From Candidatus Peribacteraceae bacterium (lineage in GTDB: Bacteria > Patescibacteriota > Gracilibacteria > Peribacterales > Peribacteraceae), in the NCBI GenBank assembly GCA_028711445.1, contig JAQTSD010000011.1, positions 1 through 38,380 of the forward strand: a DNA stretch of 38,380 nucleotides. Direction: 5' to 3'. The notes under the pieces were generated by a model. It was not told where the DNA came from. It was given only the letters and a program-made list of their open reading frames with translations, and ran no database searches. Shown piece after piece: positions 1-38,380 of the stretch. A program made the position numbers and the translations under genes. Each line of letters starts with the position of its first letter. Positions within the stretch are counted from its first letter, which is position 1.

Positions 1-1568
1 CGGGGCGTGCGCAGCGCCAGGAGGCGGCGAAGTCTCTCATCCGGGTGAAAGTGTGGAATCGGGAGGTGCATCTTGCGGTAGAACTCCAGCTCCTGCTTGA
101 TGATCTTGAAAGGCCGCTTGGTCGCTTCGCACTCGATGGCCCAGTTCACGATGTCGTCGGGAACGGAGTCGATGGAGTCCGGCAGCTTGGACGCGGGAAT
201 GACCTTGGTCGCTTTCGGCATCTCATCGACCCCTTCCCTCCACCTCCACCCGCGCTTGTCAGCCTCCTTCTTCGTGAGGGGAAAGAAATCCTGTGCGACG
301 GATTCGTTGTAGGCATAGAGGCTCCTTCCTGTGGGGAAGAATTCGCCGTACTCGCCGTCGGCGCGCATCTTCGCGATGATCTTCCCCGCGAGCCGCTCGT
401 ACTCCTCCTGCGTGTACTGCTTATTCAGGATGCGGTACTGGCCCCGCGTATGGAGGCCGTCGCAACCGAAACAATCGGATTGGTAGAAGCAGGAACTCAA
501 GTAGAGGGAGCGCGGAGAGGCGATGGTGCAGTAGGAGAAGCGCGTGAGGTAATTCTTCTCTCCGCCCGAGCACATCTCGTAACACAGCTCGATGTCCTTG
601 TCGTGCGACGTGAGATCCATCGAATCCTTGACCCCTTCGCACTCGAAGACGTATCGGGAATCCTCGACATTGAAGCAGTCGGAGCAATCCAGGGCGTTGC
701 GGCAGTTAGAGAGGTACGTGCCAGTGGACCCCTCGCAGTTGAGCTGGATCTGCGCCTGTTTGGGAACGGTCACATCGAAGGCACGAAACTCCGCCTGGAG
801 CCCATCGGGCGACGTCTCCCGGTACTGGCGCAACACATCCGCGTACGCCTCCTCCGAAAGCTGCTCATTTTTGAAGCAGTACTGTCGATTGCGTATCCCG
901 CTGCACATGAAACAATTCTTGGCGCCCGAGCAATCGCGCAGGTAACTCGAGGACGAGCACTGGCGACAATTGACGAGGTGATGCGCTGAGTTGCAACTGT
1001 CACAGTTGGTGCTGTCCGCAACGAGCTCGCAGCGATTGAGGATATTGCCATTCGCGCAGTCGCGGCAGTACTGACTTTTGCGCAAGTAGTAGCAATCTTC
1101 GATGAAGTAACTCCCGGGACACAGGTAGGCATTCTTGCTGAAGGCGAGGAGGAGATTGAACTCGCAGTTCTCGTTATTCAGCTGGAGAGCTGCGGCTTGC
1201 GGAACGCGGTGCTGGAGCTCCTCGAATTGCCGGAAGAACGACTTGGAGGAATCGTACTGCACGCCATATACCATCGGATCCCAGCGATCCGACCACCAGC
1301 AGTCCGTGCAGTACACCGTGAAGGGGCTCGCTGAAGCGAAGGAGGAGATGGTCGTCTTCCCGCAGAGATCGCAGGTGACCCTGTTGAGCGTTCGCTCATT
1401 GCGGTACGCATGCCGCTGCTGCTGCCGGCAGTCGGGACAGAGCGCAGGAGGCGGGATGAGCTCTTTCTTCCCTGCGAATACCGGGGAGACCCGGTCATAG
1501 AACTTCAGGTCGCTGTCCGCGACCTCGAAGGAAGATTTACACCAAGGATGAGCACAGGTGCGCTGCAT
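1..1568 (-). CDS. P1: cysteine-rich multi-zinc-ribbon protein, 3' end outside window
   Basis: The frame is open from the ATG at 1568 to the window edge (522 codons; the last ~40 residues are missing). The N-terminal CAHPWC...CPDC ribbon and a second ribbon (CDLCGK...YCTDCWW) are both complete with four cysteines each. Two cysteine-rich central modules follow; the second ends in ILNKQYTQEEYE. Next come the GEFFP/AYNES linker and the start of the C-terminal ribbon pair up to FHPDER. I count 34 cysteines in the visible part. No signal peptide or membrane segment is seen, so it is probably cytoplasmic. The start is 6 nt after the stop of P2. Function is unknown; the family appears to be typical of CPR genomes, and zinc binding is inferred from the CxxC knuckles. 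Confidence 0.85.
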   Translation of the reverse strand, partial: MQRTCAHPWCKSSFEVADSDLKFYDRVSPVFAGKKELIPPPALCPDCRQQQRHAYRNERTLNRVTCDLCGKTTISSFASASPFTVYCTDCWWSDRWDPMVYGVQYDSSKSFFRQFEELQHRVPQAAALQLNNENCEFNLLLAFSKNAYLCPGSYFIEDCYYLRKSQYCRDCANGNILNRCELVADSTNCDSCNSAHHLVNCRQCSSSSYLRDCSGAKNCFMCSGIRNRQYCFKNEQLSEEAYADVLRQYRETSPDGLQAEFRAFDVTVPKQAQIQLNCEGSTGTYLSNCRNALDCSDCFNVEDSRYVFECEGVKDSMDLTSHDKDIELCYEMCSGGEKNYLTRFSYCTIASPRSLYLSSCFYQSDCFGCDGLHTRGQYRILNKQYTQEEYERLAGKIIAKMRADGEYGEFFPTGRSLYAYNESVAQDFFPLTKKEADKRGWRWREGVDEMPKATKVIPASKLPDSIDSVPDDIVNWAIECEATKRPFKIIKQELEFYRKMHLPIPHFHPDERLRRLLALRTP

Positions 1569-1574
1569 AGGGAC

Positions 1575-3254
1575 TCAGTATACCTCCTTCAGGTAGCACT
1601 CCTCGCAATACACAATCTCGGGTCGCTCCGGGCTGTATGTTGTCTCGATCCCCTTCCCGCACTTTTGGCACGTGCGGCTCCAGAGGTGACGGGGATTCCT
1701 GAGCTGCATGCGCCGACGATGCCGGCAATCGTGGCAAGACAAGGGAATCGGCAGGAGCATCTCCCGATAGAAGCGAAGTTCTTGAGGAATGATCCTGAAA
1801 TTCCTCCCGCACGTTGCGCAGGCGAGGGCCTCCTGCAGGATGTCGTCCTTGACCGCGCGGATGTCTGGGGGAACCGCGTGTTTGTTGGGAGAGAATCCCC
1901 TCTCCTCCGCCTCCCTCCATCGCCATTTGCGCTTAATGATCTCATCTTTCGTGAGGGAGAAATACTCCTGCGCGACAGACTCGTTGTAGGCGAATGGAGA
2001 GCGAACGGCAGGGAGGAACTCCCCCCACGTACCGTCCTTGACCATCTGCTCAATGATCTTCTGGGCCAGCTTCTCATACTCCTCTTTCGTGTACTGCTTG
2101 TTGAGAATGCAGTGGCGCTTGTGCTTGAGGCTGACGCAGCCGAAGAGATCCGCGGAATTATTGTGACAGCAGTCGCTATAGAGAAGATCTCTCCCCTCCG
2201 CACAGATGTGGCAGAAGAGAAGATGATATCCCGCCATCCCCGCGTGCAGCTCGTAATTAAGCTGACTCTGCACCAGCCAGCCATGCTCGTAGGTATCCAT
2301 GGAGTCCTTGTTCTTCCCTGAATCGTAAATGTACGCGCTGTCTTCCACGTCACGGCAGTTGAAGCAGTGCTTCACGTTCTTGCAGTTGTAGAGATCGTCT
2401 CCGGATACGGAAGTGCAGTTGATCTGCAGCGCGAAGCGATGGGGGAACGTGAATTTGAAGGCGCGCCACTTCTCCCTGAAGGCGGCGAACGCTTCGGGAG
2501 AGGTGAAGAGTTCCTCCTTCAGACGCACATACTCTTCCTCTGAGACGGGCCGGTTGAACACATGCAGTTCCTTCTGGCGCAGCCCCACGCAGCCGATGCA
2601 CCGCTCGCACCCCTTGCACTCGTAGCAGAAGAGACTGTCACGGCAATTCTGGCAGGATTGAGAGAAGGAAGTCCCGAAGCAGTGCAAGCAGTACGAACAT
2701 TCGTAGCATCGCTCGCAGTATTCGCAGTACATCGAGTCCACCACGTTCTTGCTCTCCAGCACCCAGTGACCGTAGTAGCAATCCTCGCACTTGCCGAGCG
2801 CCACGCCCATGTAACAATTCTTATTGTTGGCCGAATGGCTCGTGTAGATGCAATTCTCGCTGTGCAGGTTGAAGAGGTACAGGCGGGGGACACGCAGCCG
2901 CAGCTCAGTGAGCTGCTCGAGAAATGGCCGCGTGAAATCAACGTCCGTCCCGTACTCCAGCGCATCCCATTGGTCCCCCCACCAGCATTCGTAGCAGTAG
3001 ACCTTGTACGGGGAATCCGGCGCATACATGGACACGATGGACTTCCCGCACAGGTCGCAGGTATCCCGATACAGCTGACGCTCATTGCGCCACGCGAGGC
3101 GCCGCTGCTGCCGGCAGTCGGGACAGAGGGTGGGCGGAGGAATCGTGTACTTCCTGCCCCCGAAGACGGGAGCGAGATCGCCTAAGAGCTTCAGATCGCT
3201 TTGCGTGACCTCGAAAGGTTGGTGACACCAGGGATTGGCACAGGTGCGCTGCAT
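1575..3254 (-). CDS. P2: cysteine-rich multi-zinc-ribbon protein with all four ribbons intact
   Basis: 559 residues and 43 cysteines from the ATG at 3254 (MQRTCANPWC). An in-frame start at 3278 is less likely because it would cover the TATACT box at 3263-3268. P2 appears to be the least decayed member. All four ribbon-like pairs keep their cysteines: CANPWC/CPDC, CDLCGK/YCYEC, CATCGR/CHDCR and CQKCGK/YCEEC. Its first central module carries a six-cysteine ladder (YCEYCERCYECSYCLHC). The linker near residue 410 reads WGEFLP...SPFAYNES. The last codons, ending GTA TAC TGA, also contain the TATACT box placed 8 nt before P1. The function is not known; P2 would be a good reference for the ancestral architecture. 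Confidence 0.88.
   Translation of the reverse strand: MQRTCANPWCHQPFEVTQSDLKLLGDLAPVFGGRKYTIPPPTLCPDCRQQRRLAWRNERQLYRDTCDLCGKSIVSMYAPDSPYKVYCYECWWGDQWDALEYGTDVDFTRPFLEQLTELRLRVPRLYLFNLHSENCIYTSHSANNKNCYMGVALGKCEDCYYGHWVLESKNVVDSMYCEYCERCYECSYCLHCFGTSFSQSCQNCRDSLFCYECKGCERCIGCVGLRQKELHVFNRPVSEEEYVRLKEELFTSPEAFAAFREKWRAFKFTFPHRFALQINCTSVSGDDLYNCKNVKHCFNCRDVEDSAYIYDSGKNKDSMDTYEHGWLVQSQLNYELHAGMAGYHLLFCHICAEGRDLLYSDCCHNNSADLFGCVSLKHKRHCILNKQYTKEEYEKLAQKIIEQMVKDGTWGEFLPAVRSPFAYNESVAQEYFSLTKDEIIKRKWRWREAEERGFSPNKHAVPPDIRAVKDDILQEALACATCGRNFRIIPQELRFYREMLLPIPLSCHDCRHRRRMQLRNPRHLWSRTCQKCGKGIETTYSPERPEIVYCEECYLKEVY
1577..1582 (-). promoter_or_regulatory. TATACT box before P1, inside the 3' end of P2
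   Basis: TATACT ends 8 nt before the P1 ATG. It is formed by the last codons and stop of P2 (GTA TAC TGA). If used as a -10 element, transcription would start at or next to the ATG, giving a leaderless mRNA. No good -35 was found. Confidence 0.45.
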
Positions 3255-3262
3255 GGGAGGGA

Positions 3263-3268
3263 AGTATA
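3263..3268 (-). promoter_or_regulatory. TATACT box before P2
   Basis: TATACT lies 8 nt upstream of the P2 ATG (3254), in non-coding DNA between P2 and the hairpin at 3272-3357. The short space to the ATG is pyrimidine-rich (TCCCTCCC). Confidence 0.5.
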
Positions 3269-3271
3269 GGC

Positions 3272-3357
3272 GTGTCACCCTGAGCCTGTCGAAGGGTCGA
3301 CACGCTGGGCTCGCAATGCGTCACAAGCTTCGTGGTTCGACAGGCTCACCATGACAC
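3272..3357. repeat. Inverted-repeat element between P2 and P3
   Basis: Perfect 13-bp arms TGAGCCTGTCGAA (3281-3293) and TTCGACAGGCTCA (3336-3348), framed by GTGTCA/TGACAC. The core matches the GAGCCTGTCGAA hairpin family that is dispersed in many bacterial genomes. It could act as a two-way transcription stop. Confidence 0.65.
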
Positions 3358-3373
3358 ATTGCTCGCCCTGTGC

Positions 3374-5071
3374 TCAGTACACTTCTTTCAAGTAGCACTC
3401 CTCACAGAAGACAATTTCCGGTCTCTCCGGTGCATACGTGGTCTGGATTGCTTTCTGGCATTTCATACACTTCCTGCCCCAGAGTTTACGGGGATTTCGC
3501 AATGCCAGCCGCCGATCGTAACGCTCGTCGGGATGGAGGTGAGGAATCGAGAGCTTCATTTGCCGGTAGAATCCAAGCTCCTGTTTGGTGATCTTGAAAG
3601 GCCGCCCCGTGACTTCGCATTGGATGGCCCAATTCAGGATGTCGTCGGGAATATCATCAATGGAATTGGGAAGTTCGGCCGCGAGAATGACCTTGTTCGC
3701 TTTCGGCATCTCATCTTTTTGCTCTCTCCACTTCCAGCCCCTGTTCAACACTTCTCCCTTCGTCATCGGGAAGTATTCCTGGGCAACCGTTTCGTTGTAA
3801 GCGAAGGGGCTCATTGAAACCGGAAAGAACTCTCCCCAATCATCTGTTTTTCGCATATGCTTGATGGTTTGCGACACCAGTCTCTCGTATGCTTCCTTGG
3901 TGTACTGTTTATTCAAGATGCAATACTGCCTGTGTCGTAAACCCACGCAACCGAAACAATGCTGACAGGCAAAGCAATGATCGCAATAGAGAAGCTCGGC
4001 GCTGCCGTCCCAGCAAAAATTACTGAAGGAATTGTGGTAGGCGTTGAGACACTGGCTCATGGAATCGTAGCAGAGCTCCGCCGGCCATCCGGTGATGTAG
4101 CAATCTCTGCTATCCTTCAGCCCCTCGGCCAGCGTCACGTACTTGAGATCCCTGCTCTCGTCGACCTCGAAGCAGTGGAAACAGTTCTGTGAGTTGGTGA
4201 TGTAGTCGCCGATGCACTCCTCTGAGGCGAGGATACGGGCATACCGATGAATAGATTTGAGGAGAATGTCATTTCTGAAACGTCGTGCGTGCTCCTGCAT
4301 ATGAGAAAAGTGGCCTGTCTGCACTTCCTGCATGTGTGCCTGATAATCGCCCGGTGAGAGCTGTTCATTGAGAAAGCAATGATGTTTGTTCCGAAGTCCT
4401 GCGCACCCGAAACAATCGGAGCAACCCTGGCAGTCGTAACACAACCAGCAGTTGTTACATCCCTGCAGGTTCTGGGAGAAGAAGCAGCGATTGCACCGTT
4501 CGGAATACATCAATTCGTAGCACTGTTCGCAGAGATTCAACTTGAGACAATCCACGCAATTCTTCGAGCGAATGACCACATTCCCGTACTCACAATCCTC
4601 GCAATACCCTCCTCCGAAACACATGAAGCAATTCTTGTCGTCGTATTCGATATTCACGTAGTCGCAGTTCTGCTCGCAGAGGACATTATGGAGAGAGGCG
4701 ACAGGTACTACGCGAAGCAACGCCGCAAATTGATCGAGAAAGGAGGCAGTAAGCGCAATGTCGCGCCCATAGTTCAACGGATCCCACTCATCACTCCACC
4801 ATTTCTTCTGCTGGTAGACGGGAAAAGGCTTCTCGGCCGAATACATAGAAATGATCGATTCGCCGGTGAGATTGCATGTGCGCTTGTAGAGCGTGCGCTC
4901 GTTGCGCCAGGAAACGCGGCGCTGCATGCGGCAATCCGGGCACAACTTTGGTGGCGGGATGAGCTCTTTTTTCCCTCCGGAAACGGGAGATATCTTCTCA
5001 AGAAACTGAAGGTCGTCCTGCGTGACCTCGAAGGAGGTTTTGCACCAAGGGTTGGCACACGTTTTCTGCAT
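3374..5071 (-). CDS. P3: cysteine-rich multi-zinc-ribbon protein
   Basis: 565 residues from the ATG at 5071 (MQKTCANPWC); 43 cysteines (7.6%). Layout: ribbon 1 C5/C10 with C44/C47; ribbon 2 reduced to C66 (CNLTGES, partner cysteines lost); central module 1 about 130-243 with seven cysteines exactly three residues apart (C205 to C223); central module 2 about 286-396 with a five-cysteine ladder (C363 to C375) and CILNKQYTKEAYE; linker WGEFFP/SPFAYNET about 412-450; ribbon 3 reduced (CEVTGRPF...HLHPDER); ribbon 4 intact (C535, C538, C556, C559). The C-terminal 85 residues resemble the N-terminal 100. A TGC-TATACT extended -10-like element lies 8 nt before the ATG. Function unknown. Confidence 0.88.
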   Translation of the reverse strand: MQKTCANPWCKTSFEVTQDDLQFLEKISPVSGGKKELIPPPKLCPDCRMQRRVSWRNERTLYKRTCNLTGESIISMYSAEKPFPVYQQKKWWSDEWDPLNYGRDIALTASFLDQFAALLRVVPVASLHNVLCEQNCDYVNIEYDDKNCFMCFGGGYCEDCEYGNVVIRSKNCVDCLKLNLCEQCYELMYSERCNRCFFSQNLQGCNNCWLCYDCQGCSDCFGCAGLRNKHHCFLNEQLSPGDYQAHMQEVQTGHFSHMQEHARRFRNDILLKSIHRYARILASEECIGDYITNSQNCFHCFEVDESRDLKYVTLAEGLKDSRDCYITGWPAELCYDSMSQCLNAYHNSFSNFCWDGSAELLYCDHCFACQHCFGCVGLRHRQYCILNKQYTKEAYERLVSQTIKHMRKTDDWGEFFPVSMSPFAYNETVAQEYFPMTKGEVLNRGWKWREQKDEMPKANKVILAAELPNSIDDIPDDILNWAIQCEVTGRPFKITKQELGFYRQMKLSIPHLHPDERYDRRLALRNPRKLWGRKCMKCQKAIQTTYAPERPEIVFCEECYLKEVY

Positions 5072-5079
5072 GGAGAAGA

Positions 5080-5088
5080 AGTATAGCA
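5080..5088 (-). promoter_or_regulatory. Extended -10-like TGC-TATACT before P3
   Basis: TATACT is preceded by TGC, matching an extended -10 element, and ends 8 nt before the P3 ATG. No -35-like hexamer at the normal distance, as expected for extended -10 promoters. Confidence 0.5.
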
Positions 5089-5107
5089 AACATTCAGCGG
5101 CGAATGG

Positions 5108-5288
5108 GGCCGCGCACCGCTCTGTGTCACTCTGAGGAGCCCCGCTGTGTCACCCTGAGTGCCGCCGTGTCGACTCTTCGATACATTCTTTGCTCAGCAC
5201 TAACGCGCCTCGCAAAGAACACTCAGAGTGACACGGCGGTGTATCGAAGGGTCGACCAGCGGGGCGTCACGAAGGGCGGTGCGCGGCC
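5108..5288. repeat. Large inverted-repeat element with crossing arms between P3 and P4
   Basis: Outer arms GGCCGCGCACCGC (5108-5120) and GCGGTGCGCGGCC (5276-5288) are perfect. Inside, 5139-5147 pairs with 5257-5265. Then three arms b (5147-5160), c (5162-5170) and d (5171-5184) pair with b' (5221-5234), c' (5231-5239) and d' (5241-5254), which occur in the same order, not the reverse order of a simple hairpin. The centre TTCTTTGC/GCAAAGAA (5186-5193, 5212-5219) is a normal hairpin. Confidence 0.7.
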
Positions 5289-5290
5289 AA

Positions 5291-6943
5291 TCAATACACT
5301 TCTTTCAAGTAGCACTCCTCGCACAGAATCCTCCCGTCATACTCCTTGGGCCAGCTCGTTTCCGTCTTCTTCCCGCACTTGCCGCACGATACTTCGCGCA
5401 GAGTCCCGTCGAAGGGCACGAGGCGGAAATTCTCTTGCAGCCTGCGCATGTAGAACGTATGCGGCAGCGGTGCGGCGAGATCCTTCGCGAACGCAATGTC
5501 CGCCTCGGCGATCTGGAACGGACGCCGGGCAACGGGATCCCAGAAGACCTTCTTCGGGAGATCGTCAGCCGGCGCATCGCTGCGATCCGGCACGAGGGAG
5601 GCATCGAGTGCATCCATCGCCCGCTGCTCCTTCTCTTCCCACATCCGAAATCCCCTCCTCTTCCCCTCCTCCTTCGTAAGGGGCCAATGGAAGCCGGCTA
5701 AGCTCTCCTCGTACGGATTTGCGGCGAAGTGGGCGGGGAAGAAGTGCCCGTATTCTCCTGTCCTCCTCATCGCGGCAATCACCTCTGTCTTTTTCTTCTC
5801 ATATTCTTCCGGCTCATAGGGTCTGTTGAAGATGTGATACTTCCTGCCCACAAGTCCGCAACACCCGAAGCAATGCTGACACTGGAAACAGTGCGCGCAG
5901 TACTCCATGAACTTGCACTGGATGAGGCCGAAGCCGAAGCGGACGGAGTAGCACTTATCGAGTGCGGAAGAGCTCATGTACACCAATTCATCCTCGTAGA
6001 AATTCACGCAATCCAGGCAATCCTTGGAATGGACGCCTCCGCGCATGCAGTGCATGCAATCTTCGACATCCTGCGTCGCGAAGTAGCACTGGACGGACCG
6101 CCTGCAGCCATCGAGGTAATTGCCCGTCGCGTCCTCCGAGAGGTCGATCAGGAGTGCGCGGTGCCAGGCATCGGTCCGGAGCATGTTCAGGAACTCCGCA
6201 CGAGCCGCCTCGTACGTGCTCCAGGAGTGGAAATCGAATTCCTCGGCCTTCTGCAGGTACTCCTCCTCCGTGTACTGTTGATTGCGAATGCAGTGCCGCT
6301 TGTTGCGCAGGTTGGTGCAGAGAATGCAGTGATCGCAGTTGCGGCAATCGTAGAGGAATGCGCTGTTACTGCACTGCCTGCAATGCAGCGTGAAGAGCGT
6401 CTGGAAGCAGAAAAAGGAAAATATGCAATCGACGGTGCGCTGCGAATCGCACGAGAAAGCTCCGAATTGGGAATCCTTGACCCGCAACATGCGGAAGCAG
6501 TAGCGCAGGTCCTCATCCTCGACCCCCGAGTGGCTGAGGTAGCAGTTCCGGGAGTACCACCAGTCATCCGTGTACTCGCAGTTCTCGTTGCCCGCCCCGA
6601 GATTGTGCGGGATGGGACAGCGCCGGAAGAGTTCCCACATCTGCGGGAAGAGGAGCTTTCCTAGATCCACCTCGGCCTGCGGAGGGTCCGCATGCTTGAC
6701 CCATTCATCCTTGTGCCACACGGGGTAGGGGGAGTCTGAAGAGAAGACCGAGATGATCTGTTTGCCCGTCTTGTCGCACTTCCTCTTGTGGAGCGCCCAG
6801 TGCTGCCAGAAAGCCCCGAGGATCATGAAGCGTGCGACGGGGTGGAGCTCCGGCTCGCCTTCAATGCCCAATTTCTTTCGTAATGCCATCTCCTGGAGGC
6901 TCACATCGAAGGTGCGACCGGTGACGGGGCACGTCTTGGGCAT
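5291..6943 (-). CDS. P4: diverged cysteine-rich paralogue, sister of P5
   Basis: 550 residues, 34 cysteines, ATG at 6943 (MPKTCPVTGRTFD). With P5 it forms a subgroup in which the N-terminal ribbon has lost its CPDC half and reads ELHPVARFMILGAFW instead. The linker is also changed (GHFFPAHFAANPYEES). Only the last ribbon is complete (CGKCGKK...LCEECYLKEVY). The central ladder is retained (YCAHCFQCQHCFGCCG). Long stretches of DNA are identical to P5: 110 nt at the 3' end (5304-5413 versus 6964-7073) and 93 nt in the middle (5835-5927 versus 7495-7587), with divergent sequence between. This points to a fairly recent duplication or gene conversion. P4 starts 7 nt after the stop of P5. Confidence 0.86.
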   Translation of the reverse strand: MPKTCPVTGRTFDVSLQEMALRKKLGIEGEPELHPVARFMILGAFWQHWALHKRKCDKTGKQIISVFSSDSPYPVWHKDEWVKHADPPQAEVDLGKLLFPQMWELFRRCPIPHNLGAGNENCEYTDDWWYSRNCYLSHSGVEDEDLRYCFRMLRVKDSQFGAFSCDSQRTVDCIFSFFCFQTLFTLHCRQCSNSAFLYDCRNCDHCILCTNLRNKRHCIRNQQYTEEEYLQKAEEFDFHSWSTYEAARAEFLNMLRTDAWHRALLIDLSEDATGNYLDGCRRSVQCYFATQDVEDCMHCMRGGVHSKDCLDCVNFYEDELVYMSSSALDKCYSVRFGFGLIQCKFMEYCAHCFQCQHCFGCCGLVGRKYHIFNRPYEPEEYEKKKTEVIAAMRRTGEYGHFFPAHFAANPYEESLAGFHWPLTKEEGKRRGFRMWEEKEQRAMDALDASLVPDRSDAPADDLPKKVFWDPVARRPFQIAEADIAFAKDLAAPLPHTFYMRRLQENFRLVPFDGTLREVSCGKCGKKTETSWPKEYDGRILCEECYLKEVY

Positions 6944-6950
6944 GGAAGAC

Positions 6951-8597
6951 TCAGTATACCTCCTTCAAGTAGCACTCCTCGCACAGAATCCTCCCGTCAT
7001 ACTCCTTGGGCCAGCTCGTTTCCGTCTTCTTCCCGCACTTGCCGCACGATACTTCGCGCAGAGTCCCGTCGAAAGGGATGAGACGGAAATTCTCCTGCAG
7101 TCTGCGCATGTAATACGTGTAGGGAAGCGGCACCTTGAGATCCTGCGCGAAGGCGACGTCCTCTTTGAGGATCTGAAATGGGCGTTTTGCAACCGAATCC
7201 CAGTACGGTGTCTCGGTGACAGACTCGTCCGCCTGGTCGCAGCGGTCGGGAACCTGCGAAGCATCCTGCGCACTTGCTTCGCGGACTTCCTTCCCGCTTC
7301 CCATCCGGAAGCCCCTGCGCTCCCCATCCTCCCTGCTCATCGGCCAGTAGAAACCGGAGAGGCTCTCCTCGTAGGAATTGGCGGCGAAGTGCGCGGGAAA
7401 GAACTTCCCGTACTCCTTCGACTTCTTCGTCGCGGCGATGATCTCCGCCCTCTTCTTCTCGTATTCCTCCGGCTCGTAGGGCTTGTTGAGGATATGATAC
7501 TTCCTGCCCACAAGTCCGCAACACCCGAAGCAATGCTGACACTGGAAACAGTGCGCGCAGTACTCCATGAACTTGCACTGGATGAGGTTGTAGCCAAACT
7601 TCACGTTGTAGGAATTATCCTGCACAATCGAGGAACAATACTGAAGCTCCGACTTGTACGGACTTATGCAATCCAGTGCATCACGTGTGATGTGAGTGCG
7701 AAGAATATTCACACAATCCTCACTTCCCCCCGACATGAAATAGCAATTCTCACAATCTTTGCATTCATCTAAGTAATTCCCAAACGATTTTTGTGAACGA
7801 TCGATAAAGAGAGCGCGATGCCAAGCGCTCTTTCGAAGCATCCTGAAAAACTCTGTCTTCGCCTGTTCGTATACAGAACGCGAGCGAAAATCCCAAGCTG
7901 CGACATGCTTCTCATACTCCCCTCTGGTGAGCTGTTGATCCCCAAAGCAATATGACTTGTTGCGAAGGTTTGTGCAGAACATGCAATGTTGGCAATTGCG
8001 ACAGTCGTAGAGAAATGCACTGTCACTGCATTGCCAGCAGTTGAAAGAAAAAAGGACATGAAAACACTGATGGGAATTGATGAGGTCCACACATCGCTCA
8101 CTCTTAAAAGAGTATGTGCAGTACTGCGCCGTGCGTATCGTATCGATGCGATAGCAGTAGCGAAGATCTTCGGACAGAACTCCGGAATGGCAGAGGTAGC
8201 AGTTTTTGCTGTACCACCAGTCGTCCGTGTACTCGCAATTCTCATTCCCGGCTCCCACATTGTGCGGGATGGGGCAACGCTGAAAAAGCTCCCACATCTG
8301 CGGGAAGAGGGGCTTTCCTAGATCCACCTCGGCCTGCGGAGGGTCCGCATGCTTGATCCACTCATCCTTGTGCCACACGGGGTAGGGGCAATCCTGAGAG
8401 AAAACCGAGATGATCTGCTTCCCCGTCTTGTCGCACGTTCGCTTATGCAATGCCCAGTGCTGCCAGAAGGCCCCAAGAATCTGCCAGCGTGCGACGGGGT
8501 GAAGCTCCGGCTCGCCTTCAATGCCCAATTTCTTTCGTAATGCCATCTCCGCAGGTGTCGGCTCGAAGGAGAGGCTGGTGACGGGGCAGATGTGCAT
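6951..8597 (-). CDS. P5: diverged cysteine-rich paralogue, sister of P4
   Basis: 548 residues, 35 cysteines, ATG at 8597 (MHICPVTSLSFEP). The open frame continues 49 codons further upstream, but that part is repeat DNA and a stub of another paralogue, so I reject the long start. A TGC-TATACT box lies 8 nt before the chosen ATG. As in P4, ribbon 1 is degenerate and ribbon 4 is intact (CGKCGKK/CEEC). Central module 1 contains FNCWQCSDSAFLYDCRNCQH and module 2 contains the ladder YCAHCFQCQHCFGCCG. The segment at roughly 7590-7990 is more A+T-rich and differs strongly from P4, while the flanks are nearly identical. The last codons overlap the promoter-like box of P4. Confidence 0.86.
   Translation of the reverse strand: MHICPVTSLSFEPTPAEMALRKKLGIEGEPELHPVARWQILGAFWQHWALHKRTCDKTGKQIISVFSQDCPYPVWHKDEWIKHADPPQAEVDLGKPLFPQMWELFQRCPIPHNVGAGNENCEYTDDWWYSKNCYLCHSGVLSEDLRYCYRIDTIRTAQYCTYSFKSERCVDLINSHQCFHVLFSFNCWQCSDSAFLYDCRNCQHCMFCTNLRNKSYCFGDQQLTRGEYEKHVAAWDFRSRSVYEQAKTEFFRMLRKSAWHRALFIDRSQKSFGNYLDECKDCENCYFMSGGSEDCVNILRTHITRDALDCISPYKSELQYCSSIVQDNSYNVKFGYNLIQCKFMEYCAHCFQCQHCFGCCGLVGRKYHILNKPYEPEEYEKKRAEIIAATKKSKEYGKFFPAHFAANSYEESLSGFYWPMSREDGERRGFRMGSGKEVREASAQDASQVPDRCDQADESVTETPYWDSVAKRPFQILKEDVAFAQDLKVPLPYTYYMRRLQENFRLIPFDGTLREVSCGKCGKKTETSWPKEYDGRILCEECYLKEVY
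6953..6958 (-). promoter_or_regulatory. TATACT box before P4, inside the 3' end of P5
   Basis: Formed by the last codons and stop of P5 (GTA TAC TGA); 9 nt before the P4 ATG. Same arrangement as at P2/P1 and P9/P8. Confidence 0.45.
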
Positions 8598-8605
8598 GGA
8601 TAGAG

Positions 8606-8614
8606 AGTATAGCA
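8606..8614 (-). promoter_or_regulatory. Extended -10-like TGC-TATACT before P5
   Basis: TGC-TATACT ends 8 nt before the P5 ATG at 8597. It supports the short start over the long open frame. It is the edge of the repeat module shared with the P7 upstream region. Confidence 0.5.
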
Positions 8615-8719
8615 AGATTCTTCGTGGTGAGGAGCCCCGCGCTCGTGGTTCGAGACGCACGTCGCTACGCTCCGTGCTCCTCACCATGACGAGCGCGGGG
8701 CGTCTCGAACCATGACATG

Positions 8720-8755
8720 CTAATACACTTCTTTCAGATAGCACTCTTCGCCCAT
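8720..8755 (-). pseudogene. Paralogue 3'-end stub MGEECYLKEVY (copy A)
   Basis: ATG GGC GAA GAG TGC... ending TAG encodes MGEECYLKEVY, the tail of the cysteine-rich family. It is directly joined to the CCCTGAGC...GTCGAATGGG repeat. Either a remnant of a deleted gene or an 11-codon ORF. Confidence 0.65.
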
Positions 8756-8790
8756 TCGACTCACTCCGATCGCTCAGGGTGAAAATTGTT

Positions 8791-8837
8791 TCAGTAGATC
8801 TCTTTCAGATAGCAATTTTCGCAGTACACGATCTCCC
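8791..8837 (-). pseudogene. Paralogue 3'-end stub EIVYCENCYLKEIY
   Basis: The last 14 codons and TGA stop of a P7/P8-like gene, cut off on the left side of the coding strand by unrelated GC-rich DNA. It shows that a further paralogue once lay between P5 and P6. Confidence 0.7.
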
Positions 8838-8922
8838 CCCTTCGTCCCGCAGGCGCGGGACTACGGTGGGCAGGCCGGCCGCTTAAGGTGCACCTGCCGG
8901 CCGTAGCGCCCCATATGAGTGC
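8838..8922. repeat. GC-rich hairpins downstream of P6
   Basis: Contains TCCCGC-AGGC-GCGGGA and a larger imperfect hairpin with CTACGG/CCGTAG and GGCCGGC/GCCGGCC arms. It may stop transcription after P6. No coding potential is seen. Confidence 0.45.
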
Positions 8923-10644
8923 TCAATACACTTCCGCCAGATAACATTGCTCGCAATAAACTATTTCGGGGCGCGAAGGCTGATACGTCGTCTCCATCTC
9001 CTTCCCGCACTTCATGCAGGGGCGGGTCCAGAGGCAACGGGGATTACGCAGCATCATGCGCTGCCGGTGCCGCTCGTCGGGATGGAGGTGTGGAACGGGA
9101 AGGCCGTGAGAGCGATAGAACTCGAGTTCCTTCTTCACGATCCTGAAGGGGCGTCCGGTTATCTCGCAGTGAACAGCCCATTGGAGGACATCATCGGGCA
9201 CCTCGTTGATGCTGGCAGGCAGACTCTGCGCCGGGATAACCTTGGAAACTTGTGCAGCATCATCCGTCTCCTCACGCCAACCAAACCCCCGTGCCCGAGC
9301 CTCCCCGCACGTGAGCGGGAAGTACACTTGCGCCGTCGTCTCGTTATACGCAAACGGAGAGACCCCCGCCGGGAAGAATTCCCCCCATTCGCCCGCTTGC
9401 CCTGTACCGACGCCACTGGGCGTCTGGTACGGGGTCTTTCGCATGTGCTCGATGATCTTGGGCACGAGCTTCTCATACTCCTCCTTCGTGTACTGCTTGT
9501 TCAAGATGCAGTATTTCCCAGGCTTCATACAGACACAGCCACACATGTCCGATCCCGTCTGAATGATGTCGCAATAGAGGAGGTTTCGAGAGCTCCAGGA
9601 TCCGTGCGTGAAGACCGTATTGTAGGAACCGTAGCCGAGGCTCAAGGACTCATATCCGAGTTGTGCATCCGTCGTGTGGCAGACGTCTAAGAGATCCTTG
9701 ATCTGGAATCCCGTGAAGATGTAAGCGCAATCCTCCCCGTACGAAACATCGAAACAATGACGAAGATTGCGCGAATCTTTGAGGTAATCCCCCGTCACGT
9801 TCTCGCAGCTCACCACCTCGCGCGCGCGGTGGATGCTCTGCTGCTTGAGACGGGAAAATTCCTGCAGGATGTCCGCAAGCTTCCCTTGGGCGATACGATC
9901 CAGAATCTCTTTCTTGAGACGTTTATACTCTTCCTGCGGGTACTCTTTGTTTCGGATGTAGTTGCGTTTGTTTCGCAAATTCATGGAAAGCAAACATTCG
10001 GTACAACCCTTGCAATCGAAGAGAAAAGCGCTCGATGAGCAGTTGGTGCAATTCTGGCAGAAGAACGCCGTGTGGCATTTATCGACGTCAACAGCTTCGT
10101 AACAGTAGTGTGATTCGGTGCAGTCGGACGTATCTACGCAACCCACGGACTTGATGACCTGATAGCCATAGAGACAATCCTCGTTGAACTCAGCAGCGAA
10201 GATGAGGTAACAGCTCTTGTTCGACCCGGAGAGATTGATGAAATCCGAATTCTCGTTGTTAATCACATTGAGCGCCAATCTCGGCACCGTGTTCTGCAGC
10301 TCTTTCACCTGAGCGAAAAACGGACGGCTGAAATTCACCTCCCGCCCGAAGTTGACCGGATCATTTTGATCGGACCACCAGCACTCGGTGCAGTAGACGG
10401 GGAACGGACTGCCCGCCGGATACATGGAAATGATGGACTTCTTGCACAGATCACACGTACGCCGGTAGAGGCTGCGCTCATTGCGCCAAAGGAGCCGACG
10501 CTGCTGACGGCAATCGGGGCAGAGCGAGGGCGGCGGGATCTGTTCCTTCTTCCCTGCAAACACCGGCGAGAGCTTCTCAAGGAGGGCGAGGTCGTCTGAG
10601 GTAACCTCGAAACCCGACCGACATTGTGCGCAGATCTTCTGCAT
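8923..10644 (-). CDS. P6: cysteine-rich multi-zinc-ribbon protein
   Basis: 573 residues and 34 cysteines, starting MQKICAQCRSGFEVT at the ATG at 10644. Ribbon 1 has CAQC/CPDC, and ribbon 2 is a full CDLCKK...YCTEC pair as in P1 and P2. Central module 2 has lost most of its ladder (DMCGCVCMKPGKYCILNKQY). A 12-residue insertion (TPYQTPSGVGTG) lies between the EHMRK and GEWGEFFP motifs. Ribbon 3 is reduced (CEITGRPF...HLHPDER). Ribbon 4 is intact and the protein ends YLAEVY. It has its own candidate promoter and lies downstream of the TrmB-like gene on the same strand, separated by 130 nt. Confidence 0.87.
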   Translation of the reverse strand: MQKICAQCRSGFEVTSDDLALLEKLSPVFAGKKEQIPPPSLCPDCRQQRRLLWRNERSLYRRTCDLCKKSIISMYPAGSPFPVYCTECWWSDQNDPVNFGREVNFSRPFFAQVKELQNTVPRLALNVINNENSDFINLSGSNKSCYLIFAAEFNEDCLYGYQVIKSVGCVDTSDCTESHYCYEAVDVDKCHTAFFCQNCTNCSSSAFLFDCKGCTECLLSMNLRNKRNYIRNKEYPQEEYKRLKKEILDRIAQGKLADILQEFSRLKQQSIHRAREVVSCENVTGDYLKDSRNLRHCFDVSYGEDCAYIFTGFQIKDLLDVCHTTDAQLGYESLSLGYGSYNTVFTHGSWSSRNLLYCDIIQTGSDMCGCVCMKPGKYCILNKQYTKEEYEKLVPKIIEHMRKTPYQTPSGVGTGQAGEWGEFFPAGVSPFAYNETTAQVYFPLTCGEARARGFGWREETDDAAQVSKVIPAQSLPASINEVPDDVLQWAVHCEITGRPFRIVKKELEFYRSHGLPVPHLHPDERHRQRMMLRNPRCLWTRPCMKCGKEMETTYQPSRPEIVYCEQCYLAEVY

Positions 10645-10652
10645 GCGCAGCT

Positions 10653-10680
10653 ATTATGCGTACATCTTTTGACTATGCAA
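10653..10680 (-). promoter_or_regulatory. Candidate promoter of P6
   Basis: TTGCAT (10675-10680), 16 nt, CATAAT (10653-10658), then 8 nt to the P6 ATG. The -10 position relative to the ATG is the same as for the TATACT boxes of the other paralogues. Confidence 0.5.
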
Positions 10681-10774
10681 TGAATGCATCACTCGCTGCA
10701 TGTGAATGATGAATCGTGGCTTCCTGTAGCCATCCAACATACAAAAATATTTTCACCGTCCTGCGAACATTTTC

Positions 10775-11572
10775 TCAGGCACCGACTCCCGAATCCCAGA
10801 GCTGTTCGAACTGCTTGCGATGGACATTCACGAGCTCCGGATGACGGATGACCACGACCCGCGGGTTATCTGTGTCGCAAATGAAGTGCGCAACGTAATC
10901 CTTCGTGAAGCCGAGATAGTCCTTCGCCACGGGAATCGAATCGATCAGCCGGGTGGTACGCAATTCCTGCAAGTCCCGCTTCGCGAAGGTTTCCGACTCG
11001 GGAGAGTGCGTATTGAAGACACGACAATACATATTCTTGCTAAAACGTTTATGTCGGAATGCCAGTTCTTCAGGCGCTTCATCAGACATACCCGCAACTT
11101 TCCAATAATTCTGCATGGATCCCATGCAGAGGAACTCGTCAGCGCAGAGATCGGGAAGCTTAAGATACTCCCCACGGAACGCATCCAGTCCTTCGAGAAC
11201 CTCGATGGGTTCTTCCTCGCCGCGTGCGTGTTCCCCGGAGTGAGCATCGATGAACGGCAGGAACCGATCGAGCTTCTGGAGCGCCAGCTGCAGGCGGCGA
11301 ATCCCCCGCTCCTTCGCCCCCAATCGTTGGATGAGGGCTTCGAGTGTGAGCGGCGTATACACGGAGAGCTTCTGATTCACCTTCAGCGCCTGCACCAGCC
11401 CCTGATTCTCCAACCGCTTCATCGTCCGGTACGCGGTCATGAGATGTATGCCGCTCTCTTGGGCAAGCTCCCCGATCGTCGCACGATGGAGCTTGAGCAG
11501 AAGGAGGTACAACGTGATCTCCTCCTCGCGAAGGCCAGCCAGACTCAGGAGTTGCTGAATTTTTCGACGCAT
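10775..11572 (-). CDS. TrmB-like HTH transcriptional regulator
   Basis: 265 residues from the ATG at 11572. The frame extends to 11695, but the extra sequence covers the promoter and is not conserved-looking. Residues about 1-70 form a winged helix of the TrmB type (LREEEITLYLLLL, then IGELAQESGIHLMTAYRTMK, then LENQGLV). A short helical linker follows, then a C-terminal domain about 120-260 (IEVLEGLDAFRGEYL...ECMGSM-like strand, KRFSKNMYCRVF) similar to the effector-binding part of such regulators. It is divergent from livG (121 nt apart) and lies upstream of P6 on the same strand, so it may control the transporter, P6 or both. The effector is unknown. Confidence 0.75.
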   Translation of the reverse strand: MRRKIQQLLSLAGLREEEITLYLLLLKLHRATIGELAQESGIHLMTAYRTMKRLENQGLVQALKVNQKLSVYTPLTLEALIQRLGAKERGIRRLQLALQKLDRFLPFIDAHSGEHARGEEEPIEVLEGLDAFRGEYLKLPDLCADEFLCMGSMQNYWKVAGMSDEAPEELAFRHKRFSKNMYCRVFNTHSPESETFAKRDLQELRTTRLIDSIPVAKDYLGFTKDYVAHFICDTDNPRVVVIRHPELVNVHRKQFEQLWDSGVGA

Positions 11573-11579
11573 CGCAGAC

Positions 11580-11607
11580 AGTATAGAGTAGGAAAAAAGA
11601 ATGTAAA
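11580..11607 (-). promoter_or_regulatory. Candidate promoter of the TrmB-like gene
   Basis: TTTACA (11602-11607), 16 nt, TATACT (11580-11585), then 7 nt to the ATG at 11572, again a leaderless layout. A perfect TTGACA also lies at 11615-11620 but at poor spacing for this -10. Confidence 0.5.
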
Positions 11608-11693
11608 GAATATTTGTCAACCAGTACCCCGCGGCCTCTCTTCGGAGAGTCCACAACTGGATACGAAGAAGGGAATGCGGAATACTGGACGTC

Positions 11694-12437
11694 ATGACTG
11701 CCGAGCCTCTCCTCTCCGTTTCGCATCTCTCGCTGCGGATTCAAGATCACACGATCCTCAAGGATATTTCATTGGAAGTGCAAGCCGGGGAAGTCGTTGG
11801 GCTCATCGGACCGAACGGCTCGGGGAAGACCACACTCTTCAACGTGCTCTCCGGATTTCTGAAGCCGACGAAGGGAACCGTATGCCTCTGTGGAGAAGAT
11901 ATCACGCACCTCTCCGCGCCACTCCGGGCTCGCAAGGGAATCGGCCGGGTCTTTCAGGATTTCGGCATCTTCCGTGACATGACCCTCCTCGAAAACATCC
12001 TTGTCGCCTTCGAGTCGCTCACGACGGATGAACGACGGAAGATCGGGGATCTGCGCTCCGCCACGCAGGAAACACTCGCGATGGTTCAGCTCCAGCACTT
12101 CGCGAAGAAGAAGGCGGGGTCGCTCTCCGGCGGACAGATGCGTCTCCTTGAAATCGCGCGGACTTTCAAAGGCAACAAGAGTCTCCTCCTTCTCGATGAG
12201 CCAACGGCCGGCGTCTCCCCCAAGATGACACATCAGATCGCCGACCTCATTCGCTCCCTCAGGCGAGAAGGTAGAACAGTGCTCATTATCGAACATGACC
12301 TCCCTTTCATCGCGAAGATCTGCGACCGCATCATCGTTCTCGACGTCGGAGAGGTGGCGCTGGAAGGGTCGCCGTCGGAAGTGCAATCTTCCAAGAAGCT
12401 CAAAGAGATCTACTTCGGCGCGGATCCGACCACGTAG
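11694..12437 (+). CDS. livG: ABC transporter ATP-binding protein, LivG type
   Basis: 247 residues. Walker A GPNGSGKT (39-46), Q-loop glutamine at 88 (VFQDF), signature LSGGQ (144-148), Walker B LLLLDEP (164-170) and H-loop His201 are all present. The short branched-chain-type features (GIGRVFQDFGIFRDMTLLENI and the HDLPFIAKICDRIIVLD region) place it with LivG rather than LivF. It should energise import through LivH/LivM at the inner face of the membrane. In typical systems a second ATPase, LivF, forms the heterodimer; none is in this window, so LivG may work as a homodimer. A 332-nt spacer with a repeat element separates it from livK. Confidence 0.85.
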   Translation: MTAEPLLSVSHLSLRIQDHTILKDISLEVQAGEVVGLIGPNGSGKTTLFNVLSGFLKPTKGTVCLCGEDITHLSAPLRARKGIGRVFQDFGIFRDMTLLENILVAFESLTTDERRKIGDLRSATQETLAMVQLQHFAKKKAGSLSGGQMRLLEIARTFKGNKSLLLLDEPTAGVSPKMTHQIADLIRSLRREGRTVLIIEHDLPFIAKICDRIIVLDVGEVALEGSPSEVQSSKKLKEIYFGADPTT

Positions 12438-12482
12438 GTTCGCAGAAATATCACCTGTATGAGTACGCTATTTGAGCGGGCT

Positions 12483-12690
12483 GGCGCGCCACGGGCGGTG
12501 AAGGAGAAGGCCCTGCTGTCCTGCGCATGTGGGACGCCGACGAGTCGACCTCGAATCCTTAGGAGGGGTCGACGAGGAGGCACAGGGCCGGGCGGAGGAG
12601 CGGAGGCATCGCCGGCGTTTTGCCCGCCCGAACGTACCGACGTTCGGTACGGGCGGGGCACCACCTTTGTCGCCGGACAAAGGTGGCAAT
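12483..12690. repeat. Structured ~210-bp repeat, copy 1 (between livG and livK)
   Basis: Fills most of the 332-nt gap between livG and livK. Matches 25548-25770. Near-identical core from CGGAGGCATCGCC onwards includes CCCGCCC...GGGCGGG with an inner GAACGT-ACCG-ACGTTC hairpin, and a perfect 11-bp hairpin CCACCTTTGTC-GCCG-GACAAAGGTGG (12661-12686). The left half varies but keeps complementary arms. Could be a mobile palindromic element or an RNA. Confidence 0.7.
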
Positions 12691-12713
12691 GAGACAAATA
12701 CACCACGAAGAAC

Positions 12714-12742
12714 TTGTCAATCCATCGGTATTGCAGCACAAT
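12714..12742 (+). promoter_or_regulatory. Candidate promoter of livK
   Basis: TTGTCA (12714-12719), 17 nt, CACAAT (12737-12742), 27 nt before the livK ATG. It would allow the livKHM part to be expressed apart from livG. Confidence 0.4.
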
Positions 12743-12769
12743 CACCCATGAATTTTCCCTCGAATACCT

Positions 12770-13882
12770 ATGAAACGCCTTCTCACGCTCTCCCTGCTCA
12801 CACTCTTTCTCGCAGCCTGCAAAGGGACCACGACGACGGAGCCCATCAAGGTCGGCTTCATCGGTCCCTTGACCGGTGAAGTCTCCGCGCTCGGTAAAGA
12901 CATCCTGCATGGAGCACAAATCAAGTTGGATGAAATCAATGCCACCGGCGGGATCTCCGGACAGCAAGTTGTCCTCATTGCCGAAGACGGCCGCTGCAAC
13001 GCAACCGATGCGGCAAGTGCGGCGCAGAAACTCGTGCAAGTGGACAAGGTGGTCGCCATCCATGGAGGAGAGTGCAGCGCCGAGACGATTGCAGCAGCGC
13101 CGATCGCGGAAGCAGCCAAAGTGGTGATGCTCTCTCCCTCCTCGAGCAGTCCGGACGTGACGAAGGCCGGTGATTTCATTTTCCGCGACTATCCGAGTGA
13201 TGCTCTCAAGACCCAAGCCATGGCCAAGTATTTTAGCAATAAGGAACTGACGAAAGTCGCCATCATTGCAGAGAATTCCGACTTCACAGTTGGCTTTCGC
13301 GATTCCCTGAAGAAAGATCTCCCGGAAGGCGCGCTTGTCTTCAATGAGACAGTGGATCCGGGGACCAAGGATTTCCGTACGCTCCTGACCCGCCTCAAAG
13401 GAGCCGACATTGACGTGCTCGTCGACGACCTCAATTCCCCGGCGAACATCGCTCTCCTTCTGCAGCAATTCCGCGAACAGGGCTTCAAGCAGCTTGTCAT
13501 CAGTCACGACTTGGGGGACAGTCTCGAGATCCCCAAGCTCATCGGCAAGGCAAGCGAAGGATTCCAAGTCATCAACGTCCCGACTCTGGACCCCTCCGGG
13601 GATTTCGGGGAGAAGTTCATCGGAAAATACGGCGAACCACAGGCCAATCTGGCTTGGGGCGGCTACGGTTATGACGTGATGGGCATCCTCTTACAGGCAA
13701 TCTCCTCCGCCGGAACGGATGGCACAGCGATTCGCGATTACCTCTACCAGATGTCATCGTATGACGGTGTAATTGCAAAGGTCTCCTTCGATGAGAATGG
13801 AGACATTCGGGGAATCCCCTACGTGCTTCGCGAAGTGAAGGACGGGATATTCGTCAATGTATCGGACATTACGGTAAACTGA
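12770..13882 (+). CDS. livK: LivK-like substrate-binding lipoprotein
   Basis: 370 residues. The N-terminus MKRLLTLSLLTLFLAAC is a lipoprotein signal with the lipid-anchored cysteine at 17. The mature part is a periplasmic-binding fold of the branched-chain amino-acid family (Peripla_BP_6): KVGFIGPLTGEVSALGKDIL, INATGGISGQQV, then VVAIHGGECSAETIAAAPI and the second-lobe signatures DFRTLLTRLKGADIDVL and AWGGYGYDVM. It would capture a small amino acid or related compound outside the cell and deliver it to LivH/LivM. Substrate cannot be read from the sequence. It is followed after 7 nt by livH. Confidence 0.85.
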   Translation: MKRLLTLSLLTLFLAACKGTTTTEPIKVGFIGPLTGEVSALGKDILHGAQIKLDEINATGGISGQQVVLIAEDGRCNATDAASAAQKLVQVDKVVAIHGGECSAETIAAAPIAEAAKVVMLSPSSSSPDVTKAGDFIFRDYPSDALKTQAMAKYFSNKELTKVAIIAENSDFTVGFRDSLKKDLPEGALVFNETVDPGTKDFRTLLTRLKGADIDVLVDDLNSPANIALLLQQFREQGFKQLVISHDLGDSLEIPKLIGKASEGFQVINVPTLDPSGDFGEKFIGKYGEPQANLAWGGYGYDVMGILLQAISSAGTDGTAIRDYLYQMSSYDGVIAKVSFDENGDIRGIPYVLREVKDGIFVNVSDITVN

Positions 13883-13889
13883 AGGCAGT

Positions 13890-14768
13890 ATGCAGCTCTT
13901 CAGTAACGGTCTCATTGCCGGTTCTCTCGCGGCACTGATCGCAGGAGGACTGGCTCTCGTCTACGGCACGCTCGGTGTTTTCAATCTTGCGCTCGGCCAG
14001 ATGGTCCTCGCAGGGGGGTACGCGACGTGGTGGCTCCACCAGAACGTCGGTCTTTCACTGCCGATAAGCATCGTGGGGGGGATTGCGATCGGGGCGGCAA
14101 TCTCGTGGATGACGTTTGAGATCTTCATTCGGCCTTTTTATAAACGTCATCGTTTCCTCCCTCTCGTCACCACCATCAGTCTCAGCATGATCCTCGATGC
14201 ACTCATCCTGCTCCTGTTTGAAGAGCGCCCGAGGAGCATCCTCGCGAGCATGAAGGACATGCGAATAATTCTCGGTGCAAGTATTAGTACGGAGCAAATC
14301 ATGTTGATTCTCATTACATGCCTCCTCCTCGCCTTCTTCGCTTTCATCCTTCATTGCACTGCATTCGGCAGAAAGCTCAGAGCTGTCGTGCAGAATGATT
14401 TTGCAGCCATGAGTCTGGGCATCCCCGTAGGCACTCTCCATCGACTCATCTTCATCGGAAGCGGTGTCCTTGCGGCTTGTGCAGGCATTTTCATCGGCAT
14501 CGACCAGAATCTTTCCCCCCTTCTCGCCTTCCCGCTGACCATCAAGGCCTACGCCGCGGTGATCGCGGGCGGGAAGGGCAACTTCTGGGGCGCGGTGACC
14601 TGTGCCTATATCATCGCATTTCTCGAACAGCTGGTTGTAGGTATTCGCTGGTTCGGCCTCTTCTACATCCCAGCAGGCTATCAGGATACGGTTGCGCTCG
14701 TTTTCATCATTCTCTTTCTTCTCTTCAAGCCCGCCGGATTGTTCGGCTCGCAAACCCGTACCGCTTAA
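13890..14768 (+). CDS. livH: LivH-like ABC transporter permease
   Basis: 292 residues, strongly hydrophobic with about eight predicted membrane spans. The N-terminus NGLIAGSLAALIAGGLALVY and the early FNLALGQMVLAGGYATWWL segment match the LivH permease family. The cytoplasmic coupling region is around residues 160-185 (KLRAVVQNDFAAMSLGIPVG, with the family's alanine/glycine-rich loop). The C-terminal part (AYAAVIAGGKGNFWGAVTCA) is also typical. It forms the membrane channel with LivM. A purine-rich GAAGG just before the ATG could serve as a ribosome-binding site, which is rare in this window. Confidence 0.85.
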   Translation: MQLFSNGLIAGSLAALIAGGLALVYGTLGVFNLALGQMVLAGGYATWWLHQNVGLSLPISIVGGIAIGAAISWMTFEIFIRPFYKRHRFLPLVTTISLSMILDALILLLFEERPRSILASMKDMRIILGASISTEQIMLILITCLLLAFFAFILHCTAFGRKLRAVVQNDFAAMSLGIPVGTLHRLIFIGSGVLAACAGIFIGIDQNLSPLLAFPLTIKAYAAVIAGGKGNFWGAVTCAYIIAFLEQLVVGIRWFGLFYIPAGYQDTVALVFIILFLLFKPAGLFGSQTRTA

Positions 14769-14774
14769 TGCTCC

Positions 14775-15632
14775 ATGAATTACTTCCTGCACATTTTCAT
14801 CATCTCCTGCATCTATATTCCGCCGATACTGGGGTTCAACCTCGTCTTCGGCAGAGGAAAACTTCTTCACTTCGGTCAGACGGCGTTGGGACTCGCAGGT
14901 GCGTATGGCATCTGGGCATCGTTCATGCTCTTCCATTTCCCCTTCCTCTTGAGCCTTCTCATCGGCGCTGCGTGTGCTCTGTGTATGGCCCTCGTCCTCA
15001 CCTGGCTTTCGCTTCGATTGGATAACGACGGTCTCGGCGTGATGTCCATCGCTTTGCACCTTGCCATTCTTGCCGTCGTGTTGAATTCGGATCGTTTCAC
15101 GCGCGGAGCACTGGGGATTCCCGGTATCCCCCGTCCGCTGCTGCTGCAAAGCTTGCCAGCCTATGCGCTCCTCTGCGCAATGATCGCTGTGTGTTGGATC
15201 ATCTTCATGTTGATCATCGAACGCGGAAAACTCCGCCGAAATCTTCAAGCGCTCGCAGAGAATCATTGGCATGCGGAGGCGATAGGCGTAAATCGCCGCT
15301 GGGTTTACACGATTGCATTTCTGATTTCCGCGCTCGGAGCGCTCACTGCGAATGTCATCTTCGTTCCATACATGGCACTCTTGAGCCCCAGTGATTACGG
15401 TTTCCCCGCTATGATCCTCAATGTCATGATGGTGGTAGCCGGGGGGCCCGGACGCGTGTGGGGAGTCGTCTGTGCGATATTCCTTCTGATGGGTTTGCAC
15501 GAGGGATTGCGCTTCCTCTCGCTCCCAGCGGAAATGCTTGGCCCGACACGCCTGCTCCTCTTCGGCACAATTCTTTTCATTGCCGTTTACTTCCGGCGAG
15601 AAACGCTCTTCCCTCCGGAAAGGAAGGTGTGA
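14775..15632 (+). CDS. livM: LivM-like ABC transporter permease
   Basis: 285 residues with about eight to nine membrane segments. The family motifs LGFNLVFGRGKLLHFGQTAL near residue 20-40 and LGVMSIALHLAILAVVLNSD near 90-110 are visible. A cytoplasmic coupling loop occurs around 155-180 (KLRRNLQALAENHWHAEAIG), followed by the ANVIFVPYMALLSP and GGPGRVWGVVCA segments. The gene follows livH after 6 nt. It is the last gene of the transporter cluster and ends convergent with P7 across an inverted-repeat region. The usual livF, which often follows livM, is absent. Confidence 0.85.
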   Translation: MNYFLHIFIISCIYIPPILGFNLVFGRGKLLHFGQTALGLAGAYGIWASFMLFHFPFLLSLLIGAACALCMALVLTWLSLRLDNDGLGVMSIALHLAILAVVLNSDRFTRGALGIPGIPRPLLLQSLPAYALLCAMIAVCWIIFMLIIERGKLRRNLQALAENHWHAEAIGVNRRWVYTIAFLISALGALTANVIFVPYMALLSPSDYGFPAMILNVMMVVAGGPGRVWGVVCAIFLLMGLHEGLRFLSLPAEMLGPTRLLLFGTILFIAVYFRRETLFPPERKV

Positions 15633-15655
15633 AATTACATAAAATGTTAAAGGCA

Positions 15656-15735
15656 TGTCACCCTGAGCCTGTCGAAGGGTCTCTGTGCTACAAATGGTCT
15701 AGTCTTCGACCAGCTCAGACTGACACATTTGTGGC
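15656..15735. repeat. Crossing inverted repeat between livM and P7
   Basis: Arms x (15656-15677, TGTCACCCTGAGCCTGTCGA...) and x' (15703-15724) pair imperfectly. Arms y (15687-15696) and y' (15726-15735) pair with one mismatch. The order is x, y, x', y'. It lies between convergent genes and may end transcription from both sides. Confidence 0.6.
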
Positions 15736-15755
15736 TTTGAAAGTGCAATGCTGTA

Positions 15756-15791
15756 TCAGTACACCTCTTTCAGATAGCACTCCTCGCCCAT
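15756..15791 (-). pseudogene. Paralogue 3'-end stub MGEECYLKEVY (copy C)
   Basis: 36 nt encoding MGEECYLKEVY and TGA, 71 nt downstream of the P7 stop with the same spacing as in copies A and B. No minus-strand gene follows before livM. Confidence 0.65.
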
Positions 15792-15826
15792 TCGACTCGC
15801 TCCGCTTGCTCAGGGTGAAAATTGCT

Positions 15827-17521
15827 TCAGTAGATCTCTTTTAGATAGCAATTTTCACAGTACACGATCTCCGGTCTCTCGGAACTGTACGTTGTCTCGA
15901 TCTCTTTCCCACATTTGCCGCACTTCCTGCTCCAGAGGTGACGGGGGTTGCGTAGCCGCAGGCGGCGGTCGTAACGCTCATCGGGATGCAGACGCGGGAG
16001 GGGAAGCCCCTGCCTGCGATAGAAATCCAACTCCTGCTTCAAGATCCGGAAGGGGCGACCGGTCACCTCGCAGACGATTGCCCAGTTCACCACATCATCG
16101 GGAATGTCTTCGATGCGATCGGGGAGACTTCCTGCGGGGATCGTCTTCGAAACGGTCGGCTTCTTCTCCACGATTTTCCGCCAGTAGAAGCCCTGAGCGC
16201 GCGCTTCCTTCTCCGAAAGAGGCAGGTACTCGTGTGCGAGCGATTCGTTGTAGCCAAAGGGTGAGAGCGTCGGCGGGAAGTACAGGCCCCACTCCCCGCG
16301 GGAACGCATCTGCTCAATGATCCTCGGAACGAGGTCCTCGTACTCCTCCTTGCTGTACTGCTGATTGAAGATGCAGTACTGCTTGTGCTGGAGTCCCACA
16401 CAGGCGAAGCAATCTTTGCAGTGGAAGCAGTACTCGCAGAACAGGAGATTCGCGCTGTGGAAGACGAAGAGGCAGTAGGCGGTGCAATAGGTCTCGATCG
16501 TCCCGAGCGTCTCGTAGGCGAGCTCCGGCTTGATGTACATGTTCGAGCAGTCGTAGTTGTCTTTCACGGCTACTCCGACGATCACGTACCGGGAATCCTG
16601 GCTCTCGTTCAAGTCATAGCAGTCGAGGCAGTTTTTGGAATTCTCGATGAAATCGCCCGTGCAGTGCTCGCTCCCCACGATGTTGGCGTGACGATGGACC
16701 ATCTTCTTCTCAAGATCCATCCATTTTCTGTACATCTCCTGCATCTTCGCATGCGAGCCGCGGAACTCCTGGACGCGGCGCTCATACTCCTCCTTGGAAA
16801 GGGGCTCATTCAAGAAGTGGTACTGCTTCTGGTGAAGATTGCTGCAGAGGCAGCAGTTGCTACAGCCGTTCAAATTCCATGAGAAGAGACAGTCGCGGCA
16901 GTTCACTGAGAAGGCGACGAAGGCACAATGGTAGGACTTGAAGACGGAGAAACACTCGTAGCACAGCTCGGAATTATAGAGGTAGGAACAGTCCACAGAG
17001 TCCTTGCAACTCTGCAGGAGCTTCCCGTAGTAGCAGTCCTCGCAGTACTCCGAGGAGTTGATGAGGTAGCAGTTCTTGCAGTAGCCCGTGCCCGCCGTGA
17101 AGTCGCAGTTTTCATTGCCGATGACCATGGATCCCAAGCGCGGCACGGCCTTATGGAGTTCTCCAAATTGTTCGAAGAACGGACGGGAGAAGTCGTAAGA
17201 TCGTCCGTGCTCGCTGTAATCGCGGCTCTCGTCATTCCATTCGTCGTGCGTATAGACGGCATCCGCAGGGCCCCAGAGGGGCTCCTCATGGTAGATGGAG
17301 ATCATCTCCTTCCCCGTCAAAGTCGCGGGCCTGCGGTAGAAATTCCGCTCGTTGCGGTGGCATGTACGGATTTTCAACCGGCACTCCGGACAGTACACCG
17401 GGAGCGGCGGGTGGATCACCTTCTTGCCGAAATGGAACCCGATTTTGCCGAGGAACGCCTCCTCGTCCGGGTGAATTTCGAAGGATTGCTTGCACCAAGG
17501 GTGAGCGCAGGTTCGCTGCAT
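15827..17521 (-). CDS. P7: cysteine-rich multi-zinc-ribbon protein
   Basis: 564 residues, 38 cysteines, ATG at 17521 (MQRTCAHPWCKQSFEI). Ribbon 1 is CAHPWC/CPECR. Ribbon 2 has lost every cysteine (RRPATLTGKEMISIY) and carries a short insertion. Central module 1 contains the CSNCCLCSNLHQKQY cluster. Module 2 has the ladder FCEYCFHCKDCFACVGL followed by CIFNQQYSKEEYE. The C-terminal ribbon ends YCENCYLKEIY, the same tail as P8. The stop codon lies in the loop of a perfect 12-bp stem (15815-15826 with 15847-15858). It is convergent with livM across a repeat element. Confidence 0.87.
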   Translation of the reverse strand: MQRTCAHPWCKQSFEIHPDEEAFLGKIGFHFGKKVIHPPLPVYCPECRLKIRTCHRNERNFYRRPATLTGKEMISIYHEEPLWGPADAVYTHDEWNDESRDYSEHGRSYDFSRPFFEQFGELHKAVPRLGSMVIGNENCDFTAGTGYCKNCYLINSSEYCEDCYYGKLLQSCKDSVDCSYLYNSELCYECFSVFKSYHCAFVAFSVNCRDCLFSWNLNGCSNCCLCSNLHQKQYHFLNEPLSKEEYERRVQEFRGSHAKMQEMYRKWMDLEKKMVHRHANIVGSEHCTGDFIENSKNCLDCYDLNESQDSRYVIVGVAVKDNYDCSNMYIKPELAYETLGTIETYCTAYCLFVFHSANLLFCEYCFHCKDCFACVGLQHKQYCIFNQQYSKEEYEDLVPRIIEQMRSRGEWGLYFPPTLSPFGYNESLAHEYLPLSEKEARAQGFYWRKIVEKKPTVSKTIPAGSLPDRIEDIPDDVVNWAIVCEVTGRPFRILKQELDFYRRQGLPLPRLHPDERYDRRLRLRNPRHLWSRKCGKCGKEIETTYSSERPEIVYCENCYLKEIY

Positions 17522-17529
17522 CGGAGAGG

Positions 17530-17538
17530 AGTATAGCA
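17530..17538 (-). promoter_or_regulatory. Extended -10-like TGC-TATACT before P7
   Basis: TGC-TATACT ends 8 nt before the ATG at 17521. The surrounding sequence is a near copy of the P5 upstream region. Confidence 0.5.
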
Positions 17539-17643
17539 AGATTCGTCATGGTGAGGAGCCCCGCGCTCGTGGTTCGAGACGCACGTCGCTACGCTCCGTG
17601 CTCCTCACCATGACGAGCGCGGGGCGTCTCGAACCATGACATG

Positions 17644-17679
17644 CTAATACACCTCCTTCAGGTAGCACTCCTCGCCCAT
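17644..17679 (-). pseudogene. Paralogue 3'-end stub MGEECYLKEVY (copy B)
   Basis: 36 nt encoding MGEECYLKEVY and TAG. It differs from copy A at four positions, all synonymous third bases. Lies between P8 and P7. Confidence 0.65.
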
Positions 17680-17714
17680 TCGACTCGCTCCGCTTGCTCA
17701 GGGTGAAAATTGCT

Positions 17715-19403
17715 TCAGTAGATCTCTTTTAGATAGCAATTTTCACAGTACACGATCTCCGGCCTCTCAGGGCTGTAGGTCGTCTCGATCTCCTTCCCGC
17801 ACTTCGCGCACGTTCGCTTCCAGAGCTTGTAAGGGTTCCTACGCGCCATCCTCTGTCTGTGTCGTTCATCGGGATGGAAGTGCGGCACGGGGAGCCGCAT
17901 CTTCCGGTAGAAATCCAATTCCTGTTTGACGATCTGGAACGGACGGCCCGTGGCCTCACAAATGATGGGCCAATGGAGGATATCACCGGGAACACCGGAA
18001 ATATCCTCAGGGAGCTGTCCGGCGGGGATCTGCTTCTGTGTCTTCGGCATCTCTTCATCTTCGTCGCGCCAGCGCCACCCGCTCTTCATGGCCGACTCTT
18101 TCGTGAGCGGGAAATATTCCTGGGCGATGGTTTCGTTGTACGCGAAAGGACTGAGATCCAAAGGCAGATACTCCCCCCACTCGCCGCGTGCACGCATGGT
18201 TTCGGCGATTTTTGCCGCCAGCGCCTCGTACTCGTTCTTCGTATACTGCTTGTTCAATACGCAGTACCGCTTATTCCTCAGGCCCACGCAGCCGAAAATG
18301 TCGTTGTTGTGATGGCACTCGAGCGAGTAGTACACATTCGATCCGTACCAGACGTAGAAGCATCCCATTGCCGACTCCAGATCCACCGTGGAACAGACGT
18401 TGTAGCAAAACCGATCCCCGTCCGGAGCGCAGAACGCGCAATCCTGCGTGTGGAGTGTTTTTGGCGCAAAGTAGATATATCTGCAATCTTCGCAGTTCTT
18501 GCTATCAAAGGCATTCAGGCAATTCTTGGAATTGTAGACGCTGTCTCCCGTGCAGTTTTCGGAAGCGTAAATGTTCGCATGCGGGTGCGGCAGTGACGCC
18601 TTGAGTTCCGAAAGCTTTTCCCGAAGACGAACGATGCCGGAATGGGAAAGTGAGGCGTACTCCCGGGACAGGCGTTCGTACTCTTCCGCAGAGTACTGCT
18701 CGTTCCCGATACAGTACTGTTTGGAGCGCAAACCGAAGCACCCGATGCAATCATTGCATCCCAAGCAGTTCTCGATCATCGTTGAGTTGCGGCAGTTGCG
18801 GCAGTTCACGAAGAACCGGCATCCGTAACACTGTTCCGAAGCCACGCCCTCGTAGCAGAGTTCGGACGAGTAGACCGACAGGCAATCGACGCAGTCTTTG
18901 CAGTACACCACGAATTTGCCATAGAGGCAGTCTTCGTTATCCCCCGCGCCGAAGATCAGGTAGCAGTTCTTCTGATTGAGGGCGTAGTTCGTGTAACTGC
19001 TGTTCTCGATATTCGTGTTGTACAGGCCCACATGGGGCACCTCCGCATACAGCGCCTTGATCTGCTGATGCAGGGGTTGAGCGAAGTCATAGTCACGACC
19101 GTAGGCGAGCGCGTCCCAGCCATCTCCCCACCACGCGTCACGGTCGTAGACCCTGAACGGCGCATCCGGAGCATAGATGGAGAGGATCGGCTTTCCCGTC
19201 ATGTCGCACGTGCGGCGGTACAGCTTCCGCTCGTTGCGGAAGGAAAGGCGCAGCTGCTGACGGCAATCGGGGCACCGGGCCGGCTGAGGAATGGGCTGCT
19301 TCCGCCCGCCGAATTCGGGAGAGAGACGATCGATGAACGCGATTTCCTCGTCGGAAATTTCGAAGGTCCGCTTGCACCAGCTATTGCGGCAGGTGAGCTG
19401 CAT
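17715..19403 (-). CDS. P8: cysteine-rich multi-zinc-ribbon protein
   Basis: 562 residues, 37 cysteines, ATG at 19403 (MQLTCRNSWCKRTFEI), beginning 6 nt after the stop of P9. Ribbon 1 is CRNSWC/CPDCR. Ribbon 2 keeps a single cysteine (CDMTGKPILSIY). Module 1 contains NCRNCRN and CLGCNDCIGCFGLRSKQY. Module 2 is atypical, with ECHHNNDIFGCVGLRNKRY replacing the usual ladder. The linker WGEYLPLDLSPFAYNET is intact. The tail ENCYLKEIY and the stop-spanning 12-bp stem (17703-17714 with 17735-17746) are shared with P7, so the two 3' ends have a common origin. Confidence 0.87.
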   Translation of the reverse strand: MQLTCRNSWCKRTFEISDEEIAFIDRLSPEFGGRKQPIPQPARCPDCRQQLRLSFRNERKLYRRTCDMTGKPILSIYAPDAPFRVYDRDAWWGDGWDALAYGRDYDFAQPLHQQIKALYAEVPHVGLYNTNIENSSYTNYALNQKNCYLIFGAGDNEDCLYGKFVVYCKDCVDCLSVYSSELCYEGVASEQCYGCRFFVNCRNCRNSTMIENCLGCNDCIGCFGLRSKQYCIGNEQYSAEEYERLSREYASLSHSGIVRLREKLSELKASLPHPHANIYASENCTGDSVYNSKNCLNAFDSKNCEDCRYIYFAPKTLHTQDCAFCAPDGDRFCYNVCSTVDLESAMGCFYVWYGSNVYYSLECHHNNDIFGCVGLRNKRYCVLNKQYTKNEYEALAAKIAETMRARGEWGEYLPLDLSPFAYNETIAQEYFPLTKESAMKSGWRWRDEDEEMPKTQKQIPAGQLPEDISGVPGDILHWPIICEATGRPFQIVKQELDFYRKMRLPVPHFHPDERHRQRMARRNPYKLWKRTCAKCGKEIETTYSPERPEIVYCENCYLKEIY

Positions 19404-19409
19404 GGGAAG

Positions 19410-21080
19410 TCAGTATACCTCCTTCAGGTAGCACTCCTCACAATAGACTTTCTCCGGTCTCTCGGGTGCATAGGTGGTTTCGATTCCTTTCCCACACTTG
19501 CCGCACTTCCGCTTCCAGAGGTGACGGGGATTTCTGAGGGCGAAGCGCTCGCGCTGCCTCTCCATGAAGCACTTGCGGGGCAACGGCAGCTTCATCGTGC
19601 GATAGAACGCAAGTTCCTTCGGAATAATCTTGTAGAGCTTTCCGGAAGATTCACACCGGAGAATTTTGTCACAGATGCCATCATCGATGTCACGGATGTC
19701 ATCGGGCACAAGCACAATCGGGCCAAGGTAATTCTTCTCCTCCTGTTCCTCCCCTTCCTCCTTCCACCGCCATCCCCTCTCCAGAACCTGCTCCCTCGTC
19801 ATGGGGAAGTACTCCTGCGCAATGGTTTCGTTGTAGCCGAATGGTGAGAGTTCCCGCGGGAAGAATTGTCCCCACTCGCCGGTTTTGCGCATGTGCTCGA
19901 TGAGCTTCGGAGCAATGCGCCTGTACTCCTCCTCCGTGTACTGCTTGTTCAAGATACAGTAACGCTTCTTCTTGAGGCTGACACAGCCGATGCAGTCTTT
20001 GCATCCATGGCAGGTATCACAGTAGAAAAGATCTGCGTTGTCATTCTGACAGGCATGACAGCCAATGAGCCGGTAATTCGGCCCGATGGTGAGGCAGTTG
20101 TAGCAAAGCTCGGCACGCGCACCTGCATTGATCCCGCAGAAGTTGCAATCGAGTGAATCAGAGAAACTGTCGAGTGTGGCGCTGTACATCGTATCCTCGC
20201 AGTTCTTCAGGTCGTATCCGTCGTAGATGTTCCTGCAGTTATAGAGGTAATCCCCTATCACGTTCTCGCAGTTGAAGCCGTGATAGCACTTGACGATTTC
20301 TCTGCCGACGAGGTCTTGCACCCGCTTCCTTGCCAGCTCGACGGTTCGTAGATTCCCCGTATTCAATGCCGTGATTTTCTGCAAATACTCCTCTTTGGAA
20401 TGCGGTTCATTGAAAATGTAATACCTCTTATCCTTGAGCCCCACACACCCGAAGCAATCACTGCATCCCACGCAGTGCACGAGGAACATCGACGAGGAGC
20501 AGTTGTCACAGTCGCGGGAGAATGCGAGTGTATGGCACTGAACGCAATCGATGCATTCGTAGCAGTACTCCGACCGATACGTGTACAGGCAATCGTAGCA
20601 ATCCTTCGACTGCCAGACGATGTGGCCATACATGCAATCTTCATTCCCCACATTCCCGAAGACGAGGTAGCAATTGCGACTGCCATTCGACATATTGCAG
20701 TAATCGCAGTTCTCGCAATTGACGTTCATGAAGGCGATACGCGGAACCGTCCGGTGTAGAACGGCAACCTGCCCGAAGAACGGGCGGGAGAAGTCCGGAT
20801 CAATGCCATACGTAAAACCATCCCACTTGTCGCTCCACCACTCCTGGAGCCCATACACAGGAAAAGGACTCCCCTCGTCGTAGACAGACAGGATCTTCTT
20901 CCCTGTGAGATCACACGTCCGATGGTACAGATGGAAGAAATTGCGGAACATGAGTCGCCGCTGGCGGCGGCAGTGCGGACATTCCGTCGGCTCGGGGACA
21001 TCGACGCGCTTGTAGAACTCCACCTCGGCGGAACCGAGGAGCGAGAATGACGAGCCGCAGAATGCGCACGTTCTCGACAT
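19410..21080 (-). CDS. P9: cysteine-rich multi-zinc-ribbon protein
   Basis: 556 residues from the ATG at 21080 (MSRTCAFCGSSFSLL); 44 cysteines, the highest count in the window. An upstream GTG at 21104 is possible but lies inside a paralogue stub. Ribbon 1 is CAFC/CPHC. Module 1 has YCYECIDCVQC and CVGCSDCFGCVGLKDKRY. Module 2 has YCDTCHGCKDCIGCVSLKKK, then CILNKQYTEEEYR. With P10 and P11 it shares a distinct ribbon-3 region (KILRC...GK.YKIIPKEL...PR.CF). The start codon overlaps the stop of an upstream 11-codon stub as TGATG, which could allow coupled translation. Confidence 0.87.
   Translation of the reverse strand: MSRTCAFCGSSFSLLGSAEVEFYKRVDVPEPTECPHCRRQRRLMFRNFFHLYHRTCDLTGKKILSVYDEGSPFPVYGLQEWWSDKWDGFTYGIDPDFSRPFFGQVAVLHRTVPRIAFMNVNCENCDYCNMSNGSRNCYLVFGNVGNEDCMYGHIVWQSKDCYDCLYTYRSEYCYECIDCVQCHTLAFSRDCDNCSSSMFLVHCVGCSDCFGCVGLKDKRYYIFNEPHSKEEYLQKITALNTGNLRTVELARKRVQDLVGREIVKCYHGFNCENVIGDYLYNCRNIYDGYDLKNCEDTMYSATLDSFSDSLDCNFCGINAGARAELCYNCLTIGPNYRLIGCHACQNDNADLFYCDTCHGCKDCIGCVSLKKKRYCILNKQYTEEEYRRIAPKLIEHMRKTGEWGQFFPRELSPFGYNETIAQEYFPMTREQVLERGWRWKEEGEEQEEKNYLGPIVLVPDDIRDIDDGICDKILRCESSGKLYKIIPKELAFYRTMKLPLPRKCFMERQRERFALRNPRHLWKRKCGKCGKGIETTYAPERPEKVYCEECYLKEVY
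19412..19417 (-). promoter_or_regulatory. TATACT box before P8, inside the 3' end of P9
   Basis: Formed by the last codons and stop of P9 (GTA TAC TGA), 8 nt before the P8 ATG. Confidence 0.45.
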
Positions 21081-21115
21081 CAGTACACGGAAGCGAGGTA
21101 ACACTCTTCGCCCAT
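21080..21115 (-). pseudogene. Paralogue 3'-end stub MGEECYLASVY (copy D)
   Basis: 36 nt encoding MGEECYLASVY; its TGA overlaps the ATG of P9 (TGATG). It is preceded by the same type of CCCTGAGC...TCGGATGGG repeat. A short upstream ORF coupled to P9 is possible. Confidence 0.6.
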
Positions 21116-21182
21116 CCGACTCCGCTTCGCTCCGCTCAGGGCGAATCTTGTTGTGCCGCTATTGATGGAACAAATCGGCATG

Positions 21183-22862
21183 TCAATACGTCGTAGCCAA
21201 GTAACAAGATTCGCAATACACAATCTCTGGTCGTTCGGGGTTGTACGTCGTTTCGATCACCTTCCCGCACTTGGCACACTTGCGGCTCCAGAGCTTGCGG
21301 GGGTTGCGCAGCTGCATGCGTTCAATCATTCGCTGCTCAAAGCATTTTTTTGGCGGCGGGATGCCCATCTGCCGATAGAAAACAAATTCTTTCGGAATAA
21401 TCTTGTAAGGTTTCCCTGTAACGGAGCAGCGCAGAATTTTGTTACAGAGGGAATCATCCGTTCCTTCGATGGAATCCGGTACTGCGGTCTCGGGGCCGAG
21501 GTATGACTGCTGTTTGTTGTCCATGCGCCACTTCCACCCCCGCTCCGTGACTTCCCCTGCTGAGAGGGGAAAGAAATCCTGAGCCATCGTTTCGTTGTAG
21601 CTAAACGGCGAGTACTTGGTAGGAAAGAATTCTCCCCACTCACCCATTTGCCGCATGTGAGCAATGATTTTCGGAAGGAGTGCCTCATACTCTTCCTTTG
21701 TATACTGCTTATTGAGGATGCAGTATTTTTTGTGTTTCAGGCCCGTGCATCCGAAGCAATAATTGCAGTGAAAACAGAGGCTGCAATAGAGGATATCGTG
21801 ATCGAACCAGCAAATGTCATCGAAGCAGTGCATGGTGTTCGCCTCACTGCCCACGGCCTCATACACCAACTCGGAACGATCATCATTATTCACATCGAAA
21901 GCGTCTTTCATGGATGTCGCATTCGCCACGTACGTGCAATCTTGAACTCCGATGACTTCGTAGCAGGCACGGGCATTCCGAGAATTGATGATGGCATTGC
22001 CCGTACAATTCTCGACATTGATGCAATCCATGTACTTGTGAGGCATTTCGCGTTTGCGCTCTTCGAAATTCCTCCGAACGTTCTTCATATCCTTCAGGAG
22101 CTTGGGCATGAGTTCTTCGTATCCTTCTTTCGTGTATTGGGCATTCCCGATCTGATACTGCGCCTTCTGAAGGTTGTAACATGCGAAGCAATCCCGGCAA
22201 CCCCTCAAATTATAGCCAAGGAAACAATCTGAGCAATTGGAGCAATTCTGCAAATACTGGCAGTGATAGCAGCGATCGGAGTCGATAACTTCATAGCACA
22301 GTTCGCAATCCTCGACATTTGCACAATCGCAGATGCTCCGGGAAACCTGTGAGCGGTTACAGTAGAAGCTGTCCTCACAGCCATAACAAGTGAAAAGGAG
22401 GTAGCTGTTCTTATTCTGGAGCGAGAAATTGCAGTACTCGCTATTTTCATGATCTTTGTTGATCAGACTGATTCTCGGAACGGCAAGGAAGAGATCTGCA
22501 AACTGCTCGAAGAAAGGCCGCGAGAAGTCATAGGTGCTTCCGTACGTAATTGCATCCCACTTGTCTCCCCAGAACGCATCCTGATCGTAAACTTTTTGAG
22601 GACTGTCCGGCGCGTATATGGAGATGATTTGTCTGCCTGTAAGATCGCATTTCCTGTGGTAGAGATTGCGCTCGTTCCTCCATGAAAGTCTCCGTTGCTG
22701 CCGGCAATCCGGGCACAGAGTCGGCGGCGGAATGAGCTCCTTTTTCCCATTGAACACCGGCGACACCTTCTCGTAGAAAGCTCTGTCCTCAGGCGTGATC
22801 TCGAATGAAGTCGAACACCAAGCACATGTCTTGCCTTCGGCTCGCGGGACCGGACGCATCAT
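21183..22862 (-). CDS. P10: cysteine-rich multi-zinc-ribbon protein, overlapping P11
   Basis: 559 residues, 40 cysteines. I chose the ATG at 22862, which overlaps the P11 stop as ATGA; the next codon is also ATG. A longer frame reaching 22946 lies inside P11 coding sequence and is unlikely. Ribbon 1 is CAWC/CPDC; ribbon 2 has one cysteine (CDLTGRQIISIY). Module 1 has NCSNCSDCFLGYNLRGCRDC. Module 2 has YCSLCFHCNYCFGCTGLKHKKY. The protein ends YCESCYLATTY. The four-base overlap suggests translational coupling, so P11-P10 is the only clear two-gene operon in the array. Confidence 0.87.
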   Translation of the reverse strand: MMRPVPRAEGKTCAWCSTSFEITPEDRAFYEKVSPVFNGKKELIPPPTLCPDCRQQRRLSWRNERNLYHRKCDLTGRQIISIYAPDSPQKVYDQDAFWGDKWDAITYGSTYDFSRPFFEQFADLFLAVPRISLINKDHENSEYCNFSLQNKNSYLLFTCYGCEDSFYCNRSQVSRSICDCANVEDCELCYEVIDSDRCYHCQYLQNCSNCSDCFLGYNLRGCRDCFACYNLQKAQYQIGNAQYTKEGYEELMPKLLKDMKNVRRNFEERKREMPHKYMDCINVENCTGNAIINSRNARACYEVIGVQDCTYVANATSMKDAFDVNNDDRSELVYEAVGSEANTMHCFDDICWFDHDILYCSLCFHCNYCFGCTGLKHKKYCILNKQYTKEEYEALLPKIIAHMRQMGEWGEFFPTKYSPFSYNETMAQDFFPLSAGEVTERGWKWRMDNKQQSYLGPETAVPDSIEGTDDSLCNKILRCSVTGKPYKIIPKEFVFYRQMGIPPPKKCFEQRMIERMQLRNPRKLWSRKCAKCGKVIETTYNPERPEIVYCESCYLATTY

Positions 22863-24538
22863 TGGAGTGATTCTTGATAACATTTCTCGCAGAATATCTT
22901 CTCCGGGCGGTCCGTTGCATACGTGGTCCGGATCGTAATGCCGCATGCATCACACGCACGTTCGTAGAGAACGCGTTTGTTGCGCATCTTGAGCTGCTTC
23001 CGGTAACGCGTGAAGAAGCTGGTCCGGGGCAGCGGCACATGTAACTGCTTATGAAATTTGAGTTCCTGCGGAATAATTTTGTACTGTTTTCCGCTCTCGG
23101 AGCAGGTCAGTATCTTCCTGCAAATATCATCGGTTGCGTCATCAATGCTGTCCGGAATTTCCACCTTCGGACCCAGGTATTGATCCTTCTTCTCCACCTC
23201 ATCGAACCACCGAAATCCGCGCGCAAGAACCTCCTTTTTGGTGAGCGGGAAGTAATCCTGAGCCAGTGTCTCGTTGTAGGCAAAACACGACGTCTCCGTG
23301 GGGAAGAATTCGCCCCACTCTTTGGTCTTGCGCATGTGCTCGATGATCTTCGGCACGAGTTTCTCGTACTCCTCCTTGGTGTATTGCTTGTTCAAAATGC
23401 AGTATTCCTTGCGACGCAGGCCGACGCAGGCAAAACAGTGCTTCGAATGGTGACACAGCTGGCAATACATCATATCGCTCATGCTGGCGAGCGTATGATT
23501 GCAGAAGTAGCAGCTATGCAGCTCGTATCCCGCGACGGAGCACTCGTAGAGTCTCTCCGCCTCGCCGCATTCGTGAATGTCCATACAGTTTTTCAACGGC
23601 ATGAATCCCTGGAAGACGTGCCTGCAGTCCCACAGATCCTCGCTATCGAAGCAGTTAACGGCGTTCTTGCAGTTCACCAAATAGTCACCAACGACGTCTT
23701 CGTTCTGTACGCCGTGCATATACTTCTGCGGAAACTCCAACCTGAGCGTGTCGAAACGCCGGCGCGCGGACTCCACGACCGATTGGCTTCCGAGCATGGC
23801 GCGGAACGTATCAAATTCCTCTTTGGATACCTGCTTGTTCTCAATGAAGTACTCCTTGTTTTTCAGATTGCTGCACATCAGACATTTTTTGCAGCCCGTG
23901 CAATTCTTGAGGAACATCGATTCCGCGCAATTGTCGCAGTCCTGAAGGTACGACGAACCGTAGCATTTCACGCAATCGATGCATTCGTGGCAAAGTTCGG
24001 ATTTCCTCGTGCGATAGCACCCGACGCAGTTTGCGCACTGGTTTATGCTGTAGCTGAAATAGCAGTCCCGGTTTTGGTCAGAATCAAAGATCAGATAGCA
24101 ATCCTTGTTCTTCCCGGCGTAATTCGTGTAGTCGCAGTTTTCGTCGAACTCGTAGCCCGTCATCAGGTTCGGCCGTGGCACGGCATCGAACAGTTCTTTC
24201 CACTGTTCGAAAAACGGCCTGGAGAAATCGAAATCTCTCTGGTATGCATGCGGATCCCACTTGTCGCTGTACCAGTCCTCTTGGGCGTAGACCTTGTAAG
24301 GAGAGGATGGGTGGATGTTCGAAATGATCTGCGCTCCCGAAAGATCGCACTTCCTCTCATAGAGGTTTACATGATTCACGTGCGATTGCCTTCGTCGCAG
24401 CCTGCAATCGGGACAGAGCGTGGGAGGAGGGAGACTCATTGTTTTCCCTCCGATCTCGGGAGAAAGTTCACGCAACATGGCCAGATCTTCATCTGAGATG
24501 ACGAATGCCGATGAGCAGTGGCGGCAATTTACAGACAT
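22859..24538 (-). CDS. P11: cysteine-rich multi-zinc-ribbon protein, first gene of the array
   Basis: 559 residues, 41 cysteines, from the ATG at 24538 (MSVNCRHCSSAFVIS); an upstream ATG at 24589 would add 17 non-conserved residues. Ribbon 1 is CRHC/CPDC. Ribbon 2 is reduced (CDLSGAQIISNIH). The tail is the most diverged (FCEKCYQESLQ). Module 1 has SELCHECIDCVKC and CTGCKKCLMCSNL; module 2 has YCQLCHHSKHCFACVGLRRKEY, then CILNKQYTKEEYE. It heads the array on the minus strand and faces the divergent TrmB-like gene. No TATACT box was found before either start, so its promoter is probably of a different kind. Confidence 0.87.
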   Translation of the reverse strand: MSVNCRHCSSAFVISDEDLAMLRELSPEIGGKTMSLPPPTLCPDCRLRRRQSHVNHVNLYERKCDLSGAQIISNIHPSSPYKVYAQEDWYSDKWDPHAYQRDFDFSRPFFEQWKELFDAVPRPNLMTGYEFDENCDYTNYAGKNKDCYLIFDSDQNRDCYFSYSINQCANCVGCYRTRKSELCHECIDCVKCYGSSYLQDCDNCAESMFLKNCTGCKKCLMCSNLKNKEYFIENKQVSKEEFDTFRAMLGSQSVVESARRRFDTLRLEFPQKYMHGVQNEDVVGDYLVNCKNAVNCFDSEDLWDCRHVFQGFMPLKNCMDIHECGEAERLYECSVAGYELHSCYFCNHTLASMSDMMYCQLCHHSKHCFACVGLRRKEYCILNKQYTKEEYEKLVPKIIEHMRKTKEWGEFFPTETSCFAYNETLAQDYFPLTKKEVLARGFRWFDEVEKKDQYLGPKVEIPDSIDDATDDICRKILTCSESGKQYKIIPQELKFHKQLHVPLPRTSFFTRYRKQLKMRNKRVLYERACDACGITIRTTYATDRPEKIFCEKCYQESLQ

Positions 24539-24678
24539 GAGAAAAATGGTGAAGCTACTAATGAGGATCGGATTTTCGCCAAGGGTCATTGTCTACTCAA
24601 GCGTCAAATATGTCCAACAACTGGCGTCAAATCGCATATTTTTTGCCTTCTATTAGCCTAAATCTAGATACTAAAATC

Positions 24679-24709
24679 TGTAGAAAACTTTCTACAACAA
24701 TGCTAATAT
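24679..24709 (+). promoter_or_regulatory. Perfect 18-bp palindrome and -10-like element upstream of the TrmB-like gene
   Basis: TGTAGAAAACTTTCTACA (24679-24696) has 8-bp perfect arms around a 2-nt centre, the form of a dimeric regulator's operator. A TGC-TAATAT extended -10 follows (24701-24709), so the palindrome would cover the -35 region. It lies in the divergent spacer between P11 and the TrmB-like gene and could serve either. Confidence 0.5.
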
Positions 24710-24711
24710 AG

Positions 24712-24764
24712 CATGGTGAGCGGAGACGAACCATGACCCTCCCACCCATCCCTCGACTCCGCTC
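24712..24764. repeat. Small crossing inverted repeat in the leader of the TrmB-like gene
   Basis: CATGGT (24712-24717), GAGCGGAG (24718-24725), ACCATG (24730-24735), CTCCGCTC (24757-24764): order u, v, u', v'. It sits between the candidate promoter and the ATG at 24776. Confidence 0.5.
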
Positions 24765-24775
24765 GGGATGACAAA

Positions 24776-25531
24776 ATGATTACAGAACTTCTCAAGCTCG
24801 GCCTCACGGATGAAGAAGCGAAGGTGTACCTCGCGGTACTGGAAATCAACGGCGGACCGGTATCGGCTATCGCCCGCAAGGCGGGCATCAACCGCGTCGG
24901 GTGCTACCACACGCTTGAGAAACTGAAGCGCAAGCGCCTGCTCTCCCAATACGACAAGAACGGTGTGAAGTGCTTCGCGCCGGAGGAGCCCGAGAAGCTC
25001 GAGGAGCTGGCGCTGGAGAGGGTGCACATCGCGAAGAGCCTCCTTCCACAGCTCAAGTCCCTCACCGGATCGCTCGGATTTAAGCCCAAGATCCGCTTCT
25101 ACGAAGGCCAGGAGGGCGTCGAACGCGTGTTTTCCGAGTCCTTGAGCGCCAAGAAGGAGATCCTCGGCTACACGAATCTCAAGACCGTCACGGAGTTCTT
25201 CCCTGCCTTCTTCCGCGACTACACGCATACGCGGCTCAAGAAGAGCATCAAAACGCGCTATCTCTCGCCCAATACCGCCGAGAGCGTCCACGTGATCGAT
25301 CCATTCCTCCCCCCTCGCTACGACCCGAATCTCATCGAAATCCTGCTCGTGAACAAGGAGCAGTTCCCTTTCGAGAACGAAGTGCTCATCTTCGGCAATA
25401 CCGTGGGCATCGTCTCCCTTAAGAAAGAAGAACTTCTGGGCCTGCTCATCGAGAGTGCTTCGTTCGCCCGCACCATGCGCGCAGTCTTCGATTTGGCATG
25501 GCTGGGAGCTACTGCGTTCGTCGCAAAATAG
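24776..25531 (+). CDS. TrmB-like HTH transcriptional regulator
   Basis: 251 residues. The N-terminal 70 residues form a TrmB-type winged helix (LGLTDEEAKVYLAVLEINGG, then ISRKAGINR-like recognition helix AIARKAGINRVGCYHTLEKL, then wing LLSQYDKNGVKCF). A coiled linker (ELALERVHIAKSLLPQLKSL) leads to a C-terminal domain (KIRFYEGQEGVERVF...LGYTNLKTV...GIVSLKKEE) like the phospholipase-D-like sensor part of these regulators. It is divergent from P11. A perfect palindrome lies about 80 nt upstream. It is a candidate regulator of the paralogue array; this rests on position only. Confidence 0.78.
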   Translation: MITELLKLGLTDEEAKVYLAVLEINGGPVSAIARKAGINRVGCYHTLEKLKRKRLLSQYDKNGVKCFAPEEPEKLEELALERVHIAKSLLPQLKSLTGSLGFKPKIRFYEGQEGVERVFSESLSAKKEILGYTNLKTVTEFFPAFFRDYTHTRLKKSIKTRYLSPNTAESVHVIDPFLPPRYDPNLIEILLVNKEQFPFENEVLIFGNTVGIVSLKKEELLGLLIESASFARTMRAVFDLAWLGATAFVAK

Positions 25532-25547
25532 TTTCATCGGATGGGAT

Positions 25548-25770
25548 GGCACGCCACGGGGGGTGAAGAGGAAGGCCCCGCCCAGCACCTTTGCGAAGCA
25601 AGGGTGCTGGGTTTGTCGACGAGACGACCCCGAATCCTTGGAGGGGTTCGACGAGGAGGCACGGGGCTTAAGCGGAGGGGCGGAGGCATCGCCGACGTTT
25701 TGTCCGCCCGAACGTACCGACGTTCGGTACGGGCGGGGCGCCACCTTTGTCGCCGGACAAAGGTGGCAAT
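25548..25770. repeat. Structured ~220-bp repeat, copy 2 (after the TrmB-like gene)
   Basis: Second copy of 12483-12690, again directly downstream of a plus-strand gene and upstream of a promoter. The terminal hairpin is at 25741-25766. Its left half carries a different insert with its own hairpin (CAGCACCTTTGCG...GGGTGCTG). It fills most of the 305-nt spacer. Confidence 0.7.
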
Positions 25771-25783
25771 TGAACTAAAGGGA

Positions 25784-25812
25784 TTGAACCATTCACCAAT
25801 TTTTGCTATAAT
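25784..25812 (+). promoter_or_regulatory. Near-consensus promoter of the 118-aa gene
   Basis: TTGAAC (25784-25789), 17 nt, TATAAT (25807-25812) with TGC directly before the -10. The ATG is 24 nt further, so this mRNA would have a short leader. It is the best sigma-70-type match in the window. Confidence 0.65.
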
Positions 25813-25836
25813 AATGAGATTTCTTCACAAACACCC

Positions 25837-26193
25837 ATGTCCATCGAAGCTTGCATCGCGCATGCGATCCACAACGATCTCGATATCGTCGAGGCTCTCC
25901 CGGAGGTGCACGACCTCAATGTCGAGGACCTCGAACCGTACATCGAGAGCTACATCGTCTCAGTGCAGGAGTCGCTTAAGCGCGTGATCTCGGAACACGG
26001 AGAGCCCTATTTGAAGGCAAAAGACGCTGCCGGTCTCTGTGCCACGTGCCTCGAGGAAGGGATCGGCCTTCCGCCTGCAATGCTGCTCAAGATGTGCCAG
26101 ACCATCCTCCAGCTCTCCACGGTGGATGCGCGGTTCATCCTCGATACCGATCAGGGCGCGAGCCTGTACTACATGAAAATGACAGTAGCCTGA
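25837..26193 (+). CDS. Hypothetical protein, 118 aa
   Basis: A 118-residue acidic, helical protein (MSIEACIAHAIHNDLDIVEA...). A CATC pair at about 69-72 and LPPAMLLKMCQTILQLS near the C-terminus are the only recognisable traits. I do not recognise a family. That it is real is supported by a near-consensus promoter at 25784-25812 and by normal codon use. It lies between a structured repeat element and a strong hairpin at 26225-26254, and is convergent with the rpsI end of the ribosomal cluster. It shows no signal peptide or membrane span. Confidence 0.65.
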   Translation: MSIEACIAHAIHNDLDIVEALPEVHDLNVEDLEPYIESYIVSVQESLKRVISEHGEPYLKAKDAAGLCATCLEEGIGLPPAMLLKMCQTILQLSTVDARFILDTDQGASLYYMKMTVA

Positions 26194-26224
26194 GCATGTC
26201 TGATGAATGTATGGACGAAGTATT

Positions 26225-26254
26225 GTCACCTTTTTCGTAACCGAAAAAGGTGAC
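26225..26254. repeat. Perfect 13-bp hairpin after the 118-aa gene
   Basis: GTCACCTTTTTCG-TAAC-CGAAAAAGGTGAC. It lies between convergent genes (118-aa gene and rpsI) and is a plausible stop signal, though no U-tract follows on either strand. Confidence 0.6.
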
Positions 26255-26266
26255 ACCAAAAAGGTT

Positions 26267-26417
26267 TCGGCGCTGATGCTCATCGCCTGTACGACTGAGG
26301 CTCGTCTCGCGTCGTGCCGCAAACTCCTCATTCACTTCGCTCATTCGTCGAACATGCGGCACTCCCTTTGGGCGCTCGACTTGCCAAGTCGTACGACGGC
26401 GATTCGCAGGGCGCCGA
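26267..26417. repeat. Long imperfect palindrome beside rpsI
   Basis: Nested arms: TCGGCGCT/GGCGCCGA, ATCGCC-TGTACGAC/GTCGTACGACGGCGAT, GTGCCGCA/TGCGGCAC. No coding potential. It fills the spacer before the 3' end of rpsI. Confidence 0.5.
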
Positions 26418-26436
26418 TAGATTCCAACATCCATTC

Positions 26437-26844
26437 TCACCGTTTCTGCCACTGTGGCGCACGGCGGGCACGCTTGAGACCCGGCTTCTTGCGTTCCTTG
26501 ATGCGCGCATCGCGGCGGAGGAAGCCCTCGCGCTTGAGGCTGGAGCGCAGTTCGGCATTCAGCAGGACGAGTGCACGGCTAATGCCATGACGCACAGCAT
26601 CGGATTGAGCGGACTTCCCTCCTCCCAACACTGTCGCCTCGACGTCCACGATCTTCGTGAGATTGGCAATGGCCAGGGGTGCAACGGCATTCTCGATCTG
26701 GATGCCCGCGAAATACTCCTTAATGGGCTTACCATTGATTGTCACGGCACCGGATCCGTCTTCGAAGAGACGCACCTGCGCAATGGCGGTTTTACGCTTC
26801 CCCACGCTATAGTGGTACGATCGGCTGTTTCCTGATGCGGACAT
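26437..26844 (-). CDS. rpsI: Ribosomal protein S9
   Basis: 135 residues from the ATG at 26844 (MSASGNSRSYHYSVGKRKTA). Longer frames up to 26913 overlap rplM and are rejected. The protein carries the S9 signatures YSVGKRKTAIAQVRLF, NGKPIKEYFAG, GGGKSAQSDAVRHGISRAL and the C-terminal tail GLKRARRAPQWQKR, whose basic end reaches the P-site tRNA in known ribosomes. It is a small-subunit head protein. The gene follows rplM after 4 nt, the usual L13-S9 pair, and is the last gene of the cluster in this window. Confidence 0.95.
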   Translation of the reverse strand: MSASGNSRSYHYSVGKRKTAIAQVRLFEDGSGAVTINGKPIKEYFAGIQIENAVAPLAIANLTKIVDVEATVLGGGKSAQSDAVRHGISRALVLLNAELRSSLKREGFLRRDARIKERKKPGLKRARRAPQWQKR

Positions 26845-26848
26845 AGTT

Positions 26849-27274
26849 CTAGGGAAGGGAAAGGGGAGCTGGCTTTTGTGCTTCGTGGCCGTGTGTGCCA
26901 TCGACGAAAACATGGAGACGCTTGAGCATTTGCGGACGGAGACGATTATCTGGGATCATTCCCTTCACCGCCTGCTCGATAACGGCGATCGGATCGCGTT
27001 CCATCATCTGCTTTAAGGAGGCAGTGTGAATGTGTCCGAGATAGCCTGTATGCTTCACATATGTCTTGCGATAGAGCTTGGTGGGATGAATTCCAAGCTT
27101 GGCAGCATTGATGACGATGACATGATCACCACACAACTGATGTGGAGAGTAGCTGGCACGATGCTTGCCACGGAGTACCGTGGCCACCTTCACCGCAAGG
27201 CGCCCCAAGGACTTGCCATCAGCATCAAGGAGATGCCACTTCGGAGCCGACGGAGGTATAACGGATGTCTTCAT
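26849..27274 (-). CDS. rplM: Ribosomal protein L13
   Basis: 141 residues with L13 signatures: WHLLDADGKSLGRLAVKVAT, the loop GDHVIVINAAKLG, then KLYRKTYVKHTGYLG and AVKGMIPDNRLRPQMLKRLH. It is an early-assembly protein of the large subunit. The start codon overlaps the rplQ stop as ATGA (27271-27274), so the two are likely translationally coupled. Length is normal for the family. Confidence 0.96.
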   Translation of the reverse strand: MKTSVIPPSAPKWHLLDADGKSLGRLAVKVATVLRGKHRASYSPHQLCGDHVIVINAAKLGIHPTKLYRKTYVKHTGYLGHIHTASLKQMMERDPIAVIEQAVKGMIPDNRLRPQMLKRLHVFVDGTHGHEAQKPAPLSLP

Positions 27275-27729
27275 GCTTTCTTGGCAGAAACAACAGCTTT
27301 CTTCTTGGATGCGCTCTTCTCCTTATTCTCCTGCTCCTTATTCTCCCGTTCCTTCGCTGCTTGTGGCACCACGGCATCGATGAGACTCAAATCCACCAGC
27401 TGCGCGCCATCACCCTTGCGAGATCCTACAGGAACGGCCCGCGTGAGGCCGGATGAACGCTTGGCATAGCGATTCAAAAGCACTTCCATAATCTTGCGAC
27501 AGGCATTGCGATCCGTCACATAGGCATTGATGGCGCGGATGGCCTGCTGCGGTGTCTTGCGCTTTGCAATCGTAATGAGGCGATCCACGACGGGCTGCAC
27601 GACCTTGGCGCGGCTGCGCGTGGTGCGCACTACTTCGTAGAGCAACAACGATGTCACGAGATTGCGCTGCAGCAGTTTGGAGTGTGCTGGTTTCTGCGTG
27701 AGCCGGAAGCGGGTGGTGCGGTGACGCAT
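27271..27729 (-). CDS. rplQ: Ribosomal protein L17
   Basis: 152 residues. The N-terminal core MRHRTTRFRLTQKPAHSKLL and LVTSLLLYEVVRTTRSRAKV, and the middle RLITIAKRKT, match L17. The protein has an extended C-terminal tail after about residue 115 that is rich in lysine, glutamate and alanine (NKEQENKEKSASKKKAVV) and probably disordered. The gene sits between rpoA and rplM as in the standard alpha operon continued by L13-S9. Confidence 0.95.
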   Translation of the reverse strand: MRHRTTRFRLTQKPAHSKLLQRNLVTSLLLYEVVRTTRSRAKVVQPVVDRLITIAKRKTPQQAIRAINAYVTDRNACRKIMEVLLNRYAKRSSGLTRAVPVGSRKGDGAQLVDLSLIDAVVPQAAKERENKEQENKEKSASKKKAVVSAKKA

Positions 27730-27767
27730 GGAGGAGGGATTTTCAAGATTGGATCATCATCTGTCAA

Positions 27768-28766
27768 TCAGGAGTCGATATTCTCTTCAGCTAACGAGAG
27801 ACCACGTTCGCCCAAGGTCTTGCGGACTTCCTCAAGTGCTTTCGCTCCGAAGCCACGGAAGTTTGAAAGGCTGGCTTCCGTGCACTTGGTAAGCTGTTCG
27901 ATGGAACCGACGCCCGCGTTGATGAGGGCATTCAAGGTACGCGGCGAGAAATTGAGAATCTCGATCGGTGTGTAACTCTCCTTCACCGGCGCTGTGTCCT
28001 CCGGTCCACGCGGTCCCTGCGCCCCTGCACGCGAGAAGTCAGCGATGAAATCGCTCTCCACTACCTTGTCCGGGCTGCCGAAGTACTCGAAGTAGCTCTT
28101 GAGAAGCTGGGAGGCGAACTGCACGGCTTCTTCGGCCTTGAGCGAGCCATTCGTCTTCACATCAAGAACGAGCTTGTCGAGATTTGTGCGCTGACCGACG
28201 CGAGCCGACTCCACCTCGAACCGGACCTTCTCCACCGGACTGAAGACCGCATCGATGTGAATGAGGCCGGGCTCATTTTGCTTCTTGTTCCGTTCGGCGG
28301 CTGGCATGTAACCCACACCCTTCTCCACAGTGATATCTATATCGACCTGGCCACCCTTCTCGATGGTGAGAATCGTGAGTTCCGGATCGAGAATCTCGAT
28401 GTCGGATGACACCTTCAGATCCTTCGCCTTGAGGACTTTCGGGCCCTTTGCGGAGAGGGTAACGACCTCTGCATCCTTGTTGAATTTGCGCAGCTTGAGC
28501 TGCTTCAAGTTGAGACAGATGTCGACCACGGTCTCGCGGACACCCTTGATCGTCGTGTATTCATGTTGAACATTCTTCAGACGTACGGAAGTAACCGCTG
28601 CGCCGGGAAGGCTGGAAAGCAGCGCTCGCCGCATCGCGTTGCCGAGCGTCATGCCGAATCCCGGTGGCAGTGGTGAGATCGTGAAGATCACATGGGTGTC
28701 ATCGCCCTTTTTGACGGGTGTCGAGCTGAAGACGGGCAAACCGATTTCTTCCTGGATGATATGCAT
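27768..28766 (-). CDS. rpoA: RNA polymerase alpha subunit
   Basis: 332 residues. The N-terminal dimerisation domain spans about 1-230 (FTISPLPPGFGMTLGNAMRR; LPGAAVTSVRLKNVQHEYTT; GVGYMPAAERNK). An acidic linker follows, and the C-terminal helix-hairpin-helix domain occupies about 265-325 (LNFSPRTLNALINAGVGSIE; LSNFRGFGAKALEEV), which in other bacteria contacts UP elements and activators. Full-length, with the usual place downstream of rpsD. A 7-bp hairpin lies in the 63-nt spacer between rpsD and rpoA. Confidence 0.97.
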   Translation of the reverse strand: MHIIQEEIGLPVFSSTPVKKGDDTHVIFTISPLPPGFGMTLGNAMRRALLSSLPGAAVTSVRLKNVQHEYTTIKGVRETVVDICLNLKQLKLRKFNKDAEVVTLSAKGPKVLKAKDLKVSSDIEILDPELTILTIEKGGQVDIDITVEKGVGYMPAAERNKKQNEPGLIHIDAVFSPVEKVRFEVESARVGQRTNLDKLVLDVKTNGSLKAEEAVQFASQLLKSYFEYFGSPDKVVESDFIADFSRAGAQGPRGPEDTAPVKESYTPIEILNFSPRTLNALINAGVGSIEQLTKCTEASLSNFRGFGAKALEEVRKTLGERGLSLAEENIDS

Positions 28767-28806
28767 GGGCTTTGAGGGAAGAGAATGGTGGAGAGAAAGG
28801 GGAGAA

Positions 28807-28823
28807 ACCCCGGAAACCGGGGT
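28807..28823. repeat. Intercistronic hairpin between rpsD and rpoA
   Basis: ACCCCGG-AAA-CCGGGGT, 7 bp perfect, in the 63-nt spacer. It may slow polymerase or mark an RNA processing site. There is no U-tract, so a full terminator is unlikely. Confidence 0.5.
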
Positions 28824-28829
28824 GGAGAA

Positions 28830-29447
28830 TCAGCTTCGTGAGTAAAACTCGATGACTTGGCGCATATCGATGGCTTGTTCCGCCGCATCGGGTTCGGGCA
28901 ATGCCGCAACCTCAAACTTGAGAGCGCCTCCATCGACACGCATCCACTTGGGAGGGAGATACTTCTCATGCGCGGAGGTGATGGTCACAAAGACCGGCGA
29001 CCCCTTGGATCGCGGTCGAACGGAGACGACATCACCCTGCTTCAGACGATATGACGGTACCGTGACACGACGCCCGTTGACCATGAAATGCCCATGGCCG
29101 GCAAACTGGCGGGCCTGGAAGCGCGTGAGGGCGAATCCGGCACGATAGATGGCATTGTCGAGCCGGCGCTCAAGCAATTGTTTAAAAACATCGCCTGTCT
29201 GCCCCTTGATGGAACTCGCCTCATGGTAGAGGCGCGCAAACTGGCGCTCGGAGAGGCCGTAAATATCACGCACCTTCTGTTTCTCCATAAGCTGCTGCGC
29301 ATACGGCGATTTGCGACCGGCACGATCGCGTGCCGACTTCCCAGGCGGCTGCGGTTTGCGCTGGAGAATCTTGTCATACTTGTCGCTTCCGTAGAGATTC
29401 ACTCCCTGTCTGCGACAACGCCGTGCTTTGGGTCCGATATACTTCAT
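28830..29447 (-). CDS. rpsD: Ribosomal protein S4
   Basis: 205 residues from the ATG at 29447 (MKYIGPKARRCRRQGVNLYG); an upstream extension to 29537 would overlap rpsK and is rejected. The N-terminal rRNA-binding part includes GRKSPYAQQLMEKQKVRDIY. The S4 RNA-binding domain is around residues 95-160 (RLDNAIYRAGFALTRFQARQ, HFMVNGRRV, RLKQGDVVSV). It nucleates 30S assembly. The region before the ATG is pyrimidine-rich and has no Shine-Dalgarno. Confidence 0.96.
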   Translation of the reverse strand: MKYIGPKARRCRRQGVNLYGSDKYDKILQRKPQPPGKSARDRAGRKSPYAQQLMEKQKVRDIYGLSERQFARLYHEASSIKGQTGDVFKQLLERRLDNAIYRAGFALTRFQARQFAGHGHFMVNGRRVTVPSYRLKQGDVVSVRPRSKGSPVFVTITSAHEKYLPPKWMRVDGGALKFEVAALPEPDAAEQAIDMRQVIEFYSRS

Positions 29448-29469
29448 GAAAGAGGAAAAGGGAGAATAG

Positions 29470-29913
29470 TTAGACGCGCCGCCTGCGCCGCGGTCGGCAC
29501 CCGCCATGAGGAATGGGGGTGACATCGACAATTGCATCGAGGTTGAGTCCCGCGCCCTGAAGACCGCGAATAGCCTGCTCCCGTCCGGGCCCGAGCCCTT
29601 TCACTTCTACGCGCACGGATTGGATACCAAAGCCCGCAACTGTCTCCGCTGCTTTCTCGGCAGCCACTTTGGCTGCGTAGGGCGTGGATTTACGCGTACC
29701 GGCAAACCCGCACAAACCTGCAGAGGCTCCGCCGAGCTTGTTCCCTTCGAGATCCGTGAATGTCACAATCGTATTGTTCTCACCGGCACGGATACACACG
29801 CGTGCCTGCGGCACGGTGCGCTTGACCTTTTTGCGACGCACCTTTGGCGCCTTCTCCTCGGTGACGGGGGTCAGGGCTTGCTCGACGGTGGGTTTCTTCT
29901 GTTCGGGATCCAT
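29470..29913 (-). CDS. rpsK: Ribosomal protein S11
   Basis: 147 residues. An N-terminal extension of about 30 residues, rich in proline, glutamate and lysine (DPEQKKPTVEQALTPVTEEK), precedes the conserved core: NNTIVTFTDLEGNKL, SAGLCGFAGTRKSTPYAA, VRVEVKGLGPGREQAIRGLQ and the C-terminal DVTPIPHGGCRPRRRRRV. It is a platform protein of the small subunit. The extension is longer than in most S11 proteins. It is followed by rpsD after 22 nt. Confidence 0.96.
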   Translation of the reverse strand: MDPEQKKPTVEQALTPVTEEKAPKVRRKKVKRTVPQARVCIRAGENNTIVTFTDLEGNKLGGASAGLCGFAGTRKSTPYAAKVAAEKAAETVAGFGIQSVRVEVKGLGPGREQAIRGLQGAGLNLDAIVDVTPIPHGGCRPRRRRRV

Positions 29914-29937
29914 TTGAGAGAAAAAGAGAGGAGGAGA

Positions 29938-30318
29938 TTATGTCTTCGTCAGAGTGACACGACCGGAGAGCCCGGTCTTCTTTTTGCCACGCTTCGTACG
30001 CGCGTTGCGCCGGGAAGTCTGCCCGCGAACAGGCAACTTCTTGCGGTGGCGGTACCCCCGCCACGTGCCGATGTCCTGCAGACGCTTGATATCCATCGCC
30101 ACCTTACGCGTGAGTTCGCCCTCCACCACTTCGCGTTCGACACGTGCACGCACGCGTGCCTGCTCCTCATCTGAGAGAGTATCTGCCTTACGATCGGCGG
30201 AGATATTGAGTTCCTTCAAAATCCTCCCGGAGAGCGGTTGACCGATGCCCTTGATCGCCGTAAGGGCAATCACGATGCGTTTCTGGCCGGGGAGGACAAC
30301 ACCCGCAATGCGGATCAT
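29938..30318 (-). CDS. rpsM: Ribosomal protein S13
   Basis: 126 residues with MIRIAGVVLPGQKRIVIALT, the helix-two-turn-helix part IKGIGQPLSGRILKELNI, and the C-terminal GYRHRKKLPVRGQTSRRNAR followed by TKRGKKK. It contacts 23S rRNA and the P-site tRNA from the 30S head. Normal length, complete, and in its usual place between rpmJ and rpsK. Confidence 0.96.
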   Translation of the reverse strand: MIRIAGVVLPGQKRIVIALTAIKGIGQPLSGRILKELNISADRKADTLSDEEQARVRARVEREVVEGELTRKVAMDIKRLQDIGTWRGYRHRKKLPVRGQTSRRNARTKRGKKKTGLSGRVTLTKT

Positions 30319-30341
30319 AGGAGGAGAGAATGGGAGGAGGA

Positions 30342-30473
30342 TCAGCCTTGGCGCTGCTTATGCTTGGGATTTTTGCAGACGATGCGTCGGATCATCTTCT
30401 TCATGCCACCGCTGCGGCGGATGACGAGACGACAGTCTTTGCAGATAGGTTTGACGGAGGCACGGACTTTCAT
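30342..30473 (-). CDS. rpmJ: Ribosomal protein L36
   Basis: 43 residues read directly from the minus strand: [20 protein letters not shown] followed by [20 protein letters not shown] and RQG. The zinc knuckle Cys11, Cys14, Cys33, His38 is intact, so this is the zinc-binding form. The start overlaps the infA stop as ATGA (30470-30473). A short lysine- and methionine-containing insert (SGGMKKMI) makes it a little longer than the common 37-38-residue form. Confidence 0.95.
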
Positions 30474-30763
30474 GAGGCGGAGGGAGAAGCGGCTGACGGA
30501 GCACTTGGATGGACATTGAGCTCCGGCGTCTGATCCGAACGAAAGCGGTAGGTGATACGCCCCTTCTCGAGGTCGTAAGGCGTCATCTCCACTTTCACAC
30601 GATCCCCGGGGAGAATGCGGACCCTGTGAACGCGCATTCGTCCTGCGAGAGTGCAGAGAAGCTCATGTCCTTTTACTTGATCAGAGGTGATCTGAACGCG
30701 GAAGGTAGCATTTGGAAATGTTTCTTCCACTACGCCAATGAGCTCAATTACATCCTTAGACAC
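30470..30763 (-). CDS. infA: Translation initiation factor IF-1
   Basis: 97 residues from a GTG at 30763. The OB-fold is clear: [60 protein letters not shown] and RFR. The C-terminal 20 residues ([18 protein letters not shown]) are an unstructured-looking tail not seen in most IF-1 proteins, which end soon after the RFR motif. It binds the A site of the 30S subunit during initiation. A candidate promoter lies about 100 nt upstream, so the alpha-operon part can probably be transcribed separately from map. Confidence 0.94.
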
Positions 30764-30866
30764 AGGTAGAAAACGCGCAAAAATGCCGTGAAATCCTACA
30801 GATCAGACTCCGCATCATCAAGCCAAGTTGACATGAATGTTCCCTAGAGAGTACAAAATGTATTGC

Positions 30867-30895
30867 ATAATACTTAAAATATTATCTAATATCAA
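30867..30895 (-). promoter_or_regulatory. Candidate promoter of infA and the alpha operon
   Basis: TTGATA (30890-30895), 17 nt, TATTAT (30867-30872) in a very A+T-rich 145-nt spacer between map and infA. The leader to the GTG of infA would be about 95 nt, long for this genome, and may hold regulation. Confidence 0.5.
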
Positions 30896-30908
30896 TATAT
30901 TGAGATCA

Positions 30909-31658
30909 CTACGTGAGTATTTCGCATCCGGTAGGGAGAATGAGCAGTGTATGCTCCTCATGCGCACAGATTGATCCATCATCAGTCATGATGGTCCAAC
31001 CATCATCTTTTTCATGTATTGCGCCATTCCCGGTGCAAATAATGGGTTCTACGGCGATAATGGTGGAAAGAGGCAGGATAGGTCCCGTGCCAGCCTTACC
31101 GCTATTGGGAATATCCGGGAACTGGTGGAGGTTCGAGCCCAAACCGTGCCCCGTGAGGAAGCGGACCGGCGTAAATCCCCCACTCTTGGCTATCTCTTCG
31201 ATGATTGCAGAGAGATCGCCGACTTTCGCCCCCGCCCGTACAACGGAGATCGCAGACGCGAGAGCTTGCGAAGTCTTCTCCATGAGATTTCGCGCTTCCG
31301 GTGTCACGCTCCCCACCGCAACCGTGACGCAAGCGTCAGTATACAAATTGTGGTAGAGCACTCCGCAATCGAGAGAAATGATATCCCCTTCCTTCAGGAC
31401 TCTCTCCGAAGGAATGCCATGCACACACTCATCATTCACCGATGTGCAGAGAGCGGCGGGATAACCGTGGTATCCCTTGAAACCCGGAATAGCTCCCGGA
31501 TGAGAACAAATAAAACGCTGCGCTTCCTGATCAAGTGTAATAGTCTTCACCCCGGGGCGAACCATGCCCGCGACCCGCTTGAGGCATTCGTGCAAAATCT
31601 TCCCACCCTCCCGCAGGGAAGCGATTTCCTTCTCGGTGAAGACCTGAAAATCAGACAC
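30909..31658 (-). CDS. map: Methionine aminopeptidase, type I
   Basis: 249 residues from a GTG at 31658. It removes the initiator methionine from nascent proteins. Metal-site motifs are visible: the two aspartates in ISLDCGVLYHNLYTDACVTV, the histidine in LTGHGLGSNLHQFPDIP, and the glutamates in IIAVEPII and CAHEEHTLLI. The second conserved position after the histidine loop reads HQFP where most enzymes have HExP. There is no N-terminal zinc-finger extension. It lies between adk and infA, as in many bacterial spc operons. Confidence 0.94.
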   Translation of the reverse strand: MSDFQVFTEKEIASLREGGKILHECLKRVAGMVRPGVKTITLDQEAQRFICSHPGAIPGFKGYHGYPAALCTSVNDECVHGIPSERVLKEGDIISLDCGVLYHNLYTDACVTVAVGSVTPEARNLMEKTSQALASAISVVRAGAKVGDLSAIIEEIAKSGGFTPVRFLTGHGLGSNLHQFPDIPNSGKAGTGPILPLSTIIAVEPIICTGNGAIHEKDDGWTIMTDDGSICAHEEHTLLILPTGCEILT

Positions 31659-31707
31659 GGGGATATGATGGCATGAGAATCAAAGAAATACGAATTTCCA
31701 CTTCACC

Positions 31708-32277
31708 TTATTCCCTCAGCTCCAATGCCTCCTTCAGCTTCCCATAAACTTCCTCTACCCCTCCCGATGCGGCAATCTCCGTGAGTTTGCCAAGCTCCTT
31801 ATAACGCGCGACGACTGGACGTGTCTTCTCGTGGAATGTCTTCATGCGGCGCCGGATCGTCGCCTCATCTGCATCATCCTTGCGCCCTTCGATCTTGGCA
31901 CGGCCGAGAATGCGCTCAATGGATGTCTCTTCATCGAGCATGAATTCAATGCAACGAAATGTGCGACCGGCTGTATCCATGATCTCATCGAAGGAGCGCA
32001 TCTGATCGAGATCGCGTGGGATGCCGTCGAAGAGGATCTTCTGTTTGGAAGCGCGCTTACCGATTGCCTCTTTTACCACCTGCATGATGATATCGAACGG
32101 CACAAGCTTGCCGACATCAATGAAGGATTTCACCGTCTCTCCGAGAGACGATCCTGCTGCCGCAATCTTCCGCAATTCCCCGCCCGCCTCGAAGATGTCG
32201 TACCCAAACTCCGCAGCCAGTTTCTTGGCTTGCGTTCCCTTGCCGCACCCTTGGATGCCGAAGAAAACTAAATCCAT
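31708..32277 (-). CDS. adk: Adenylate kinase
   Basis: 189 residues; converts ATP and AMP to two ADP. The P-loop reads GIQGCGKGTQ (residues 7-16) instead of the common GxPGAGKGTQ. The AMP-binding region (FEAGGELRKIAAAGS and ILFDGIPRDLDQM) and the arginine-bearing lid (RAKIEGRKDDADEATIRRRM) are present. The lid is the short form without the four-cysteine zinc site. Position between secY (with one small gene between) and map is standard. Confidence 0.93.
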   Translation of the reverse strand: MDLVFFGIQGCGKGTQAKKLAAEFGYDIFEAGGELRKIAAAGSSLGETVKSFIDVGKLVPFDIIMQVVKEAIGKRASKQKILFDGIPRDLDQMRSFDEIMDTAGRTFRCIEFMLDEETSIERILGRAKIEGRKDDADEATIRRRMKTFHEKTRPVVARYKELGKLTEIAASGGVEEVYGKLKEALELRE

Positions 32278-32280
32278 AGA

Positions 32281-32637
32281 TTAATCTGTATTGGAAAGGC
32301 GATGGGAGAGGCAATGCAAAATACTACCGCGGCATCGACGCACGGATGATGCCAATTCTTGACCAACGGTTGGCAACCTCTGCTCAGCTTGAAGTGCCAG
32401 TCCCTGCTGTTGGTCCATAGGACTGAAACGCACGTCTGGAAACTGATCGAGCGGTATGGATGATCCATAACCCACCACACCTCCCCCCCGATCAAATCGG
32501 ATTTGTACTGCTGTACCGGGGGCGATTTTCAGATAAACGTTGCCGCCTCCTGCGAACTTTGAGTATACCGGTAAATCCGCAAGAGCAAGGCCTGCTTGGC
32601 CATCAGTTTCGGCAGAAGAAGAGGCTTCAACTGTCAT
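32281..32637 (-). CDS. Small hypothetical gene between secY and adk
   Basis: 118 residues from the ATG at 32637 (MTVEASSSAETDGQAG). Other starts at 32649 (ATG) or 32670 (GTG) are possible. The sequence is glycine-, alanine- and glutamine-rich (YSKFAGGGNVYLKIAPGTAV; RFDRGGGVVGYGSS; FSPMDQQQGLALQAEQRL), with two cysteines near the C-terminus. I do not recognise a family. Support for a real gene is a TTGTGA/16 nt/TATGAT promoter-like pair ending 7 nt before the ATG, and a stop 3 nt before the adk start. It could still be a spurious frame. Confidence 0.5.
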   Translation of the reverse strand: MTVEASSSAETDGQAGLALADLPVYSKFAGGGNVYLKIAPGTAVQIRFDRGGGVVGYGSSIPLDQFPDVRFSPMDQQQGLALQAEQRLPTVGQELASSVRRCRGSILHCLSHRLSNTD

Positions 32638-32644
32638 TGGACAA

Positions 32645-32672
32645 ATCATACCTTGCTCACACACCTTCACAA
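32645..32672 (-). promoter_or_regulatory. Candidate promoter of the small gene upstream of adk
   Basis: TTGTGA (32667-32672), 16 nt, TATGAT (32645-32650), then 7 nt to the ATG at 32637. The layout matches the leaderless pattern of the paralogue and TrmB-like genes. Confidence 0.4.
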
Positions 32673-32755
32673 GACTGAAAAATCTAAATTATTCGCGAAG
32701 CGCGGGTCTCGTGGGCCCCGTGCTGGAGCGACACCGCTCAGGGAAAAGAGAGCTT

Positions 32756-32786
32756 GTGAGAGAAAAACCGTAGGTTTGTCTCTCAC
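32756..32786 (-). repeat. Hairpin directly after secY
   Basis: GTGAGAGA...TCTCTCAC with an inner AAACC/GGTTT stem. It ends 3 nt from the secY stop and is followed by a T-rich stretch, so partial termination is possible before the small gene and adk. Confidence 0.45.
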
Positions 32787-32789
32787 GAC

Positions 32790-34067
32790 TTAGACCAGCT
32801 TGTCGTAATCGTGCGCGAGGAGCTGCGCATTGATCTGCCGGATCAGCTCCATCACCACCCCGACCACGATGATGAGCCCCGACCCGGAGATGAGCAGATC
32901 CTGATTGCTCAAGGTGGAAAACATGGTGAAGAGGAGTGGGACGATGGCTACGATGCCGAGAAAGATTCCTCCCCAGAGATTGAGGCGGCTACTTGTCTTG
33001 GCAAGCACCTCGGCCGTCTGGCGGCCTGGACGCACACCCGGAACGAATCCGCCGCGTTTCTGGATGTTCTCAGCCACTTCTTCAGGGCGGAAGGTCACAG
33101 ACACATAGAAGTACGTAAACGCGAGTACGAGGAGGAAGTAGAGGAGGACATAGATCATGCTCGGATTCTGCGGATTGACATACAGAGCGATGAAGCTCGT
33201 CACTTTCTGGAAACGGGGAGCTGTAGAGAGGAACTGCGCAACGATCGCTGGCAGGGTGATAAGGGAAATGGCGAAGATGATCGGAATCATGCCCGCTTGG
33301 TTGATGCGGATGGGGATGCCACCCTGCACGCCGCGTCCCGCGCCCTGATTGGCATAGGTGATAGGGATGAGACGGTGTGCATCCGTGAAGAGCACCACAG
33401 CCACGAGCATGGCAACCGAGACGATTGCGAAAAGATAGAAGGCACCAAGCTTCCCCTCCCCCGCGATGAAGAGTGAGCTCACCGTCGCAGGGATGCCTGC
33501 GACGATACCCGTGAAGATGATCATGGAAATGCCGTTTCCGATGCCCTTCTCTGTGATGAGCTCGCCGATCCACATAAGGATCACTGAACCCGCCGTGACG
33601 AAAAGCATCGGCAGGAGCACATGCGGGAACGAGAGATCAATGAGATCGGCGCCACCGCGCTTGAGCAGAATGAGGAATCCGTAGCTCTGCACGAAGGCAA
33701 GCGGCACGGAGACCCAACGTGTGTAACGGTTGATGGTTTGTTGACCAGTCACCCCCTCCTTGTTGATCGCCTCAAGAGCCGGGAAAATGACCGTACACAA
33801 CTGCAAAATGATGGAAGCGTTGATGTAGGGCGACAGACCCAGAAGCACGATGGAGAAATTGTCGATGGAGCCTCCGGTGAGAGCCGCGAAGACGCCGATG
33901 AGTCCGCCGCCGCCCCGCGACTCAAGGAATTGCCGCAACGCAAAGGGATCGGCTCCCGGAATGGCGATGTGAGCGGTAAGACGGTAGACGAACAGGAGAC
34001 CGAGGGTGATGAGGATGCGCTTGCGCAGATCCTCGGAGTGCCAGAGTTGTCGGAGATAAGTGAACAT
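32790..34067 (-). CDS. secY: Preprotein translocase subunit SecY
   Basis: 425 residues with ten membrane segments. Characteristic stretches are the amino-terminal RKRILITLGLLFVYRLTAHI, the plug region with GGSIDNFSIVLLGLSPYINA, the cytoplasmic loop PEEVAENIQKRGGFVPGVRP between later helices, and the end AQLLAHDYDKLV. It forms the protein-conducting channel with SecE and SecG. It follows rplO after 59 nt. A hairpin (32756-32786) lies immediately after the stop. Confidence 0.96.
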   Translation of the reverse strand: MFTYLRQLWHSEDLRKRILITLGLLFVYRLTAHIAIPGADPFALRQFLESRGGGGLIGVFAALTGGSIDNFSIVLLGLSPYINASIILQLCTVIFPALEAINKEGVTGQQTINRYTRWVSVPLAFVQSYGFLILLKRGGADLIDLSFPHVLLPMLFVTAGSVILMWIGELITEKGIGNGISMIIFTGIVAGIPATVSSLFIAGEGKLGAFYLFAIVSVAMLVAVVLFTDAHRLIPITYANQGAGRGVQGGIPIRINQAGMIPIIFAISLITLPAIVAQFLSTAPRFQKVTSFIALYVNPQNPSMIYVLLYFLLVLAFTYFYVSVTFRPEEVAENIQKRGGFVPGVRPGRQTAEVLAKTSSRLNLWGGIFLGIVAIVPLLFTMFSTLSNQDLLISGSGLIIVVGVVMELIRQINAQLLAHDYDKLV

Positions 34068-34126
34068 GGATCAGAGGCATTCTCAGGCGAGACAACGAAG
34101 AACGCAACGGTTCTTCGCTCGCGGGG

Positions 34127-34573
34127 TCAGGAACGGAACGGAACAATGTGCACCGAACCGCCTGCCTTCTTCACCTGCTCCTTTGCGGCGGCGGATGCCG
34201 CATGCACCGTCAATTCAAATTTCTTCTTCACGCTGTTGCCCAGCAACTTCACCGGGCGATTACCATGAATGAGTTTCACGGCCTTGAGAGCGACAAGATC
34301 ATACACCCCCGGTTCGAGACGCTTCTCGAGTGCCGCAAGTGTCAGGACTTCGTTCTCGACGCGGAACGGATGTGTGAAGCCGTGAAGTTTGGGTTGGCGG
34401 CGGATGAGCGGCACTTGTCCACCCTCGAAGCCCAATCTGCGGCCCTTGCCTGCACGGGAATGCTGTCCCTTCGTACCGCGGCCAGCGGTACAGCCGCCAC
34501 CTGCGGAGATGCCGCGTGCGACACGTTTGCGAGGACGAGTGGAACCCGGTGCTGGAGCGAGTGTATGCAACAT
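34127..34573 (-). CDS. rplO: Ribosomal protein L15
   Basis: 148 residues from the ATG at 34573 (MLHTLAPAPGSTRPRKRVAR). The longer frame to 34735 overlaps a promoter-like sequence and the sulfotransferase gene. Motifs: RGISAGGGCTAGRGTKGQHS, KGRRLGFEGGQVPLIRRQPK and the C-terminal KLLGNSVKKKFELTVHAASA. It is a late-assembly large-subunit protein. Normally rpmD lies just upstream between rpsE and rplO; here that place is taken by an island of unrelated genes. Confidence 0.94.
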   Translation of the reverse strand: MLHTLAPAPGSTRPRKRVARGISAGGGCTAGRGTKGQHSRAGKGRRLGFEGGQVPLIRRQPKLHGFTHPFRVENEVLTLAALEKRLEPGVYDLVALKAVKLIHGNRPVKLLGNSVKKKFELTVHAASAAAKEQVKKAGGSVHIVPFRS

Positions 34574-34613
34574 GGAAGGAGGTGTGCTTCGAAGTTTCGA
34601 AGCCCGGAGCCAA

Positions 34614-34642
34614 ATCCTAGTGGAGAGGATGTAATGGGTAAA
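34614..34642 (-). promoter_or_regulatory. Candidate promoter of rplO
   Basis: TTTACC (34637-34642), 17 nt, TAGGAT (34614-34619), about 40 nt before rplO. A small palindrome CTTCGAA-GT-TTCGAAG (34587-34602) lies between it and the ATG. An internal promoter would be needed because the island with opposite-strand genes separates rplO from rpsE. Confidence 0.35.
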
Positions 34643-34701
34643 GGGAATCGGGGGGAATTTCGCCGGCAGAATTGAAGGCGTGTGCGCGATGCTTTGTCTC
34701 C

Positions 34702-35427
34702 TTACCAATAACCAAACCGGCTCATTGCTCCACATTCGGCCTCACAAACGGCCTCCCGCAACGCAGGCGTGTACTGACACCGTTCCTGCCACTGAGAAAT
34801 CGCCGACGATTCATTCTCCGACGGGGCATGCATGAGAAAATTTTTGTCGATATCTTCGCCCGCATATTTTAGTACCCGCAACAGATCCAACCGCAGCGTT
34901 TCCTGCTTGCCAATGAAATCGGCTACCGGCGAGTCCTGAGGCCCCGCATATTCTTTGAAGACCTTTGTGACCCATCCCGGGCATCCCGACAACACCGCAT
35001 GGACAAACACCTGGAAATCTTCCCACGCAAATTTTCGATCGAACACATTGTTCATGTCCCATCCCATACGCATTTTAAATGTCCAGTACGATTGGTAGTA
35101 CGTCAGAGGATGACGCACAAACAGAAACGCGAAACGCTTCCTCCCGTCTTGCGGCAGAATGGTGTGGTGATAGCTGGCGTGGAAGCAGTAGAGTGGATCT
35201 GCAATATTCTCGCTCAGATCGCAGAACAGTTCCCTATGGGGTATCCCCGCCGCAGCCAGGACACGACGCACCCATGTCCCCCCCGTCTTGGGAACATGGT
35301 AGAAAATGGCGTTGGTGAGGAGTAGGGCCACAAGAGAATTGTACTGAAGTGTGCAATACCACCAAATTTCTTCTGGGATAAGTGTTTCCGACAGCGGAGA
35401 ACTATCAGTTATGATGGACGTCTTCAT
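34702..35427 (-). CDS. Sulfotransferase-family protein
   Basis: 241 residues. The PAPS-binding 5'-phosphosulfate loop is HVPKTGGTWVRRVL (PKTGGTW at 46-52), and the 3'-phosphate motif is FLFVRHPLTYYQSYW (RHP at 105-107). Together these place it in the PAPS-dependent sulfotransferase superfamily, which moves sulfate to a carbohydrate, peptide or small molecule. No membrane anchor is obvious. The start is uncertain: a GTG at 35331 would put the loop about 14 residues from the N-terminus, which is more usual for the family. It is divergent from a coiled-coil gene with only 2 nt between start codons, and close to an APS-kinase-like gene. Acceptor unknown. Confidence 0.75.
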   Translation of the reverse strand: MKTSIITDSSPLSETLIPEEIWWYCTLQYNSLVALLLTNAIFYHVPKTGGTWVRRVLAAAGIPHRELFCDLSENIADPLYCFHASYHHTILPQDGRKRFAFLFVRHPLTYYQSYWTFKMRMGWDMNNVFDRKFAWEDFQVFVHAVLSGCPGWVTKVFKEYAGPQDSPVADFIGKQETLRLDLLRVLKYAGEDIDKNFLMHAPSENESSAISQWQERCQYTPALREAVCEAECGAMSRFGYW

Positions 35428-35429
35428 CT

Positions 35430-35873
35430 ATGCCTCGATCCTCCGCTTCCCGGCCACCGCTCGATGACAGCACCTGCGCAAGGCAATCATCCTCCCCTAT
35501 CCCGGCCACGGAACATACATGTCCATTCTGCAGACAAATGGCTGAGCGGGAAATGCGCACTCGTCGGGCAGCAGATAAGGAATGTAAACGAATGCGCGAA
35601 GCATGGATGGAAGCAGTGGAATCAGGTTTGTCCCGGGAGCGACAGCTGCAGTCGGAACTCCAGAACTTGCACAGGCAATTGTTTCAAGCAGTGGAATCAG
35701 GTTTGTCCCGGGAGCGACAGCTAGAATCAAATTTCCGGGACGTCCACGAGCAATTGCATCACATGAAACAGACGCGTAGCTGGCGATGGACGAGTATCTT
35801 TCGGAAGTGTTCCTTGGTTTTTCGTCTTCGCAGAGCGAAAAACGATCAACTCCCCATCCAAAGATCACCGTAA
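35430..35873 (+). CDS. Coiled-coil protein with internal repeat and SWRWT motif
   Basis: 147 residues. The N-terminal 30 residues are low complexity, followed by a CPFC pair (about 31-34). A charged helical region contains two tandem 25-residue units, AVESGLSRERQLQSELQNLH and AVESGLSRERQLESNFRDVH, encoded by a 75-nt direct repeat. The C-terminal TRSWRWTSIFRK resembles the SWR-T-PLR motif often seen in coiled-coil segments attached to glycosyltransferases and methyltransferases. It may be an adaptor for surface-glycan modification next to the sulfotransferase, but that is inference. The start is only tentative. Confidence 0.55.
   Translation: MPRSSASRPPLDDSTCARQSSSPIPATEHTCPFCRQMAEREMRTRRAADKECKRMREAWMEAVESGLSRERQLQSELQNLHRQLFQAVESGLSRERQLESNFRDVHEQLHHMKQTRSWRWTSIFRKCSLVFRLRRAKNDQLPIQRSP
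35611..35722 (+). repeat. 75-nt tandem repeat inside the coiled-coil gene
   Basis: A 37-nt stretch at 35611-35647 is identical at 35686-35722 (offset 75 nt, 25 codons), encoding AVESGLSRERQL twice. The identity suggests a recent in-frame duplication. Confidence 0.85.
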
Positions 35874-35923
35874 TCGTCATCTTCACTTGTCTTTTTCATC
35901 CCTTCTCACTACGATTGACAAAA

Positions 35924-36301
35924 GTGAATACTGGCGTTTTCATCGGTCGTTTTCAACCCTTCCATGAGGGCCACCGCAGATGTATCGAACACATTCTAGA
36001 ACGCAACGATCGGTGCATCATCTTACTGAGAGATACGGGAAAGACGAAGAAGAACCCCTTTGATCTGGAGAAGCGCAAAGCCATGATCCGCGCGCAGTTC
36101 CCTGACACATCTCGCGTGGATATCCAAACGATCAACGACCCCGGTGCAAAGATGAGCGTGTACATCGGTCGCGATGTGGGCTATGACCTGATTGAACTCG
36201 ATAGCGCAACTGAGGCGATTTCCGCCACCGACCTCCGCAGGAAGCTCTACGAAGAAGCGGGCAAGTCCTATGACCCCTTGGCACCGCAAAAAACTCTCTA
36301 A
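35924..36301 (+). CDS. HxGH nucleotidyltransferase (cytidylyltransferase-like)
   Basis: 125 residues from the GTG at 35924; a TTG at 35915 is an alternative. A longer frame from 35786 overlaps the coiled-coil gene. The active-site motif GRFQPFHEGH (HxGH at 14-17) and ISATDLR near residue 99 define the nucleotidylyltransferase fold of NadM-like and related enzymes, which transfer AMP or CMP from the triphosphate. The protein is shorter than NadM (about 170). The stop overlaps the start of the APS-kinase-like gene by one base (TAATG), so the two are probably co-translated. An adenylyltransferase role in sulfate or sugar activation is possible; it lacks the extra domains of a normal ATP sulfurylase. 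Confidence 0.7.
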   Translation: MNTGVFIGRFQPFHEGHRRCIEHILERNDRCIILLRDTGKTKKNPFDLEKRKAMIRAQFPDTSRVDIQTINDPGAKMSVYIGRDVGYDLIELDSATEAISATDLRRKLYEEAGKSYDPLAPQKTL

Positions 36302-36894
36302 TGACCATGGCCGCTCTCTTTCCCATCATCTGGCTCACAGGCAACATGGGTGCCGGGAAAACGACGCTCGCACGAGGTTTGCAGGAACAGTTTGGACATG
36401 TGACTGACACGCACCCGCTCTCCCGACGCATCCTCATTCTCGATGGGGACGAGATGCGCGCGAGCATCTCCACGGAAGAGACGCTTTCACCGGCAGACCG
36501 CCGACGTCACAACCTGCGGGTGGCGCGGCTCGCATCCGTGCTGCGCACGCAGGGATTCCTCGTGCTCGTTGCCGTCATCGCGCCATTCGCGTCCGTACGC
36601 GACGAAATCGATGCCATCTGCCGCCCCGTCTGGATCTACGTGAAGCGCAACACCCCTGCGACGGCCGACAAGCCCTACGAGCCGCCGATGCATCCGCACT
36701 GCACCATCGACAACGACGTGCTCTCCATCAAGGACGCTCGCGAGGCGGCTGCACAATTTCTCATCCGCTACTGTGCATCCTGCTCCCCCATCGTCGCCAA
36801 CGTCCTTCCGAACTCTTCCGCAGCATCGGGGCCGCTGCCTGTCACAATCAAGCCGTCCACCGTAACGTCATCCCCGGTGACCTGCGCATCGTAG
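36301..36894 (+). CDS. Adenylylsulfate (APS) kinase-like protein
   Basis: 197 residues. P-loop TGNMGAGKTT (13-22), then LDGDEMR (about 47-53), RRRHNLRVARLASVL, the VAVIAPFASVRDEI strand-turn and VWIYVKR follow the order seen in CysC, which phosphorylates APS to PAPS. The P-loop reads NMGAGKT where most CysC have LSGAGKS, so substrate identity is not certain. A normal CysC would end near residue 160; the last ~40 residues are read from DNA that is the antisense of the DJ-1/PfpI gene and look like read-through sequence (NVLPNSSAASGPLP). Together with the sulfotransferase it could supply and use PAPS. Confidence 0.65.
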   Translation: MTMAALFPIIWLTGNMGAGKTTLARGLQEQFGHVTDTHPLSRRILILDGDEMRASISTEETLSPADRRRHNLRVARLASVLRTQGFLVLVAVIAPFASVRDEIDAICRPVWIYVKRNTPATADKPYEPPMHPHCTIDNDVLSIKDAREAAAQFLIRYCASCSPIVANVLPNSSAASGPLPVTIKPSTVTSSPVTCAS

Positions 36895-37295
36895 CGCTCG
36901 AGGAGGGCCTTCTGGACTCCGTCGGAATCCCATACCGTCGCCTTCCGGCCGGAGAGGACCCGCGCTTTGGCGAGGATGAGCGGGGCGATGCAAATAGCTC
37001 CGAGTGGAATGGAGGCCGCAGCCGTCTGGAAAGCGATGCGCAACGCCTCAGGATCGGATGCGAGAGCCTCGGCTCCCGGCCCGCCAATGAATGCGATGCG
37101 ATCGTAATCGGTAATCTGGACATCTTTCAATGCCACCTGCGCAACCTCCGTTGAACCAAATTTCCCTGTGCAGGGTCCTGCAATGACACTCCCCAGAACA
37201 ATGTCGAAACCGGCCACCTTCAGGGCGTCTCGCACGCCTTTGAGCTCCCTATCCTGGAAATCCTTCTGAGCGATGATGAGGAGAGCTGTGCGCAT
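36768..37295 (-). CDS. DJ-1/PfpI-family protein
   Basis: 175 residues. The fold signatures are ALLIIAQKDFQDRELKGVRD with a glutamate near residue 17, IAFIGGPGAEAL, and the nucleophile elbow LGAICIAPLILAKA with Cys102. The C-terminal DGLIVTGSGPDAAEEFGRTL is typical. Family members act as peptidases, deglycases or redox-sensing chaperones; the exact activity cannot be told. The last 127 nt overlap the 3' end of the APS-kinase-like gene in convergent orientation. A TAGAAT box lies 6 nt before the ATG. Confidence 0.85.
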   Translation of the reverse strand: MRTALLIIAQKDFQDRELKGVRDALKVAGFDIVLGSVIAGPCTGKFGSTEVAQVALKDVQITDYDRIAFIGGPGAEALASDPEALRIAFQTAAASIPLGAICIAPLILAKARVLSGRKATVWDSDGVQKALLERYDAQVTGDDVTVDGLIVTGSGPDAAEEFGRTLATMGEQDAQ

Positions 37296-37385
37296 GGAAC
37301 AATTCTACACCACGACGCCGCACCAGCCCTTCGTCGGGCTCAGGACAGGCTCCGGAGGGTACTGAATTGGAAATAATCGGACTTT

Positions 37386-38006
37386 CTAGGCTTCCTCAAT
37401 CACATCTTTCCTGTCCACCTCCTGCACCGCGATTGTCCGATCCCGCTCCTGTGTGAGAGCGTCAGAATCCTCGATGGCCGCTTCCGTCTCCTTGAGGGGT
37501 GCGGAAGCTTCTTCCGTCATTCCCGGAGCGCCTCGCAGCATTCCGAGAGCCTTCATGGTAGCCTGCGCGTTGACGAGTTTGTTGCCCGTGCCGTAGCGCT
37601 TCGAGAGGACATCACGCACACCAGCGTTCTCGAGAATCACACGCACCGCACCGCCGGCAATGATGCCCGTCCCTTCATGTGCGGGGAGCAATCGGATGCG
37701 CGCGGCCTTGAATTTCACATTCACTGTATGCGGAATGGTGCCATTCACGATAGGAATATGCATCATTGCCCTGCGTGCGGACGAGACCGCCTTTTTGACG
37801 GCCACTTGCACTTCCGCGGCCTTCCCCGTACCGATCCCCACCTTCCCCTTCTTATTCCCAAGAACCACAATCGCCCGGAAGCGCATGCGGCGACCACCCT
37901 TCACTACCCTGGTAACACGATCGACGGACAGCGTGGTCTCCTCAAACTCTTTCGGCTCGAGGCGGCGATTGCCTTTCTTACGATCGGGACGGGAGGACTT
38001 GGGCAT
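37386..38006 (-). CDS. rpsE: Ribosomal protein S5
   Basis: 206 residues. The double-stranded-RNA-binding part (VVKGGRRMRFRAIVVLGNKK; GKVGIGTGKAAEVQVAVKKA) and the C-terminal fold (LLPAHEGTGIIAGGAVRVIL; AGVRDVLSKRYGTGNKLVNA) are complete. An acidic tail of about 40 residues after RGAPGMTEEA is longer than usual. It takes part in translational accuracy and mRNA unwinding. Upstream of it is rplR at a 29-nt distance. Downstream rpmD is missing. Confidence 0.96.
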   Translation of the reverse strand: MPKSSRPDRKKGNRRLEPKEFEETTLSVDRVTRVVKGGRRMRFRAIVVLGNKKGKVGIGTGKAAEVQVAVKKAVSSARRAMMHIPIVNGTIPHTVNVKFKAARIRLLPAHEGTGIIAGGAVRVILENAGVRDVLSKRYGTGNKLVNAQATMKALGMLRGAPGMTEEASAPLKETEAAIEDSDALTQERDRTIAVQEVDRKDVIEEA

Positions 38007-38035
38007 GATAAGGGGAGGGCTTGGAATGAGGAAAG

Positions 38036-38380
38036 TTAGAATTTCAATCCACCGGCACGAGCGGCGTCGGCAAGAGCCTTCACACGACCGTGATAGGCGT
38101 AGCCGGAACGATCGAAGACGATTGTAGTGATTCCCTTCTCCTTCGCCTTACTTGCGATGAACTCTCCGAGTTTCGTAGCCCCCTTCACATTCGGCCCCCC
38201 TTTCACTTCCTTCGTGGAAGCTGCGAGGAGAGTCTTACCTGCCGTATCGTCGATGATTTGCACGGTGAGACGAGTTAAGGAACGATAGACCGCCAATCGG
38301 GGGCGAGCGGACGTGCCACTGACCTTGGCGCGAACGCGCCGCTTGCGGATGAGCCGTTGATGAGACTTGCGAGAAAGCAT
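38036..38380 (-). CDS. rplR: Ribosomal protein L18
   Basis: 114 residues; the ATG is the last codon in the window, so a longer start beyond the edge cannot be excluded, though [20 protein letters not shown] is a normal L18 beginning. Further motifs: [40 protein letters not shown] and [20 protein letters not shown]. It binds 5S rRNA in the central protuberance. First visible gene of the spc-type cluster. Confidence 0.94.

Follow-up and report, generated by a model that had tools for sequence, protein, structure and literature searches.

Crossing arms in the window

Do inverted repeats whose arms follow one another as A B C ... A' B' C' fold into pseudoknots or switching hairpins, or does this order have another origin? 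The question is raised by a window of 38,380 nucleotides (the whole stretch of DNA analysed; contig G000:C18) from a Candidatus Peribacteraceae bacterium, whose genome of 1.25 Mb (G000) is 99.7% complete and is a draft in 45 contigs. An earlier note on this DNA had listed five such elements and judged chance unlikely. We counted pairs of exact arms in crossing order (span ≤190) in the window and in 60 dinucleotide shuffles of it. At a minimum arm length of 10 bp, the window had 8 crossing pairs, every one within the 5108, 8619 or 17543 element (Table 1); the shuffles averaged 0.10 and never exceeded 1. Lowering the minimum to 8 bp raised the count to 30 (shuffled mean 13.3, maximum 22). Inverted arms in crossing order are thus real and unlikely to be due to chance.

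Three of the five occurrences are strong in this sense, but the arms of those at 15656-15735 and 24712-24764 are only 6-8 bp long. The 8619 and 17543 elements are identical over ~90 bp and are copies of each other, which reduces the independent strong cases in the window to about two. We also found a sixth element, at 3270, that the note had missed.

Table 1. Palindromic elements of the window, their parts and their crossing arms
Feature	Position	Strand	Details
Concentric composite, three layers	5108..5288	.	From arm listing, folding and parsing of copies
5108 element, outer 13-bp stem	5108-5120/5276-5288
5108 element, outermost unit, left end	5124-5136
5108 element, stem	5139-5147/5257-5265
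5108 element, second unit	left end from 5147; right end ~5243-5256		Left end GTGTCACCCTGAG
5108 element, stem	5162-5169/5232-5239
5108 element, innermost inverted unit	~5173-5234		Tip stem 5186-5193/5212-5219
5108 element, crossing arms	5124-5136/5222-5234, 5139-5147/5257-5265, 5162-5171/5230-5239, 5176-5185/5240-5249
Nested head-to-head dimer	8619..8716	.	G001 orthologous gap without such element
8619 element, parts			Outer left end 8621-8631; stem 8634-8646/8689-8701; inner inverted unit 8646-8689; outer right end 8700-8716
8619 element, crossing arms	8625-8635/8676-8686, 8634-8646/8689-8701, 8646-8658/8700-8712
Nested head-to-head dimer, copy of 8619 element	17543..17640	.
17543 element, parts			Outer left end 17545-17555; stem 17558-17570/17613-17625; inner inverted unit 17570-17613; outer right end 17624-17640
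17543 element, crossing arms	17543-17559/17600-17616, 17558-17570/17613-17625, 17570-17582/17624-17636
Decayed adjacent head-to-head dimer	15656..15735	.	Unit 1 (+) ~15657-15681; unit 2 (-) ~15690-15732
Adjacent head-to-head dimer	24712..24772	.	Unit 1 (+) 24712-24735, TGG type; unit 2 (-) 24747-24772
Adjacent head-to-head dimer (sixth element)	3270..3357	.	Unit 1 (+) 3270-3305, CCC type; unit 2 (-) ~3332-3357, TGG type

One repeat unit in two layouts

Copies from the whole genome showed that all elements share one unit, a quasi-palindrome of 25-50 nt, GTCAxxxTGAG...CGAAx'x'x'TGAC, in which the triplet xxx pairs with x'x'x'. The middle of the unit varies from a few nucleotides (TCATCCTGAGCTCGTCGAAGGATGA) to a longer stem (TCATGGTGAGGAGTGCTGAGCGTAGCGAAGCACGTCTCGAACCATGA). 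The unit pattern had 24 matches in G000 and none with the reversed-pattern control; this and the other copy counts rest on pattern searches and are lower bounds. In the adjacent layout (3270, 15656 and 24712 type), two units of opposite orientation lie ~10-25 nt apart. The nested layout (8619 and 17543 type) has an extra stem, GCCCCGCGCTCGT/ACGAGCGCGGGGC, whose arms enclose a second, inverted unit within the loop of the first. The adjacent head-to-head dimers were heterodimers in 19 of 19 cases, against 33% homodimers expected from the triplet frequencies, the copies not being fully independent. Around some elements in several genera we observed a further outer inverted repeat with a covarying triplet of its own, GGAACCxxxGAAAAAC...GTTTTTCx'x'x'GGTTCC (loci L009/L134, L020, L022, L142, L145, L149, L170 and L172).

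The unit pattern was present in 20 of 40 genomes searched, in many of them with compensatory triplets. A search for the nested layout in 24 genomes gave 143 matches in 15 Peribacteraceae genomes (reversed control: 10) and 28 in nine other members of the class (control: 11), and the nested architecture recurs in eight genomes with differing sequences. A pattern for same-orientation nesting matched 31 times across the 15 family genomes (control: 9), mostly at what seem to be chance hits or single units, with a few short cases that do nest in this way (G012:C8:249342, G003:C51:11303, G005:C4:64513). Inverted nesting is therefore strongly preferred, not exclusive. Across 287 Patescibacteria genomes the elements were concentrated in their own family, with scattered REP types of other kinds elsewhere (e.g. 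G183). No match to the elements was found by blastn in a plasmid collection, or in Rfam.

The conserved pairing is concentric

A nested element reads L1, S1, R2', tip, L2', S1', R1, giving each end two possible partners. Pairing of each unit with itself (L1/R1 and R2'/L2') yields a single concentric hairpin, and pairing of equivalent ends (L1/L2' and R2'/R1, with S1/S1') the order A B C...A' B' C'. Since the second unit is an inverted copy of the first, a left end is complementary both to its own right end and to the other left end, and the arms appear to cross.

Folding predicted the concentric hairpin for all three strong elements (z scores -6.8, -6.1 and -8.5). The note's view that no single hairpin could nest all the arms was therefore misleading: every strong element folds as one fully nested hairpin because the two ends of each unit also pair with each other.

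For covariation we drew on about fifty nested copies, taken from eight Peribacteraceae genomes and representing 27 distinct triplet combinations. Own-unit triplets were pairable in 75/81 (outer with outer) and 79/81 (inner with inner), the shuffled means being 48.7 and 49.7, and none of 20000 permutations reached the observed value. Covarying triplet types include CCC/GGG, TCC/GGA, CTC/GAG, CAC/GTG, TGG/CCA, TGC/GCA, CGC/GCG and TAT/ATA. Crossing triplets were pairable in 49/81 and 54/81 over the same 27 combinations and did not covary. In the main family of G000, the outer and inner units are both of the TGG type, so that triplet covariation is silent there. A perfect stem S1 of 7 bp or more occurred in 88% of copies, compared with 1.4% of combinations of arms from unrelated copies.

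Forcing the crossing helix cost a median of 8 kcal/mol for A-A' and 14 kcal/mol for C-C'. In the predicted folds the outer triplet met its own partner in 33 of 50 copies and its crossing partner in 7, six of which came from one G014 family. That family is the exception: its predicted minimum-energy fold contains the crossing helix L1-L2, and both folds are nearly equal in energy.

The covariation shows that the conserved structure is the concentric hairpin, with each unit paired to itself. The crossing order simply follows from how the units are arranged, and we found no evidence of a pseudoknot; the crossing arms are a consequence of descent from one unit and not a conserved helix. We accordingly rejected the proposal of pseudoknots or switching hairpins, since the nested pairing covaries, the crossing pairing is largely broken and its energy cost is high. 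The earlier note had named two observations that would count against its reading, crossing arms without covariation and a frequency equal to that in shuffled sequence. The first is what we observed; the second is not, the elements being far commoner than in the shuffles.

Dispersal and turnover

Within families, the bodies of the elements were ~0.7-0.96 identical and their 40-bp flanks 0.54-0.69, a measure for which the background of unrelated sequence is an estimate. Bodies that are alike between flanks close to the unrelated level show, on comparison of sequences, that the elements have been dispersed among intergenic sites. In four of six families, the copies resembled one another less at the tip than in the arms around it, and some copies have a different palindrome in place of the tip (in a G014 family: GGCCAAAGGCC, CTACG, TCCTGCCGGA and CCGCCTGCCTGCCGGCAGGCAGG).

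We compared orthologous sites with G001, a relative within the same genus. The G001 gaps orthologous to the 8619, 17543 and 24712 elements contain no such element, and the segment with the 15656-15735 element is missing from G001; locus L002 holds a better preserved homologue of the latter. At three sites with syntenic flanks (L026, L145 and L146), the layout differs, a nested dimer in one genome facing an adjacent dimer in the other. Comparison of these two genomes thus shows rapid turnover of the elements between genes. No clean empty site with a target duplication could be recognised among the orthologous gaps, their intergenic spacers being too diverged.

A fourth site, L025 (G000:C33:51981 and G001:C5:102564), carries a nested dimer in G000 and a single unit in G001. 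Its ends match plus/plus (23/23 and 22/24), and the whole G001 unit matches the inner unit of G000 plus/minus (46/50). The simplest reading of this one site is that a double template switch via the inverted ends may have converted a nested dimer into its inner unit in opposite orientation; the reverse direction is also possible. As L025 suggests, the crossing arms, acting as short inverted homologies, may make flipping or collapse of the centre possible. A permuting insertion mechanism, which the note had offered as an alternative, retains some ground here: inverted copies of one unit, nested within each other, produce the order, and at this orthologous site the centre is inverted.

Gene context and candidate movers

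Outside called ORFs, 23 copies lay in convergent, 33 in co-directional and 8 in divergent gaps, an orientation bias to be taken as indicative, since this crude survey considered just the longest ORFs and assigned 31 copies to ORF interiors, many of them probably spurious. In the window, the 24712-24772 element immediately precedes the start codon of a TrmB-like gene.

The window also contains about eleven tandem paralogues of 530-597 aa on the minus strand (1575-24589), whose relatives are found almost exclusively in Patescibacteria genomes. Four of the five that were searched had no Pfam match, and one had a weak match, below cut-off, to a treble-clef zinc finger (PF23477). An extended -10 motif, TGCTATACT, lies on the minus strand at 5080-5092, 8605-8616 and 17529-17540, immediately upstream of paralogue start codons and directly adjoining palindromic elements. 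At paralogue 3' ends (17648-17750, and similarly 8733-8830 and 15757-15860), a REP-like insert adjoins a doubled C-terminal coding end, and there is an exact 12-bp fold-back, GTGAAAATTGCT/AGCAATTTTCAC, at 17703-17714/17735-17746, as if from template switching; G001 has a similar arrangement. A stretch of ~4.2 kb with branched-chain amino acid transport genes (11622-15824) is missing in G001, where its flanks are contiguous.

The transposase domain Y1_Tnp (PF01797; RAYT, IS200/IS605) had no match in G000 or G001, the two genomes richest in nested copies, and five control genomes were positive; several other relatives do have it. SbcD (TIGR00619), which forms part of a hairpin nuclease, was undetected in all eight class genomes searched (G000-G004 and G024-G026) and matched in 13 of 14 controls, which may let long palindromes persist.

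Explanations for the elements

We regard it as very probable that the elements are REP-like units in head-to-head or nested inverted arrangement, with a conserved concentric fold and crossing order as a by-product, dispersed, turning over fast and probably non-autonomous. Their spread would depend on mobilisation in trans or on copying through template switches as the DNA is replicated.

Retention of the elements as transcription terminators or 3'-end mRNA stabilisers of adjoining genes is possible, if doubtful. Convergent gaps outnumber divergent ones (23 and 8 in the crude ORF survey), and a T run closes some of the copies (GACGTGTTTTTC in L020, and similarly in L022). However, no T run follows the full hairpin in the window elements, a terminator-like scan of 3000-19000 gave 17 against 13.6 in shuffled sequence, and close relatives differ in the presence of an element at the same gene.

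Somewhat less probable still is the bolder proposal that REP palindromes of Peribacteria, in which SbcD went undetected, change and grow in place from the hairpin centre, with tips exchanged, inverted copies added in the loop, crossing arms serving as inverted homologies for template switches that flip or collapse the centre, and no dedicated transposase; the same gap would then hold different nested forms in sister lineages.

It is unlikely that the elements are classic REP/REPIN elements, GTAG or CGTC tagged and mobilised by a RAYT. As for the REPs in the accessible text of PMC3733652, they are short extragenic palindromes with head-to-head dimers, an excess of heterodimers and a 3'-end location. 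Yet the GTAG tag is absent, as is Y1_Tnp from G000 and G001, and the symmetric GTCA/TGAC ends with the TGAG/CGAA module are unlike the CGTC type described there (unpaired tag, 4-5 bp loop, CCA tail).

Little credence can be given to an RNA switch or pseudoknot in which alternate pairing of the crossing arms in transcripts would regulate neighbouring genes. The crossing arms reach 17 bp in the G000 family, the two folds have near-equal energies in the G014 family and the majority of elements are intergenic; against this, most relatives have mismatched crossing triplets, own-unit triplets covary, the crossing helix carries the median cost of 8-14 kcal/mol given above, Rfam has no match and orthologous genes within the genus lack upstream elements. 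Covariation, folding and orthologue comparisons gave no sign of a dedicated regulatory switch. Chance or assembly artefact, conceivable for palindromes prone to assembly error in a draft of 45 contigs, can be practically dismissed given the same architecture with different sequences in eight genomes and 8 crossing pairs against 0.1 in shuffles.

Comparison with known repeat systems

Our preferred reading places the elements next to the REPs. As far as the open-access literature searched shows, the new aspects are the nested dimer and the Patescibacteria host: we found there no description of REP-type repeats in Patescibacteria and nothing relevant for the unit motif, and the accessible portions of the REP literature examined do not describe a unit inverted inside another. 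Several genomes of the lineage contain some ten or more nested palindromes, the richest of them lack the Y1 transposase, and SbcD is undetectable. Peribacteraceae therefore offer a natural test of whether such repeats require a transposase and why heterodimers are favoured.

In its accessible text, Di Nocera et al. 2013 (PMC3733652) describes GTAG and CGTC REPs that form head-to-head dimers, often near gene 3' ends, states that heterodimer preference has 'no obvious explanation' and reports REPs inside other palindromes in some species. Like the BIMEs and REP dimers of that account, the present elements are short extragenic palindromes in opposite orientation, prefer heterodimers and often lie near gene 3' ends; they have the short palindromic unit, many extragenic copies and alternating head-to-head orientation of REP/BIME repeats. 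Unlike BIMEs as described there, they come from Patescibacteria (Peribacteraceae), carry the second unit in the loop of the first and combine TGAG/CGAA with symmetric GTCA/TGAC ends. Their tens of copies per genome are also fewer than in typical REP-rich genomes.

With the CGTC REPs of the same source, they share a TGTC/CGTC start followed by AT, head-to-head dimers and the lack of a known dedicated transposase. Those REPs are described as having an unpaired CGTC tag, a 4-5 bp loop and a short unpaired tail, mostly CCA, none of which is found in the present units; the ends of the Peribacteraceae unit pair symmetrically and its inner part ranges from a few nucleotides to a long stem. REPINs, in the accessible text of PMC3116915 and PMC2817692, likewise consist of an inverted REP pair as mobile miniature DNA, but the units here end in GTCA/TGAC with no GTAG tag, and the RAYT (Y1_Tnp) is absent from G000 and G001. 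As in MITEs, some copies lie inside a longer inverted repeat (the GGAACC...GGTTCC repeat described above), but neither a target duplication, in diverged orthologous gaps, nor a parent insertion sequence, with Y1_Tnp as the sought partner, was found. The organisation is thus shared with REPs, but the units depart from the tag, loop and tail definitions and the RAYT is absent in the two richest genomes; we therefore assign the elements to a REP/BIME-like class.
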